Shown here: positions 1-57,770 of the stretch, one piece after another
Position numbering within the stretch: the stretch's first letter is position 1
Layout of the letters: each line of letters starts with the position of its first letter
From: an uncultured Opitutia bacterium
Lineage (GTDB): Bacteria > Verrucomicrobiota > Verrucomicrobiia > Opitutales > Opitutaceae
Direction of reading: 5' to 3'
Length of the DNA stretch: 57,770 nt
NCBI GenBank assembly: GCA_903825285.1
Contig: CAIJZY010000021.1
Span: forward strand, 1 to 57,770
Translations under genes and position numbers: made by a program
The notes under the pieces: generated by a model
Told to the model about the DNA's origin: nothing
Database searches by the model: none
What the model saw: only the letters and a program-made list of their open reading frames with translations

Positions 1-93
1 GAACGCCGCTTGAATCGTTCGCCATGCACCACAGCCCGAACTGCCGGGCATCTGATGCCAGCCGATGCTGCTCGATACGCCAGGAAGGTGCGC

Positions 94-603
94 TCATTTT
101 GCGCCCTCCTTTCCTTGGTCAGACGTGACCTGTGACGGACTCTTTGCCGCGATAACGTTTCTGACAATCGCACGAATTGCCGTGCGCGTGTCCGCAGACA
201 ATTTGCTCCACGCCGAGACTATTTCCGCCAACTCCGCACACGCACGGTCCGCATTTGGGGAGTCTATCAGGGAAGATTCCAGTTCCGCACTTTCACATTC
301 GCTTCTTGCTCCGTTTGTAACCTTCTTTCTTTCTGAGCTTCGAGTCCCCCCTCGGGCACCAAATAGCCGATGCAGCTCGCTAGCTGCGGGATAGGCGATT
401 TGCACGAAGCTAGGCGGTGAGGGGCGCGCGAAATGGTCTGGGGCAGATTCAACCATCGTTTCACGTTCAACGAGCGTTAACCCCGTGTTGGCTCCACAAG
501 CCGGCGAGAGCGCAGAGTAAATCCTTAGCCGCAGAATGGATCTTCGGCGGACAAATTCTCCCGACGGGTCATCCTGACCGGGATCACCCGCGAATGGCCC
601 CAA
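94..603 (-). pseudogene. Possible remnant of an integrase or hypothetical protein tail
   Basis: The open frame covers 169 codons but has no recognisable catalytic domain. Its last part, read leftwards from about 270 to 94, has a composition like the short helical tail (acidic residues, then AEIVSAWSKL and an RTAIRAIVRNV helix) that I associate with the C-terminus of tyrosine recombinases or hypothetical proteins in Planctomycetes and Verrucomicrobia. The frame runs antisense through a tRNA 3'-end fragment at 339-361, an arrangement typical of recombinases that end inside their attachment site. The upstream part overlaps the end of the exporter gene at 584, so a full gene cannot be present. 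This could also be a spurious frame. The family assignment rests on memory of the tail motif only. Confidence 0.3.
339..361 (+). other. tRNA 3'-end fragment, putative attachment-site scar
   Basis: The sequence has the exact anatomy of a tRNA 3' terminus: a 7-nt T-loop TTCGAGT (339-345), a 5-nt T-stem strand CCCCC (346-350), a 7-nt acceptor strand CTCGGGC (351-357), discriminator A (358) and encoded CCA (359-361). The preceding bases TGAGC cannot pair with CCCCC, so the tRNA identity starts at the T-loop. This is the usual crossover block of tyrosine-recombinase attachment sites. The acceptor and the A discriminator fit a tRNA-Leu, but this is not certain. With this orientation the element it bounded would normally lie to the left, outside the window. 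Confidence 0.55.
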
Positions 604-1720
604 GAAGCTTGATCATGCCGAGGCCGACCGCGCCCACGGTCACAGCGGCGGACAGGCCAACGAAAAACGGACGCCAGCCCAGCCGTTTGAGACTGGCGAA
701 ACCAGTGCTCAGTCCCACTGCGGCCATCACTAAAGTGAGCAACCAAGTGGAGGCATGGTTCATAGAGCCCAGAAACTGGACCCAAAGTTCGTGGTCAATG
801 AATCCGAACGCGCGACTGGAGGCGTCACCCACGGTCCGGGCGATTGTCAGAAGAAGGAAGCCAAGTACAAAGGGCGGGAGAATCTGGTGACGCGGCCGAC
901 TCTTGGCATGTCCGCGCCGCCCACTGTGGAACAGCCCCGCCATCATCGGGATCACGGCTGCCATGCTGAGGTTGCGCATGATCTTCACGACCGTGGCAGT
1001 ATCGAGCACCGCCGGAGCATGGTGGGATTGCTGGTAGGCCAGCGCTGCGCCAGTCACCTGTGCCGTATCGTGGATGGCGGTACCGAAAAAGATGCCGATG
1101 GCGAGTGGATCATTTCCCAGCAGCCATGGGACGATGAACGGGTAGAGCAGCATCGCGAGCATGCCGAAGATGGCGACGCAGGCCACGGCATAGCTGACCT
1201 CCCCTTCCTCGGCATCGATGACCGGCGCGGTCGCCATGATCGCGGACACGCCACAAATACTGGTTCCCACGGCGATCAGCGTGGCCAGTCGTCGCGACAG
1301 CCCGGCTCTTGCCCCCATCCAAGGGATGATGACCAGTGCGGACGCAATGGTGGCAACAACCACGGGCATTGCCACTAAACCGATCCCACCGACGGCACCC
1401 AGACTCAGGCGCCAGCCGAGCAGCATGATCGCGATCCGTTGCAGCGGGCGCATGCAGGTGCGCAGACCTTCCTGAAAAACCGCCGGGATGCCTACCGTGT
1501 TGCACAGTATGATCCCCATCGCGATCGCGAGGGGGATGGCGCTGATCGGATTGAGGTGGGCGTCGAAGAATGTCCGGCCGATCCAGTCGGCGCTACTATT
1601 CGCCAGGTACGCGAGGGTCGCCGCAAGAAAGAAGCCGGGTACACTATCGCCCACCCAGCCCAACGCCCAATGCCCGATGCGGCTAACCGTGCGGGCGTTC
1701 CTGGGGGGAGAAATTCGCAT
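584..1720 (-). CDS. YeiH/PSE-family putative sulfate or sulfite exporter
   Basis: The 378-residue multi-spanning membrane protein matches the UPF0324/YeiH family (putative sulfate exporter, PSE). Family hallmarks include the AMGIILCNTVG region, GTSICGVSAIMATAPVI and the GTAIHDTAQVTGAAL segment. I chose the start at 1720 because GGAGG lies about 7 bases upstream of this ATG; a longer start at 1777 lacks such a site. It is divergent from the sulfoquinovose operon and has a half copy of the shared operator at 1794-1807. In this context it probably exports excess sulfite or an organosulfonate across the inner membrane. Substrate and direction are inferred from family and neighbours. Confidence 0.75.
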   Translation of the reverse strand: MRISPPRNARTVSRIGHWALGWVGDSVPGFFLAATLAYLANSSADWIGRTFFDAHLNPISAIPLAIAMGIILCNTVGIPAVFQEGLRTCMRPLQRIAIMLLGWRLSLGAVGGIGLVAMPVVVATIASALVIIPWMGARAGLSRRLATLIAVGTSICGVSAIMATAPVIDAEEGEVSYAVACVAIFGMLAMLLYPFIVPWLLGNDPLAIGIFFGTAIHDTAQVTGAALAYQQSHHAPAVLDTATVVKIMRNLSMAAVIPMMAGLFHSGRRGHAKSRPRHQILPPFVLGFLLLTIARTVGDASSRAFGFIDHELWVQFLGSMNHASTWLLTLVMAAVGLSTGFASLKRLGWRPFFVGLSAAVTVGAVGLGMIKLLGAIRG

Positions 1721-1793
1721 TACCCCCTCCAGGCTGTCCCAGCTGTCAAAAATCTCAGGTGTGTGGCGCGACGGCATGGGGCACGGCGTTTAT

Positions 1794-1807
1794 TTTCGCA
1801 TTAACAA
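1794..1807 (-). promoter_or_regulatory. Half-copy of the TTTCG-N4-CGAAA operator before the exporter gene
   Basis: On the - strand the site reads TTGTT-AATG-CGAAA, and with two flanking bases it shares the 11-base string AATGCGAAAAT with the dsrA site. The right arm is perfect and the left arm is degenerate. It lies about 75 bases upstream of the chosen exporter start. It is weaker than the other copies and could be chance. Confidence 0.35.
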
Positions 1808-1960
1808 TATAATCAAGCGCAAATCGGCTTGCGGCGATAAGTGCCGCGCTATCGGCCAATCAGGCCTTCGCTTCCGATTAACCCGCCCCTGGGTGGGTTT
1901 CCTTCCGCAAGTCGCTCCTTGCGATTGACCGGCATGGGTAGGACAGTAGCACAAATTAGT

Positions 1961-1990
1961 TTCAACTTGTTTCGAAAACAAAAATATACA
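1961..1990 (+). promoter_or_regulatory. Promoter with embedded operator of the sulfoquinovose operon
   Basis: A possible -35 TTCAAC (1961-1966) and -10 TATACA (1985-1990) are separated by 18 bases. The spacer is almost filled by the palindrome TTGTTT-CGA-AAACAA (1967-1981), which contains the operator variant TTTCG-AAAA-CAAAA (1970-1983). A protein bound here would block polymerase, so repression is the simplest reading. The predicted transcript start would be only a few bases before the ATG at 2001, giving a near-leaderless message. Promoter boxes are judged by eye. Confidence 0.45.
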
Positions 1991-2000
1991 TCATAGGGAT

Positions 2001-2762
2001 ATGAATTCCGTAAAACCCGCCCATTTTCTGCCTGCCAATGCGAGGGCCTTTACCTACACTGAAAAATCCAGCCCGGCCTCATCGCACCTGCAGTTTTTGA
2101 CCTATGGGGTCTATGAATTGGAAGGTAAGGCCGCGAGCGGAGTGCAGTCCCATCTGGGGGAGGAGGCGTTGCTGTTCGCCTTGAAGGGGCGGGTGACGGT
2201 CGAGTTGGGGGGAAAGACCTTCGTCATGGACCCCTATGATGTTATCTATGTGCCCCGCAACCAGGCCTACCGCCTCCGCCAGGAAGAGGGACAGGGCAAG
2301 TTGGTGGTCTGCCGGGCGCCCGCCAAGGTCGAGCACCCGGTTTATCACGCCAGTTGGAAGCAATACTCCCGTGACGAAAGCCGCATCCGGCATCTCAAGG
2401 GCAAGGACGTCTTTCTGATGTTCGATGTGAGTGAAGGCGCCGATAAGCTGATGGCGGGTTTTACACTGTTTCAGCCCGGCCAACGCTCCTGGCCGCCCCA
2501 CAACCATACGGATCAGGAGGAGATCTACATCTTTACCAAGGGGCGCGGCTCCATGGAGGTGTACGCGGAGGAGGAAACCAAGAGCTTTGTCCGCAGCGTG
2601 GCCGAAGGTGACGCGGTGACGATCCCCCTGTTGAATTACCACCCTGTCTTCAGCCAGGAGGAGGAACTGCACTTCATCTGGTGCATTGCCGGCAACCGCT
2701 ACTGGGTCGGCGACAAGAACAAGGACTTCATGACCGGCAAAGTGGACAAGTTGACGACCTAA
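2001..2762 (+). CDS. Two-cupin KduI/IolB-like isomerase, candidate sulfoquinovose isomerase
   Basis: The 253-residue protein has two cupin halves. The C-terminal half carries H167-x-H169, E174 and H214, matching the HxH(x4)E...H zinc site of KduI and IolB aldose-ketose isomerases. It is the first gene of the operon, one base short of abutting the mutarotase-like gene. No AGE-family (YihS-type) isomerase is present in the window, yet the downstream transaldolase needs sulfofructose. The simplest inference is that this cupin converts sulfoquinovose to 6-deoxy-6-sulfofructose in the cytoplasm. Family assignment is fairly firm; the substrate is inferred. It could instead act on another sugar acid. 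Confidence 0.7.
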   Translation: MNSVKPAHFLPANARAFTYTEKSSPASSHLQFLTYGVYELEGKAASGVQSHLGEEALLFALKGRVTVELGGKTFVMDPYDVIYVPRNQAYRLRQEEGQGKLVVCRAPAKVEHPVYHASWKQYSRDESRIRHLKGKDVFLMFDVSEGADKLMAGFTLFQPGQRSWPPHNHTDQEEIYIFTKGRGSMEVYAEEETKSFVRSVAEGDAVTIPLLNYHPVFSQEEELHFIWCIAGNRYWVGDKNKDFMTGKVDKLTT

Positions 2763-2763
2763 A

Positions 2764-3678
2764 ATGAGCGTCGTGCGGGAGGTAATTGCGTTCCAGGGCT
2801 GGCCCCACGCCCTGCGGCTCGCCAATGGCACGGTCGAGCTGATCATGACGCTCGATGTCGGGCCGCGGATTCTGTCCTACACCCGGCAGGGTGGACTGAA
2901 TCCCTTCAATATTTACGAGGATCAGGCTGGAGGCCGGGGAGAGGCGCAATGGCGCAACCGCGGGGGCCACCGGCTTTGGCTGGCACCCGAGGCTCCTGGG
3001 TTCAGCAATTTCCCGGACAACCAGCCGGTGGCTTGGGAAAAACTGGGCGACACCGGCGTCCGGCTGATTCCCCCGCCGGAGCCCGCGACGGGCTTCCAAA
3101 AGCAGATCGACCTCATTCTGGCGGCCACGGGAAGCAGGGTGACGGTACACCACCGCATCACCCGGATCTCCCCGGTTGCGAGCGTCGCCGCGCCGTGGGC
3201 TCTGAGTGTCATGGCCGCGGGCGGCACGGCAATCCTGCCCCAGCCGCCCTTCGGCGAGCATCCCCGCGACCTGCTGCCCAACCGGCGGCTGGTGGTCTGG
3301 CCCTACACGGATCTTGCCGACGCGCGCTATCGGCTCGGACGGAAATTCTTCACCGTGCGGCAGGATACGGCGGGGGTCCCCACCAAGATCGGCCTGGCCA
3401 CGTCGGTGGGCTGGGCCGCCTATCACCTGCCGCGCACCCTGTTCATCAAATATTTCACCCGAGCGGCCAGCGCCGATTACCCCGACGACGGCTGCAACCT
3501 CGAGGTCTTTACCAACGGGCGGATGCTGGAGCTGGAAACGCTGGGGCCACTGCAGCGCTTTGAACTGGGCACCACCGCGGAGCTGACCGAGCACTGGGAT
3601 TTGCGGACCGATCTACCGGAGATCGACCCTGGCGACGAAGCGGCCCTGGCGGCCTATTTTCAGCTTGCTCCCGCATAG
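2764..3678 (+). CDS. Galactose-mutarotase-fold protein, candidate SQ mutarotase
   Basis: The 304-residue protein resembles the DUF4380 group of aldose-1-epimerase-fold proteins: an early [16 protein letters not shown] strand pair, a [10 protein letters not shown] segment and a late [18 protein letters not shown] block. It starts two bases after the cupin stop, so the genes are likely co-translated. E. coli has a dedicated SQ mutarotase (YihR) in its SQ operon; an analogous anomer-interconverting role here is an inference from position. There is no signal peptide, so it is probably cytoplasmic. I cannot see decisive catalytic residues from sequence alone. Confidence 0.6.
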
Positions 3679-3725
3679 TTATTTCGGAATCGTAATAAGT
3701 CTTCGCTCCAATCCTCCCAAAACCA

Positions 3726-4004
3726 ATGATCTCATTCCTCATGCACGAAAAACAGGACACCGTCGGCGTCGCCGTCGTGGACCTCAAAGCCGGCCAGGTG
3801 GTGCAGGGACGCTCCCTGCATGGCAAATGCACGCCGCGGCTCAAGACCCTGAGCGACATCCCGCTCGGCCACAAGATTGCGCTCCAGCCCTTCAAGCCAG
3901 GCGACACCGTGTTCAAGTATGGCGTCGACATCGGAAAGATCGTGGCGCCGGTGAAAAAGGGCGAACACGTCCACGTCCACAACCTCAAGACCAAGCGCTG
4001 GTAA
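3726..4004 (+). CDS. suyA: (2R)-sulfolactate sulfo-lyase, alpha subunit
   Basis: The 92-residue protein is a SAF-domain (UxaA N-terminal) small subunit. The opening [18 protein letters not shown] and the later [21 protein letters not shown] are characteristic of SuyA. With SuyB it eliminates sulfite from (R)-sulfolactate, giving pyruvate; the reaction is cytoplasmic and iron dependent in this family. It is followed after 8 bases by the large subunit. An ATG at 3741 (residue 6) is an equally good start, since neither has a clear ribosome-binding site. Altronate dehydratase small subunits are related, but the sulfonate neighbours favour SuyA. Confidence 0.85.
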
Positions 4005-4012
4005 TCTTCCCC

Positions 4013-5176
4013 ATGAAAACTCCCACCTTTCTCGGCTATCGGCGCAAGAATAAGCGGGTCGGAATCCGCAACCATGTCATCATCCTGCCGGTTGATGATA
4101 TTTCCAACGCGGCCTGCGAGGCCGTGGCCAACAACGTCAAGGGCACGATGGCGCTTCCGCACGCCTACGGGCGGCTCCAATTCGGCGAAGATCTCGAGCT
4201 CTTCTTCCGCACGATGATTGGCACGGGGTCCAACCCCAATGTTGCCGCGGTCGTCGTGATCGGCATCGAGCCAGGTTGGACGCAGCGGATCGTCGACGGG
4301 ATCGCCAAGACGGGCAAGCCGGTCGCCGGTTTCTCGATCGAACGGCATGGCGACTTGAAAACGATCGCGGAGGCCTCGCGGACGGCCAAGGAATACGTTC
4401 AGTGGGCCAGCGAGCTCCAGCGCGTGGAGTGCACGGTCGATGAACTCTATATCTCCGTGAAATGCGGCGAATCGGACACGACCACCGGCCTGGGTTCATG
4501 TCCGGCGGTCGGCAACGTGATCGACAAGACGGTGGCGATGGGGGCCACCGCCTCCTTCGGCGAAACCTCGGAGCTGACAGGCGGCGAACATATCGTGAAG
4601 GCGAAGGCCGCAACGCCGGCCATCGGTGAGGCGTTCATGAAGGTGTGGAACAACTACAACGACATGATCATGAAGGAAAAGACGGATGATTTGTCCGAGT
4701 CGCAGCCGACCAAGGGCAACATTCGCGGCGGCCTCACCACGATTGAGGAGAAGGCGATGGGCAACATCGAGAAACTCGGCAAGAAGACGAAGTTCGTGGG
4801 GGTGCTCAAGCCCGCCGAAGCTCCGACTCGCAAGGGCCTTTGGTTCATGGACACCTCGTCCGCCGCGGCCGAGGCGGTGACGCTGTGGGCGGCCTCAGGC
4901 GCGGTGGTGCATCTGTTCCCAACGGGGCAGGGCAACATCATTGGAAATCCGATCGAGCCCGTGATCAAGCTGTCCGCCAATCCTCTCACCTGCGCGACGA
5001 TGAGCGAGCACATCGACCTCGATGTCTCGGCCATTCTCCGGGGGGAGATGTCGGTGGACCAAGCCGGCGACAAGCTGCTGGCCTTGGTCGTGCGGACCGC
5101 CAGTGGACGTCTCACGGCCGCGGAGGCCTTGGGCCATCGTGAATTCGTGATGACAAAGCTCTACCGAAGCGCCTAG
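4013..5176 (+). CDS. suyB: (2R)-sulfolactate sulfo-lyase, beta subunit
   Basis: The 387-residue protein is a UxaA-family large subunit, with the opening [20 protein letters not shown], a central [19 protein letters not shown] segment and the C-terminal [18 protein letters not shown] motif. Its length fits SuyB, whose family is shorter than fused altronate dehydratases because the SAF part is a separate gene (suyA). The reaction is sulfolactate to pyruvate plus sulfite. The sulfite is the expected substrate of the dsr cluster 21 kb downstream, and pyruvate feeds fermentation or acetyl-CoA. I chose the ATG at 4013 because upstream codons overlap suyA. Confidence 0.88.
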
Positions 5177-5198
5177 TGGCGGCGCCGCTTCGCGGACC

Positions 5199-6398
5199 AT
5201 GCCGACCGAAAGCGCATCCTCGAGCCGCTGCGGCGTGGTGTGGGCCAGGGAGCTAGTCCGCGATCTCGCCGTGGCGGCAAAAGTGCCGCCCGGCGATGCC
5301 GGGCGGTTTGCGGATGCCTTGGTTGCCGCAGACGTGGCGGGCATCCCCACCCATGGGATTTCCCGGTTGAACATCTATCTGCGGCGGATTCAAGCCGGGC
5401 TGATCAATCCGCGGGCCCGGCTGGCGGTTCGCCGCCGGCGGGGCGGCGTGCTCGTGCTCGACGCCAACAATGGCCTCGGCCAGGTCCAAACACTCAAGGC
5501 CTTGGACAAGCTCGTTCCGCTCGCTCGGGAGCATGGCGTGGCGGTCGCGACGATACGCAACTCGCAGCATTTCGGCGCCGTCTCGTACTACTGCAACAGG
5601 GCGGCAGCCCAGGGCATGATCCTGATTGCCTCCACGAATGGCGAGCCGGCCGTGTCGCCCGAGGGCGCGTGCCAAGCTTTTTTCGGCACCAACCCTTTGG
5701 CCGCCTCCTTCCCGACGGGCCTGGGCTGGCCCGTGAAGATTGATTTCGCCACTTCGATCGTGGCGCGGGGCAACATCATTGCTGCACAAAAGCGCGGCCA
5801 GCGGATCCCGCCAGGCTGGGCGCTGAACCTCGAGGGAGAACCGACCACCGACGCCGCGGCGGCATTGGCGGGCACGGTCCTCGCGTTGGGCGGGCACAAG
5901 GGTTACGCCTTGGCCTTGATGTTGGAGGTCCTGTCCGGGGTGTTGTCGGGCGCGGCGATCGGTCCGGCGGTGGGTTCGATGTACAAGAATATGAACCGCG
6001 CGCAGGGGGTGGGCCATTTCCTCTGCCTGCTGGACATCGCGGCCTTCATGGACGTCTCCGAGTTCAAACAACGGGTCGACCAAACGATCCAAGGGATCAA
6101 GGCGTGCCGGAAACGTCCCGGCGTTTCCGAGATTTTGGTCCCGGGGGAGCGCTCGCACCGCCGGGCCCAGGAGAACCACGAGCTGGGAATACCCCTCGAG
6201 GAATCCACGCGCGCGGAGTTGAAGCAGCTCTGCAAAGACCTGGGCGTGAAGTTCCGGCTCAATCCGGTCGACGATCTCCGGCCACCGGCGCCCCGGCGGC
6301 GGTCCTTGCCTCGCGCGGCGGCGCACACGTTCCGTGGCGCAAGCTCGCAGTCCAGCCGCCGCGGCCCGACCCACCAAGCGCACCGGTGGCCCCAATGA
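5199..6398 (+). CDS. Ldh2/ComC-type dehydrogenase, candidate (R)-sulfolactate dehydrogenase
   Basis: The 399-residue protein belongs to the malate/L-lactate/sulfolactate dehydrogenase (Ldh_2) family. It keeps the catalytic-His segment AADVAGIPTHGISRL, the VLDANNGLGQV strand, IRNSQHFGAVSYY, the FFGTNPLAASFP nucleotide region and the GGHKGYALALMLEVLSG helix. ComC enzymes of this family oxidise (R)-sulfolactate to sulfopyruvate with NAD. Between suyB and the racemase-like gene, it may interconvert sulfolactate enantiomers via sulfopyruvate or drain sulfolactate. Its last 45 or so residues (after LGVKF) are a Pro/Arg/Ser-rich extension unlike the family, perhaps from loss of an older stop. The stop overlaps the next ATG as ATGA. 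Confidence 0.75.
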   Translation: MPTESASSSRCGVVWARELVRDLAVAAKVPPGDAGRFADALVAADVAGIPTHGISRLNIYLRRIQAGLINPRARLAVRRRRGGVLVLDANNGLGQVQTLKALDKLVPLAREHGVAVATIRNSQHFGAVSYYCNRAAAQGMILIASTNGEPAVSPEGACQAFFGTNPLAASFPTGLGWPVKIDFATSIVARGNIIAAQKRGQRIPPGWALNLEGEPTTDAAAALAGTVLALGGHKGYALALMLEVLSGVLSGAAIGPAVGSMYKNMNRAQGVGHFLCLLDIAAFMDVSEFKQRVDQTIQGIKACRKRPGVSEILVPGERSHRRAQENHELGIPLEESTRAELKQLCKDLGVKFRLNPVDDLRPPAPRRRSLPRAAAHTFRGASSQSSRRGPTHQAHRWPQ

Positions 6399-7654
6399 TG
6401 CAAATCCGCGTTCCATATGGACGTTCCTTTGTGTCGGCCTCCGTTCCGGATCTGACGGGGATCGATATCATTGAGGCCGCGGAAACACCGGGGGCCGCCG
6501 ATCCGGCCGGCGCCGTCCGCTCGGCTCTGGCCAACCTTTGCGGCGGGGCAACGTGGGCTGATTTCGCGGGAGCGCGCTCGGTGGCCATCACCGTCAACGA
6601 CAAGACGCGTCCCGTTCCCCATCATCAGCTCCTGCCGCCGCTGCTGGAGCGCCTCGCCGCCCTCGGGATCCCCGATACCGCCATTACCTTTTACGTGGCC
6701 GTGGGGACGCATCCGCCGATGACACGGGACGAATTTCCGGCGATCCTGCCGGGCGAGATCCTGAAGCGCTATCAGGTGGTGTCACACGATGCGGAAGATG
6801 GCGACCAGCTGACCAACTTGGGCGAAACCTCGCGTGGAACGCCGGTCTGGTCCAACAAGGCCTACGTCGCCGCTGACCTGAAGATCGTGGTGGGCAATCT
6901 CGAGCCCCATCAGTTCGTCGGTTTCTCCGGCGGCGTGAAAGGTGCAGCCATCGGGCTTTCCGGGTTGCAGACGATCAACCGCAATCACGCGCTGATGATG
7001 CATCCCGATTCCCAGTTGGGCGAATACGAGACCAACCCGGCGCGGCAGGACGTGGAGGAAATCGGGGCCAAAATGGGAATCCACCTGGCGTTGAACGCCA
7101 TCTTGAATCAGCACCGGCAGATCGTGCATGTGCTCGCGGGTGAGCCCCGCGCCGTGATGCGGGCCGGGGTGCCGCTCTCGCGTCAGGTTTGCCAGGTGGG
7201 CGTTGCATCGAGGTACAGCCTCCTCATCACCTCACCGGGCGGGCACCCCAAGGACATCAATATTTACCAGGCGCAGAAGGCGCTCGGGCACGCGGCGCTG
7301 GTCGCCCGGCCGGGCGGGACCATCATCCTCGTGGCCGCCTGTCCCGAAGGCACGGGCAGCCCGCACTACGAGGAATGGATGACAGGGAAAAAGTCCTACG
7401 AGGAAATCATCAAACGCTTCAGCGCCGAGGGCTTCCGCATCGGGCCGCACAAGGCTTATCAAATTGCCCGCGATGCCTCCAGGACGCGGCTGCTCTTCTG
7501 CACAGGAATGGACGAATGCCTGGCGCGGGCCCTGTTGCTCAATCCGGTCCGGGATTTCCAGGCCGCGGTGGACGAGGCGTTGCCGCGACTGCGGCCCGGT
7601 GAGCGGATCGGCGTTCTCCCCCATGCCAACTCCACCATTCCTTACCTGATATAA
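6395..7654 (+). CDS. LarA-family nickel-pincer racemase, candidate sulfolactate racemase
   Basis: The 419-residue protein is a LarA (DUF2088) homologue. All key residues of Lactiplantibacillus LarA align with a constant offset of two: H106 (GTHPP), H172 (EPHQF), K182 (GGVKG, the cofactor-attaching lysine) and H198 (NRNH, nickel ligand). It should therefore use the nickel-pincer nucleotide cofactor and racemise or epimerise a 2-hydroxy acid. The start overlaps the dehydrogenase stop. Aldehyde oxidation of sulfolactaldehyde is expected to give (S)-sulfolactate while SuyAB needs (R), so sulfolactate is the obvious substrate; this is inference. LarB, LarC and LarE, needed to make the cofactor, are not in the window. 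Confidence 0.8.
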   Translation: MMQIRVPYGRSFVSASVPDLTGIDIIEAAETPGAADPAGAVRSALANLCGGATWADFAGARSVAITVNDKTRPVPHHQLLPPLLERLAALGIPDTAITFYVAVGTHPPMTRDEFPAILPGEILKRYQVVSHDAEDGDQLTNLGETSRGTPVWSNKAYVAADLKIVVGNLEPHQFVGFSGGVKGAAIGLSGLQTINRNHALMMHPDSQLGEYETNPARQDVEEIGAKMGIHLALNAILNQHRQIVHVLAGEPRAVMRAGVPLSRQVCQVGVASRYSLLITSPGGHPKDINIYQAQKALGHAALVARPGGTIILVAACPEGTGSPHYEEWMTGKKSYEEIIKRFSAEGFRIGPHKAYQIARDASRTRLLFCTGMDECLARALLLNPVRDFQAAVDEALPRLRPGERIGVLPHANSTIPYLI

Positions 7655-7729
7655 AGCCAAGCCCATTTCCCAACCACCCGGCCCCCGCCCTCCGCGGAGG
7701 CCCAACCCGCAACCAGAAAGTGAGTTTTT

Positions 7730-8377
7730 ATGAAACTATTCATCGACACAGCTGACATCGCCCAGATCAAGGAGACCTACTCGTGGGGCATCATTGATGG
7801 CGTCACCACGAATCCTTCCCATGTCGCAAAGACCGGCCGGCCTGCGGCCGCAGTCTATCGGGACATCTGTGCAATCGTCGACGGGCCAATCAGCCTCGAG
7901 ACGCTGAGCCTCACCGCCCCGGAGATGATCGCCGAAGGGCGCGAGCTCGCCAAATTCCACCGCAACGTGGTCGTAAAAATTCCCATGACACGCGAAGGCA
8001 TGAAGGCCGTGAAGGTCCTGGCCGCGGAGGGGATCAAGACCAATGTGACCGTGACCTTTTCACCGTTGCAGGCCCTGCTCGCCGCCAAATGCGGGGCAAC
8101 CTACATCAGCCCCTTTGTGGGTCGGCTGGACAGCTTTGGCCACACCGGGATGGATTTGGTCCGGCAGATCAAACAGATTTACACGAACTACGGCTACAAG
8201 ACGGAGATCATCGTCGCCGCCGTCCGGCATCCCCTGCATGTGCTGGAGGCCGCGCTGGCCGGGGCCGAGGTGGCCACAATGGGTTATGACGTCATGGTTC
8301 AACTCTATCACCACCCCCTGACCGACTTGGGCATCGAGACGTTCCTCAAGGATTGGAAGAAAGTTCCCCAGTCATGA
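7730..8377 (+). CDS. sftT: Small transaldolase, candidate 6-deoxy-6-sulfofructose transaldolase
   Basis: The 215-residue protein is a TalC/fructose-6-phosphate-aldolase-type transaldolase. It has D6 in MKLFIDTAD, the GVTTNPS strand and the Schiff-base lysine K83 in VVVKIPMT. In the sulfo-TAL route of sulfoglycolysis this enzyme class cleaves sulfofructose and passes the C3 unit to glyceraldehyde-3-phosphate, releasing sulfolactaldehyde and fructose-6-phosphate. The position directly before an aldehyde dehydrogenase and in an operon with suyAB supports that function over a housekeeping transaldolase. The acceptor could come from glycerol through the GlpK/GlpD operon. The next gene overlaps by ATGA. 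Confidence 0.8.
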
Positions 8378-9795
8378 AAACACTACCGCTGTATTTGGGA
8401 GGGAAATGGGCGACATCCACCACCACCCTCCAGGTCCACAATCCCGCCAACGGTCATGCCATCGGCGAAGTCTGCACCGTGGGCCGGCCCGTGGTGGCGC
8501 AAGCCCTCGCCGACGCGCACGCGGCACTGGCTGGCTGGCGCGCCTTGACGGGCAAGGAACGAGGCGACCGCCTCCGGGCGGTGGCTGATCACCTCGTGCG
8601 CCGCCGCGACGAGGTCGCTCGGACAATCACGCTGGAAAACGGCAAACCCCTGGCGCAAAGCCTCGGGGAAGTGGCCATGTCGGTCGACCACCTGCTGTGG
8701 TTTGCCGAAGAGGCCCGAAGGGCCTACGGCCGCATCGTCCCGGCCCAAGCGGCGGGTAAACGCCACCTCGTGGTGAAGACGCCCATCGGGGTTGTGGCCG
8801 CCATCAGTCCATGGAACTTTCCATTGGTGCTGGCGGTGCGCAAGATCGCGCCGGCGCTGGCCGCCGGCTGTCCGGTGGTATTAAAGCCGGCCAGCGCCAC
8901 TCCGCTGTGCGCCCTCCTGTTCGCGGAATGTGTCGAAGCCGCCGGGTTGCCGGCCGGTGTCTTCCAGGTCGTGCTGGGCCGCGCGTCGGAAATCGCCGCT
9001 GAATTTCTGGAAAACCGGCTCTGCCGCAAGATCACCTTCACGGGTTCCACCGAGGTGGGGCAGCTGCTGATCCGAGGCGCGGCCCCGGACATCAAGCCCC
9101 TGTCACTCGAGCTTGGAGGGCACGCGCCGGTCCTCATCTTTGCCGATGCCGACCTGGACCAGGCAGTGGAAACGGCCATGATCGCGAAATTCAGAAATTC
9201 GGGCCAGTCCTGCATCGCGGCCAACCGGATCTACGTGCAGCGGCCGATCTATGAGGAATTTCTGGTGCGTTTCGCGCAGAAGGCCCGTGAGTTGAAGGTT
9301 GGCGACGGGTTGGAGGCCGGCGTAAATGTCGGTCCCGTGATCAACCAGGAGGGGCTCGACAAGGCGCTGGCGCATATCGCCGATGCCAAGGCGCGCGGCG
9401 CCCGTTGCCTGTGCGGGGGCCGGCGCATGGACCGGCCGGGATGGTTCCTGGAGCCGACCGTATTGGCGGACGTCCCGGAGGCGGCCGCCTGCATGAGCGA
9501 GGAAACGTTCGCCCCCGTGGCCGCGGTTTGCTCCTTCGAGACTGAAGAGGAGGCCGTCACGCGGGCCAACGCCTCGCCGTTTGGCCTGAGCGCCTATGCC
9601 TGCACGCGGGACCTCGGCCGGACCTTCCGGTTGATCGAGAGCCTGGAGGCAGGGACGATTGGGATCAACGACGGCGCCCCGTCGACGAGCCAGTGTCCCT
9701 TCGGCGGGACCAAACATAGCGGGTGGGGACGAGAACTAGGCAACGAAGGGCTGGACGCATTTCTCGAAACCAAACATGCTTCGCTCGTTCTGTGA
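8374..9795 (+). CDS. Aldehyde dehydrogenase, candidate sulfolactaldehyde dehydrogenase
   Basis: The 473-residue protein is a canonical NAD(P)-dependent aldehyde dehydrogenase, closest in feel to succinate-semialdehyde dehydrogenases. N148 (SPWNFP), E246 (LELGG) and the nucleophile C280 (GQSC) are all present. Its ATG overlaps the transaldolase stop, so translation is coupled. In sulfoglycolysis an enzyme of this type (SlaB, GabD or SftD class) oxidises 3-sulfolactaldehyde to 3-sulfolactate, and that role fits here. It ends in a GTGA overlap with the regulator gene. Substrate specificity is inferred from context only. Confidence 0.8.
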
Positions 9796-11096
9796 GACGA
9801 TCCGCATTTCAAACCACCCATCTGGCATCGGACATCCTCAAGCGGGTACGCGCTTGCGGGGGCATTTCACGCGTGGATTTGGCGCGGGACTTGGGCTTGG
9901 CTCCGTCCACGGCCGGCATCTATGTCGAACGACTCATCACCCGGGGATTCCTGCTTGAGACCGAGGAAACCACGGGTGACGCCGGCCGTCCCCCGCGAAT
10001 CCTGCGGACGAATCCAGAGGGCGGAGAGTTCATCGGGGTCGATTTTGAAGCCCGGAACATCATGGCCGTGGCTGTGGATTTTTCCGACCGGCCGCTGCGG
10101 AATTCCCACAAGCTGATTGAGGCCGATGAGACCGTGGAGCAGGTCATCGCCAAGATTGCGGACGCGATCGAGGAAGTGCTGCCGGGGGCGAATCGGCGGA
10201 ACCTGGCCATCGGGGTGGGCGTTCCCGGCATTGTTGATTCGGGCAAGGGCGTGGCGGTGCACTACAAGTACATTCGCAAATGGGACAATGTGCCGCTGGC
10301 CAAGATCCTGTCGGAGCGATTTGACGTCCCGGTGTTTTTGGAAAACAACGCCCGTTCCATGGCCTTGGCCGAGCTTTGGTTTGGCCAGGGCAAGGGACAC
10401 GATGACTTTCTCTGCATCGGAATCCGGAGCGGCATCGGGGCTGGCATGGTCCTGAATGGCCGCGTTTATTCCGGCGCCCACCATGCGGCGGGGGAATTGG
10501 GGCGCTGGCGCTATCTGGCTATGTCCGCCCCCGCGGCACCTTGGTTTGCGCCGATGACGGGCGATGGCGACGCGGACGGACCGGAGTTGGAGGAAATCGC
10601 CTCGGTCCGGGCGGTGCAGCGCGCGCTGCAAAATGCCGTGGCGAAGGGGAAAAAGACGGTGCTGGCTGGCAGCAAGTCGCATATTTCGGTGACGGACATC
10701 GTCAACGCCTGCCAACAACGGGATGCATTAACGATTCGGGTGGTCAGCGAGTCCGCAGGGGCGCTCGGCTGGGCCATCGGTCAGCTTTCCCTCGCCGTGG
10801 ATCCGGGCAAGATCGTCCTGGCGGGACCGCTGACCGCGTTGGGCGAGGTTTTCCTCCAGCCGCTGCGCGCCCGGGTCGATCGATTGCTGCGCCTCTCCGG
10901 CTCGCGTTCACCCGAAATCGTGAATTCCACGATGGGTGAGTACAGTGGCGCGCTGGGCGCCGCAGCGCTGGCGTTGCACGAGTGGAAACCGGTACTGGGT
11001 GGGCGTGGGCGCGAGTCGGAAGCGGAAGGCCCGCCAACTCCCAAGGGGCGCAAGACCCGGGACGCGAAGGGCAAACCAAGTGGGAAGCTGACCTGA
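9792..11096 (+). CDS. ROK-family transcriptional regulator, likely pathway repressor
   Basis: I chose a GTG start at 9792 that overlaps the dehydrogenase stop as GTGA; an ATG 69 bases upstream would lie deep inside the previous gene. The protein begins with a winged-helix domain (ISRVDLARDLGLAPSTAGIYVERLITRGFL) and continues with a ROK sugar-kinase-like fold, including GVGVPGIVDSG and NNARSMALAE. The usual ROK zinc motif (HxxGExGH followed by CxCGxxGCxE) is degenerate: AGELGRWRY remains but the cysteines are gone. It is therefore probably a sensor and not a kinase. As last gene of the operon it is the best candidate to bind the shared TTTCG-N4-CGAAA sites. A Lys/Arg-rich tail follows. Confidence 0.75.
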   Translation: MRRSAFQTTHLASDILKRVRACGGISRVDLARDLGLAPSTAGIYVERLITRGFLLETEETTGDAGRPPRILRTNPEGGEFIGVDFEARNIMAVAVDFSDRPLRNSHKLIEADETVEQVIAKIADAIEEVLPGANRRNLAIGVGVPGIVDSGKGVAVHYKYIRKWDNVPLAKILSERFDVPVFLENNARSMALAELWFGQGKGHDDFLCIGIRSGIGAGMVLNGRVYSGAHHAAGELGRWRYLAMSAPAAPWFAPMTGDGDADGPELEEIASVRAVQRALQNAVAKGKKTVLAGSKSHISVTDIVNACQQRDALTIRVVSESAGALGWAIGQLSLAVDPGKIVLAGPLTALGEVFLQPLRARVDRLLRLSGSRSPEIVNSTMGEYSGALGAAALALHEWKPVLGGRGRESEAEGPPTPKGRKTRDAKGKPSGKLT

Positions 11097-11142
11097 CCAG
11101 GCGGCGGGTTGCCGGCGGCACGCGCGATCAATCGGGAACGGC

Positions 11143-12747
11143 TTACTTTGCCCCTTTCCTTTGCGCGGATGGGTGATGACTGGCCGGATCGCTGAACACG
11201 TAGCCGCGGGCGAGGGCGGTGTAGTCTGCAATCTGCCGGGCCTGCCACGCTTGATCGCGCCCGAGTTCGGCTGCGGCCAGCCGCGCGACGAGCGGCGCGG
11301 TCTCGATCGACGCACGGGCATTGAGGATCAAGGCCCGGGTGCGCCGCACCAGCACGTCCTCCACCGTCCGTGCCATCTCGTTCCGCAGCTGCCAGACGAC
11401 TTCACCTTGTTGGTAGGGCAGGTCCGGGTGCAGCTTTTGCTCCAATCCGGGAGTGGCTTTGATCAGTTCCGACACGCGCACGGCGTCGGAGCCATAGGGA
11501 GCAAGGTTCTTTTCGGAGATTTCAGCCTGGGTCCACCCATGCACGTGCATGTTCTCGGTGTGACAGCGGGTGCTCTCCAGCCCAGCGACCGTTTCGGCCT
11601 GGTCGATCACATCCTCGGCCATCTTCCGGTAAGTCGTCCACTTTCCACCCGTGATCGTGATCAGGCCGCTTTGGCTGATGAGGATCGTGTGATCGCGCGA
11701 CAGCGCGGCGGTATTGCTGCCTTCGCCGGACTTCACCAGCGGACGTAGGCCCGCAAAGATGCTGAGCACATCACTGTCCGATGGATCCATGGCCAGGTAG
11801 CGACGGGCATGGGACATCACAAATTCCCGCTCCTCGTCCAGCGCGCGGGGTTCGACCGAAGCTTCTGCCATCGGGGTATCCGTCGTGCCGACGACGACGC
11901 AGTCGTGCCATGGCACCGCAAACAACACCCGCCCGTCGGCCGTCTTCGGCACCATGATCGCGGTGGTGCCAGGAAGGAAACGCTTGGGTAGCACAAGGTG
12001 AATTCCCTGGCTGACCGAGATCAGTTGCCGCCCGGCCGGCTCGTCCAGCTGGCGCAGATTATCGACAAACACGCCGGTCGCGTTGACCACCGCCCGGGCC
12101 CGAATGGTGAATTCCTCGCCGGACTCCTCGTCCCGGACCAAGACTCCGGCAACGATGTTGCTCTCCTTGAGAAGGCCGACGCAGCGGCAGTAGTTCAGCA
12201 TCGCGGCGCCGAGATCGTCGGCGGTTTGGGCGAGGTTGATCGCGAGTCGCGCGTCATCGAACTGGCCGTCGTGATAGACGACGCCACCCGTGAGATTCTC
12301 GGTCTCGACGGTCGGGATGAGCTCGAGCGTCTCGGCCAGGCTCAGATTGCGCGACGGTTTGAGCCCGAGCCGGCCGGCCAGCTGGTCGTAGACCTTCATG
12401 CCGACGCCGTAGAACGGACCCTCCCACCATTTGTAGCTGGGAATGACGAAAGCGAGGTCATGGACGAGATGCGGGGCGTTTTGCGCGAGCCGGCCCCGTT
12501 CGCGCAGCGCCTCGAGCACCAGCGAAATATTGCCTTGGCGCAGGTAGCGCACGCCGCCGTGAACGAGCTTCGTCGAACGGCTGGAAGTCCCCTGGGCGAA
12601 ATCCTGTTGTTCAATCAGCGCGACCCGGTGGCCCCGCGCGGCCGCGTCAACCGCCGCCCCCAGGCCGGTGGCGCCGCCACCCACGATGAGGATGTCAAAG
12701 GGCTCGGTGGCCGAGCGGATACGGTCAAGGGCAGTGGTCCGGTTCAT
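11143..12747 (-). CDS. glpD: Glycerol-3-phosphate dehydrogenase (FAD, quinone-linked)
   Basis: The 534-residue protein has the FAD-binding start FDILIVGGGATGLGAAVDAAARG, the GlpD signature SSRSTKLVHGGVRYL and the conserved ITGGKWTTYRKMAED segment, at the full length of the family. It oxidises glycerol-3-phosphate to dihydroxyacetone phosphate at the inner face of the membrane and feeds electrons to quinone. It is third in the - strand operon after the sulfoquinovosidase and glycerol kinase, so its natural substrate here is glycerol released from sulfoquinovosyl glycerol. Its quinol could supply the DsrMKJOP complex; that link is inference. Confidence 0.92.
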   Translation of the reverse strand: MNRTTALDRIRSATEPFDILIVGGGATGLGAAVDAAARGHRVALIEQQDFAQGTSSRSTKLVHGGVRYLRQGNISLVLEALRERGRLAQNAPHLVHDLAFVIPSYKWWEGPFYGVGMKVYDQLAGRLGLKPSRNLSLAETLELIPTVETENLTGGVVYHDGQFDDARLAINLAQTADDLGAAMLNYCRCVGLLKESNIVAGVLVRDEESGEEFTIRARAVVNATGVFVDNLRQLDEPAGRQLISVSQGIHLVLPKRFLPGTTAIMVPKTADGRVLFAVPWHDCVVVGTTDTPMAEASVEPRALDEEREFVMSHARRYLAMDPSDSDVLSIFAGLRPLVKSGEGSNTAALSRDHTILISQSGLITITGGKWTTYRKMAEDVIDQAETVAGLESTRCHTENMHVHGWTQAEISEKNLAPYGSDAVRVSELIKATPGLEQKLHPDLPYQQGEVVWQLRNEMARTVEDVLVRRTRALILNARASIETAPLVARLAAAELGRDQAWQARQIADYTALARGYVFSDPASHHPSAQRKGAK

Positions 12748-12827
12748 GGTAGAGGTTTAAGATGGGTTGGCCGGTTTTGGCGGGAAGTGGCGGGAGGCCT
12801 TGGGCGCGGGGTGGTTTGATTTGGCGG

Positions 12828-14333
12828 TTATTCGCCCGGGCGGGCCCAATCGCGCGCGCGCTCGAGCGCCCGGCGCCAGGTGGCCAAGCGGGCGGCGCGC
12901 TCCGACGCGGTGATGGCCGGCTCGAACCGGCGGGCGGCGCGCCACTGCTGGGAAATCTCATTCTGATCCGACCAGAAACCGACTCCGAGCCCGGCGAGGT
13001 AGGCCACACCCAGCGCGGTGGTTTCGGTTACCTGCGGTCGGACCACGGGTTTGCCCAGGAGATCGGCCTGGATTTGCATCAACAAATCAGAACGGGACGC
13101 CCCGCCATCGACGCGCAACTCGCTCACGGCAAAGCCCGCGTCCGACTCCATCGCCCCCAACACATCGACCGTCTGCAGTGCGATGGCATCCAGCGCCGCC
13201 CGCGCGATGTGCGCGCGGGTCGTGCCCCGGGTCATGCCCAGCAAGCTGCCGCGGGCGTAGGGATCCCAGTGCGGCGCCCCCAGACCGGTGAACGCCGGCA
13301 CCAGGATCACGCCCTCGCTGCTGGCGCACCCCGCCGCGAGCGTTTCGATTTCCCCGGCGGAGGCGATGAAGCCGAGGCCGTCGCGCAACCATTGGATGAT
13401 CGCGCCGCCCATGAAGACGGAGCCTTCCAGCGCGTAGGTCGTCGCGCCCCCGAGTTGCCAGCCGACGGTGGACAGCAGGCGGTTATGGGACGCGATCGGT
13501 CGCGCGCCCGTGTTCATCAGAAGAAACAGACCGGTGCCGTAGGTGTTTTTTGCCATTCCCGTCTGCAGGCAGGCCTGCCCGAAGGTCGCGGCCTGCTGGT
13601 CGCCGGCGATGCCGCTGATCGGCACACTCGTGCCGAACCAGGCAGGATCGGTTTTGGCCACGACCCCGCTCGACGGCACGATTTCCGGCAGTACGGCTCG
13701 CGGGATCCCGAACAGGCTGAGCAGCTCGTCGTCCCACGCCAGCGTGTGGATGTTCATCAGCGACGTGCGGGAGGCGTTCGAGACATCCGTCACGTGCCGG
13801 CGGCCGCTGCTCAACTGCCAGACCAGCCAGCTGTCGATCGTGCCGAATGCGAGTTCGCCGTGTTCGGCGCGAAGGCGGGCTCCCGGCACGTGATCGAGCA
13901 GCCACGCGAGCTTCGTCGCCGAGAAATAGGGGTCAATCAGGAGGCCGGTCTTGTCTTGAATCCGCGGGCCAAATCCCTTGGCCGTCAGTTCTCCGCACGC
14001 TTCGGCCGTGCGACGATCCTGCCACACGAGGGCCGGGTGGACCGGAGCGCCGGTCGACCGCTCCCACAGCACCGCAGTTTCACGCTGGTTGGTGATTCCG
14101 ATGGCAGCCACCTCGGCGATGTTGGCCTGGGCTTGACGGATCACCGCATGGGCTACGGCCAGCTGCGACTGCCAGATCTCGCCCGGATCGTGCTCCACCC
14201 AGCCGGGATGGGGAAAATGCTGGGCGTGCTCATGCTGCGCCATCGCCACCGGCGTGCCCTCGCGGTCGAACAGGACCGCGCGGGAACTGGTGGTCCCCTG
14301 GTCCAAGGCGAGAATGTAGCGCTTGGCCTTCAT
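12828..14333 (-). CDS. glpK: Glycerol kinase
   Basis: The 501-residue FGGY-family kinase has the hallmark [18 protein letters not shown] start, [12 protein letters not shown], the [10 protein letters not shown] segment and the FGGY-type [20 protein letters not shown] and [14 protein letters not shown] regions. It phosphorylates glycerol with ATP. It lies 24 bases after the sulfoquinovosidase stop and 80 bases before glpD, on the same strand. No MIP-type glycerol facilitator is seen nearby, consistent with glycerol being released inside the cell, or with a facilitator elsewhere. Confidence 0.93.
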
Positions 14334-14357
14334 GTGCGGTGGATCCTCATGGTTGGA

Positions 14358-16376
14358 TCAAGCTTTCGCCAAGGCGAGTAATTGGGCCTGCATCGCGCAG
14401 CCCTGGCGCACGAACACGGGTGGTTGACCCAAGGGCGCCGCCACCGTCACGCGTGCACCGCCGTCGAATTCCCTCCCGGTCCACAAATGGATCCAGCGGG
14501 CCCCCGCCGGGAGGTAGGGCTCCCAGGAGTCGCGTCCCGCAGCGTGCACCGGCGCGACGAGCAAGTCGGCGCCGTAAAGGTATTCGTCCTGAATCGTGTA
14601 GGCCTGTGGGTCGTCCTCGAAATGCAGGAAGAGCGGACGCTGCAGAGGCAAACCTTGGGTGGCCGCCTGTTCCGCGAGCTTCCGGACATATGGGACCAGG
14701 GCGATGTAGATGCGCGTCATTCGCGCGAAATGCGCCAGTACGCCGTCGTCCTGCCAGAACTGAAAATTTTCGTCGGGCCGGTTGCCCTCGTGAGTGCGCA
14801 TGACCGGCGTGAAGGCGGCCATTTCGGCCCAGCGCTGAAAAAGTTCCGGGGTGCGCCGGTTTCCGAACAGGCTCGTGTAGCCGCCAATGTCGCTGTGATG
14901 GTATGCATTGCCAAGCAAACCCGACGAAAGCGCGCCGCAGATGACCGTCTGAAGCCCATCGTGGCGGGTGAAGTCCACGGACTGGTCGCCCGCCCAAAGG
15001 AGCGGGCAATGCGCTTGGATGCCGGTGTACCCGGCGCGCATGAAAAAGAGCACGTCGCCCTTTCGACCGGCTTCTGCGACCGCGTCGGCGTTGACCTTGG
15101 CCCACATCGTGGGCCAGGCGTTATGCATTAACATGGGGTCGGCGCCGCTTGCGAGTTTGACATCGGTCGGCAGGTATTCGCCGAAATCGGCCATCCAGCC
15201 ATCCAGACCGGCGTCAATCATCTCCTGCCGGATGACCCGGCGCCCATACCACCGGGCGGCCTCGGGGTTGGTGAAATCGACCACGCCGCAGCCGAATTCG
15301 CCAAAATCCACGATGTACTCACCGCCGCTTGCGTCGGTGGCCAAATAGCCTGCCGCCTGCGCCTCCTTGTAGATCACGCCGTCGCTGCACAGATAGGGCG
15401 TTGCGTAGCCAAGAAAACGGACACCGCGCGCATTGAGCGAGGCAACCCAGGTGCGCGCGTTCGGGTAGCGCCGTTCATTCCAGTGCCAGTCCCAAAACAG
15501 GCGATTGCCAAAGGAAGTCTTGCGGAGGCCCACCCAGTCCTCGCACCAAAGCGCGGAGACTTTGACGCCGTGTTCGCGGCTGAGCGCCAGGATGCGTTCC
15601 GCATGTTCGGGACCGTTTTTCAGCCCGAGGATCGCCCCCTTGAACACCCAATCGGGAAGAGCAGGCTGCCGGCCAAACCGATTGGAAATGCGCTCGATCA
15701 GGCCGATGAAACTCTTGGCCGTGAACAATTCGATCCGAGCGGGCACCGCCCAGAACTGGAGCTCGTGGAAATGCGGGTGGCGAAAATCAAAGTCGGCATA
15801 CGCCGTCGTCTCGGCATGCAGGCAATAGCGGTGGGAGGAAACGAAGGTCGGCTGCGGGTAGTTGGTTGTGTAATAGTCGCCACCGGCTTTCCCGGTCGTG
15901 TCCGCCTGCCATGTGAGGTAGGTGGTTTTATCGCGACCAACGCCCGGTTCTGAAGTCCACAGCGGGAAGTGTCGGCCGCGCAGATCGAAATAGGACATCT
16001 GTTCCCCGCCTCCCCACACGTGCTCATCGGGTTGTGCCATGACCCGCCACCACAAACGGTTGATGGACCCTGCCGCTTGGGAAAATTCGATGACTGCCCC
16101 CGAGGCGTCGGCCCGCACGGTAAGGACCAGTTCCGCCTCCACGTGTGCGGTTCGGGCCAGCGACACGCGCACCCCGCCTGCAGTCACCTCAACCCGGGCG
16201 TGCCGCAACGGCACCCGTTCCTCCACGTAGTCGGCAAATTCAAAGTTCCCATGGTGCATCTTGACCGACGCAATCCCGGACCCGACGAAACAGCACGGGG
16301 TGCTGGGAGTATGCTCGATGAGCGACCGTCCTTCATGGCGCAGAGCCCAAGTTGCCTGGTCAAAAACAAATTCCAT
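14358..16376 (-). CDS. yihQ: GH31 sulfoquinovosidase
   Basis: The 672-residue glycoside hydrolase matches E. coli YihQ in length and active site. R292 and W295 in GNRLFW correspond to the sulfonate-binding R301/W304 pair, Y500 in DIGGY to Y508, D397 in WMADFGEY to the nucleophile D405, and D464 in WAGDQ to the acid/base D472. It should cleave alpha-sulfoquinovosides such as sulfoquinovosyl glycerol to SQ and the aglycone. No signal peptide is visible (MEFVFDQATW start), so it acts in the cytoplasm. It leads an operon with glpK and glpD, and a copy of the shared operator lies about 170 bases upstream. Confidence 0.93.
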   Translation of the reverse strand: MEFVFDQATWALRHEGRSLIEHTPSTPCCFVGSGIASVKMHHGNFEFADYVEERVPLRHARVEVTAGGVRVSLARTAHVEAELVLTVRADASGAVIEFSQAAGSINRLWWRVMAQPDEHVWGGGEQMSYFDLRGRHFPLWTSEPGVGRDKTTYLTWQADTTGKAGGDYYTTNYPQPTFVSSHRYCLHAETTAYADFDFRHPHFHELQFWAVPARIELFTAKSFIGLIERISNRFGRQPALPDWVFKGAILGLKNGPEHAERILALSREHGVKVSALWCEDWVGLRKTSFGNRLFWDWHWNERRYPNARTWVASLNARGVRFLGYATPYLCSDGVIYKEAQAAGYLATDASGGEYIVDFGEFGCGVVDFTNPEAARWYGRRVIRQEMIDAGLDGWMADFGEYLPTDVKLASGADPMLMHNAWPTMWAKVNADAVAEAGRKGDVLFFMRAGYTGIQAHCPLLWAGDQSVDFTRHDGLQTVICGALSSGLLGNAYHHSDIGGYTSLFGNRRTPELFQRWAEMAAFTPVMRTHEGNRPDENFQFWQDDGVLAHFARMTRIYIALVPYVRKLAEQAATQGLPLQRPLFLHFEDDPQAYTIQDEYLYGADLLVAPVHAAGRDSWEPYLPAGARWIHLWTGREFDGGARVTVAAPLGQPPVFVRQGCAMQAQLLALAKA

Positions 16377-16543
16377 GGCGGTCTAGTTTGGTGGGGCCGG
16401 ACTGGGAGAGGGCGGGCGGGAGAGACCTTGGGAAAAATTGGAGGGACCACGCAAATCTTGCATCGAGCTTGGCTCGACGCGAATCCGCAGAGTGGAAGGG
16501 TAAGGCATCGGTAGACCGCCGTAACGTTAAGGCCGGGAGAATA

Positions 16544-16557
16544 ATTCGCTTTCAAAA
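16544..16557 (-). promoter_or_regulatory. Operator copy upstream of the sulfoquinovosidase operon
   Basis: On the + strand this reads ATTCG-CTTT-CAAAA; on the - strand TTTTG-AAAG-CGAAT, which shares AAAGCGAA with the TonB and cobA copies. It lies 168 bases before the yihQ start, toward which the better half is oriented. It is an imperfect match to TTTCG-N4-CGAAA. Confidence 0.5.
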
Positions 16558-16607
16558 GATCGATAGGGCTGGGGCCTGTCAATTGCCGATTAGGCGTGAT
16601 GCCAGGG

Positions 16608-16628
16608 AAACGCGGGGCTCTCGCGTTT
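16608..16628 (+). other. Perfect 7-bp hairpin in the TonB leader region
   Basis: AAACGCG (16608-16614) and CGCGTTT (16622-16628) form a perfect stem around the loop GGGCTCT. It is immediately followed by a terminator-like hairpin, so the pair may be a folded leader or small RNA. Confidence 0.4.
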
Positions 16629-16642
16629 GCCGCCGCTCCCGG

Positions 16643-16672
16643 GCGGCCCGTGGGAAGGGCCGCTCTTGTTTT
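16643..16672 (+). terminator. Rho-independent-type terminator ahead of the TonB gene
   Basis: GCGGCCC (16643-16649) pairs perfectly with GGGCCGC (16657-16663) around a 7-base loop, followed by TCTTGTTTT. It sits 95 bases upstream of the TonB receptor start with no gene before it on this strand. It could therefore end a short transcript starting in the gap, or act as an attenuator. Confidence 0.5.
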
Positions 16673-16720
16673 CCATAAATTTGCCTTGTGCTTTTATGAC
16701 AACCGGGTCACAGATAGTTA

Positions 16721-16734
16721 ATTCGAAAGCGAAA
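16721..16734 (+). promoter_or_regulatory. Operator copy upstream of the TonB receptor gene
   Basis: ATTCG-AAAG-CGAAA matches the shared near-palindrome in all but the first base and lies 34 bases before the start codon. An adjacent AAACGTTT (16736-16743), itself a palindrome, could be part of an extended site. Confidence 0.6.
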
Positions 16735-16767
16735 GAAACGTTTTCACCCTAACCCCACCCAACAAAC

Positions 16768-19080
16768 ATGAACAGCTCGATTGCCCGTTCCGGGAATAGC
16801 GTTGTCTCAGTCTGCCGAGCCAATGGAGGTAAACTCTGCCTCCTTGTCTCTCTCGCGGCGCTTACCGTGGTGCCGGCGTTCGCCCAGGACCCCAGCACTG
16901 CCGCCTCAGAGGCGACTTCCGATGAAATTGTTCGCCTTCCGAAGGTGAGCGTCAGCGCGACACTGCGCGAAGAGCCGGTTTTGTCTGTGCCGATCGCGAT
17001 CTCCGTGCTGACCGGCGACCAAATGATGAAGGTCAATCTCCGGGACCTGAGCGACATCACGGGGCAAATGCCGTCGCTCACGTTTCGCGCGGGTGCGTCC
17101 AACAAAGACACCTCGCTGCTGATTCGCGGTGTCGGCACGATCACCACTTCACCCGGCGTCGAGCCCGACGTCTCGACGGTGATTGACGGCGTGGTCTTGG
17201 CCCGCCCGGGACAATCCACCATGGATCTGATGGATATCGATCACATTGAGGTCCTGCGCGGTCCCCAGGGCACCCTGTTCGGAAAGAATTCCTCGGTCGG
17301 CGCCATCAACATTGTCTCGAAGGATCCTTCGCCGAATACCCACAGTTTCTTCAACCTCGGCTATTTTGGCGGGGGCGGGGAGAAGGCGATTCGTGCCGGT
17401 GTGTCGGGTTCCCTCGTGCCCAACAAGCTGTTGGGATCGGTTGCGTTCAATTATGACAAGTATGACGGCAATGTGGACAACCTCTTCCTCAATAAAAAGG
17501 TGAATGGCTTCCGCAACTGGGGCACGCGCGCAAAATTCGTGTATACGCCCAGCACCAGCTTCAAGGCGACGGTCATTCTCCACTTTATCAATTCCTACTC
17601 CACGCAGCCGAACGAAGGCCCGTTTGTTCGGCCGTTCAACACCTCGTTCCCTGCACTCGTGACGACGCCGGCCTCGGCGGGCACGCTGGCCGCAATCCAG
17701 CCGGTGGTGCCGACGGAAAACAACCTGCAGACCAACAGCGGCCTGCTGGGCCGCATCCAAGACTACAACGACGGCGTTGCGGCCAATCTCGAATGGTCGG
17801 TGGGCGATTATAAGGTGACCTCGATCACGGCGTACCAAAATTGGTACAACAACCAGTTTGAGGACACCGGTGTCGTCGCCGCGCCAGCCGTGGGTTTTAC
17901 CGTCTCCTGGGACAATGGTCACCTCTGGTTTGACCAGTATTCCGAGGAGTTGCGCCTTACTTCACCCACGGGAAAGTTCTTCACCTTTGTGACTGGCCTC
18001 TATTGGCAGAAGGCCATCGACACGGAGACGTATCGGCGGGACATCATCCAGGAACCTTCACTGGGCAGCCTGGTTCCTAATTATGGTGAGGCGCACTACG
18101 GCTCTGCCGGGTCCAATTATTCGATCTATGGTGAGGGCACCTGGAATATTTCGAAGACATTCCGGGTGATAACCGGGCTGCGGCTGACGCGGGACGACCT
18201 TCATTTCTATCATTCGCGTATCGCCTCGTCGGCGGTCGCGGTGCCGGGCATTCAGCCCGCGTTGGCACCCCATGACGGCACGACGAGTTCGAACGGAGTC
18301 TCTGGCCGAGGCGGGCTGCAATACGATCTGAACAAGGACACCATGCTGTTTGCGACCTATTCAAAGGGTTACAAGGGGCCAGCCTACAACGTGTTCTTCA
18401 ACCAGACTGCCCTCCAAGTGCTCCCCTTGGATCCTGAAACCTCCGACGATTACGAACTCGGAGTCAAAACGCTGACTTGGAACGGCCGCCTGCAGTTCAC
18501 CGCCACGGTGTTTAACACCACCTACCATAACTATCAGGCCAATGAGCCCACCACTGTTCTTGGCACGCCGGTCACCAATCTGATCAATGCCGGGCAGGTT
18601 TCATCCAAGGGAATTGAGGCGGATTTGCGGGTCCGCTTGACCAAGCAACTGACGTTCTCCTTCACCGCTGCCCGGATCGATGCCGTCATCGATAACTTCA
18701 ACAAGATCGTGAGCACGATCAACTACAATGGGCAACCGCTGCCCTTTGCGCCGAAGTTCAAGGAGGACACAATGTTGGAATACCATACTCCGCTCACCAA
18801 CAAACTCGACCTCAGCATGTCGACGGATTATGCGTATCAAACCCGGCAGCAATACCAGATCACCCAAACGCCGGACACCATCCAACAGGCCTATGGAATT
18901 TGGAACGCATCGATCGGGCTATCGAAGCCGTCCGACGGCTGGCGGGTGGCCGTCATTGGCAAGAACCTGACCAATACCCACTATGCAACGCTCCTTACAG
19001 AAGCGGGTGGCATGGTCTGGCGGACAGTTCCGCGGGACAACAGCACGTTTTTTGGAGTTACGGTCCACAAGGACTTCTAA
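16768..19080 (+). CDS. TonB-dependent outer-membrane receptor
   Basis: The 770-residue protein has an N-terminal signal peptide with hydrophobic core LCLLVSLAALTVV ending near AFAQ. A plug domain follows (about residues 60-190) with SLLIRGVGTI, IEVLRGPQGTLFGKN and GAINIVSK, then a long beta-barrel ending in aromatic Phe (HKDF). It should import a large or scarce solute across the outer membrane using TonB energy. Because it lies divergent from the sulfoquinovosidase operon and carries the same operator, sulfoquinovosyl glycerol, SQ or a sulfolipid fragment is the likely ligand (inference). A hairpin terminator follows. Confidence 0.88.
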   Translation: MNSSIARSGNSVVSVCRANGGKLCLLVSLAALTVVPAFAQDPSTAASEATSDEIVRLPKVSVSATLREEPVLSVPIAISVLTGDQMMKVNLRDLSDITGQMPSLTFRAGASNKDTSLLIRGVGTITTSPGVEPDVSTVIDGVVLARPGQSTMDLMDIDHIEVLRGPQGTLFGKNSSVGAINIVSKDPSPNTHSFFNLGYFGGGGEKAIRAGVSGSLVPNKLLGSVAFNYDKYDGNVDNLFLNKKVNGFRNWGTRAKFVYTPSTSFKATVILHFINSYSTQPNEGPFVRPFNTSFPALVTTPASAGTLAAIQPVVPTENNLQTNSGLLGRIQDYNDGVAANLEWSVGDYKVTSITAYQNWYNNQFEDTGVVAAPAVGFTVSWDNGHLWFDQYSEELRLTSPTGKFFTFVTGLYWQKAIDTETYRRDIIQEPSLGSLVPNYGEAHYGSAGSNYSIYGEGTWNISKTFRVITGLRLTRDDLHFYHSRIASSAVAVPGIQPALAPHDGTTSSNGVSGRGGLQYDLNKDTMLFATYSKGYKGPAYNVFFNQTALQVLPLDPETSDDYELGVKTLTWNGRLQFTATVFNTTYHNYQANEPTTVLGTPVTNLINAGQVSSKGIEADLRVRLTKQLTFSFTAARIDAVIDNFNKIVSTINYNGQPLPFAPKFKEDTMLEYHTPLTNKLDLSMSTDYAYQTRQQYQITQTPDTIQQAYGIWNASIGLSKPSDGWRVAVIGKNLTNTHYATLLTEAGGMVWRTVPRDNSTFFGVTVHKDF

Positions 19081-19105
19081 GTCCAACGATCTGCTTGGCG
19101 TCGAG

Positions 19106-19150
19106 TCCGCCTCGCCCGGAAGCCATTCCAGGCGAGGCGGATTACCTTTA
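19106..19150 (+). terminator. Hairpin terminator after the TonB receptor gene
   Basis: TCCGCCTCGCC (19106-19116) and GGCGAGGCGGA (19131-19141) form a perfect 11-bp stem with a 14-base loop, 25 bases after the stop codon, followed by the moderately T-rich TTACCTTTA. Confidence 0.65.
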
Positions 19151-19303
19151 CGCCCGAGCAACCGCGACAGGTTGAGCGAATAGGTTGCCACTCTGGATGA
19201 TCACCAAGTCCAATTGATCGAAATGATGATGCCGCGGGCTTCGCGCCAAACCCATTGGCCGGCGACCGCGAGGCAGACAGCACCCCGTTAGCTAATATCG
19301 CCG

Positions 19304-20623
19304 ATGCATGCCGCCCCCCACTCGGAGAAGGACCATGACCGGTCCCCAGAACGGCTGCGCTGGTATCATGGGGTTTCGCACGCCCAATGGCTGGTGCTCG
19401 TGATCGCCTGCGCCACGTGGATCTTTGACTCGTACGACGCGCAAATTTTCAACGTCACGCGCACTGATATTCTCGCTGATGTCCTGCATCTTCGCGCGGG
19501 CGATGCGGCCATCAAGTTTTGGGGCGAGATGTTCCTGGGCATCTATCTCATCGGTGGGGCGATTGGCGGGAGCTATTTTGGATCGCTGGCGGACCGGATC
19601 GGCCGACGGCCGACGATGATCATCACCATCCTGATCTACACGACCTTTTCCGGTCTCACCTGCCTGGCGCAGACGGGCTGGCAGGTGGCGGCGCTCCGGT
19701 TTGTGGTGGCGATGGGCACGGCGGGAGCATGGGCCGTGGGCGCCTCATTCGTGGCCGAGGTTTTCTCTGCCCGGTCCCGCGCCCAGGCGGGCGCGCTCTT
19801 TCACTCGACCAGCAATATCGGCACGGCACTGGCGTCACTGGTCGGCATGGCGGTGGGGACCAACTGGCGCCTCGCCTATTTGCTGGGAGTGCTTCCGGTT
19901 GCGATGGTTTTCTGGGTGCGGGCGTGCGTGCAGGAATCGCCGAGTTGGAAAGAACAGGCGGACAAGGCGGGAAGTCAGCCGCGGGGCAATTTCAAGGACC
20001 TGCTGCTGGTGCGCCCTTGGGCGCCGCGGGCCCTCTTGGGCATGTGCCTCGCGGCAGTCGGCATCGGCACCTATTGGTGCATAACGGTCGGGGGTCAGGA
20101 TCTGGTGCAGGATTTTCTCGTTCGTCATGGCGTCGACGCGGCCGCGGCGCGGCCGCGGGCCCAGTTCGCCTATGGCTTTTTGATCAACGGAGGGGGCTTT
20201 TTGGGCGCGATTGCCTTCGGCCCGCTGGCCCATTGGCTCGGACGGCGGCGGGCATTTGGCGCCGTGATGCTGGGGGGGATGTTCATCGTACCCGTGACTT
20301 GGTATCTACCCCAGGCGTACGGCCAGTTGCTCTGCCTGCTGCCGTTTTATGGTTTTCTGACCTTTGGATTTCATGCGGGATTTGCCTTTTATTTTCCTGA
20401 ACTGTTTCCGACCCACCTCCGCGGTACGGGCACGGGATTTTGCTTCAATGGCGGACGCCTGCTGGCGGCGGTGTTCCTGGGTTTCTCCGGCTGGCTAAAG
20501 TCCCGGCCCAACCTCGACCTTCGGGAAGCGGTGTGCATCTTGGCATTGCTCTATCTGGTCGGCTTGGTCTGCCTGTGGTTCCTGCCCGAAACCAAAGGCG
20601 AGAAGCTTGCCGAGATGACTTGA
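19304..20623 (+). CDS. MFS transporter, candidate SQ or SQ-glycerol permease
   Basis: The 439-residue protein has about 12 membrane segments and major-facilitator motifs: GSLADRIGRRPTM between segments 2 and 3, a second GPLAHWLGRRRA loop in the C-terminal half, and the FFPELFPTHLRGTGTGF motif. These place it near metabolite:H+ symporters. It follows the TonB receptor, so it would move the imported solute from periplasm to cytoplasm, where the sulfoquinovosidase acts. It is not a close visual match to the GPH-type YihO permease, so the substrate is inferred from position. Confidence 0.8.
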   Translation: MHAAPHSEKDHDRSPERLRWYHGVSHAQWLVLVIACATWIFDSYDAQIFNVTRTDILADVLHLRAGDAAIKFWGEMFLGIYLIGGAIGGSYFGSLADRIGRRPTMIITILIYTTFSGLTCLAQTGWQVAALRFVVAMGTAGAWAVGASFVAEVFSARSRAQAGALFHSTSNIGTALASLVGMAVGTNWRLAYLLGVLPVAMVFWVRACVQESPSWKEQADKAGSQPRGNFKDLLLVRPWAPRALLGMCLAAVGIGTYWCITVGGQDLVQDFLVRHGVDAAAARPRAQFAYGFLINGGGFLGAIAFGPLAHWLGRRRAFGAVMLGGMFIVPVTWYLPQAYGQLLCLLPFYGFLTFGFHAGFAFYFPELFPTHLRGTGTGFCFNGGRLLAAVFLGFSGWLKSRPNLDLREAVCILALLYLVGLVCLWFLPETKGEKLAEMT

Positions 20624-20711
20624 ACGCAAGTGCCGCCGACACTGACTCCGGCCCTTTCCGTGGGCGCCGATGCTCATCTAGTTGCCTTGCCCATGCTGGC
20701 ATGAGGTCAGC

Positions 20712-21683
20712 TCAGCGCATCCCGGCGGTCTTGAAAATCAATCGCCGCTGGAACCAGATACTATCCGCCGTATAGACGATCAGGCCCCCCCAGATCAGGG
20801 CATAGCATTGAAAGCGCCCGAAATCGAAAGGCTCCCGGTAAATCAGCAACCCGACGAGGAATTGCACGGTCGGTGCTATGTATTGCAGCAGCCCCAGCGT
20901 GGTCAGTCGGACCCGACGCACACCGTAGGCGAACAGAAGCAGGGGGATGGCAGTGATGACCCCCGCGCTCAACACATAGGCCTTCACCAAAGGGGTGACA
21001 TGGCTCAGCGCGCCTTCTCCGGTGTGGACCCGCCAGAGCAGGAACACCGCGGCCAGCGGGGCCACGGTGAGGGTTTCCGCCGTCAGTCCGGCAATTGGCC
21101 CCAAAGAAGATCTTTTTTTTAAAAAACCATAGGTGGTCCAGGTGGCTGCCAGGGACAGGGCAATCCACGGAGGATGGCCGACGCCAGCCAGCAGCAGGGC
21201 CACGCCGAGCGCGGCCAGGGCTATGGCCGTCCACTGCAGCGGGCGGAGGCGCTCGTGCAGCAGGAGGAAGCCCAAGGCGACATTGCCGAGCGGGATTAGA
21301 AAGTTACCCAGGCTAGATTCAATGATGTAGCCCGCATTGACCGCCCAGACGTAGATCGTCCAATTGCACACCAGCAGGAGGCCACTCAGGCCAGAGAACG
21401 CAATCGGCCGGAGGCCGGCGAAAGCAGGGCGCAGTGCGCCCAAGTCCCTTCGTATGGCGAGTACCGCCAGTAGAAAGAGCAGTAACCAGAACGAACGGTG
21501 GGCGATGAGTTCTAGCGGGGAAACGCCTTGGATTTGCTTCCAATAGATCGGGATGATGCCCCAAAGCAGAAAGGCCGCGGTCGCTGCCAGCGTGCCGCGA
21601 AGGTCAACGGAATGGTGAGCTTCGGAGGACAATGGGCGAGGCTGGATGCGGGCCGCCGCAACGTCAAACGGTCGCGTTTTCAA
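20712..21683 (-). CDS. rarD: RarD-like EamA-family permease
   Basis: The 323-residue protein has ten hydrophobic segments and the RarD signature near its start (LLWGIIPIYWKQIQGVSPLELIAHR split across the first two helices), then ASLGNFLIPLGNVALG-like and IAPTVQFLVG segments. EamA proteins export or exchange small metabolites; the substrate of RarD is not established. An A/T homopolymer (about 21112-21126) lies within the gene. It is convergent with the MFS gene and shows no sign of belonging to the sulfonate pathway. Confidence 0.8.
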   Translation of the reverse strand: MKTRPFDVAAARIQPRPLSSEAHHSVDLRGTLAATAAFLLWGIIPIYWKQIQGVSPLELIAHRSFWLLLFLLAVLAIRRDLGALRPAFAGLRPIAFSGLSGLLLVCNWTIYVWAVNAGYIIESSLGNFLIPLGNVALGFLLLHERLRPLQWTAIALAALGVALLLAGVGHPPWIALSLAATWTTYGFLKKRSSLGPIAGLTAETLTVAPLAAVFLLWRVHTGEGALSHVTPLVKAYVLSAGVITAIPLLLFAYGVRRVRLTTLGLLQYIAPTVQFLVGLLIYREPFDFGRFQCYALIWGGLIVYTADSIWFQRRLIFKTAGMR

Positions 21684-21771
21684 TCATGTTGCACCAAGCA
21701 GAGCTCATCTCTCGCGATCTCCGCCGCCCGGGCGGCAAGGACTGTCGTCGACGGCGCACGAGGAAGTGATT

Positions 21772-22896
21772 CTACAGGTAATCCGTCCCGAAATGACGCT
21801 CGACCTGCTGACCCAGCGCCTCCGCCTCCCGCTCGTCATGGCAGTTGACCATGAGGTAAACGCCCTTCGATCCGATGGCGTCGAGCAGCGGCAGCACTTC
21901 CAGTGGATCCACGTCTATCACCTGCACCGACTTGCCGGCGGCGAGAATGCGACGGTAAAGCTCGTGCCAGCGCCGGTTCCCGCCCGGCTCAATTCCCGCC
22001 TGCGGCGTCCACTCGATCGCATCCAGAGACTCAATCGCGAGCAACAGATCCAAGTGTCCCAGGGCCTGCGTGCCATCCAGGTGATAGAGGGAATGGTCCA
22101 GCCAGTTGCATTGGGCGGTCAACGCTGGCACGACAAAACGCTGAAACATGTTCGGGGAAAACAGGGCGGAGGCGTCGCATTGCAACTTGGCGACTTTGCC
22201 AGGACCCCAGATTCTAAACGGTCCGAAGGATGAACTGCCGTCCGCCAGCTTGATCAGGTTGTAAATGCGTTCGTAGGCCGCGAACCAGGCCTCGTTGATT
22301 TCCCAGACGGATCGCTCAACCCAGGCGGGGCGCTCGAGCATGTCCAGAAGCAGCGTCTCCGCCCCGCGTAGCGACGCCAGGACGTCAACGTTTTCGATCA
22401 GGTCGGGGCAACCCACGAGATATTTTCCCCGCGCGGCATCGGCACAGCGGCCGACGATTTCCGTGGTCGTGTGCCACCAGGGGCTCTCCGGATCAAAGCG
22501 AAGGGCCGGGAGCTCTTCCACGACGGCTTCCGGTTCAATAACAGGCCGATACCAGATGGTGTCCTGCGCAAAGTCCGGTTCGGTCCCGAGGAGCAGCGCC
22601 AGAGAACCGGGTCCAAGGTTGGTGGTCGCAAGCGGCAGTATATCCAAGGGAAACGCGCAGCAGGACAGGCGATGGTGATTCTCCGCCGCCCGGAATTCGG
22701 CGTTGCAATAGCGGTCCCGGAGCGAAAAGGGCCGCACCGGCTTGGCCACGGCCTCATGTCTGCAATGCCCTGTGTTCAGGTCGCCGTACATGCCGATCAG
22801 CATGCCCTCCTGCCGCCACCAATTCACGAAGCGCCGCTTGGATGCCTCCCAATTGTCCTTCCAGGCCACTTCCTGCGCTTGGGTGCCTGGCTTCAT
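21772..22896 (-). CDS. URO-D-superfamily protein, probably not heme pathway
   Basis: The 374-residue protein resembles uroporphyrinogen-decarboxylase-fold proteins of the methyltransferase-like group. It contains an RIWGPGKVAKLQCDASALFSP segment, LYHLDGTQALGHLDLLL and a C-terminal GVYLMVNCHDEREAEAL. It lacks the substrate arginine motifs of true HemE that I would expect near the N-terminus. It is followed on the same strand by a PhyH-like gene with an AraC regulator divergent. The same URO-D/PhyH pairing recurs at 44463-46260. Function unknown; possibly demethylation or decarboxylation of a small metabolite. Confidence 0.65.
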   Translation of the reverse strand: MKPGTQAQEVAWKDNWEASKRRFVNWWRQEGMLIGMYGDLNTGHCRHEAVAKPVRPFSLRDRYCNAEFRAAENHHRLSCCAFPLDILPLATTNLGPGSLALLLGTEPDFAQDTIWYRPVIEPEAVVEELPALRFDPESPWWHTTTEIVGRCADAARGKYLVGCPDLIENVDVLASLRGAETLLLDMLERPAWVERSVWEINEAWFAAYERIYNLIKLADGSSSFGPFRIWGPGKVAKLQCDASALFSPNMFQRFVVPALTAQCNWLDHSLYHLDGTQALGHLDLLLAIESLDAIEWTPQAGIEPGGNRRWHELYRRILAAGKSVQVIDVDPLEVLPLLDAIGSKGVYLMVNCHDEREAEALGQQVERHFGTDYL

Positions 22897-22983
22897 TTTT
22901 CCCCTGTGATCCCCGTCGTGCCGGGGCCGACAACTTGGTTCGAGACGATATCCCGTGCGATCATGGCTCCACTCCGTTTGAGC

Positions 22984-23799
22984 TCAACCTTGGGCCGACG
23001 CCAGAAACGGCCCGAAATTTTCCGGGCGATCCTCCGCGCGGTTGTAAACGAGCTTGCCGCTTTGGAGGAACGGGACGGCAAGCGTCCGCGGCCGACCGTC
23101 TGGCCGGCATATCGGCTCGGCGCTGTACTGGGGCAGATAAACCCGCCGCATCCGATCGGTGGTGTTCGGCCCGCTGCGGTGCAGCACGCAGCTATCGAAT
23201 GCCACGATGCTGCCGGCAGGCACGATCGCCGCGTCGCCCGGATCCCGTCCAGTATAGCCAATCAGGTCGTTTGATCCGGCTTCCTTTGTATGGTCCAGGA
23301 TCTTGTCACGCGTGCCACCGCGCGAGTGGGGCAGCAGGTAAACCGTGCCGTTCGCCTCGTTCACGTCGTCCAGCGTGCACCAGCAGGTCAGATACGGTCG
23401 ATGACGCGTCGCCGGGTCATTCCACTTCACATACCCGCTGTCCTGATGCCAGGAGAATTTCATTCCCTGCTCGGGTCCCTTGACGACCCACTGCTCGTGG
23501 AACAGGTATACGTCCGGCCCGAGCGCCGCCTCCGTCACCGCCGCCATGAGCGGGCTGAAGATGAACTGCCAAAGCCGGTTGCTCATTCGGTAGCGGTTGT
23601 TGATGAAGTAGCGCCGACCCCGATGGCTGAGGCCTTCCGTCTGCTTCCCCTGCGCGTCCATCAGGGCGTCGTAATAGCCGAGGAAATAGGAGCATTCCTC
23701 GCGCAAGATGGTCAAAACGTCGAGGGGGATGACCCCAGGCAGGATCATGTAGCCCTCGCGGCGAAAACGGGCGAGTTCAAGGTCGGGGACTGGTTTCAT
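22984..23799 (-). CDS. Phytanoyl-CoA-dioxygenase-like Fe(II)/2-oxoglutarate oxygenase
   Basis: The 271-residue protein keeps the facial triad of this family: HQD in FSWHQDSGYVKW, and a distal His in SCVLHRSGPN with a nearby Arg for 2-oxoglutarate. I chose the ATG at 23799 because a longer frame to 23889 would overlap the divergent AraC gene. It should hydroxylate a small organic substrate using oxygen, which sits oddly beside an anaerobic dsr cluster. It pairs with the URO-D-like gene downstream. The substrate is not evident. Confidence 0.75.
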   Translation of the reverse strand: MKPVPDLELARFRREGYMILPGVIPLDVLTILREECSYFLGYYDALMDAQGKQTEGLSHRGRRYFINNRYRMSNRLWQFIFSPLMAAVTEAALGPDVYLFHEQWVVKGPEQGMKFSWHQDSGYVKWNDPATRHRPYLTCWCTLDDVNEANGTVYLLPHSRGGTRDKILDHTKEAGSNDLIGYTGRDPGDAAIVPAGSIVAFDSCVLHRSGPNTTDRMRRVYLPQYSAEPICRPDGRPRTLAVPFLQSGKLVYNRAEDRPENFGPFLASAQG

Positions 23800-23872
23800 C
23801 GCGGGTAATATACTTCCTTCCCCTTTTGGGGGCTTCTCATTTTGCTCCCTTCTTGTTATCATTTCTTGTCGT

Positions 23873-24709
23873 ATGCGATACCACCTCAACTTGCCCGTGG
23901 CTTGGGACGGAAACCTGTGGCGCAGCGGCTATCTCGGCCACGCCCGGCAGAAGCATCGGCACGCTGAGCTTGAATGGAACCTGGTGACGCGAGGGACGGG
24001 CACCTACCTTCTGGCGAATCGAAAGTACCGCATCATGCGCGGCGACCTGCTCTGGCTGTTTCCCGCCCAGGAGCACGTGCTGGTCGGCGAGACGCATGAC
24101 TTTGAGATGTGGGTCGGCGTCTTGAAGCCTCATGCCATCCGGCGCGTGGCGACCGACCCCGAGGCTCGCACCCTGCGTCAGGCCGGGCCCATGGGCATTT
24201 GTTGCCGCCGCCTTACCCTCAGCATCCTCGCGCGACTTGAGGCTTTGTTTTCGGAAGTCGCCAGCACGCGGGATCAGCCCGGGTTGTTTAACGCGGGTCT
24301 GGCGTACGCGTTCTTGGCCACATGGCAGCAATTCGAACGGGCCGTGGACGTGCCGGTGGATGACGTCCACCCGGCCGTGGAACATGCCGCGCGCCTGATC
24401 CGCCACGACGCCAGCGACCTCGATCTGCATGAACTGGCTCGCAAATCCGGTCTGAGCGCATCGCGACTAAGTCGCCTGTTCAAGCGGCAGACCGGGGTCA
24501 CGTGGGTCGACTTCCGGAATCGCGAGCGCATTCGGAATTTTCTGCACCTCTACGGCACCGGCCAGCGCCGGACCATGCTAGCCGCGGCATTGCAGGCCGG
24601 TTTCGGCAGCTACCCGCAATTCTATCGGGTCTTCCGGCACGTCCTGAGCCAAACCCCAAACGACTATCGTCGGAGAATGGGCACGGGCAGTGAACAGGCA
24701 GCAGAATGA
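23873..24709 (+). CDS. AraC-family transcriptional regulator
   Basis: The 278-residue protein has an N-terminal cupin-like ligand domain (RHAELEWNLVTRGTGTYLLANRKY region) and a C-terminal double helix-turn-helix. The first is LHELARKSGLSASRLSRLFKRQTG, and the second includes AALQAGFGSYPQFYRVFRHVLSQTPNDYRR. It is divergent from the PhyH/URO-D pair across 73 bases and probably controls that pair. A GNRA-loop hairpin after its stop may end the transcript. Confidence 0.85.
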   Translation: MRYHLNLPVAWDGNLWRSGYLGHARQKHRHAELEWNLVTRGTGTYLLANRKYRIMRGDLLWLFPAQEHVLVGETHDFEMWVGVLKPHAIRRVATDPEARTLRQAGPMGICCRRLTLSILARLEALFSEVASTRDQPGLFNAGLAYAFLATWQQFERAVDVPVDDVHPAVEHAARLIRHDASDLDLHELARKSGLSASRLSRLFKRQTGVTWVDFRNRERIRNFLHLYGTGQRRTMLAAALQAGFGSYPQFYRVFRHVLSQTPNDYRRRMGTGSEQAAE

Positions 24710-24732
24710 CGATCACCACCCATCCGATCAGA

Positions 24733-25617
24733 TTACTCCCCGACCGAGAGGTCGGTTTCGCCCTGCCCCCGAGGTGTGAGGGCAACGCGCAGTTGCCGCG
24801 ACAGGGTGTCGACGACCAGGGGATGCGTGCCGACCAAGTCTGTAACCCGACAATCAAGTCCGGGAAACTGGACTGCGGCCGCGCGAACAATCTGCCTCAG
24901 GTCACCCTCGGCTCCGGCATGGCGGCCCGGCGAGAGAAACAACGGAGCAATGATGACGGGCCCGCGATTGAATCCAGCGGTCGTTAGCAGTTCGGCAAGC
25001 AGCGGATGATGGCCGGTGAGCTCCGGTCCCTCGGATGATTCGATCGAGGCCGCCGCGACGGGGCCGACAAGCGGGTGCAGCCGCTCCCGCACCTCGGAGG
25101 TAACCATGTGGCGCAGGGCGGCGGACGCGGACGACGGTCCGCCGTGGTCGACAACGATGACGGATGCGCGCTCGAGCTTTCGTTCGGTGATGACCTGACG
25201 GACGTAATCCGAGACGATTAGGCCCAATACGTCGGTCAGACCTGGAGTGAAGCTGAACTCAAAGCCGCCGGCGTCGATGGCGAGTTGGTCGAGTTCCGCG
25301 CGCAGGGTGGAACTGATCGCGCCTTGGTTGCTAATGAGGAAAGGAGCGAACAAGAATTTCCGGCGCCCGGCCGCAAGTTGGGCGCGCACCCAAGGCTCGA
25401 GGATCCACACAGGGGCATTCCCGGGCGCCGCGGTCGGAAGGCTCGCGAACTTGCTCCACGAGACGGGCGTCACTTCAACGCCGACGTTCTCCGAGAGGGC
25501 TGACGCTAACGCGCGTACGTGGCGCTTTGCCGCGGGCTCGCGCGAACCGTGGTCGAGCAGCGCAATCGCCGGGACGGCAGTGCGGTTGCAGGCCAAGTCT
25601 GATTCTCGAGGCAACAT
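24733..25617 (-). CDS. CbiX/SirB-type sirohydrochlorin chelatase
   Basis: The protein has two CbiX-like halves. The first opens with AIALLDHGSREPA and the second with IVVDHGGPSSASA; APLFLSPGRHAGAEGDL carries the metal-site His. Such double-domain chelatases insert iron or cobalt into sirohydrochlorin. Next to dsrAB and with cobA on the far side of the cluster, iron insertion to make siroheme for sulfite reductase is the likely task. I chose the internal ATG at 25617 because upstream residues are not family-like; an ATG at 25686 is possible. The enzyme oxidising precorrin-2 to sirohydrochlorin is not in the window. Confidence 0.75.
   Translation of the reverse strand: MLPRESDLACNRTAVPAIALLDHGSREPAAKRHVRALASALSENVGVEVTPVSWSKFASLPTAAPGNAPVWILEPWVRAQLAAGRRKFLFAPFLISNQGAISSTLRAELDQLAIDAGGFEFSFTPGLTDVLGLIVSDYVRQVITERKLERASVIVVDHGGPSSASAALRHMVTSEVRERLHPLVGPVAAASIESSEGPELTGHHPLLAELLTTAGFNRGPVIIAPLFLSPGRHAGAEGDLRQIVRAAAVQFPGLDCRVTDLVGTHPLVVDTLSRQLRVALTPRGQGETDLSVGE
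24740..24759 (+). terminator. Tetraloop hairpin after the AraC gene
   Basis: CCGACC (24740-24745) and GGTCGG (24750-24755) enclose the loop GAGA and are followed by TTTC. The hairpin lies 31 bases after the AraC stop, inside the 3' end of the convergent chelatase gene, and has a short T run. Confidence 0.4.
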
Positions 25618-26309
25618 CGTCGATGGCACGAAGGCAGGGTGGATGGCTTTAGGTTGATGAGCCGGGCTCCGGCTCATTTCCAGCACGCAGGGCTTCGAAG
25701 CATTGAAGCAGTTTGGGCGTGCGAGCTACTCTCAAGTTCGCAGACGCGGCGGCTTGGGGGCCTGGAGCACCGACAAGGTGATCGGATGCTGTCGCGAGAT
25801 ACCGCATTAATGTCGTGCGGCCGCGCCCTCCTGTTTGCGGCTAGGTTCCCGTACTTGACGCTGGGTTGGCAATTTTCCGGGTCCGCACAAATCTCCGGTC
25901 GCTCTCGACCACGGCGCAGTTGCGTTTCCTGCTCTGCTGATGTCCTCGCGGGCCCGTTGATGTCTGATCATGCCCCGCAGCGAGAAAGGAAAAGTGGTAA
26001 TGCCGATTACTAATGGGGAGTCCAAAGTTCTTCATAGAGCTAGTCTTGCGTAAGCGCACCGCGTGGATGCTGCCGTAATATCCTGATTATTAAGGTCATT
26101 ATATAATCGCATTCCGCTGCCGCACGACGGCGCGAAGCAGGAGGCGATCATGCGCCCAGGTAATCGCAGGGTCCACGAACCGGGAGAGGTCAATAGAGGT
26201 TGTTTCGAATGCGAAAATATGCTTCGTGATGGCCTCGCCGCGCGACGCGGCACGACGACATCGGCCGGACCGATCCGGCGCCTCTCCATGACCGAAACCA
26301 AGACCCACG
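25618..26309. other. Intergenic control region between chelatase and dsr operon
   Basis: This stretch of nearly 700 bases is more A/T-rich than its neighbours and shows no credible gene in either direction. It holds the operator at 26203-26216 and a TATAAT at 26102-26107 without a clear -35. A GCTTCGAAGC palindrome lies at 25692-25701, just before the longer chelatase start. Short frames here have no family resemblance. Confidence 0.6.
26203..26216 (+). promoter_or_regulatory. Operator copy upstream of dsrA (perfect palindromic arms)
   Basis: TTTCG-AATG-CGAAA is the best copy of the shared motif: both 5-base arms are perfect inverted repeats. It lies 94 bases upstream of dsrA and about 100 bases downstream of a TATAAT. 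This links sulfite respiration to the same control as SQ breakdown. Confidence 0.6.
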
Positions 26310-27725
26310 ATGGAAAAGATTAAACTCTCCTGCGCGAAATGCGGTTTTGTGATCGAGGAATACACGGCCGAGGAGCTGGCCACTGTTCCCCGGAAAGCGA
26401 AGCGCTACCAATACCTGAAGAACAAATCGAGCATCTGCCCGTCCTGCCTGGCGTCGGGGCGGCTTCAGGACGTTCGCGTAAACGAAGAAGGCGGGCCGGC
26501 GGTCGCCGCAGGGGCGGCCGCCCCGGCCAGTTCCACGGCTGCGCCGGTGGGGCACGAGGAACACGCGGAGTCGCCGACGCCGATGATGGATGCGATTTCA
26601 CAAGGGCGTTTTCCGAGCCATGCAACGGAACTGAAGAAGACCAAGTACCCGGTCCAGATGTACGAGCAGGCCCTGCAGCAGCGCCGGACGCAATGGGGCT
26701 ATGGCGGCTATGTTTCATTGCCCGGGGTTGCTTCCGGGGTGCTCGTCCGGGCGTCGGCCCGGCCGGAGATCACCAAGGGTTCGAATTTTGTGCGGATCAT
26801 GGACCCGTGCGGAAACTTTTTCAGCACCGCCTCCATGCGGGGGCTATGCGATATTGCGGACAAGTATGCTTACGGACTGCTGCACCTGCTCAGTACCGGG
26901 GGAGACTTGGAGCTGCTCGGCATCCCGACCGAGAACCTGAAGCCGGCGGTCGAGGAAATCACGAGCCTCGGTTTTGACATTGGGTCGACCGGCGACGACT
27001 ATCGGACGAGCGAGGAGTGCATCGGGCCGGCCAAGTGCGACCTGACGCTCTACGATACGCTGGGACTGCGGGCCGCCTGGTACAAACGCTTCCTGGACGA
27101 CGTCCAGTACCCGCGCTTCCCGCACAAGATCAAATGCAAGTTTGCCGGCTGCCCGAACGACTGCGTGCGCGGTTGCCAGAAGGCGGACATCTTTCTCTGT
27201 GGCGTCTACCGGGATGCGCCCAAGGTCGACCAGCAGAAGGTCGCGAAATGGGTCGAGGCCGGCGGCGACATCACGACGGTGTGCTCGCGCTGCCCGGGCC
27301 AGGCCATGCAATGGGAGGCCGGGAAGGGGCTGCGCGTTGATGAGGACAGCTGCATGCATTGCATGTACTGCAGCAACAAGGTCCCGGGCGTCAGACCCGG
27401 TGGCGACCGCGGCGTGGCCGTCCTCGTCGGCGGGAAACTGCGCGGCAAGTTCGGCCCGATGCTTTCGCGCGTGCTGGTTCCCTTCATCAAGGCGGAGGGC
27501 CCGGATTACAAAGAGGTCTTCGACTGCATCGAGAAATTCACCGAGGTGTACGACGCGAATGCCCGCAAGAAGGAGCGCGTGGGGGACTTCATCCTGCGCA
27601 TCGGCATCGATGAATTCTACAAGCTGGCGGGAGTCGAACCTTCGCCCCAGCTGCTGAAGCAACCGCGCACCAATTTCTTCTGCCATTGGGAGCCCGCGGA
27701 AGTGAAGGACGAGCGCAGGCACTGA
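26310..27725 (+). CDS. dsrA: Dissimilatory sulfite reductase alpha subunit
   Basis: The 471-residue protein is DsrA. The siroheme-[4Fe-4S] cysteines are C237 and C243 (CIGPAKC) plus C281 and C285 (CPNDC); the ferredoxin domain uses C328, C348, C351 and C354. It pairs with DsrB to reduce sulfite, delivering sulfur to DsrC as a trisulfide. An unusual N-terminal extension of about 90 residues contains two CxxC pairs (C8/C11 and C43/C46), resembling a zinc ribbon or rubredoxin-like knuckle. An Ala/Pro-rich linker (about 58-85) joins it to the reductase. Desulfovibrio DsrA has no such domain. Confidence 0.93.
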   Translation: MEKIKLSCAKCGFVIEEYTAEELATVPRKAKRYQYLKNKSSICPSCLASGRLQDVRVNEEGGPAVAAGAAAPASSTAAPVGHEEHAESPTPMMDAISQGRFPSHATELKKTKYPVQMYEQALQQRRTQWGYGGYVSLPGVASGVLVRASARPEITKGSNFVRIMDPCGNFFSTASMRGLCDIADKYAYGLLHLLSTGGDLELLGIPTENLKPAVEEITSLGFDIGSTGDDYRTSEECIGPAKCDLTLYDTLGLRAAWYKRFLDDVQYPRFPHKIKCKFAGCPNDCVRGCQKADIFLCGVYRDAPKVDQQKVAKWVEAGGDITTVCSRCPGQAMQWEAGKGLRVDEDSCMHCMYCSNKVPGVRPGGDRGVAVLVGGKLRGKFGPMLSRVLVPFIKAEGPDYKEVFDCIEKFTEVYDANARKKERVGDFILRIGIDEFYKLAGVEPSPQLLKQPRTNFFCHWEPAEVKDERRH

Positions 27726-27753
27726 ACAACCCATCCCACGAAAGGACCATCCC

Positions 27754-28812
27754 ATGCCAGGAATCGGAATTCCCTCCCTCGAAGCGAGCCTCCCGCCCAT
27801 CGTGAAGCGGAACTATGGCAAATGGACCTCGCACGAGCACATCCGCCCCGGCGTCATCAAGCATGACGCCGAATCGGGCGAGGCGTGTTACACGGTGCGG
27901 GCGGCCATGCCGCCCAACGCGCGCGTCAGCACCCCGACCATGCGGCTGCTGTGCGACCTGGCCGATGATTTTTCCGAAGGCTTTTTCCGCGTCACACAGC
28001 GCAATTCGATCGAGTTCGTCGGCGTCCCGGTCGGGCGCATCGAGGAGCTGATCGCCAGCCTGGCCGGTCATGGCTTCCCGGTCGGTGGCACCAACCGGTC
28101 GCTGCACAACATGACGTGCTGCACGGGCTATATGCACTGCCATCTGGCCGCGACCGATCCGGCGGCCATCGTCAAGGCGGTCTCGGAAATGCTGAGCAAG
28201 GAGTATGAAACCGACTGCCTCCCGGCCAAGTTGAAGATCTCGGGTTCCGGCTGCATCAACAACTGCGGCGAAGGCTCCTGCGCCGACATCGGCATCGTCG
28301 GCGTGCACCGCGACCTTCCGCCGATCAACGCGGAGAAGCTCAAGGGCTGCGAGCTACCGCTGGTCATCTCGGTCTGTCCCGTCGGCGCGATCCGGCCCAA
28401 GGGCCCAGGCATGGTCGAGATCGACCCCAAAAAGTGCATCCATTGCCCCGCTTGCTCGGTGGCTTGCGCGGCCTTCGCTCCGATCGGCAGCGCCAACGGC
28501 GACGGCGTGGCGATTGTGGTTGGCGGCAAATCCGGCAATACCGGTGACGGTCCGGCCCTCGCCAAGATGGTCGTGCCCTATCTCCCCAACAATCCCCCGT
28601 ACTGGCCCGAGGTGACAGAGACCGTGCGGAAGATCGTGGATGCCTGGGTGGCGAACGCCCACCGCGACGAGCGGGTGGGCGAATGGATCAACCGCATCGG
28701 ATGGGAGAAATTTTTCCGCCGCACCGGGCTGCCGATGTCGTTCAAGCTGGTCGACGGCTATGACGCCCGGTCGCTCGAGTATGCCCGCACCAACGTGCGG
28801 TTCCGCTGGTAG
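27754..28812 (+). CDS. dsrB: Dissimilatory sulfite reductase beta subunit
   Basis: The 352-residue protein is DsrB. It has TGYMHC and GSGCINNCG supplying the siroheme-cluster ligands of the catalytic site. A ferredoxin domain follows (VCPVGAI, then CIHCPACSVAC), and the C-terminal ERVGEWINRIGWEKFF segment is shared with other DsrB. GAAAGGA lies about 8 bases before the ATG, a strong ribosome-binding site. It follows dsrA by 28 bases. Together they form the alpha2beta2 sulfite reductase of the cytoplasm. Assigning the direction as reductive depends on the SuyAB context, because no accessory marker gene settles it. Confidence 0.95.
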   Translation: MPGIGIPSLEASLPPIVKRNYGKWTSHEHIRPGVIKHDAESGEACYTVRAAMPPNARVSTPTMRLLCDLADDFSEGFFRVTQRNSIEFVGVPVGRIEELIASLAGHGFPVGGTNRSLHNMTCCTGYMHCHLAATDPAAIVKAVSEMLSKEYETDCLPAKLKISGSGCINNCGEGSCADIGIVGVHRDLPPINAEKLKGCELPLVISVCPVGAIRPKGPGMVEIDPKKCIHCPACSVACAAFAPIGSANGDGVAIVVGGKSGNTGDGPALAKMVVPYLPNNPPYWPEVTETVRKIVDAWVANAHRDERVGEWINRIGWEKFFRRTGLPMSFKLVDGYDARSLEYARTNVRFRW

Positions 28813-28866
28813 CCACGACTCCCGCCCCGCGACACGCCCAACTTCAACCCAGATCCATCCATCACC

Positions 28867-29184
28867 ATGCCGACCATCACGCTAGGCAATGAACTCTTCG
28901 AGGTAGACGAGGACGGCTTCATCCAAGATCCCAGCCGCTGGAGCGAAGCCGTCGCGACCGGCCTCGCCAGCGAGGAGGGCATCAGCGAACTGACCGAGGA
29001 TCACTGGAAAGTGATCCGCTTCCTGCACGACTATTACTCGCAGTTTGGCAGCGCGCCGATGGTCCGAAAGCTTTGCAGGGAGACGGGTTTCGACCTGAAG
29101 ACGATCTACCGGCTGTTTCCGACCGGCCCGGCCAAAGGCGCATGCAAGCTGGCCGGACTCCCCAAACCGACGGGCTGCGTATGA
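28867..29184 (+). CDS. dsrC: DsrC sulfur carrier protein
   Basis: The 105-residue protein ends in the flexible DsrC arm with both redox cysteines, C93 and C104, and the terminal GCV. Spacing and numbering equal those of Desulfovibrio vulgaris DsrC. TusE-type relatives have only the last cysteine, so this is a true DsrC. It accepts sulfur from DsrAB as a trisulfide that the DsrMKJOP complex reduces, releasing sulfide. It sits directly after dsrB, whereas in many sulfate reducers dsrC is elsewhere in the genome. About 105 bases without a gene follow. Confidence 0.95.
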   Translation: MPTITLGNELFEVDEDGFIQDPSRWSEAVATGLASEEGISELTEDHWKVIRFLHDYYSQFGSAPMVRKLCRETGFDLKTIYRLFPTGPAKGACKLAGLPKPTGCV

Positions 29185-29289
29185 CGCCCGGGATCGCGCT
29201 TCTCCTTTGTCGCGGGGGCGGAGGCGGTGGCGCCGCCATTTCCTTGAGCGGTCGTCGCCTCGCAACCCATAGAAAAATCCAGACTCCCC

Positions 29290-29475
29290 ATGTACATCAT
29301 CACGATCGATGAGGCCAAGTGCACGAACTGCACCGAATGCGTGAAGATCTGCCCTTCCGAGGTGTACAAGCTCGAGAACGGGAAGGTCGTCGTCGGCAGC
29401 AGCGACGATTGCAGCAAGTGCGAGAGCTGCCTGTCGGTGTGCGCGCCCATGGCAATTACCGTCGTTGAAATGTAG
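29290..29475 (+). CDS. 2[4Fe-4S] ferredoxin
   Basis: The 61-residue protein has two cluster motifs, C11/C14/C17/C21 and C41/C44/C47/C51. The second is CxxCxxCxxxC followed by Ala instead of Pro. It lies between dsrC and dsrM, 17 bases before dsrM. Its likely role is passing electrons to DsrAB or between DsrAB and the membrane complex; ferredoxin genes are found in several dsr clusters. The true partner is not visible. Confidence 0.88.
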   Translation: MYIITIDEAKCTNCTECVKICPSEVYKLENGKVVVGSSDDCSKCESCLSVCAPMAITVVEM

Positions 29476-29492
29476 CCGCCGGTGATTACCCC

Positions 29493-30581
29493 ATGCCTGA
29501 GATTAAGCCACCGGCGCTGGGTCAGGACTCACCGGTTTCATCCTCGGCTGGGAGGGGCGGAGGCGCAAAGGCCATGTTGCCGCTGGTGGCGGTCGCGGCC
29601 CTGGCCTTGATGGCGTGGACCGGTGCTGGGTGGCCCCGGCTGGAGCCGTTTTATGGCGTGATTCTCCCCTACGGCGCCCTGCTGGCGTTCCTGGTAGGCA
29701 TGTCCTGGCGCGTGCTCTCTTGGACGAGGTCGCCGGTTCCCTTCAACATCACGACCACCTGCGGGCAGCAGTATTCCCTCCCGTGGATCCGTTCCAGCCG
29801 CCTCGAAAATCCACATACCCGTTGGGGCGCGGCCGGGCGGGTCGTGCTTGAGATGCTACTGTTCCGCAGCCTGCTGCGCAATGTGCAGCATGAATGGGTC
29901 GAAAGCGGACGCGAGGGGGCCGCGCCCAAGCTGGTTTTCAAATCCAGCCCGGGCCTGTGGCTGGCGGCGCTGGTTTTCCATTATTCCATGCTGCTGGTCT
30001 TGCTGCACCACGCCCGTTTTTTCCTTGAGCCGGTGCTGGGCTGGGTGCGGGGTCTCGATCGGCTGGATGCGTTTTTCCAACTCGGTTCGGCGGCGTGCTA
30101 CGTCAGCGGCCTCACGCTGATCCTGGCCCTGCTCTACCTGTTGGCGCGCCGCTGGTGGCTGCCATGGCTGCGCTACCTATCCCTGCCGGCGGACTATTTT
30201 CCCCTCTATCTCCTGCTCGGGGTCGCCTTGACAGGCGGCATGATGCACTACTCGACGCGGGCCAATGTTCCAGCGGCCAAGGATTTTTGCCTGGGCCTGG
30301 CCCGGCTGCGTCCCGCTGGCTTGTCAGGCCTCGGGCCGCTCTTCCACGTTCATCTGACGCTGGCCTGCCTACTGTTGGCCTATGTGCCCTTCAGCAAACT
30401 GGCGCACATGGTGAGCCTGCCGCTCAGCCCGACCCGCAACCTGCCCGGCGCCGGCCGGATGACTCGCCACGTGAATCCGTGGAATGCGCCCGTCAAGACA
30501 CATTCCTACGCGGACTATGAGAACGAATACCGCGACAAGATGCGGGCGGCGGGCATACCGTTGGAAAAGGAGGCCCCATGA
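29493..30581 (+). CDS. dsrM: DsrM membrane cytochrome b subunit
   Basis: The 362-residue protein has an NarI-like fold with about six membrane segments and histidines for b-type heme (HYSMLLVLLHHARFF, HYSTRANV and FHVHLTLACLLLAY). It is the quinone-interacting subunit of the DsrMKJOP complex in the inner membrane. The Gly/Ser/Pro-rich first 25 residues look like a soluble lead. The stop overlaps the start of dsrK by ATGA, so the pair is translationally coupled. Confidence 0.88.
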   Translation: MPEIKPPALGQDSPVSSSAGRGGGAKAMLPLVAVAALALMAWTGAGWPRLEPFYGVILPYGALLAFLVGMSWRVLSWTRSPVPFNITTTCGQQYSLPWIRSSRLENPHTRWGAAGRVVLEMLLFRSLLRNVQHEWVESGREGAAPKLVFKSSPGLWLAALVFHYSMLLVLLHHARFFLEPVLGWVRGLDRLDAFFQLGSAACYVSGLTLILALLYLLARRWWLPWLRYLSLPADYFPLYLLLGVALTGGMMHYSTRANVPAAKDFCLGLARLRPAGLSGLGPLFHVHLTLACLLLAYVPFSKLAHMVSLPLSPTRNLPGAGRMTRHVNPWNAPVKTHSYADYENEYRDKMRAAGIPLEKEAP

Positions 30582-32182
30582 GCGAGGAGGGCAAGCCCGC
30601 GAGGCCCGCCAGGGTGCCGTTCGCTCCCAGTTCGCGCGACTGGCTGGAGCCGACCACGAAATTTGCGGCCGGCCGGTGGAGCTACAGCGCCAAGCCGAAG
30701 TCACTCCGCACCCTGGGGTTTCCCAACCCCCGCGACTGGTCGCCGGACCAGGCGGACTGGAAGCTGCCCGATAACTGGAAGGAAATCATCCTGCAGGGCT
30801 TGCGGGAGCGGATGGACCGATTCCGGTCGCTCAGGCTTTTCATGGATTGCTGCGTGCGCTGCGGGGCCTGCGCCGACAAGTGCCACTACTTCATCGGCAC
30901 GGGCGATCCCAAGAACATGCCGGTCCTGCGTGCCGAGCTGCTGCGCTCGGTGTATCGCGGGGAGATGACGCTGGCGGGCCGCCTGCTCGGGCGGCTGGCC
31001 GGCGGCCGGCGGCTGACCCCCGAGGTGCTCAAGGAATGGTTTTATTACTTTTACCAATGCACGGAATGCCGGCGATGCTCGGTCTTCTGCCCGTTCGGCA
31101 TTGACCAGGCCGAAATCACGATGCTCGGCCGGGAGCTGCTGAATCTGCTGGGCCTGAACATCAACTGGGTGATGGACCCGGCGGCCAAGTGCTTTACCAC
31201 CGGCAATCATCTCGGGATCACCCCGCACGCCCTCAAGGATAACCTGGAATTCATCGTCGACACGATTGAGGAGGTCACCGGCGTGCGGGTGGACCCGCCG
31301 ATCAACCGGAAAGGGGCCGACGTGCTGTTTGTGGCCCCCTCGGGCGACCTGTTGGCTGAGCCCGGGATTTTCACGCTCATGGGCTACCTGCTGGTGCTCC
31401 ACCAGAGCGGACTCAATTATACTTGGAGCAGCTACGCCTCGGAGGGAGGGAATTTTGGGATGTTCGCGTCGCATGAGCTCATGAAAGGCCTCAACGCCAA
31501 AATCTACGGCGAGGCGCGCCGGCTGGGCGTCAAGTGGATCCTCGGCGGCGAATGCGGTCACATGTGGCGCGTGGCGCACCAGTACATGGAGACGATGAAC
31601 GGTCCGGCGGATTTTTTGCAGGAGCCGATTTCGCCGATCACCGGCACGCATTTTCGGAACGCCCGGACCACGCGCATGGTGCACATCGCCGAATTCACCG
31701 CGGACCTCATCCAGCAGGGGAAACTCAAGCTGGCTCCAGAGCGCAACGATCGTTACCGCGTCACGTTCCATGACTCGTGCAACCCCGCCCGATCCATGGG
31801 GCTGCTGGAGGAGCCGCGGTATATCCTTCGCCAGACCTGCCGGCATTTCCACGAGATGCCGGCGGAGACGATCCGGGAGAAGACCTTCTGCTGCGGCTGC
31901 GGGGCAGGACTCGGCAGTGAGGAATGCATGGATCTGCGCATGCGCGGCGGTATTCCCCGGGCGGAGGCGGTACGCAGCGTGCGGGAGAAATACGGCGTCA
32001 ATCTGCTCTCCTGCATTTGCGCCATCGACCGGGCGGTCCTGCCGACGTTGATGGATCATTGGCTGCCGGGCGTCGGCGTCGCGGGGCTGCACGAGCTGGT
32101 CGGGAATGCGCTCGTGCTCGATGGCGAGAAGGAACGCACCACCAATCTGCGCGGCGAGCCGCTGCACGAAGGCGAGGCGTGA
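30578..32182 (+). CDS. dsrK: DsrK, heterodisulfide-reductase-like iron-sulfur subunit
   Basis: The 534-residue protein has two [4Fe-4S] motifs, C92/C95/C98/C102 and C161/C164/C167/C171. CCG-type segments follow, HDSCNPARS and TFCCGCGAGLG, which hold the special cluster that reduces disulfides and trisulfides. It is the catalytic subunit of DsrMKJOP acting on DsrC in the cytoplasm. It is coupled to dsrM by overlap and followed one base later by dsrJ. Confidence 0.93.
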   Translation: MSEEGKPARPARVPFAPSSRDWLEPTTKFAAGRWSYSAKPKSLRTLGFPNPRDWSPDQADWKLPDNWKEIILQGLRERMDRFRSLRLFMDCCVRCGACADKCHYFIGTGDPKNMPVLRAELLRSVYRGEMTLAGRLLGRLAGGRRLTPEVLKEWFYYFYQCTECRRCSVFCPFGIDQAEITMLGRELLNLLGLNINWVMDPAAKCFTTGNHLGITPHALKDNLEFIVDTIEEVTGVRVDPPINRKGADVLFVAPSGDLLAEPGIFTLMGYLLVLHQSGLNYTWSSYASEGGNFGMFASHELMKGLNAKIYGEARRLGVKWILGGECGHMWRVAHQYMETMNGPADFLQEPISPITGTHFRNARTTRMVHIAEFTADLIQQGKLKLAPERNDRYRVTFHDSCNPARSMGLLEEPRYILRQTCRHFHEMPAETIREKTFCCGCGAGLGSEECMDLRMRGGIPRAEAVRSVREKYGVNLLSCICAIDRAVLPTLMDHWLPGVGVAGLHELVGNALVLDGEKERTTNLRGEPLHEGEA

Positions 32183-32183
32183 G

Positions 32184-32681
32184 ATGAACCTCTATCACGG
32201 CCAATACATCTTGCCCGGGTTCGCCCTCTTCCTCGTGGTGGCGACGCTGCCAATCTGGCTCGGCGCGGGTGGCCACCGTTCGGATTTTCATAGCCCACCC
32301 AATCGTGGGGGCGAGCGGTGCATCGAACCGAAGGACTTCATGCGCGTCGAACACATGAGCATCCTCGTGCGCTGGCGTGATGACGTGGTCCGGGAAGGCA
32401 ACCGCGTCTATGTGGCGACGGATGGCCGACATTGGGAGAAAGGCTTGAACACCTGCGTGGCTTGTCACGGGCATGCGGATGCGCGCGGGAAGTCCACCAC
32501 GGCCGCGGCGGCCTGCAGCGAGTGCCACGGCTATGTCGACGCGGAGCTGGATTGCTGGAATTGCCACCATGAGGCGGCGGCTGGCGCCGCTGCACGGGCG
32601 CGTCCCCGGGTGTGGTCCGGGATTGCCACGTCGGCAACTCCGGGAGCGCTTGCGTCCTCGAGCAGAAGGGAGCCGCAATGA
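32184..32681 (+). CDS. dsrJ: DsrJ triheme cytochrome c
   Basis: The 165-residue protein has an N-terminal membrane anchor (ILPGFALFLVVATLPIWL) and three heme sites, CVACH (91-95), CSECH (111-115) and CWNCH (124-128). C46 in ERCIEP corresponds by number and context to the unusual distal heme-ligand cysteine of Allochromatium DsrJ. It faces the periplasm in the DsrMKJOP complex. The tail after the third heme (about 37 residues, Ala/Arg/Ser-rich) is longer than usual and may be a lengthened frame. The stop overlaps dsrO by ATGA. Confidence 0.88.
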   Translation: MNLYHGQYILPGFALFLVVATLPIWLGAGGHRSDFHSPPNRGGERCIEPKDFMRVEHMSILVRWRDDVVREGNRVYVATDGRHWEKGLNTCVACHGHADARGKSTTAAAACSECHGYVDAELDCWNCHHEAAAGAAARARPRVWSGIATSATPGALASSSRREPQ

Positions 32682-33463
32682 AATGTAGCCGGCGCACGAT
32701 GCTCAAGCTCACGCTGCTTGCCGCCGCGGGCATCGCGCGGCGGCAGCCGCTGTTGGCGGCGTTGGCGGCCGTCGTGCCATCGGAGGTGCTGAAGCCCGGC
32801 GCCGCACTCAAGGCTGGTCGGTGGGCCATGGTCATCGACCTGAGGAAGTGTCTGGAGTCGAAGGACTGCCGCGACGCCTGCGCTCGCGCCTGCCACATGG
32901 AGCACAATGTCCCGAACATCGCCAACCCGCAGCACGAGGTGAAATGGATTTGGCGGGAGCGGGGAGCGCATCTCTTTCCCGAGCAACTGGACGAGTTTTC
33001 CGGCGCGGCGCTGGCGGACCAGCCCATTCCGGCCCTCTGCAATCACTGCGCCAATCCGCCGTGCACGCGAGTGTGCCCGACGGGGGCCACTTTCAAGCGG
33101 ACGGATGGCATCGTCGTGATGGATCCGCACCGCTGCATCGGCTGCCGGTTCTGCATGGCGGCGTGCCCGTATGGCTCGCGCAGCTTCAACTGGGAGGACC
33201 CGAGGCCCTCCCTGAAAACGGTCAATCCCGAATATCCAACCCGCGGCAAAGGCGTGGTGGAAAAATGCTCCTTTTGCGACGAGCGGTTGGCCCAAGGCCG
33301 GTTGCCCGCCTGTGTGGAAGCCTGCCCCCGTGGCGCCATGGCGTTTGGTGACTTGCGGGACGAGCAATCGCCCGTCGTGAAGCTGCTGCGCGAAAACTAC
33401 AGCATCCGCCGCATGCCCGAACTCGGGACACAGCCGGCAGTTTACTACCTGGTATCAAAATGA
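32678..33463 (+). CDS. dsrO: DsrO periplasmic iron-sulfur subunit
   Basis: The 261-residue protein starts with a Tat-type signal (CSRRTMLKLTLLAAAG). Four [4Fe-4S] cysteine groups follow, with CNHCANPPCTRVCPTG, CIGCRFCMAACPYG and CSFCDERLAQG...CVEACPRGA easily seen. It is the exported electron-transfer subunit that docks to DsrP. AGAAGGGAG is a good ribosome-binding site, and overlap with dsrJ fixes this start. The stop overlaps dsrP. Confidence 0.92.
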   Translation: MKCSRRTMLKLTLLAAAGIARRQPLLAALAAVVPSEVLKPGAALKAGRWAMVIDLRKCLESKDCRDACARACHMEHNVPNIANPQHEVKWIWRERGAHLFPEQLDEFSGAALADQPIPALCNHCANPPCTRVCPTGATFKRTDGIVVMDPHRCIGCRFCMAACPYGSRSFNWEDPRPSLKTVNPEYPTRGKGVVEKCSFCDERLAQGRLPACVEACPRGAMAFGDLRDEQSPVVKLLRENYSIRRMPELGTQPAVYYLVSK

Positions 33464-34620
33464 TCGATCGCGCGCTCATCGGACGGGGACGTTACCAGCT
33501 TTGGCTGGCGGGCTGGTTGATTCCAGTCGGGGTCGGGCTGGCGTGTTACCTTTTCCAATCGGCCCATGGTTTGGGCATCACGGGAATGGGTCGCGACGTG
33601 ATCTGGGGGTTTTATGTGGCCCAATTTACCTTCCTGGTGGGCATCGCGGCCTCGGCGGTGATGGTCGTCGCGCCATTCTATCTCCACGACTGCCGGGAGT
33701 TCGCCCGCATCGTCATCCTGGGGGAGTTTCTGGCTGTCACGGCGGTGATCCTGTGTCTGCTGCATATCTTCGTCGATCTCGGCCAGCCGGCGCGCGTCTT
33801 GAACGTGCTGCTGCATCCCTCCCCGGGCTCCGTGATGTTTTGGGACATGATCGTGTTGACGGGGTACCTCGGGCTCAACCTGGTGATCGCCTGGACGACA
33901 CTTGACTGCGAGCGCAACGCCACCCGGCCGCCGGGATGGATCAAGCCGTTGATCTTTCTCTCCATCCCGTGGGCGGTCGCCATCCACACGGTCACGGCCT
34001 TTCTTTATTCCGGACTGCCCGGACGTCACCTGTGGCTCACCGCCGTGGTGGCCCCGCGGTTTCTCGCCACGGCGTTTTCGTCCGGTCCCGCCTTGCTCGT
34101 CCTCCTCTGCCTGCTGTTGAAAAAGGCCGCGGGATTCAACGCCGGCGACGAAGGCCTTCGCCGGCTCTCCCACACGATCGTCTACGCGATGATCGCGAAC
34201 CTGTTTTTCATTTTCGTCGAGTGCTTCACTGCGTTTTACAGCGGCGTGCCGAGTCACCGGCACGACCTGCAGTATCTTTTCTGGGGTCTCGATGGTCATG
34301 CCGTGATGGTCCCCTGGATGTGGCTGTCGTTGCTCATGGCGGTCGCTTCCATCCCGATCCTGTTGTGTTCCATCCGGCGCGGTAACCAGCGGCGACTGGC
34401 CCTGGCCTGCGGACTGGTGCTGATTTCCACATGGATCGACAAGGGGCTCGGATTTGTCGCGGGCGGACTTGCGATCTCCCCGATGGGAACGGTGACAAGC
34501 TACGCCCCGACCGTGCCGGAGCTGTTGATCAGCCTCGGCATCTACGCCGTCGGGGTGCTGCTCCTGACGCTGTTTTACAGGATTGTCCTGTCGGTTCGGG
34601 CGGAGACGGAGAGCTCGTGA
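33460..34620 (+). CDS. dsrP: DsrP, NrfD-like membrane subunit
   Basis: The 386-residue protein has about ten membrane helices of the NrfD/PsrC type, with an early WGFYVAQFTFLVGIAASAVMV helix region and a DLGQPARVLNVLLHPSPGSVMFWD loop typical of the family. It exchanges electrons between the quinone pool and DsrO/DsrJ in the inner membrane. The start overlaps dsrO by ATGA, completing a dsrMKJOP block in canonical order. Confidence 0.93.
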   Translation: MIDRALIGRGRYQLWLAGWLIPVGVGLACYLFQSAHGLGITGMGRDVIWGFYVAQFTFLVGIAASAVMVVAPFYLHDCREFARIVILGEFLAVTAVILCLLHIFVDLGQPARVLNVLLHPSPGSVMFWDMIVLTGYLGLNLVIAWTTLDCERNATRPPGWIKPLIFLSIPWAVAIHTVTAFLYSGLPGRHLWLTAVVAPRFLATAFSSGPALLVLLCLLLKKAAGFNAGDEGLRRLSHTIVYAMIANLFFIFVECFTAFYSGVPSHRHDLQYLFWGLDGHAVMVPWMWLSLLMAVASIPILLCSIRRGNQRRLALACGLVLISTWIDKGLGFVAGGLAISPMGTVTSYAPTVPELLISLGIYAVGVLLLTLFYRIVLSVRAETESS

Positions 34621-34639
34621 AACACCGCATGCTTCCCCC

Positions 34640-35908
34640 ATGAAAACACTCCTCATCCTCGGCGCCGGCACGGCCGGGACCATCGTGGCGAACAAGATGT
34701 CGCGCCGACTTGATCCGCGCGATTGGCGGATCGTGGTCGTGGACCGGGAAAAGCGGCATTTCTACCAGCCGGGCTACCTGTTCATCCCGTTCGGGCAATA
34801 TTCGCCGGCGCAGGTGGTCAGACCGACGCGGAGCTTCCTGCCTTCCCAAGTGGAGGTCGTCTTCGACGATGTCGAATGCATCGATCCGCAGAACAGCCAC
34901 GTGAAGCTGGCCGGTTCGGCGGAAAAAATCGTCTACGACCAATTGGTCATCGCCACCGGCTGCGACATCGACCCAACGGAGACGCCGGGATTGGTCGACG
35001 GGGGCTGGCGGAAAAACATCTTCGATTTCTACACTTTTGAGGGCGCTTCGGCGCTTGGAGCCCACTTGCGCAACTGGCCCGGGGGACGCCTGGTCGTGAG
35101 CATCGCCGAAATGCCCATCAAGTGCCCGGTCGCCCCACTGGAGTTCCTGTTTTTAGCGGATGCGTTCTTCCGCCAGCGCGGCCTGCGTCGCAAAGTTGAG
35201 CTGATTCTTGCCACGCCGCTCACGGGCGCATTCACGAAGCCCATCGCGTCGGCGGCCTTGGGCGGCCTGCTCCAGCGCAAGGGGATCCAGGTCGTACCCG
35301 ATTTTGCCCTGAGCGAGGTGGACAACCGCCGGGGCGCGCTCATGTCCTACGACAATCGGGAAATTCCCTTCGACCTGCTGGTGTCAGTCCCGGTCAACAA
35401 GGGGGCCGAGGTGATCGGCCGTTCCGGCATGGGCGATGAGCTGAACTACGTCGAAACCGACCCGCACACGTTGCGGGCAAAGCGGTGGCCCAACGTCTGG
35501 GTGATTGGCGACGCAGCCGACGTCCACACCGCCAAGGCCGGCTCCGTGGCCCACTTCATGGCTGACATCCTGGTGGACAACCTCCTCCACGAAATCAGGG
35601 GCCGGAAGGGGGCGGATCCCGCCAGTTTTGACGGCCACGCGAACTGTTTCATTGAAACGGGTTTCGGGCGGGCGCTCCTCATCGACTACAGCTATAACGC
35701 GGAGCCGCTGCCCGGTTCATTTCCGCTGCGCCGCTTCGGCCCGCTCCCGTTGCTCAAGGAGTCCAGGCGAAATCACTGGGGAAAGCTCCTGTTCCGCCCC
35801 ATCTACTGGCACCTGCTGCTGCCCGGTCGGCTGCCGTTTCCGCCGCACTACCGACCCCCGGGCACGGCGGCGCGAAGAACATCCCGCTCGGATTCGGCTG
35901 CCAAGTAG
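34640..35908 (+). CDS. SQR-like FAD-dependent oxidoreductase
   Basis: The 422-residue protein resembles sulfide:quinone oxidoreductase. It has an FAD start LLILGAGTAGTIVANK, the FYQPGYLFIPFG segment, C108 (ATGCDID), C162 (MPIKCPVAP), C336 (ANCFIETGFG) and the second nucleotide motif VWVIGDAADV. It directly follows dsrP, 19 bases downstream. It could oxidise sulfide or polysulfide, or supply electrons to sulfite reduction in place of the absent DsrL. Its 3' end overlaps the convergent cobA by 61 bases. The family is clear; the role is open. Confidence 0.82.
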   Translation: MKTLLILGAGTAGTIVANKMSRRLDPRDWRIVVVDREKRHFYQPGYLFIPFGQYSPAQVVRPTRSFLPSQVEVVFDDVECIDPQNSHVKLAGSAEKIVYDQLVIATGCDIDPTETPGLVDGGWRKNIFDFYTFEGASALGAHLRNWPGGRLVVSIAEMPIKCPVAPLEFLFLADAFFRQRGLRRKVELILATPLTGAFTKPIASAALGGLLQRKGIQVVPDFALSEVDNRRGALMSYDNREIPFDLLVSVPVNKGAEVIGRSGMGDELNYVETDPHTLRAKRWPNVWVIGDAADVHTAKAGSVAHFMADILVDNLLHEIRGRKGADPASFDGHANCFIETGFGRALLIDYSYNAEPLPGSFPLRRFGPLPLLKESRRNHWGKLLFRPIYWHLLLPGRLPFPPHYRPPGTAARRTSRSDSAAK

Positions 35909-36669
35909 GAGAGCGCCCGCGGCCGGTGCGCCGCCACTTCGCCGACAATCACGATCGCCGGCGAAGCAATGCCCGCGGCTCCGGCGCGCTCGGTCAGGTC
36001 GCCCAGGGTGGCAAGCACCTCTCGCCGCCCTTCCATTGTCGCCGCTTGGATGATCGCGGCGGGCGTGTCCGGTGAAAGCCCGCCTTCCTGAAGCTCTCGC
36101 GTAATCGCCGCCAGCCGATGCAGGCCCATGTAGATGCAGAGGGTCGCATTGAGCCGGGCGTAGTCCCGCCAGCGCACGGCCTGGCCGGGTTTTCCCGGAC
36201 ACTCGTGGCCAGTCAGGAATACCAGCGCTGAGGTGTAGGCGCGATGGGTGAGGGGAATGCCGGCCGCGGCCGCTGCTCCCAGCGCTGCCGTGATGCCCGG
36301 GACGACTTGAACGGGAATGCCGACCGCCGCGAGCGCCTCCGCCTCCTCGCCGCCCCGGCCGAACACGAACGGGTCGCCCCCTTTCAGTCGCACCACCTTC
36401 TTGCCCTGGCGAGCGAGGGCGACGAGGAGGGCATTGATCTCAGCCTGCGGACGGCAAACGTGCCCAGCTTGCTTGCCGACGAACACGCGTTCGCACCCAG
36501 GTGGGATCTCGGCGAGGATCTCCGGCGCCACCAGGTAATCGTAAACCACCACCTCCGCGGCTCGGATCAGCCTAAGTGCCTTCAGCGTGAGCAGCTCGGG
36601 ATCGCCGGGACCGGCCCCCACAAGGTAGACGACGCTTGGGTGGATGTGAGATGCCCTGGGGGGTGACAT
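35848..36669 (-). CDS. cobA: Uroporphyrinogen-III C-methyltransferase
   Basis: The 273-residue protein is SUMT: YLVGAGPGDPELLTLKA opens it, followed by VYDYLV, VGKQAGH, VRLKGGDPFVFGRGGEEAE and VPGITAALGAAAAAGIPLTHR. It makes precorrin-2, the siroheme precursor, from uroporphyrinogen III and two SAM. It lacks the dehydrogenase/chelatase part of CysG; the chelatase is a separate gene at the other end of the dsr cluster. I chose the ATG at 36669 since earlier codons are not family-like. A copy of the shared operator lies 65 bases upstream. Confidence 0.92.
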   Translation of the reverse strand: MSPPRASHIHPSVVYLVGAGPGDPELLTLKALRLIRAAEVVVYDYLVAPEILAEIPPGCERVFVGKQAGHVCRPQAEINALLVALARQGKKVVRLKGGDPFVFGRGGEEAEALAAVGIPVQVVPGITAALGAAAAAGIPLTHRAYTSALVFLTGHECPGKPGQAVRWRDYARLNATLCIYMGLHRLAAITRELQEGGLSPDTPAAIIQAATMEGRREVLATLGDLTERAGAAGIASPAIVIVGEVAAHRPRALSYLAAESERDVLRAAVPGGR

Positions 36670-37163
36670 GCTTGCGGCATTATTAGGCCGCACTAGGTTT
36701 CCGCCCACTTGGGGCGGCCTGCAATCGGTAATATTTCGAAAGCGAACGAAGTTACTTTGGCTGCACTTGCCAATACGCCCCCTAATGCTCGATCCAGGGG
36801 AGCAGTGACAAAACCGATCGCGGAAGAATGGCCGGGATTCTTGTCGGCAACGGCGTCGGCACGGTGGGTGCGTTGCCCGACTTTTGCGCCTGCCCCGCGG
36901 CCTCTCTTCCCGACCATGAGGCTCGAGGGGGTCGGCGCGAACAACAAGGCCATGAGCCAACCAAGGATCTGCTTTATCGTCAATCAAAGGGGTCGGAGAG
37001 ATCACATCTATTCCAATCAGTGTTCACGATCGACCGACGAGTTTCGTAGGTAGCTGAGCTGAGGACAGCGCTTTTTCAGTTGCGAGGAGGGCAGTGCCTT
37101 GAGGTTTTCCCGCCAAAAACGTGATTCCCTTCACCGGTCACCGCCGCTAGAGGTTTACTCCGC
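36670..37163. other. Intergenic stretch at an apparent compositional boundary
   Basis: Apart from the cobA operator I see no gene, RNA or clear repeat here. Short frames on both strands lack family resemblance and ribosome-binding sites. To the left, genes have mixed third positions; to the right, third positions are nearly all G or C. This is therefore a plausible right edge of an acquired segment. Confidence 0.5.
36734..36747 (-). promoter_or_regulatory. Operator copy upstream of cobA
   Basis: TTTCG-AAAG-CGAAC on the + strand differs from the perfect palindrome in one base. It lies 65-78 bases upstream of the cobA start, and its copy at dsrA ties siroheme supply to sulfite reductase expression. 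Confidence 0.6.
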
Positions 37164-37802
37164 ATGAAAAAAGATGCCGTCCTCGCCAAGATCAAAGCCG
37201 AGAAGGTCGTTGCCCTGATCCGCGCCGACAATCCCGACGGGTTGCTCGACTGCGCCAAGGCCCTCGCCGACGGCGGGCTCACCAGCATCGAGCTCACCAT
37301 GACCACCCCGGGCGCCATTCGCATGCTGGAAAAGGCCACCGCCGAGCTGCCCAGCTTCCTCTTCGGCCTGGGCACCGTGCTCGACGCCGAGACCGCCCGC
37401 GCCGGCATCCTCGCCGGCGCCAAGTTCATCGTCACGCCCGCCCTGCGCCCGGACGTCATCACCCTCTGCCGCCGCTACAGCGTGCCGGTCTTCAGCGGCG
37501 CGTTCACGCCCACCGAGATTCTCGCCGCCTGGGAGGCCGGCGCCGATGCCGCCAAGGTCTTCCCCGCCGAGTTCTTCGGCCCCGCCTACATCAAGTCCAT
37601 CAAGGGCCCGTTCCCGCACATCGACCTCCTGCCCACCGGCGGCGTCACGCCCGAGACCGTCGGCGAGTACATCCGCGTCGGCGCCTTCGCCACCGCCGCC
37701 GGCAGCTCCCTCGTCGAGGCCAAGGCGCTCAAGGACAAGAACTGGGCCGCCATCACCGCCCGCGCCAAGGCGTTCGTCGCCGCGGTCGCGGCAGTGAAGT
37801 AA
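37164..37802 (+). CDS. eda: KDPG/KHG aldolase
   Basis: The 212-residue protein is a class I 2-keto-3-deoxy-6-phosphogluconate / 4-hydroxy-2-oxoglutarate aldolase. E43 is in SIELTMTTPGAI, and the Schiff-base lysine K131 is in DAAKVFPAEFFGP. GLGTVLD and LPTGGVTPE also fit. It cleaves KDPG to pyruvate and glyceraldehyde-3-phosphate in the Entner-Doudoroff or uronate routes. Codon third positions are strikingly G/C-rich compared with genes to its left. A role in a sulfo-ED branch is unlikely, since no SQ dehydrogenase or dehydratase is present. Confidence 0.9.
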   Translation: MKKDAVLAKIKAEKVVALIRADNPDGLLDCAKALADGGLTSIELTMTTPGAIRMLEKATAELPSFLFGLGTVLDAETARAGILAGAKFIVTPALRPDVITLCRRYSVPVFSGAFTPTEILAAWEAGADAAKVFPAEFFGPAYIKSIKGPFPHIDLLPTGGVTPETVGEYIRVGAFATAAGSSLVEAKALKDKNWAAITARAKAFVAAVAAVK

Positions 37803-37846
37803 TCCCGGATTCCGGAGATCGGATCCCGAAATCGGTTCCCGGATTA
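37800..37846 (+). terminator. Inverted repeat after the KDPG aldolase gene
   Basis: TAATCC (37800-37805, overlapping the stop) pairs with GGATTA (37841-37846), and the interior is rich in CCGGA/TCGGA repeats that can pair further. No long T run follows, so it may be a structured repeat instead of a true terminator. Confidence 0.35.
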
Positions 37847-37854
37847 GTGGTTTG

Positions 37855-38628
37855 TCACTCGGGCTTGGCTTCGGGCGTGGGGAGGAATTTCCGGATGTCC
37901 GGAATCTTCTTTGCCCGGCGCTGGGCGGCGTCGCGGACGAAGTAGGGGTCCTCCTCGGGCGCGGCCTCGACTTCCTCGTCGCCGTCGGTGGCCTCGTCCT
38001 CCTCGACAACCTCGCCGTCGGCGTCCGTGAAGATCCAGTCCTGCTCCGCGTCGAACGCATGCGTCAGCCGGCGCGCCAGCGGGTCGAGCACGAGCGCGGG
38101 GTTCTTCACCTGGCCGCCTTTCACGTTCTCAAAGAGGCAGGGATAAAACTGCTTGTCGAAATAGGTGCGGAACTCGCTGAGCCACTTGTTCGGCAGGCCC
38201 TCGCGGCGGGTGAGCAGCACGACGTCCGAGAAATGCACGCAGGCCTCGAACCACGCGAGGAGCGACGGGTGCTGTGACGCGAGATGACAGTCCACCACGG
38301 CGAGGATGCGCGCCACCTCCGCGCCCTGCGCCTCAAGCCAGGTCCGCAGCGTCTCGAGCTGGTCCACCGGGTTGAGCCGGCCGTCGGTCACGAAGAAGAC
38401 ATGCGTCGCCCCGGGCGGCCGCGGCGTGAGGATGAAGCCGTCCGACCCCTCCCAGCGGATGAGCCCCGGCAGGCGCGCGTCGGCCGCGTCGGGCGCCTCG
38501 GTGTCCGCCAGCATGACCGCCACGCGGTCGTCCGGCGTCAGGCCGCTCTCGACGAGGTCGGCCACGATCTCGCGCCGGCCCGAGCCCGCCGCGCCGAGGA
38601 TGATGTAGACCAGGGGTTTTTCAGCCAT
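37855..38628 (-). CDS. P-loop GTPase-like protein of unknown function
   Basis: The 257-residue protein opens with a nucleotide-binding loop, GAAGSGRREIV, after a hydrophobic strand (VYIILG). It has further G3E/CobW-like features (VVDCHLA, then SDVVLLTRREGLPNKWLSEF). The C-terminal third is strongly acidic (EVVEEDEATDGDEEVEAAPEEDP) before a basic end. It lacks the CxCC metal-chaperone motif of CobW. I chose the ATG at 38628 because upstream codons come from an intergenic repeat. Function unknown; it may be a small GTP-dependent chaperone-like protein. Confidence 0.65.
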   Translation of the reverse strand: MAEKPLVYIILGAAGSGRREIVADLVESGLTPDDRVAVMLADTEAPDAADARLPGLIRWEGSDGFILTPRPPGATHVFFVTDGRLNPVDQLETLRTWLEAQGAEVARILAVVDCHLASQHPSLLAWFEACVHFSDVVLLTRREGLPNKWLSEFRTYFDKQFYPCLFENVKGGQVKNPALVLDPLARRLTHAFDAEQDWIFTDADGEVVEEDEATDGDEEVEAAPEEDPYFVRDAAQRRAKKIPDIRKFLPTPEAKPE

Positions 38629-38876
38629 GATGAGGGCACCACGAAGAACACGAAGGGCGCGAAGAGGCAAGAGGCGCATCCGCGCGGAGTCCTGAGATCA
38701 GACGTCAGAGATCAGAGGTCAGACATCAGTCTTGCCGACCTTAAGACCCTGGAGACCTTCTGACCTGGAGACCTGAAGCCCTGCTACGCTTCGCCGCCGG
38801 CGGCTCCCGAAATATTCCGTGCCTCCACTCCTCTGCGTTTCCGCGATCAACTCGATCGGAGGTGCCTATCCGCGCG
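38629..38876. repeat. Intergenic repeat array
   Basis: This gap contains short-period repeats: ACCACGAAGAACACGAAGGGCGCGAAGAGG-type units (about 38639-38670), tandem AGATCAGACGTCAG/AGATCAGAGGTCAG units (38694-38730), GAGACCTGGAGACCTG-type units (38745-38780) and a CGTGCCTCC...CGTTTCCGCGAT unit (about 38818-38850). They match single arms of the nested inverted repeats found elsewhere in the right half of the window. No gene is seen. Confidence 0.6.
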
Positions 38877-39563
38877 CTACAGGACGTTGATGCCGCGGGC
38901 GACGAGCAGGACGAGCACGGAGAGCGAGATCAGCGCCTGGGCCATCGTGAGGAGCTTGGCCCAGCGGGCCAAAACCAGGGTGTCGGTGGGGGAGAAGGCC
39001 GTGCTGGTGTTGAACGCCACGAAGAGGTAGTCGACGAACCCCGGCGTCCAATGATCGGCGCCCATGGCCTTCCGCTCGCCGCTCTCGATCTGCAGCTGCG
39101 GGAAGAAAAACGCGCGGCTGCCGTAGGGCAGGCGCCGGTGGCGCAGGATCGGGCCGCCGCCGTCGAGGCGCCAGTACCACAGCGCGAAGATGAGGATGTT
39201 CGAGCACCAGAGCAGGAAGGCCGAGGCGAGCAGCGTGACGGGCGGCTCCTTGCGCGCCGGCAGCGCGGCCACGAGCCGGGCCAGCGAGCCGCACAGGGCG
39301 GCGGTGACCACCGCGTTGCACAGGATGCCGAAGAAGTGGTTCCAGGAGTGGCGTCCCGTCTTGTGCGTCACCGTGGTCGGCACCAGGAGCAGCAGGACCA
39401 GCCCGAGCAGGAGCCAGGGCGGGCCGATGCGGAGCGACTCGGGCAAGGCGAGGGAGATGGCGCCGGCCGCGAGCAGCGCGAGCGCCGGCTCCCAGCGAAA
39501 CTTCAACAGGGCCGGGTGCGGCGGCTGCGGGGCGGTCGGCAGGGGATCCACGCCGTCCAGCAT
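38877..39563 (-). CDS. Channel-like membrane protein
   Basis: The 228-residue protein has about five hydrophobic segments and a C-terminal region (YLFVAFNTSTAFSPTDT, then two helices) that recalls two-helix ion-channel pores or DUF1345 proteins. A longer frame extends to 40217 but runs through an intergenic repeat with no conserved content, so I chose the ATG at 39563. Substrate and gating are not evident. Confidence 0.6.
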   Translation of the reverse strand: MLDGVDPLPTAPQPPHPALLKFRWEPALALLAAGAISLALPESLRIGPPWLLLGLVLLLLVPTTVTHKTGRHSWNHFFGILCNAVVTAALCGSLARLVAALPARKEPPVTLLASAFLLWCSNILIFALWYWRLDGGGPILRHRRLPYGSRAFFFPQLQIESGERKAMGADHWTPGFVDYLFVAFNTSTAFSPTDTLVLARWAKLLTMAQALISLSVLVLLVARGINVL

Positions 39564-39610
39564 GCAGACCCGTGGTTGGGCGCAACGCTGTTTGGAAGGA
39601 CGCGGCCAGG

Positions 39611-39896
39611 TTTCACCGCCAAGGGCGCGAAGACCGCGAAGGTCCGATCCCGGAGGCCACCACGAAACATACGAAACACACGAAATCGGAGCAGGGTCGG
39701 ATTTCGCGGCCTTCACAATCAAACCCACCTGATTTTTCCGCGGATAACGCGGATGGACACGGATTCCGGAGGGTTTGGGGCTCCGATCCGTTTCATCTGC
39801 GACATCCGCGGGAAAAGGCTCGGGTCTTTCGTGTGTTTCGTACCTTTCGTGGTAAAAAAATCCGGGATCGAGCCTTCGCGATCTTCGTGGTGAAAA
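39611..39896. repeat. Three-module nested inverted repeat
   Basis: Three repeat modules occur in order a-b-c and then mirror-image c'-b'-a': a TTCACCGCCAAGGGCGCGAAG type (39611-39653) with its mirror (39861-39896), b ACCACGAAACATACGAAACA type (39658-39686) with its mirror (39825-39856), and c CCGCGGATAACGCGGATGG type (39733-39768) with its mirror (39781-39818). The whole can fold into one long imperfect stem. Each module is itself a string of short related units. Confidence 0.75.
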
Positions 39897-39961
39897 CAAT
39901 CCCCACGCTCCCGCCGCGGAGGCGCGGCAGGCAGGCGAAAATATAAACGCGGCAGACCGAA

Positions 39962-40201
39962 CTAGGCGGCGGGGGCGACCGGGGGCGCCGCATTCTTGGA
40001 CTGGCACGCGGTGCAGGCGAGCCGCCAGAGCCAGATGCTCAAGACGGCGAGGACGACCACGGCGACGGCACTCCAGCGGCGACCGATCGGGAAATTGCCG
40101 ACCAGCACCGTGGTGTGGGCGACAATGCGTAGCACGTGGACGAGGCCGACGAGTCCGAAGATCACGCTGGCGACACGTAGCCCCAGAGCAGGGGAGTTCA
40201 T
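39962..40201 (-). CDS. Small two-helix membrane protein
   Basis: The 79-residue protein has two hydrophobic stretches (VASVIFGLVGLVHVLRIVAH and SAVAVVVLAVLSIWLWRLAC) and an Ala/Pro tail. It resembles small uncharacterised membrane proteins common in this phylum, though I cannot name a family. Clean edges between two repeat-filled gaps support it being real. Function unknown. Confidence 0.55.
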   Translation of the reverse strand: MNSPALGLRVASVIFGLVGLVHVLRIVAHTTVLVGNFPIGRRWSAVAVVVLAVLSIWLWRLACTACQSKNAAPPVAPAA

Positions 40202-40428
40202 GGCATTTCAATATCACCCTGTCCCCCGGGAATCAATCCTGTCCAACTCCGCGCTTCCGCGGGAAAATCTCCTGTTTCGTGTGTTTCGTGCCTTTCGTGG
40301 TAAGAATCCGGGATCGAGCCTTCGCGGTCTTCGCGCGCTTCGCGGTGAATAGTCTTCCTCGCGATCCGCCCATTTCGCCCTAACGCCTTGTTCGCGCGCG
40401 GGGATTAGTCTAAAGCGTCGCGGCTTCC
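40202..40428. repeat. Intergenic repeat, one arm only
   Basis: A GCGCTTCCGCGGGAAAAT unit, then a TTTCGTGTGTTTCGTGCCTTTCGTGGT unit (b' type) and a GATCGAGCCTTCGCGGTCTTCGCGCGCTTCGCGGTGAA unit split across repeats (a' type) occupy about 40245-40350. This is the right half of the nested palindrome seen at 39611-39896, without the left half. No gene is seen. Confidence 0.6.
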
Positions 40429-42840
40429 ATGAGGCCATTTCGCAGGACCGTGAGCTACGCGCTGGTGGGCGCCATCTATGCGCTGTGCGCCCTCCATGTG
40501 TTCCGGCACGTCTCGCGCGAGGACGAGCCCGGCCGTGTGACGATCCGCATTTCCCAATGGCAGCTCGAGACCGGCGTGCGCGAGGCGATCAACGCCGTCA
40601 TCCACCGCTACGAGCAGATCAACCCGCACGTCCATGTCGTGCAGATCGCCGTGCCCGGCGGGCCCACCTACGTCTCCTGGGTCCAGACCCAGATGGTCGG
40701 CGGCACCGCGCCCGACCTCGTCCAGTACAGCTTCGTCGCCCCCAACATCCCCTCGCTCTTCCAGCCGCTCAGCGCGGAGGTGATGCAGCCCAATCCGTAC
40801 AACCGCGGGACGCCGCTCGAGGGCGTCAAGTGGCGCGACACCTTTATTGACGGGATGACCAGCCCCGACGCCTACATCGAGGCGCTGCATGCGTACTACT
40901 CGGTCGCGATGGACACGCACATGGGCCGGCTCGTCTACAACAAGCCGCTGCTGAAGCTCATCACCGGCAGCGACCAGCCGCCGCAGACCTACCGGCAGAT
41001 GCTCGCGGTGTGCGCGCAGATTCGGGCCTATGCGCGCGCCCACGGCCTCAACCTCGTGCCGATCACGAATTCCCAGGACACCTGCACGCTACAGGCCTGG
41101 CTGATTTCGGTGACCGCGACGATCGGGCTGGGGGACCGGATCGACTTCCAGCACCGGATCGGGGCGAATCCCGATGACCTGGGCCGCAGCTTCCTGCGTC
41201 ACGAGTGGAGCTTCGATTCCCCCGAGGTGGTCGCGATGCTGCAGGAGCTGAAGGAATACGGGGAGATGAGCTCGCCGGGATTCTGGGACCGGAACCGCGA
41301 CGCGGCGGTGACCGATTTCGTCACCGAGCACGCCGTCATGATCGTCGCCCCCAGCTGGGAGGCGACCAACCTCCTGGGCCTGTGCTCGTTTGAGATCGCG
41401 GCGTTCCAGTATCCGTACCCGCAGCAGGACGACCCCGTCTATGGGAAATTCGCCCATGGCCCATACAGCGAGGGCCAGGTCACCACCGGCCTGCCGATCT
41501 ACCTCAACCGCGCCACGACGCACCGCGCGGAGGCGATCGACTTCCTCCACTTCATGACGAGCCAGGAGGGCAGCCGGATCTTTGCGGAGGTGAGCAACTG
41601 GCCGCCGGCGACCGTGGGCGTGGAGCCATCCAAGTTCGCCGCGCAGTTCAAGCAGCAGACCGAGGGCTATGTCGGGGGCTGCAATATCCTGATCCCGAGC
41701 CTGTCCATCGACGCGGGCGGCTTCATCTACTCCCACATGGCCGACCTGTGGAGCGCCTCCGGCAGCGTCGAGCGCTTCCGGCAGGTCATGCGCGAAGGGC
41801 TCGACGCCAAGATCCGCGACGACTTCCGGCAGGAGATCATCACCGGCCTCAACAACCTCCGCCGCGTGGACGCGATGGCAGTGGCCCAGGCCGAACTCGC
41901 CCCGGGCGGCCAGCGTCCCGAGGTCCTGCCGCTCATCGCCGTGATGGCCGAGACGAACAACGACCAAAACCAGGAGATGCTCACGCCGCTGGCGGCGACG
42001 CCGGGCGGCGCGGAAAAATCCGCGCGGCCGGACCCGGCCGACTCCCTTCCCGCCGCGCCGGCGCCGGTTCCATTCGTGCCGGTCACCGATCCGGAAGTGC
42101 TCGCCGGCTGGAAGGAACTGGCCGACCTGCACGTGGAGCGGGCCCAGGCGCATTTTGAATCGCGCATGGGCGCCGCCGACGCGGGCGTGGCGCGGGCGGC
42201 GCGCTTTGGCCGGGGAATCTGCGTGCTCAGCCGTCAGCCCGTCTCGCCGGCCCAGCTGGAGGAGGCGCGCCGGGCGTTCGCGGAGCTCGCGGAGGGAGGC
42301 AACGACGACGTGGCGCTGGGCGCGCGCTTCTTCCTCGGCCGCCTGGCCCAGGCCCACCTGCAGGTGCCCGACGCGCCCGAGGCCGCACGCCAGTACCACC
42401 GGCTTCTGGCCGCGCGGGCCGACTCGCTCTGGGCGCAGACGGCGCTGGCCCGGCTGGCGATGCTGGAGATCTACGCGCTGAATCCGCAGTCGACGCCGGG
42501 CGAGCGCGTGGCACGGGCCACGGAGCTGCTCCGGTTCGTCCGCACGCCGGCGGCCGAGGCCGAGCTCCGGGTGGTCCTGTCCGCCGCGATCTTTTTCTAC
42601 CACCTGCCGTCCGCCGAGGCGCTGCCGCACCTGCTCGCGGCGGTGCGGCTTGGGCGGCTCGACTGGACGACGCGCCGGGACTGCGTGCTGCAGGTCGCCG
42701 AGCTCTCCCGGCTGGCCGGCGACCGGCAGCAGGCCGCGGAGTACTACCGGATCTACATTGCGGAGAATCCCATCGACGCCCGCGTCTACACCGTCCGCCA
42801 GCGCCTCGCGGCCCTGGGGGTGCAGGCCGGTGGACGATAG
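40429..42840 (+). CDS. Extracellular solute-binding domain fused to TPR-like repeats
   Basis: The 803-residue protein has a single N-terminal membrane segment (YALVGAIYALCALHVF). An ABC-type family 1 solute-binding domain follows (about 35-490), with the typical ITISQWQ-like opening, a GGTAPDLVQYSF motif and a hinge near VPITNSQDT. A Pro/Ala linker (about 525-550) then leads to alpha-helical tetratricopeptide-like repeats to the end. No ABC permease or ATPase gene is adjacent. The fusion suggests a membrane-tethered carbohydrate-binding or scaffold protein. The TPR call is from helix-repeat pattern by eye. Confidence 0.7.
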   Translation: MRPFRRTVSYALVGAIYALCALHVFRHVSREDEPGRVTIRISQWQLETGVREAINAVIHRYEQINPHVHVVQIAVPGGPTYVSWVQTQMVGGTAPDLVQYSFVAPNIPSLFQPLSAEVMQPNPYNRGTPLEGVKWRDTFIDGMTSPDAYIEALHAYYSVAMDTHMGRLVYNKPLLKLITGSDQPPQTYRQMLAVCAQIRAYARAHGLNLVPITNSQDTCTLQAWLISVTATIGLGDRIDFQHRIGANPDDLGRSFLRHEWSFDSPEVVAMLQELKEYGEMSSPGFWDRNRDAAVTDFVTEHAVMIVAPSWEATNLLGLCSFEIAAFQYPYPQQDDPVYGKFAHGPYSEGQVTTGLPIYLNRATTHRAEAIDFLHFMTSQEGSRIFAEVSNWPPATVGVEPSKFAAQFKQQTEGYVGGCNILIPSLSIDAGGFIYSHMADLWSASGSVERFRQVMREGLDAKIRDDFRQEIITGLNNLRRVDAMAVAQAELAPGGQRPEVLPLIAVMAETNNDQNQEMLTPLAATPGGAEKSARPDPADSLPAAPAPVPFVPVTDPEVLAGWKELADLHVERAQAHFESRMGAADAGVARAARFGRGICVLSRQPVSPAQLEEARRAFAELAEGGNDDVALGARFFLGRLAQAHLQVPDAPEAARQYHRLLAARADSLWAQTALARLAMLEIYALNPQSTPGERVARATELLRFVRTPAAEAELRVVLSAAIFFYHLPSAEALPHLLAAVRLGRLDWTTRRDCVLQVAELSRLAGDRQQAAEYYRIYIAENPIDARVYTVRQRLAALGVQAGGR

Positions 42841-42957
42841 CCGGTGGGTGCGGCGCGCAGTTAGGCATTGTCTGAGGCCGGCGGGGCTGCCACTTGAAGC
42901 TACCCCTGTTTCCGCCGGTCACCTCTGGCCGGCGGATTCCATTTTACCCCAGACCGC

Positions 42958-44376
42958 ATGACTGAACCCGCCCCGGCCAAGCCTTTCGGCTATCTGCTGT
43001 TCCTCTGCCTGGCGTCAACGCTCGCCGGCTTCCTCTTCGGCTTCGATGCCTCCGTGATCAACGGCACGGTGCTCGCGCTGGCGGCGGCCTTCGGCACCTC
43101 GGCCGCGGCAACGGGCTTTGCGGTGGCGGTCGTGCTGCTCGGCTCGGCGGTGGGCGCATTTGTTGCGGGCCAGGCGTCCGATCACCTCGGGCGCAAGCGC
43201 GTGATGATGGTCACCGCTGTGCTCTTCGGCGTGAGCGCGTGGGGCGCGGGCGGGGCGGGCTCGACCACGACGTTCATCCTCTTCCGTCTGATCGGCGGCC
43301 TCGGCGTCGGCGCGGCCTGCGTGGTCGCGCCGGCCTACATCGCGGAGATCTCGCCGGCGCAGCTGCGCGGCCGGCTCACCACGCTGCAGCAGCTCGCGAT
43401 CGTCGTGGGCCTGCAGTCCGCGTTCCTCAGCAACTTCCTCATCGCCCGCGCCGCCGGCGGCGCCGACCACGCATGGCTGCTCCACGCCGCGGCCTGGCGC
43501 TGGATGTTCTGGGTGCAGCTGCTCCCGAGCGCGGGCTACCTGCTCGCGACGCTCTTCCTGCCGGAGTCGCCCCGCTTCCTTGTCATCCGCGGCCGCGAGC
43601 CCGAGGCCCGGCGCGTGATGGCGCGGCTCTGGGGCGGCGGCGGGGACGGGTTGGACGGCGTGGTGGCGGAGATCCGCGCCTCGGTGGACCGCGAGCGCAA
43701 GGCCCGGCTCAGCGACGTCCTCGTGCCGCACACGCGGCGGCTGCTCCCCATCGTGATGGTCGGCTGCGGGCTGGCGTTCTTCTCCCAGGCCTCGGGGATC
43801 AACGCCGTGATGTATTTCGGCGAGGTGCTCTGGCACAAGGCCGGGTTCACCGAGCAGAACGCGCTGCTCATCAACGTGACCCTCGGCGCCAACCTGATCG
43901 TGGCGACGCTCGTCTCGATGGCGCTGGTGGACCACCTGGGCCGCCGGCCGCTGCTGCTCGCCGGCGGCGTGATCATGACCGCGATGCTCGCGGTGCTCAT
44001 GGCGGTGTTCCTGCTCAGCGACCGGCAGGCCGGCGGCACGCTCGCGCCGTCGCCGCTCCAGACCGTCATCGCGCTCACCGCGGAGCATCTCTACATCTTC
44101 TGCTTCGGCGCGACGTGGGGGCCCGTGACCTGGGTGCTGCTCGGCGAGATGTTCCCCAACCGGATGCGCGGCGCGGCGCTGGCGGTGGCCGCGGCGGTGC
44201 TGTGGGTGTCGAACTTCCTCGTGACCTTCAGCTTTCCCGCGCTCGTCGAGGGCGTGGGCCTCGGCGGGGCGTTCGCGATCTACGCCGGGTTCTCGCTGGT
44301 CTCGGTGGGATTCGTCCGCCGGTCCGTGCCCGAGACGCGCGGCCGGACCCTCGAGCAGATGGGGGAGCCCGCGTGA
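42958..44376 (+). CDS. Sugar-porter MFS transporter
   Basis: The 472-residue protein carries sugar-porter motifs: GFLFGFDASVINGT in helix 1, the DHLGRKR loop, LPESPRFL after helix 6, GINAVMYFG in helix 7, DHLGRRPLLL and the C-terminal PETRGRTLEQM. It should import a hexose or related sugar by H+ symport. It precedes a PhyH gene and a URO-D gene by about 90 bases, possibly one functional group. Confidence 0.9.
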   Translation: MTEPAPAKPFGYLLFLCLASTLAGFLFGFDASVINGTVLALAAAFGTSAAATGFAVAVVLLGSAVGAFVAGQASDHLGRKRVMMVTAVLFGVSAWGAGGAGSTTTFILFRLIGGLGVGAACVVAPAYIAEISPAQLRGRLTTLQQLAIVVGLQSAFLSNFLIARAAGGADHAWLLHAAAWRWMFWVQLLPSAGYLLATLFLPESPRFLVIRGREPEARRVMARLWGGGGDGLDGVVAEIRASVDRERKARLSDVLVPHTRRLLPIVMVGCGLAFFSQASGINAVMYFGEVLWHKAGFTEQNALLINVTLGANLIVATLVSMALVDHLGRRPLLLAGGVIMTAMLAVLMAVFLLSDRQAGGTLAPSPLQTVIALTAEHLYIFCFGATWGPVTWVLLGEMFPNRMRGAALAVAAAVLWVSNFLVTFSFPALVEGVGLGGAFAIYAGFSLVSVGFVRRSVPETRGRTLEQMGEPA

Positions 44377-44462
44377 ATCCTTCCGGCTTGCCAAGCCCCG
44401 GCGGCGCCCCGATGGGTGTCGGCGCCCCGGGCGTTTTCCACCCCACGCCCTGAATTTTCCCC

Positions 44463-45218
44463 ATGCTGACCGCTGAACAAATCCGCGACTACGACCGGGA
44501 CGGCTACGTGCTGGTCCCCGATGTTTTCAATCCCACCGAGGTGGCCATCCTGAAGGCCCACGCCGGCCGCGAGCGCCGCGGCGAGACCGTGCACCAGGTC
44601 GTCGATGCCGGCGGACGGGTCAGCAAGCTCGCGGCGTGGGTGGACATCGCGGAGGACGTGTTTGGCGCCGTCTCGGCGAGCCCCCGCATCGTCGGCGCGG
44701 CGCAGCTGCTCCTGCGCGAGGAGATCTACCACTGGCACAGCAAGCTCAGCGTGAAGCAGCCGCGGGCCGGCGCGGCGTGGGAGTGGCACCAGGACTACGG
44801 CTACTGGTACAACGACGGCTGCCTCTACCCGAACATGATCTCCTGCATGGTGGCGCTGGACCCGTCCACCCGCGAGAACGGCTGCCTCAAGGTGCTCGTC
44901 GGCTCGCACCGGCTCGGCCGCTGCGACCACGGCCGCATCGGCTCGCAGACCGGCGCCGACCCCGAGCGGCTGGCGATCCTGGAGGAGCGGCTCCCCGTGC
45001 GCTACTGTGAGGCGCCCCCGGGCAGCGTGCTCTTTTTCCACTGCAACACGTTTCACTCCTCGGAGCCCAACCTCTCGGAGAAGCCGCGCTGCGCCTACAT
45101 CTGCTGCTACAACGCACTCTCCAATCTTCCGTACGGCGGCAAGGGTCACGGCAAGCCCGAGCCGATCAAGCCGGCGCCGGACGACGCCATCCTGCGCTTC
45201 GACGCGGCGAAGGCGTGA
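44463..45218 (+). CDS. Phytanoyl-CoA-dioxygenase-like oxygenase (second copy)
   Basis: The 251-residue protein keeps HQD in WEWHQDYGYWYND and the distal His in CNTFHSSEPN with Arg in EKPRCAY, the Fe(II)/2-oxoglutarate triad. The early GYVLVPDVFNPTEV segment is typical of the family. It follows the sugar porter and is convergent with a URO-D-like gene, repeating the PhyH/URO-D partnership at 21772-23799 in a different arrangement. Substrate unknown. Confidence 0.8.
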   Translation: MLTAEQIRDYDRDGYVLVPDVFNPTEVAILKAHAGRERRGETVHQVVDAGGRVSKLAAWVDIAEDVFGAVSASPRIVGAAQLLLREEIYHWHSKLSVKQPRAGAAWEWHQDYGYWYNDGCLYPNMISCMVALDPSTRENGCLKVLVGSHRLGRCDHGRIGSQTGADPERLAILEERLPVRYCEAPPGSVLFFHCNTFHSSEPNLSEKPRCAYICCYNALSNLPYGGKGHGKPEPIKPAPDDAILRFDAAKA

Positions 45219-45246
45219 GTCCGGCCGCCTGACGGCGACCGCGCGG

Positions 45247-46260
45247 TCAGGCCGCGCCGGGATTCACCTCGGCGAAGCAGCGGACATTCTCCGGGGGCGA
45301 TAGCCGCGGCACCTCGCAGGCGGCGCCGGAGATCCAGGCGGGCCCGGCGTCCCGCGCGCACTGGCGAAGCGCGCGGCGCACGTCGTCCGCCGTGCCGTTC
45401 CGCACCACGGAGACCGTGTTCACGTTGCCCAGCAGCACCTGGCGCGGTCCCACGCGGGCGCGCGCCTCGCGGAGATCGACCAGGCTGTCCAGGTCCACGA
45501 TGTCGCAGCCGAGCGTGGCGAAGGCGTCCACGAGGTGACCCGTGCGTCCGCAGATGTGCAGCCGGACCTTGGCGCCGGCGGCGTGGATGCCGGCCACGAG
45601 CCGCTGCTCGTAGGGTAGGACAAACTCGTCGTACAGCTCGCGGCTGACCAGCGAGGCGGCAGCGTCGCCGACCCCGATGAGGTCGGCGCCGGCCGCGATC
45701 TGCGCCGTGGCGAACTTCAGGGCCACGTCCACGCAGAAGCCCGCCAGCTCATGCACGAACTCGGGCGCGTCGTAGTAGTCCAGCATCAGGGTGTTGATGC
45801 CCCGCAGGTCCGCGCTCTCGGCGCAGGGTCCCTCCACCCAGCCCTCGATGAGATGCGTGGCGCCCAACTGCGCCTTGAGCAGGCGCACGGCGGCGACGCG
45901 GTTGGCCATGCGGCTGCCCGCGGCGAGCGGGTCGGGCACGCGGAGGCCGCGGAGAGTGAGGGGCTCGGCCAGCCGCGCGTGCTCCTCCACGATGGCCGGG
46001 GGGCTGTCGGGCGGATAGTAGATGCTCGCGCCGAGGTCGGCCGCCTCGCAGCCGGGGTCGGAGATCACCGAGACATGGTCGATGCCGAACTGCCGCGCCG
46101 CGGCACACTGGCCCGCCGCCTGGATCTCCGCGCGCGTCGCGTAGTCGCGGTATTTGGCCCCGACGAGGTCTGCGGCCCACATCATCGTGATCGGCATCGC
46201 CGCAAAGCGGTCCACCGGTTGTCCGGCCAGCGTGGCGAAGATGCGTTCTCGTCCGGTCAT
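45247..46260 (-). CDS. URO-D-superfamily protein (second copy)
   Basis: The 337-residue protein has a HemE-like opening MTGRERIFATLAGQPVDR with FAAMPITMMWAADLVG, then GWVEGPCAESADLRGINTLMLDYY, GVGDAAASLVS, HICGRTGHLVDAF and VLLGNVNTVSVVRNGT. The HICG and GNV motifs are typical of the methyltransferase-like URO-D group (MtaA/CmuA type) and not heme synthesis. I chose the ATG at 46260; upstream codons overlap an intergenic repeat. Substrate unknown. Confidence 0.8.
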   Translation of the reverse strand: MTGRERIFATLAGQPVDRFAAMPITMMWAADLVGAKYRDYATRAEIQAAGQCAAARQFGIDHVSVISDPGCEAADLGASIYYPPDSPPAIVEEHARLAEPLTLRGLRVPDPLAAGSRMANRVAAVRLLKAQLGATHLIEGWVEGPCAESADLRGINTLMLDYYDAPEFVHELAGFCVDVALKFATAQIAAGADLIGVGDAAASLVSRELYDEFVLPYEQRLVAGIHAAGAKVRLHICGRTGHLVDAFATLGCDIVDLDSLVDLREARARVGPRQVLLGNVNTVSVVRNGTADDVRRALRQCARDAGPAWISGAACEVPRLSPPENVRCFAEVNPGAA

Positions 46261-46321
46261 GGTGGGGGGTGGGTGCGCGCTTGCCCCGATCCTACGGCGG
46301 GGAAGTGCGCCGGGTGAATCC

Positions 46322-46392
46322 CTAACCTTCGTGCTCTTCGTGGTGAAAATATTCGGGTGGGGTCGCGGAAACGCGGAGGGGCGAAGGCGCGG
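46322..46392. repeat. Intergenic repeat unit
   Basis: CTTCGTGCTCTTCGTGGTGAAAA followed by GTCGCGGAAACGCGGAGGGGCGAAGGCGCGGA-type units match the a' and d' modules of the other repeats. It lies between the URO-D-like and SOUL genes. Confidence 0.5.
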
Positions 46393-46471
46393 ACGGCAGT
46401 CGCGAGGGTGAGTGGGCGGACCGGCGAGCTTGCGTTCCTCCGTCGCGGGGCCGCTGATGCGGCCTTCCCTT

Positions 46472-47032
46472 ATGCGTTTGTGGATTGTCCTCCTGCTGCT
46501 CACCGCCGTTCCCGCCATGGCCACCGAAACCGCCTTTCCTCCCACCGCGCCCGGCGTGGCGGAATTCAAGACCCTGCCGGCGGGCGTGCTGCTGCGCACC
46601 ACCGGCCGCGGCAACTATTTCGAGGAGGCGAACGGGCTTTTCCGCCCACTCTTCGGCTATATCTCGTCGCGCAAGATCGCGATGACGACCCCCGTGGAGG
46701 TGCGGGTCGCGCCGGCGGCGATGTATTTCTGGGTGGCCGCCAGCGAGCGGCCCAAGGTCTCCGGCGGCACGACCGAGGTGGAGGTCATCGACGTGGCGGA
46801 GCGCCACGTCGCCAGCCTGGGCGTGCGGGGCAGCTATTCGCGGGAAAATTTCGAGCAGGCGCGCGATCGGCTGCTGGCCTGGCTCGCCCATCAGCCCGGC
46901 GTCGAGGCCGCCGGCGAACCGTACGCGGTCTACTGGGACAGCCCTTTCACGCTGTGGTTTGCCAAGCGCGCCGAGGTGCACATCCCCGTCCGGCCGCTCA
47001 GCGGCGGCGGCGGTACGCCGTCCCGAGGGTGA
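46472..47032 (+). CDS. SOUL heme-binding-family protein, exported
   Basis: The 186-residue protein has a signal peptide (MRLWIVLLLLTAVPAMA). A SOUL/HEBP-like domain follows: FKTLPAGVLLRTTGRGNYFEEANGLFRPLFGYISSRKIAMTTPVE is the conserved stretch (given here by its family pattern), and the C-terminal YWDSPFTLWFAKRAEVHIPV. It should act in the periplasm or on the outer membrane and may bind heme. Upstream ATGs at 46457 and 46412 are possible. The last 35 bases overlap the convergent PEP-CTERM gene. Confidence 0.75.
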   Translation: MRLWIVLLLLTAVPAMATETAFPPTAPGVAEFKTLPAGVLLRTTGRGNYFEEANGLFRPLFGYISSRKIAMTTPVEVRVAPAAMYFWVAASERPKVSGGTTEVEVIDVAERHVASLGVRGSYSRENFEQARDRLLAWLAHQPGVEAAGEPYAVYWDSPFTLWFAKRAEVHIPVRPLSGGGGTPSRG

Positions 47033-49811
47033 GCAGCCCGAGGGCGAGCATCGCCCAGGTCGCGGGCTCGGGCACCGGCGTGAAGTTGAGCATCAGGCTG
47101 TTGCCGCTCTGCGACACGAAGAAGTGGCCGACCCCGGTGGAATTCTGGAAGTCAGTCGCGTCGATCGTGAAGTAGTTCGGGTTGAAGCCGGTGATCGTGG
47201 TCGCGGACACGAGCGTCCAGGAGTAGGAGAGTGACGAGTCGAAGTTCAGCGCCAGGCCCGAGGCGACGCTCGAGGGATCGAAGGTGTGGATCTCGATGTC
47301 GAAGGGCGTGCCGGTGTAGCTGAACGTGAGCGGCGCCCCGACCGTCAGCGTGCCGTAGCCCGTGCCCGCGGCGCCGTCCGCGTCCGACAGCGCGAAGATG
47401 TACTTGCCGCCCGACCCGAACATGACCGTGGTGGCGCCGCCGATGGCGAGCGTCCCGGCGAACGGGATCTGGTCCCCGGCGCCGCTGGAGATCACCGCGC
47501 GGCCCGGGTTGATGTACGAGCCGCCCTGGATCGCGAGGGTGCCGCCGGGCGAGAACGTGCCGTAGCCGGCGAGCCCGCCCGTGCTGCCGAGCGTGAGGGC
47601 GTTGGAGAGCGTGACCCCGGTGTTGGTCAGGAGCGCGCCGTTCACCGTCACGGCGCCGGTGCCGAGGGCGGTGTTGTTGCTCGCGATGACGATGGCGCCG
47701 GAGTCAATGGTCGTGCCCTGCGAGTAGGTGCTGGCGCCCGTGAGATTCAGGCTCGCGCCGTCGGCCGCCGCCACGGTGACGTCGCCGTTGCCGCTGATGG
47801 AGCCGTGGAAGGTGGTGCCGCTGCCGTCGTCCTGCGAGTAGGGGTAGATCGTCAGCGTCGTGCCGGTGGCCAGGTTGATGACGTTGTTCGAGGACGGGGC
47901 GTCCCGGAGTCCCCAGATGTCGGCCGCATCGCCGTTGAAGTTCAGGATGGAGCCGGCCGACATCGTGACCCAGCTGAGCTGCGGGCTGCCGGCAAACGTG
48001 GCGATCGAGTTGTTGAGCTCCAGACCGTCGATGCTGACTCTGGGATCGTTGGACGTGGACGTGAAGTCCAGCGTGCTGTTGTACGCCTTGACCCAGCTGT
48101 CGCCGAAGCCCGTGGCCGAGCCGATGGTGACCGTCGCGCCGTTGACCGTGGTGGTGCCCGAGTAGTAGTTGTTTCCCTCAATGTCCACGGGCCCAAAGAT
48201 GCCGAGGTTGCCGCCGTCCTCCTCGCCGTAGTCGTAGATGTTGCCGGTGAGGGTCAGCAGGTTGCTGCTGTTGGTGTTGAGCGCCAGGCCGGCGTAACCA
48301 AGATAGATGTCATTGGACAGGGAGACCGGACCGCCGCTGGCGGCGAGGGTCGCGGCCCAACCGGTGGACGCGCTCGAGGGCACGTCCAGCTCGCCGGTGC
48401 CGAGCGACTGTGAATTCGTGACGAACAGGTAGCCGCTGTTGAGCCTGGTGCCGCCCGAGTAGGTGTTGGCGCCCGCGAGGGTGACGGACGACTGCGTCAC
48501 GAAGTGGTAGTCCAGGTTCAGGCTCTCGAGCGGGCTCGTGAGCCCGATGACCACGGAGCGGGAGGGGTCGCCCTCCTCCACAAAGGAATCGGTGAGCGCC
48601 GAGGACACCAGCACCGAGCCGCCCTTCACGCCGGCAAACCGGTAGGTCATGTCATACGGCGTGATGACGCCGGTGTAATTCACCGATGTCGCGGTGCCGA
48701 GGAAGAGGCTGGAGCTGGTGTCGGAGAGATCGATGTTGCTCGTGATCGTCCGGGGGCCGGACAGCGAATCGAAGCCGACCACGCCCTCGTAGGCATCGAT
48801 ATAGACGTTGTTGATGAACGACTGGATGTTTTCGTTGGCATCCGTGAACCCCGAGTTGGCGGTGCTGCCGATGTAGCCCGAATAGAGGTTCAGGTTGAAG
48901 TTGGGCAGTAGCGTGTCGAAAATCAGCGCGCCGCCCTCGACATAGGTGCCGCTGGAATAGGTCAGCGGGCCGGACAGGATGAGGGTCAGCGGGGCGTTGC
49001 CGGCATTGAGGTCCAGTTCCCGGCCCTCGGAGTCGCCATCACCCAGCGGGCTTTGCACGGTCAGGGTACCGCCGCCGCCGCCGAAGGCATAATAATAACT
49101 GGTCGGGCCGCCCGGCGGCGTGATCGTCGCCGACGGTCCCAGGATCGCCCGCGTGGCCGAACCGAGGCCCACAAAGCCCTCGCTCGTGAAGTCGGTGAGG
49201 TCGACGGGATCGTTGAAGGTCGCGGTGGTGCCCGACGTCGTGTCGAAGCCCAGCGTGCCCGCGAGATTGCCCGCGCTGCCGCTCCCGCTCATGAAGCTCA
49301 GGAACGTGCTCACGCTGCCCGTGCCGGCATAGCCGCTGCCGAGTCCGAGGTAGGTTTGATCCGAGCTCGACTCGAGGTCGGTGATGGTGCCGATCTGGGT
49401 CGGCCCGGCGCCGTCGAGGATCAGCGCCACCTGCCGGTCGAGGTCGATGCGATCCACGTTGGTCACGTTGCCCTGGAACACCACGTAGGAGTTGCCATGG
49501 GACGAGCTGGTCAGGTCCAGGCAGACGCCCGACGTGTAGCCCGTAATGTCGCCGGACACGGTGATGAGCGAGTTGCGCCCGATCTTGATGGTGAGATCAC
49601 TGTCGTTGAGCGTGATGAGCCCGGACAGGGTCAGCAGGCTCGCCGTGGTGTCGCCGGGATAGATGGAGCCGCCGAACCGGACCGCGTAGCCATTGCTGTC
49701 GTCGCCAATGAAGATGTCATTGGCGAGCGTCACCGCCGACGGCGAGTTGGTCGTCAGGCGCGTGCCGTCGCCGAGGGTGAGCGGGCCCGTGCCGACGGGA
49801 CCTGAAGTCAC
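46998..49811 (-). pseudogene. PEP-CTERM autotransporter-like repeat protein, main part of a frameshifted gene
   Basis: This frame encodes 937 residues of Gly/Ser/Thr-rich beta-strand repeats, with autotransporter-associated units of the type SGTTTVNGATVTIG and YSGGTRLNSGYLFV. It ends in the PEP-CTERM signal (VPEPATWAMLALGLLTLGTAYRRRR, 25 residues in all, where VPEP, the hydrophobic helix and the Arg cluster are the key parts). It has no start with a signal peptide: the signal lies in another frame just upstream (to 49984), and a one-base shift near 49825 would join the two. It would be a surface-sorted protein if intact. Confidence 0.75.
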
Positions 49812-49984
49812 GCTGCCGGGTGCCCCGTGCCGTCAGTCACCGGAACCACGCCGCCAAACCAATTGCTTGGGACGCTGAACTTGTTGTTGGGGAAATCCCC
49901 TCCCCAGACCGTCGTCTGCACATGTGCCGACCCAATCGAAGCCAGCAGGATTACCGCGCAAAACGATACAAGGTAGCGGGTCAT
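49808..49984 (-). pseudogene. Signal-peptide part of the frameshifted PEP-CTERM gene
   Basis: From the ATG at 49984 this frame gives a clear signal peptide (MTRYLVSFCAVILLASIGSAHV) and then the conserved NWFGGVVPVTDGTG block that opens such repeat proteins. It stops at 49808. Removing one base near the GGGG run at about 49820-49825 fuses it to the large frame as DGTGAPGSVTSGP. It may be a real mutation, a phase-variable tract or a sequencing error. Confidence 0.65.
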
Positions 49985-50155
49985 CGTTTGATCGTTATGA
50001 CACTTATTTTGCAATAAGGCAAGGCCCGCGAAAGAAGCCTGAGCGCCGCCCGATGAACGTGTGTGCAGCACGGGAATCACCTCGTGGATTGCGACTTAGG
50101 ATTCGGATCACGCGGCGGCGCAGACTCAGTCGGTCCGGCATCCGCGATGATCCGC

Positions 50156-51175
50156 TTAGTCCGCGGAGTGTCCCAGTGCCGCCAGCTGGGGACGAAAGCT
50201 ATCGTCGATCAACCCTGTGGTGGTCAGGGGCACATCCCAGGTCACGGCGCCGCCGCGGCGGTTGATGAACTTGGTGTAGCCGATGGTGAGCTCGTCGGGA
50301 AAGCGCACCGGGCCCTTGCCCCACCATTCGCCCATGATCGTGAGCACATGCAGCTGGGCGCCGTTGAGGAAGCGCTCGTAGTTCTGGAGCCGCGAGTAGT
50401 CGGGCGTGTTGCCGGCGGCGACGGTCAGGTCGCGCTCAATCTCGCCCGGCGTGAAGTCCTCGAACTCGGTCATCGAGTAGAGCGGGGTGCGCAGGCCGTT
50501 GTTGAACGCGACAATCGCGTCGGGATTTCCCGCCTTCAGCGCCTCGGCGAAGCTGCGGTAGTTGGGCGCGTCGGGGTGCTGATAGGCCGCGGCGTTGTAC
50601 GGGCCGTCGATCCACCAGCCGCTGAGCGATTTTCCCCAGCGGAGCGACCACTCGCGCACGACCGCCTCCCAGTTCCGCTGCAGCCGGGACATGCGCTCAT
50701 CCGGCTGGCCCTCCAGCCGGGCCTTGGCGCTGGCGTCACTGGCCGGGGCCGCGCCGGGCAGGTAGGCCAGCAGGCGGATTTTTCGTGACGTCACCGCGCG
50801 GGCGAGGTCGGCGATCAGGTCCCGGCGCGAGCACTTGCTCGGGTGAATCCCCACAATGTCGTCGTACGTCCGGTTGGGCGAAAGGTAGTATCCGGAGTTC
50901 TGCCCGATCGTGAGCATGAAGTAGGGCGCGCCGGCCTCCGCCAGCTGGCCCGCGAGCCCCTCCACGTCGAACGCGTCGATGCGCCGGTTCCAGTCGTCCA
51001 CCGGCAACCCGGTCGGCTGCAGGTTGCTCGCCGTGTCCGCGAGGTAGCAGCCGAGCACGCCCCAGCGGCTGGCCTTCAGCCAGTCGGTGTTGGCGCGCCG
51101 CCAGGTTTGGCCGGGGTCGTCCATGTCGGATGGAAAGCCAAGTGGTCCGACATCCGTCATGCAACCTTGCGCCAC
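50156..51175 (-). CDS. Alpha-L-fucosidase-like (GH29-related) protein
   Basis: The 339-residue protein has a TIM-barrel look with GVLGCYLADTAS, YFMLTIGQNSGYY, RLLAYLPGA, WGKSLSGWWIDGPYN (position of the GH29 nucleophile Asp) and GEWWGKGPVRFPDELTIGYTKFINRRGGAVTWDVPL near its end. It resembles GH29-like proteins that lack the usual N-terminal signal and C-terminal beta-domain, and is shorter than typical fucosidases. It lies divergent from the histidine kinase. The activity is not certain. Confidence 0.6.
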   Translation of the reverse strand: MAQGCMTDVGPLGFPSDMDDPGQTWRRANTDWLKASRWGVLGCYLADTASNLQPTGLPVDDWNRRIDAFDVEGLAGQLAEAGAPYFMLTIGQNSGYYLSPNRTYDDIVGIHPSKCSRRDLIADLARAVTSRKIRLLAYLPGAAPASDASAKARLEGQPDERMSRLQRNWEAVVREWSLRWGKSLSGWWIDGPYNAAAYQHPDAPNYRSFAEALKAGNPDAIVAFNNGLRTPLYSMTEFEDFTPGEIERDLTVAAGNTPDYSRLQNYERFLNGAQLHVLTIMGEWWGKGPVRFPDELTIGYTKFINRRGGAVTWDVPLTTTGLIDDSFRPQLAALGHSAD

Positions 51176-51292
51176 GCCGAGCCAAGGCTCCCGGCCGTTG
51201 AAACAATTAGTGCGCAGCCTTGAGGGTTGTGTGCCGGGGGGATCTCCCTAGGTAACACGACCAAACCCCGCTCCATCGAAATCCGGAAATTC

Positions 51293-54200
51293 ATGCGCCG
51301 ATCACGGGAACTCACGTTTTGGCTTCTCGTATTAATCGGTGTGCTCGCGGGGATGGCGTGGGGTGGGGCGCGGCCCTGGTATTTCCTGATCCTTCCCCTG
51401 GTGGTCTGGGCCGTTGCGCGCTTCGAGCGGCGCCTGGCCGTGGTGGCGGCCATCGGGGCGCTGGGCGGCTGCGTGCTGGTGCCGCTGCTCAGCCGCCTGC
51501 AGGTCACCGGCCGCGCGGAGGATTTCGGCTTGTTTTTCGGCACAGCTGGGATCCTGGCCGGCCTCACGGCGTGGTCCCGCTGGTCGCGCGGCGGCGAGCT
51601 CAAGGCGCACTCGGAGCACGAGCAGCAGCTGGAGCAGGCGCAGGTCCTCGCCGGACTCGGCCACTTCACCTTGGACATCTCCAGTGGGCGTTGGCGGAGC
51701 TCGCCGGTGCTCGACCAGGTGCTCGGCCTCGGCCCGGACTACGACCGCACGTCGGCGGGCTGGGTGGCGCTGGTCCATCCGGAGGACCGCGGCCAGGTCC
51801 TGGGCGATTTCCGGGACGAGCGGGCCGCGGCCGCCCTGGCGGCCGGCAAGGAGTTCCGGATCATCCGCGCGTCCGACCAGGCGGTTCGCTGGGTGCATCG
51901 CCGTGCCCAGGTGGAATACGAGGCCCGGCGGCCGGTGGCTCTCCGCGGCACGATTCAGGACATTACCGAGCGGAAGTCCGCGGAGCTTGAGACCCAGGCC
52001 GCTCGCCAGCAGCTGGCCGCCACGTTCAACGCCATCCCGGACCTGCTGTTCGAGGTGGACCTGGAGGGGCGGATCCACGCCTATCACTCGCCGCGCCACG
52101 ACCTGCTGGCCGCGCCGCCCGAGACCTTCATCGGCCAGCGGCTCTATGATTTCATCGACGCGACTGCCGCCCAGACCGTCGCGGAGGCGCTGGCGGAGGC
52201 TCACGCCACGGGCTATTCGGTGGGTCGGCACTACCAGCTCACGCTGCCCCGCGGGCCCAGCTGGTTCGAGTTGTCGATCTCCCGCATGCCGAGCCCGACC
52301 AGGCCGCAGCCACGTTTTATTGTGCTGGTCCGCGACATCACGGCCCGGACCCGGGCGGAGCACACCGTGCGCGAGAGCGAGGCGCAGCTGGACGGCATCC
52401 TCGCGTCGTCCATGGACGGAGTCCTGGCCGTCAACGCCGCGGGCAAGGTGATCCGCGTCAACCGGCGGATGCAGGAGATGTGGCGAATGCCGTCGGACCT
52501 GGTCGCCTCGAAGGACGACCAGCAGCTGCTCGACTGGGCCCTCACCCAGCTGCGCGATCCCGATGCTTTCCTGCGCAAGGTGCAGGAGCTGTATGCCTCA
52601 GGGGACAACTCGCAGGATGAGCTGGAACTCAAGGATGGCCGCGTCTTCGAGCGCACCTCCGTCCCCTGGCGCATGGACGGCGTCACGGCGGGCCGGGTGT
52701 GGACCTTCCGCGACATCACGGCGCGGGTGCAGGCCCAGCAGGCCCTGCTGGAAAGTCGCGAGAATTACCAGGGCCTGTTCAACACCGTTTCCGAGGCCAT
52801 CTACGTGCACGGGACGGACAATGTGTTCCTCGATGTGAACGAGGGCGCGTTGCGGATGTACGGCTACACCCGGGAGGAGCTGATTGGGAAGACCCCGGCC
52901 GAGGTCTCGGCTCCGGGCCGGAACGACCTGTCGGCCATTGCCCGCCTGTCGGCCGAGGTGTTTGCCACGGGCAGGCCCGTCGCGTTGGAGTTCTGGGGCC
53001 GGCGGAAGAACGGCGAGGAATTTCCGAAGGCCTGCATCATCCACCGGGGAAAATATTTCGGCCGCGAGGTGCTGATCACCACGACCCGCGACATCAGCCA
53101 GCGCGTGGAGCAGGAAAAGCGCATCCGGGAGCAGGCGGCGCTGCTCGAGATCACGGAGGACGCCATCCTCGTCCTCGACCTCGAGCGCGTGATCACGTTC
53201 TTCAACCGCGGCGCCGAGAGGCTGTACGGCGTCAGCCGGCAGGAGGCCCTGGGCCAGCGATACGAGGCGATCGCGTACCGGGAGGTGCCGGACGGCTATC
53301 TCGCGGCGTGGGGCGGCTTCCTGGAGGTGGGCGAATTCAAGTCCGAGCACCGCCAATTTTCCCGGAGCCGCGGGGAAATCATGGTGCAGAAGCGGGCCAC
53401 CCTCGTGCGCAACGAGAGCGGCATAGCGACGGCCGCGATGGTGGTCGTCACCGACCTCACCGAGGCCAAGCGGCTGGAAACCCAGTTCCTCCGCGCCCAG
53501 CGGCTGGAGAGCCTGGGCTCGCTCGCCAGCGGCGTGGCTCACGACCTCAACAACGTGCTCACGCCGATCGTCATGTCGACCGGCATGCTCGCGGACGCGG
53601 TGCAGAACGACCGGGACCGCGCGCTGGTGCAGCTGCTCCATGACAACGCACAGCGGGGCGCGGACATCGTGCAGCAGCTCCTGCTCTACGGCCGGGGGAG
53701 CGACGCCCCGCGGACGCTCCTGAAGATCGGCCAGGTCATCCGGGACATGGAGCAGATCATGCGGGAGACTTTTCCCAAGAGCTTGGCGGTCCAGACGGTG
53801 GTCGCGCCCGACCTGTGGATGGTGAGCGGCAACAGCACGCAGCTCCACCAAGTCCTGCTGAATCTCTGCGTGAATGCGCGAGACGCCATGCCGGCCGGGG
53901 GCCGGCTGTCGGTGTTCGCGGAGAACCTCACCGTGGGGAAGGAGCTGGCGGCGCGGCAGCCCGGCGCCACCCCCGGCCTGCACGTGGTCATCCGGGTCCG
54001 GGACACCGGCGTGGGCATCCCCCCCGCGATCCTGGAACGGATCTTCGATCCGTTCTTCACCACCAAGCCCTTTGGCCAGGGCTCCGGCCTGGGCCTCGCC
54101 TCCGTGCTGGGCATCGTGCGCAGCCACGGCGGCTTTGTCACCGTCGAGAGCCAGATAGGCGCCGGTTCCGAGTTCGCGGTGTACCTGCCGGCCCGCCCGG

Positions 54201-54625
54201 CCGAGATCCGGGCCGTGGCCGGGGCCCTCGCCCGGCCGGAGCTCCAGGGCCGGGGCGAACTGGTGCTGGTGCTCGACGACGAGTCCGCCATCCGGGAGTC
54301 CCTCTCCGCCGCCCTCCAGCGCTTCGGCTACCTGGTCAAGACCGCCGGCGACGGCGCCGAGGGCCTGAAGGTGTTCGCCTCGCACGGGGACGAGGTGCGG
54401 CTGGTCATCGCCGACATCATGATGCCTGTCATGGATGGCCGGCAGGCCATGGCTGCGCTGCGGCAGCGGCGGCCGGACCTGCCGCTCATCGCGATGAGCG
54501 GCGTCCCGACCCAGCGCATCTCCCTCGAGACGAGCTTCGGGCCGCAATTTCACTTTCTCCAGAAGCCCTTCACCTTCGACAAAATGCTCGCCACGGTGCG
54601 CGAGCTGCTCGACGCCGCCGGCTGA
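51293..54625 (+). CDS. Multi-PAS hybrid histidine kinase with receiver domain
   Basis: The 1110-residue protein starts with two to three membrane helices. Four or five PAS domains follow (one is a PAS_3-type with WRSSPVLDQVLGLGP). A HisKA domain holds H750 in SGVAHDLNNVL, then an ATPase domain with N, G1 and G2 boxes (NLCVNARDAMP, DTGVGIP, GSGLGLASV), and a C-terminal receiver domain has phospho-acceptor D1041 in IADIMMPVMDG. I chose the ATG at 51293, close before the first membrane helix; 51227 is also possible. The ligand is unknown and no response regulator gene is adjacent. Confidence 0.88.
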   Translation: MRRSRELTFWLLVLIGVLAGMAWGGARPWYFLILPLVVWAVARFERRLAVVAAIGALGGCVLVPLLSRLQVTGRAEDFGLFFGTAGILAGLTAWSRWSRGGELKAHSEHEQQLEQAQVLAGLGHFTLDISSGRWRSSPVLDQVLGLGPDYDRTSAGWVALVHPEDRGQVLGDFRDERAAAALAAGKEFRIIRASDQAVRWVHRRAQVEYEARRPVALRGTIQDITERKSAELETQAARQQLAATFNAIPDLLFEVDLEGRIHAYHSPRHDLLAAPPETFIGQRLYDFIDATAAQTVAEALAEAHATGYSVGRHYQLTLPRGPSWFELSISRMPSPTRPQPRFIVLVRDITARTRAEHTVRESEAQLDGILASSMDGVLAVNAAGKVIRVNRRMQEMWRMPSDLVASKDDQQLLDWALTQLRDPDAFLRKVQELYASGDNSQDELELKDGRVFERTSVPWRMDGVTAGRVWTFRDITARVQAQQALLESRENYQGLFNTVSEAIYVHGTDNVFLDVNEGALRMYGYTREELIGKTPAEVSAPGRNDLSAIARLSAEVFATGRPVALEFWGRRKNGEEFPKACIIHRGKYFGREVLITTTRDISQRVEQEKRIREQAALLEITEDAILVLDLERVITFFNRGAERLYGVSRQEALGQRYEAIAYREVPDGYLAAWGGFLEVGEFKSEHRQFSRSRGEIMVQKRATLVRNESGIATAAMVVVTDLTEAKRLETQFLRAQRLESLGSLASGVAHDLNNVLTPIVMSTGMLADAVQNDRDRALVQLLHDNAQRGADIVQQLLLYGRGSDAPRTLLKIGQVIRDMEQIMRETFPKSLAVQTVVAPDLWMVSGNSTQLHQVLLNLCVNARDAMPAGGRLSVFAENLTVGKELAARQPGATPGLHVVIRVRDTGVGIPPAILERIFDPFFTTKPFGQGSGLGLASVLGIVRSHGGFVTVESQIGAGSEFAVYLPARPAEIRAVAGALARPELQGRGELVLVLDDESAIRESLSAALQRFGYLVKTAGDGAEGLKVFASHGDEVRLVIADIMMPVMDGRQAMAALRQRRPDLPLIAMSGVPTQRISLETSFGPQFHFLQKPFTFDKMLATVRELLDAAG

Positions 54626-54689
54626 GCCGCGGCCCGTTGCGCTTTGACGCGCCGGTCCGGGTGTGGCCAGATGCGGGCGTCGCCCCGCC

Positions 54690-55505
54690 ATGAACCCCGC
54701 CTCTTCGACCCCTGAGACACCGGCCGGCGGGAATCCCGATCCGGCGGTGCACTCGCTCCGCGGCCGCGTCGCGATCATCACCGGCGCCTCACGCGGCATC
54801 GGCCGGGCCATCGCGCTGGCCTACGCGCGCGCCGGCGCCGCCGTCGTCGGCAACCACGCGCCCGACCAGGCCGTCCCGCAGGACCTGCTCGATCTCATTC
54901 ACGCCGAGGGCGGCCGCGCCGTCGCGGTCCAGGCCGACATCAGCCAGCCCGCCACCCACGCCGCGCTGGTCGAGGCCGCGCTCACGCACTTCGGGCGCGT
55001 CGACATCCTCGTCAACAACGCCGCCGTGAAGGGGAAGATGCCGCTGCTCGAGGTGACCGAGGCGCTCTGGGACGAGGTCCAGCACGTCAACCTGAAGGGC
55101 CCGTACTTCCTCGCGCAGCGGGTGGCCCGCGAGATGATCCGCGCCGGCACCCGCGGCCGCATCATCAATGTCACGAGCAACCACGAGGCCAAGGCCCTGC
55201 GCGGCTCCTCCGTCTACAGCATCTCCAAGAGCGGGCTCGGCATGCTGACCAAGGTGCTGGCGCTGGAGCTCGCGCCGCACGGCATCACGGTGAACAGCCT
55301 CGTGCCCGGCTCCTACGCGACCCACATGAACCGCGAGGCCATGCTCGATCCCGAGCGGCGCGCGGCGGCGGGGCGGAGCATCCCGCTCGGCCGGCTCGGC
55401 GAGCCCGAGGACCTCGTGGCCGCGGCGATCTTCCTGGCCGGCCCGCACGCCGACTACGTCACCGGCACCAGTCTCCGCGTCGACGGCGGCCTCGGCCTGG
55501 TCTGA
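54690..55505 (+). CDS. Short-chain dehydrogenase/reductase
   Basis: The 271-residue protein has the Rossmann motif TGASRGIGRAIALAYARAG, VDILVNNAAVKG, NVTS and the YSISK catalytic Tyr/Lys, and ends with the FabG-like TGTSLRVDGGLGLV. It oxidises or reduces a hydroxyl group with NAD(P). An approximately 20-residue Pro-rich start precedes the fold. Substrate unknown. Confidence 0.88.
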   Translation: MNPASSTPETPAGGNPDPAVHSLRGRVAIITGASRGIGRAIALAYARAGAAVVGNHAPDQAVPQDLLDLIHAEGGRAVAVQADISQPATHAALVEAALTHFGRVDILVNNAAVKGKMPLLEVTEALWDEVQHVNLKGPYFLAQRVAREMIRAGTRGRIINVTSNHEAKALRGSSVYSISKSGLGMLTKVLALELAPHGITVNSLVPGSYATHMNREAMLDPERRAAAGRSIPLGRLGEPEDLVAAAIFLAGPHADYVTGTSLRVDGGLGLV

Positions 55506-55513
55506 GCCGGAGG

Positions 55514-55708
55514 TTTCACCGCGAAGCGCGCGAAGATCGCCAAGCCCGATCCGGCAGGCGGTTTGTGTTCCGTGCCTCCGCTCCTCCGCGCTTCCGCGAT
55601 GAGGCCACCGGAGTTTTCCCCCGATTCGATGGATCGCGGAAGCGCGGAGGCGCGGAATGCGATCCAGCTCCCGAGCTTCGCGGTCTTCGCGCGCTTCGCG
55701 GTGAAACC
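55514..55708. repeat. Two-module nested inverted repeat
   Basis: An a-type unit TTCACCGCGAAGCGCGCGAAG (55515-55552 with its spacer) and a d-type unit GTGCCTCCGCTCCTCCGCGC (55567-55601) are followed by their mirror images, d' GATCGCGGAAGCGCGGAGGC (55632-55664) and a' CTTCGCGGTCTTCGCGCGC (55673-55708). The structure is a-d-d'-a', the same logic as at 39611-39896 but with a different inner module. Confidence 0.75.
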
Positions 55709-55726
55709 TTCCGGCCGTCCCGGCGC

Positions 55727-56569
55727 TCAGCGCAGCTCGGGCGGGTCGAAGACGAAGCCGTGGAAGTACTGGCGCTGCGCCGCGGTCAGCTGCTGATTGT
55801 AGAACGCCTGGCTGTAGTTCCAGTGCGCCGTCGAGGCGAGCATCCAGGGATGCTCGTAGGCGTAGTACAGCATCGTGCGTCCCGGCGCCCCGGGCACGTA
55901 CGGCGCGGCCGTGTGCCAGATGGCGTTGTGGAAGAGGATCGCCGATCCCGCCGGCGCGCAGACCTGCCGCGCCCCGGGGAAAAGCTCGCGACGCTTCCGG
56001 TCCTCCGGCGCCGGCTCGGCGCGCGAGAGGTGGCTGCCGGGCACCACCGTGAGATTGCCGCGCCCGGGCGCGGCCATGTCGGTGAGGTAGTAGCCGACCT
56101 TGAGCTGGAGGATCGGGATCACCGCGCCGAGGTTGCGGTAGCCCTGGTCGCTGCCGTCAATGTGCCAGCCGTCGGTGCGATCCTGGAAATCCTTCGCGTC
56201 CTCCACGATCGCGTCCGACGCATGGTAGTGCGGCTGCGGGTTGATGAATGCGTGCACGTAGGGCAGCAGCGCGGGCCAGGTCAGCAGCTCCAGGAACAGC
56301 GGGTCGTCCTCCAGGATGTTGAGGATGCGCGTGCTCTTCTCGCCGTGCGCCTGGGTCAGGTCGTGCCGGTTGCGCGGCGGCCAGACGGCCTTCCAGCCCG
56401 CGGGCTGCGCGCTGCGGCGGCGCTGCACGGCCGGCGCGAGCGCGGCCTGCAGCTGGGCGACGTGCGCCGGTGCGAGGAAGTTCTCGAGCACGAGGTAGCC
56501 TTGGGTCGCGAAGTGGTAACTTTCCGCCGCGGTCGGGACGGAGGACGGGGTCGGCGCAGGAGTGGACAT
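55727..56569 (-). CDS. Phytanoyl-CoA-dioxygenase-like oxygenase (third copy)
   Basis: The 280-residue protein has HID in DGWHIDGSDQGYRN and a distal His in NAIWHTAAPYV with Arg in APGRTMLYY. The opening YHFATQGYLVLENFLAP is typical of the family. I chose the ATG at 56569; earlier codons lack conservation. It is divergent from the DUF4450-like gene. Substrate unknown. Confidence 0.82.
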   Translation of the reverse strand: MSTPAPTPSSVPTAAESYHFATQGYLVLENFLAPAHVAQLQAALAPAVQRRRSAQPAGWKAVWPPRNRHDLTQAHGEKSTRILNILEDDPLFLELLTWPALLPYVHAFINPQPHYHASDAIVEDAKDFQDRTDGWHIDGSDQGYRNLGAVIPILQLKVGYYLTDMAAPGRGNLTVVPGSHLSRAEPAPEDRKRRELFPGARQVCAPAGSAILFHNAIWHTAAPYVPGAPGRTMLYYAYEHPWMLASTAHWNYSQAFYNQQLTAAQRQYFHGFVFDPPELR

Positions 56570-56727
56570 GGGGTGGGGGAACGGTGGGTGCGTAGCCGCA
56601 TTCCCCCATGGCACAATCCAAAACCGGACGGCCGGGCGTATATTCAGCCGCCGCCGGGGAAAATGCTTTGTGTCGCCCCGGCGGGCGGGTTGCATCGGGG
56701 CTTTCCGCCCGCGCGGTTTGCCACCCC

Positions 56728-57770
56728 ATGCCCCTTCGCCGCTCCCCCCGTCCGGCCCATTCCTCCGCCGCGGCGCCGGCCGAGCGCCCCAGCCGCTACG
56801 CGGCGCGCGCCGGCGCCATTGTGGGACGCAACCAGGGCCGGCTCTGCAACCGTCCGCTCTACCTCGCCCACACGAACGCCTTCGTGCTCGCGGGCGACCG
56901 GCCGCTGCTGCGCTTCGGCAGCGGAGTCACGCTGCACGGCACGTTCTGGCTCGGCGTGCGGCGCGGCCCGCGCGCGGCGTGGCTGCATGATTTCTCCGAC
57001 GTGACGATGGAATACCGCCCGGCCCACGTGACGTGGCGCGCGCGCGACCGGCGGCTGCCCGGGCTCAAGGTGACGCTGGAGGTTGTCGGTCTCGACGACG
57101 TGGTCGGCTTCGCGGTGCGACTCACGGTGGACGGCGCGCGCGCGGCGGACCAGCTCGTGTGGGCCTACGGCGGCGCGCGCTCGTGGCCGGACCAGATCAT
57201 CAACTGGGACCTCGATCCGCACCGCACGCCGCCGCTCCTGCCGGAGTGGTTCGATCCCGCGCTCGGCACCGGCAACCGCGTGAAGATTGCCGCCGCGGGA
57301 TTCACGGTGGCCCCGGCCGCGGGAACGCAGCCGGCCTCGCTGGGCCGGTGTGACGCGCGCGCGCGGCCGAAGGTGGGCGATGCCCGCCGCTGTGCCACGC
57401 CGGCCGCCCTGCTCGGCTCGGCTGCGTCGGCTTTGCCGGTGGTCGTGGGCGCGGCGAAGCTCGCCGCGGAGCCCTGCGTGCACTGGGAATTCCTGCGGCC
57501 CGAGCCCGCGTCCGTCCCCGCCCCGCGGCGCGGCGGGCCCGCCGCGGCCTTTGCGCTGGGGCTGGCGCGCTCCGCGGCGCTGGCCGCGCGCTTCATTGTC
57601 GAGACGCCCGAGCCGCGGCTCGACGCGGCGGCGGCGGCGCTGACCGCGGCCCTCGACGGCCTGTGGTATCCGTCGGTGTACCGCCACGGCGCCATGCTCT
57701 GGAACGTGCGCTATCCCGGCTGGCGGACCGTGTTCGGCGGCACCGCGCTGGGCTGGCACGACCGCGTGAA
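56728..57770 (+). CDS. DUF4450-like carbohydrate-associated protein, 5' part (runs off the window)
   Basis: An open frame from the ATG at 56728 runs to the window end without a stop, at least 347 codons. It contains RPLYLAHTNAFVLAGDRPLLRFGSG and ends in an LWYPSVYRHGAMLWNVRYPGWRTVFG segment that I associate with DUF4450 proteins found near polysaccharide-degradation genes (motifs stated as landmarks). It probably continues into a sugar-hydrolase-like helical barrel. The function is unproven. It is divergent from the third PhyH gene. Confidence 0.65.
   Translation, partial: MPLRRSPRPAHSSAAAPAERPSRYAARAGAIVGRNQGRLCNRPLYLAHTNAFVLAGDRPLLRFGSGVTLHGTFWLGVRRGPRAAWLHDFSDVTMEYRPAHVTWRARDRRLPGLKVTLEVVGLDDVVGFAVRLTVDGARAADQLVWAYGGARSWPDQIINWDLDPHRTPPLLPEWFDPALGTGNRVKIAAAGFTVAPAAGTQPASLGRCDARARPKVGDARRCATPAALLGSAASALPVVVGAAKLAAEPCVHWEFLRPEPASVPAPRRGGPAAAFALGLARSAALAARFIVETPEPRLDAAAAALTAALDGLWYPSVYRHGAMLWNVRYPGWRTVFGGTALGWHDRV

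Follow-up and report, generated by a model that had tools for sequence, protein, structure and literature searches.

A LarAH5-group protein encoded beside sulfolactate sulfo-lyase genes is a probable sulfolactate racemase

The 57,770-base stretch of DNA analysed here (the window) carries an operon in the order SuyA-SuyB, Ldh_2, LarA, transaldolase and aldehyde dehydrogenase (Table 1), and its LarA-superfamily protein is probably a LarAH5-group enzyme that racemizes sulfolactate directly. Oxidative sulfosugar breakdown yields (S)-sulfolactate, and the sulfur-releasing enzyme needs the (R) form. Sections of two papers describe an (S)- to (R)-inversion as a necessary step ahead of SuyAB (PMC12421959; PMC9594981). 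In the proposed pathway, the transaldolase would convert a sulfosugar, probably sulfoquinovose, to (S)-sulfolactaldehyde, from which the aldehyde dehydrogenase would produce (S)-sulfolactate. LarA would invert C2 of this compound by proton-coupled hydride transfer with a nickel-pincer cofactor, through enzyme-bound sulfopyruvate and with H106 and H172 as acid/base, and SuyAB would split (R)-sulfolactate into pyruvate and sulfite. Sulfite inhibits LarA reversibly and in a competitive manner. The proposal draws on what was observed directly, namely the order of the genes, the protein's family and residues, and its occurrence together with SuyAB in several phyla; the substrate, the stereochemical role and NPN use in the host are predictions for the window LarA. 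A literature search, with subscription papers (including Liu 2020) outside its scope, found no report of a LarA-type sulfolactate racemase, and 'sulfo' has zero occurrences in the available portions of the LarAH survey texts PMC11770544 and PMC7583248.

Table 1. Features of the operon and of other genes in the window
Feature	Position	Strand	Length or supporting match
PF03601 membrane protein, possible exporter	584..1777	-	PF03601 222 bits
Cupin, KduI/IolB type, possible sugar isomerase	2001..2762	+	PF04962 63 bits
Mutarotase-like protein	2764..3678	+	NF052227 256 bits, below cut-off 550; no Pfam match
SuyA, small subunit of (R)-sulfolactate sulfo-lyase	3741..4004	+	TIGR03248 partial, 26.5 bits, far below cut-off; directly before SuyB
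SuyB, large subunit of (R)-sulfolactate sulfo-lyase (galactarate dehydratase family)	4013..5176	+	PF20629, PF04295
Ldh_2-family dehydrogenase, ComC-like, accessory	5199..6398	+	PF02615 379 bits
LarA-superfamily protein, LarAH5 (MAR1) group, proposed sulfolactate racemase	6395..7654	+	419 aa
Transaldolase/FSA-type, proposed sulfofructose transaldolase giving (S)-sulfolactaldehyde	7730..8377	+	PF00923; TIGR00875 310 bits
Aldehyde dehydrogenase, proposed to convert sulfolactaldehyde to (S)-sulfolactate	8353..9795	+	PF00171 535 bits; TIGR01780 542 bits, below cut-off 646
ROK-family regulator (HTH plus ROK)	9723..11096	+	PF00480, PF13412
GH31 glycosidase, sulfoquinovosidase-like, YihQ type	14358..16376	-	NF007746/PRK10426 951 bits, cut-off 553

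The sequence-only reading had placed larA between sulfolactate genes, and Pfam and NCBIfam searches bear this out: SuyA, SuyB and Ldh_2 precede it and the transaldolase and aldehyde dehydrogenase follow. The window SuyB is 67.4% identical to a UxaA-family protein from a Cupriavidus pinatubonensis plasmid, where its gene lies next to hpsN and hpsO. The true start of the aldehyde dehydrogenase is probably the ATG at 8374. The GH31 glycosidase matches PRK10426, which we take to be YihQ. The PF03601 protein is a possible sulfite/sulfate exporter, and its family was found in at least 14 of 80 LarAH5 loci.

The larA reading frame has no internal stops, and its ATG overlaps the stop codon of the upstream Ldh_2 gene (ATGA). 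The protein contains Lar_N (PF09861, 187 bits) and LarA_C (PF21113, 49.5 bits) domains. It scores 532.1 bits against NF052595, the NCBIfam model for LarAH5 'malate racemase' (cut-off 462), which all seven further LarAH5 members scanned out of the 80 also exceed. The lactate racemase proper was considered and rejected, with a score of 280 bits against NF033504 (cut-off 460) and a pocket carrying the malate-type H-K. By these measures the window protein is LarAH5 (malate-racemase-like) and not LarA proper. The AlphaFold model has a mean pLDDT of 95.9, and its top PDB match by E-value is the malate racemase Mar2 (7s91, TM 0.83/0.86), with further fold matches to 9eia and 5huq. The LarA-type identity given in the sequence-only reading thus holds for the superfamily (PF09861, PF21113, residues and fold), and the type is refined to LarAH5 (NF052595). 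The copy in a sister genome is 91% identical with a dN/dS of 0.13, which indicates that LarA is under purifying selection; constraint is stronger than on Ldh_2 (0.27).

An alignment to Mar2 shows that D69, R72, H106, H172, K182, H198 and K295 are conserved in the window LarA, and all seven are invariant in the 80 LarAH5 sequences. The four functional residues recognized earlier, H106, H172, K182 and H198, were confirmed at a constant offset of 2 from H108, H174, K184 and H200 of LarA. The LarAH5/MAR1 group is defined by H or Q followed by K at the LarA W358 and T359 positions. The window protein has H352 and K353 there, and this malate-racemase (MAR) signature is also invariant (80/80). The K353 position has been proposed, in the accessible part of PMC11770544, to hold the second acid group of malate. 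Q173 takes the place of the group 6 Phe (Q in 76 and H in four of the 80 sequences, with the group 5 Q/H column inferred from text). R348 was considered as a sulfonate-specific residue and rejected: R is also present in Mar2 and the grouping tracks the tree, which leaves it as no more than a hint. The position is basic in 36 of 37 LarAH5 sequences with close SuyB (in the locus or genome), as against 21 of the other 43; for this count L053, L075, L089 and L108 were entered as close-SuyB, and the SuyB of L108 is a 133-residue fragment. The tree was used for the LarAH5 interior only; the partial L120 was left out, and the four outgroup rows are long-branched and do not fall on one side of a branch.

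Genome context points to the substrate. Named genomes were scanned, and 80 LarAH5 loci, from Chloroflexota, Acidimicrobiia and Verrucomicrobiota, were retained. Of these, 54 have SuyB upstream in the same orientation (49 of them within 1.5 kb), and 47 have a SuyA match. Upstream SuyB was found in 0 of 28 loci encoding LarA homologues 29-35% identical to that of the window (flanks up to ~1.5 kb). The rows are related, hence these counts are not independent. Searching in reverse, LarAH5 was found in 25 of 27 genomes with close SuyB (at least 60% to the L048 query), the two without being G731 and G569, vs 0 of 20 SuyB-less genomes. In 19 of these 25 it lies at most 2.6 kb downstream of SuyB on the same strand. 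Verrucomicrobial and chloroflexotal clusters have SuyAB-LarA in common while their transaldolases share 35-42% identity, suggesting that SuyAB-LarA behaves as a module. Because LarAH5 adjoins the sulfolactate-splitting enzyme in at least three phyla, it probably flips sulfolactate into the enantiomer which that enzyme can split. SuyA, SuyB, Ldh_2, transaldolase and GH31 were counted by tblastn. The figures for PF03601, AFOR, malate synthase, MFS and M24 are minimum counts from a simple ORF caller, with a single representative of each scanned against Pfam; the caller missed LarA in five of the 80 loci and gave antisense shadow ORFs for SuyB in some (community 16).

Malate and sulfolactate are nearly identical in shape, and the window protein may instead be the malate racemase of its NCBI family name, its presence in the operon being unrelated to sulfolactate. 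We consider this unlikely. In its favor, the protein is above the NF052595 cut-off, Mar1 of the LarAH5 group racemizes malate according to the available text of PMC7583248, one LarAH5 subclade lies near malate synthase, and the adjoining Ldh_2 belongs to the malate/lactate dehydrogenase family. The best solved relative of this Ldh_2 is the malate/lactate type 1vbi (241 bits), followed by the sulfolactate dehydrogenase 2x06 (210 bits). However, its best NCBIfam model is the sulfolactate dehydrogenase NF040650 (265 bits, below the cut-off of 500), and an Ldh_2 gene occurs in only one of the 80 loci. In the same text the KM of Mar1, from Desulfitobacterium hafniense, for L-malate is 55 mM, and the authors question whether malate is the native substrate. 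LarAH5 also tracks close SuyB, and none of the at least 14 loci with a malate-synthase context has it. The neighboring SuyB is divergent in 21 of the 80 loci (35-40%, no closer than other UxaA-family proteins are), and malate synthase is nearby in at least 13 of the 21, suggesting that some LarAH5 may act on malate. The locus stretch lacks SuyB in 26 of the 80. Of those genomes, 10 have no SuyB homologue and 12 have only one at 31-39%; in the other four a close SuyB lies elsewhere, full-length in three and as a fragment in one.

Inversion by dehydrogenases is less probable still than malate racemization. The ComC-like Ldh_2 would work with an unlinked (S)-sulfolactate dehydrogenase, and LarA would be idle or have another role without its cofactor. 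An Ldh_2 gene is within the operon, larBCE were not found in the genome, and SlcC/ComC is an established two-enzyme racemase (relevant sections of PMC12421959 and PMC9594981). However, a search confined to the window found no signature of a 2-hydroxyacid dehydrogenase, the SlcC type, in its 57,770 bases, for which we took two PROSITE patterns as the signature. The Ldh_2 of the window is below the sulfolactate dehydrogenase cut-off, and at E 1e-6 tblastn finds no Ldh_2 in the remaining 79 LarAH5 loci. In the Opitutaceae locus L044, for instance, 181 bp separate SuyB from LarA, and Ldh_2 gives no match. The 2-hydroxyacid dehydrogenase signature occurs in one of the 80 loci. The stronger constraint on LarA than on Ldh_2 and the retention of its active-site residues also argue against an idle LarA. 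The statement of the sequence-only reading that only a ComC-like enzyme is present is upheld within the window by the signature search; Ldh_2 looks accessory. Its idea that a direct racemase replaces SlcC/ComC is well supported by the SuyAB linkage in three phyla and by the scarcity of the two dehydrogenases in the loci concerned. Five plasmid loci with close SuyB (Pseudomonadota and Rhodococcus) were also inspected. None has larA. In three, an Ldh-family gene is accompanied by a dehydrogenase of hydroxyacid or NAD(P)-dependent type; one has hpsN and hpsO, and one has neither within 5 kb. LarA matches occur in 17 plasmid records, none of them among the 13 in which SuyB is matched at 60-80%; plasmids were rejected as a place to look for close relatives of LarA, the best match in the 17 records being ~36% identical.

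The sequence-only reading had held that a genome without larBCE would speak against the racemase. As far as the searches reach, larB, larC and larE do not pass in the window's genome (G000, 96% complete) or in its sister (G060, listed as 100%); in G000, LarC has no match, and LarE and LarB have partial matches only, far below cut-off. Among the 52 LarAH5 genomes tested, 38 lack all three genes; the 14 labelled positive have at least one, and 12 have all three. A LarA fold working through other chemistry without the nickel-pincer cofactor could account for the 38, and is to us the most improbable of the alternatives: the 80 sequences, from larBCE-positive and larBCE-negative genomes alike, all keep the NPN-tethering lysine, the nickel-ligating histidine and the two catalytic histidines. 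Since so many genomes without larBCE keep the cofactor-binding residues, we read the absence less as a refutation of the sulfolactate racemase than as a question about the origin of the cofactor. An M24-like gene directly follows LarA in at least eight of the 80 loci, and the seven tested are all larBCE-negative; it was rejected as an alternative cofactor gene, with no such gene in the window by tblastn. More tentatively, a nickel-pincer sulfolactate racemase could be widespread in bacteria without larBCE, the cofactor or a close relative being supplied through biosynthesis or salvage of a kind yet to be described.

If LarAH5 acts as proposed, a one-enzyme racemase would fill the (S)- to (R)-step in Chloroflexota, Acidimicrobiia and Verrucomicrobiota, and single organisms could take a sulfosugar to sulfite. 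The curated name malate racemase would be corrected for at least part of the LarAH5 family, and the weak malate binding of the published LarAH5 enzyme would be explained. It also raises the question of how a nickel-pincer enzyme is loaded in genomes without larBCE.

Several known systems resemble the one proposed here. The extended sulfo-TAL clusters of Thermotogae and Chloroflexi, which include SuyAB, follow the same overall route, with a single organism taking sulfoquinovose to pyruvate and sulfite; the available section of PMC9594981 on them does not name a racemase. Mar1 of D. hafniense, compared here by named group and published description, belongs to the same NCBIfam group and carries out an NPN-dependent C2 inversion of a two-acid 2-hydroxyacid. 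Its assays in the accessible text of PMC7583248 are on carboxylates, whereas the window gene context points to sulfolactate and larBCE were not found in the host. Parts of other papers report sulfolactate as an electron acceptor of D. hafniense (PMC12890257) and list a SuyB candidate in it (PMC6278857). The LarAH6 enzyme Mar2 of Thermoanaerobacterium thermosaccharolyticum (PDB 6d6z, 7s91) is the closest solved sequence (phmmer E 7e-76, 36% identity) and has a high malate affinity (KM 0.38 mM in the same portion of PMC7583248). Mar2 and the window LarA both have the lysine for the second acid group, and they differ in the loop after the second catalytic histidine, Y-K in Mar2 and Q-F in the window LarA. 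The SlcC/ComC racemase of Chromohalobacter salexigens and Paracoccus does the same net job, turning (S)- to (R)-sulfolactate ahead of SuyAB, but with two NAD(P) dehydrogenases via free sulfopyruvate, where we propose one cofactor-bound racemase.

The LarA-superfamily gene lies among sulfolactate genes, as the sequence-only reading had claimed. On one strand, genes for a KduI/IolB-type cupin, a mutarotase-like protein, SuyA, SuyB and an Ldh_2 (ComC-like) dehydrogenase precede LarA, and genes for a transaldolase, an aldehyde dehydrogenase and a ROK regulator follow it. A GH31 of the PRK10426 (YihQ) family is encoded farther along the window on the opposite strand. A tblastn search with SqvD-like queries from elsewhere among the loci found no FucI-type SqvD isomerase in the window, and the cupin could serve as a sulfoquinovose isomerase. 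The host genome (G000; 3.74 Mb, 62 contigs, 96% complete) belongs to Verrucomicrobiota. A congeneric genome (G060; completeness listed as 100) carries the same operon, with LarA copies 91% identical and a LarA dN/dS of 0.13 between the two.

The window LarA passes the NCBIfam LarAH5 'malate racemase' model (532 bits, cut-off 462); the LarAH6 (407 bits, cut-off 500) and lactate racemase (280 bits, cut-off 460) models fail. It retains D69, R72, K295 and the four functional residues already recognized (H106, H172, K182 and H198); what changes in the earlier assignment to LarA-type racemases is the group, which is LarAH5 rather than lactate racemase. Its AlphaFold model has a mean pLDDT of 95.9; by E-value, the best PDB hit is Mar2, a LarAH6 member. 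Sulfolactate carries a sulfonate where malate has its second carboxylate. The malate-racemase pair H352-K353 is present in the window LarA, and its lysine was proposed to hold that carboxylate (PMC11770544).

According to two papers, sulfoglycolysis yields (S)-sulfolactaldehyde, which is oxidized to (S)-sulfolactate, while SuyAB cuts (R)-sulfolactate and SlcC/ComC act as a two-enzyme racemase (PMC12421959, PMC9594981); the mismatch of configurations that had been pointed out is as published. In light of the gene neighborhood, the window LarA is quite probably a sulfolactate racemase. Its Ldh_2 neighbor, a member of the malate/lactate dehydrogenase family, would also suit a LarA acting on malate, which we consider improbable. 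Mar1, the LarAH5 enzyme of Desulfitobacterium hafniense, has an L-malate KM of 55 mM; the authors considered that malate may be non-native and proposed tartrate or 2-hydroxysuccinamate instead (PMC7583248). PMC12890257 reports that D. hafniense DCB-2 uses sulfolactate as electron acceptor, and PMC6278857 lists a SuyB candidate for strain DSM 12704.

Our scan of named genomes yielded at least 568 confirmed relatives, and the best 80 LarAH5 loci come, judging by record title, from Chloroflexota, Acidimicrobiia/Actinomycetes and Verrucomicrobiota. Among these 80, tblastn found SuyB in 54 and SuyA in 47. SuyB was upstream of LarA on the same strand in 54/54, with identity to the window SuyB of at least 55% ('close') in 33 and 35-40% ('divergent') in 21. 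SuyB lay within ~1.5 kb at 49 of the 80 loci versus 0 of 28 loci whose LarA homologue shares 29-35% identity with the window LarA (flanks up to ~1.5 kb), a comparison whose Fisher value is only a guide as the rows are related. In the tree, a 21-row clade (SH-aLRT 100) that includes the window LarA mixes the three phyla.

In the reverse search, the SuyB of one such locus (L048) matched 93 of 396 genomes of one class (centered on G393) at E 1e-40; in 27 of these 93 the match reached at least 60% identity (five partial). LarA was searched in 73 of the 396. LarAH5 was found in 25 of the 27 close-SuyB genomes (at least 49% identity) and in 16 of 26 weaker-SuyB genomes searched out of 66 (at least 43%; a broken G721 fragment left out), and in 0 of 20 SuyB-less genomes searched out of 303, where the best LarA reached 36%. 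In 19 of the 25, LarAH5 lay downstream of SuyB on the same strand, at most 2.6 kb away; in one it was ~20 kb off and in five on other contigs. The two tests overlap, at least 10 of the 27 close-SuyB genomes being also in the LarA scan. The G721 fragment, with two in-frame stops and ~0.6 kb after a divergent SuyB, is probably a decayed copy.

LarAH5 is not uniform. On the stretch covered, 26 of the 80 loci had no SuyB; their genomes hold a full-length close SuyB elsewhere (3), a fragment (1), only a 31-39% homologue (12) or none (10). In one 18-row clade SuyB is divergent or absent, and a malate synthase call lies close to LarA in 14 of the 18 loci (L091, L092, L095, L102-L104, L107, L110-L112, L114-L116, L119), 13 of them with divergent SuyB. 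These LarAH5 proteins possibly use a different substrate and may be real malate racemases. Malate synthase is on the opposite strand there, usually with MFS, DUF6978 and DUF1828/1829 genes. Beyond the window, we would extend the sulfolactate-racemase reading only as far as LarAH5 proteins whose genes are linked to a close SuyB.

Absence of the cofactor genes larB, larC and larE had been named as a finding that would refute the proposal. LarC was not found in G000 or G060, and neither genome gave a LarB or LarE match above cut-off. We regard this rather as a question of cofactor supply, since SuyAB-linked LarAH5 repeatedly occurs in genomes where these genes are likewise missing, and the gene is under selection. 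Across 52 LarAH5 genomes (G000, G060 and the genomes behind 50 of the best 80 loci, L042-L091), 12 had all three genes, two had some (G421, G428) and 38 had none. This near all-or-none pattern makes genome incompleteness a poor explanation (completeness figures cover G000 and G060). LarC was present in 13 of these 52 versus 53 of 70 other genomes of the phylum with a LarA match (70 tested of 105; p ~2e-8, rows related). It was present in 2 of 9 tested genomes of the window's own family, so orphan LarA is not restricted to LarAH5. Cofactor-binding residues are invariant in all 80 best loci, and are kept in two more G000 homologues (L038 on C2, L039 on C31) despite larBCE not being found. By signature, one of these two is short-chain-type and the other gluconate-epimerase-like. 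An M24-peptidase-like gene lies directly 3' of LarA at L043, L045, L046, L047, L048, L051, L053 and L093; the seven tested of these eight are all in larBCE-negative genomes.

The window also holds Dsr genes, and together with the sulfosugar cluster they suggest that G000 may take sulfoquinovose to sulfide alone. According to PMC10591310, Verrucomicrobiota Dsr is possibly oxidative, with no dsrD and with DsrL-1.

Features and their positions (window unless stated)
Feature	Position	Remarks
KduI/IolB-type cupin	2001-2762	
LarA-superfamily protein, intact	6395-7654	419 aa; its ATG overlaps the preceding gene's stop
DsrA	within 26310-34620	328 bits, below cut-off 393
DsrB, DsrM, DsrK, DsrO, DsrP	within 26310-34620	above cut-off
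DsrC-like gene	28867-29184	by eye
Type III sulfide:quinone reductase	34583-35908	selenoprotein-subtype model NF049943, 578 bits, cut-off 525
LarAH5 fragment	G721:C4:2942-3295	

Judged by gene content, SuyAB-LarA is the common core of otherwise differing clusters. Among the best 80 loci, transaldolases from Chloroflexota share 35-42% identity with that of the window; at least 14 loci encode an aldehyde:ferredoxin oxidoreductase, without an aldehyde dehydrogenase match in any of them. For the window SuyB, the best NCBIfam model is galactarate dehydratase, with a score far below cut-off. Proteins encoded on 13 plasmid records share 60-80% identity with the window SuyB; among the matches listed, the remaining UxaA-family proteins stay below 40%. 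One of the 13, from Cupriavidus pinatubonensis (67.4% identical), adjoins hpsN and hpsO; SuyAB was identified in a strain of this species (PMC12890257). Of five plasmid loci examined, all lack larA within 5 kb, and three carry a hydroxyacid or NAD(P)-dependent dehydrogenase and an Ldh-family gene, the SlcC/ComC arrangement. Among the best 80 LarAH5 loci, Ldh_2 occurs in one, that of G060 (next best E 0.11), and a 2-hydroxyacid dehydrogenase (SlcC-type) signature in one, ~8 kb beyond LarA; L044, another Opitutaceae record, has a SuyB-LarA gap of 181 bp and no Ldh_2 match. Neither dehydrogenase of the SlcC/ComC racemase is therefore part of the module.
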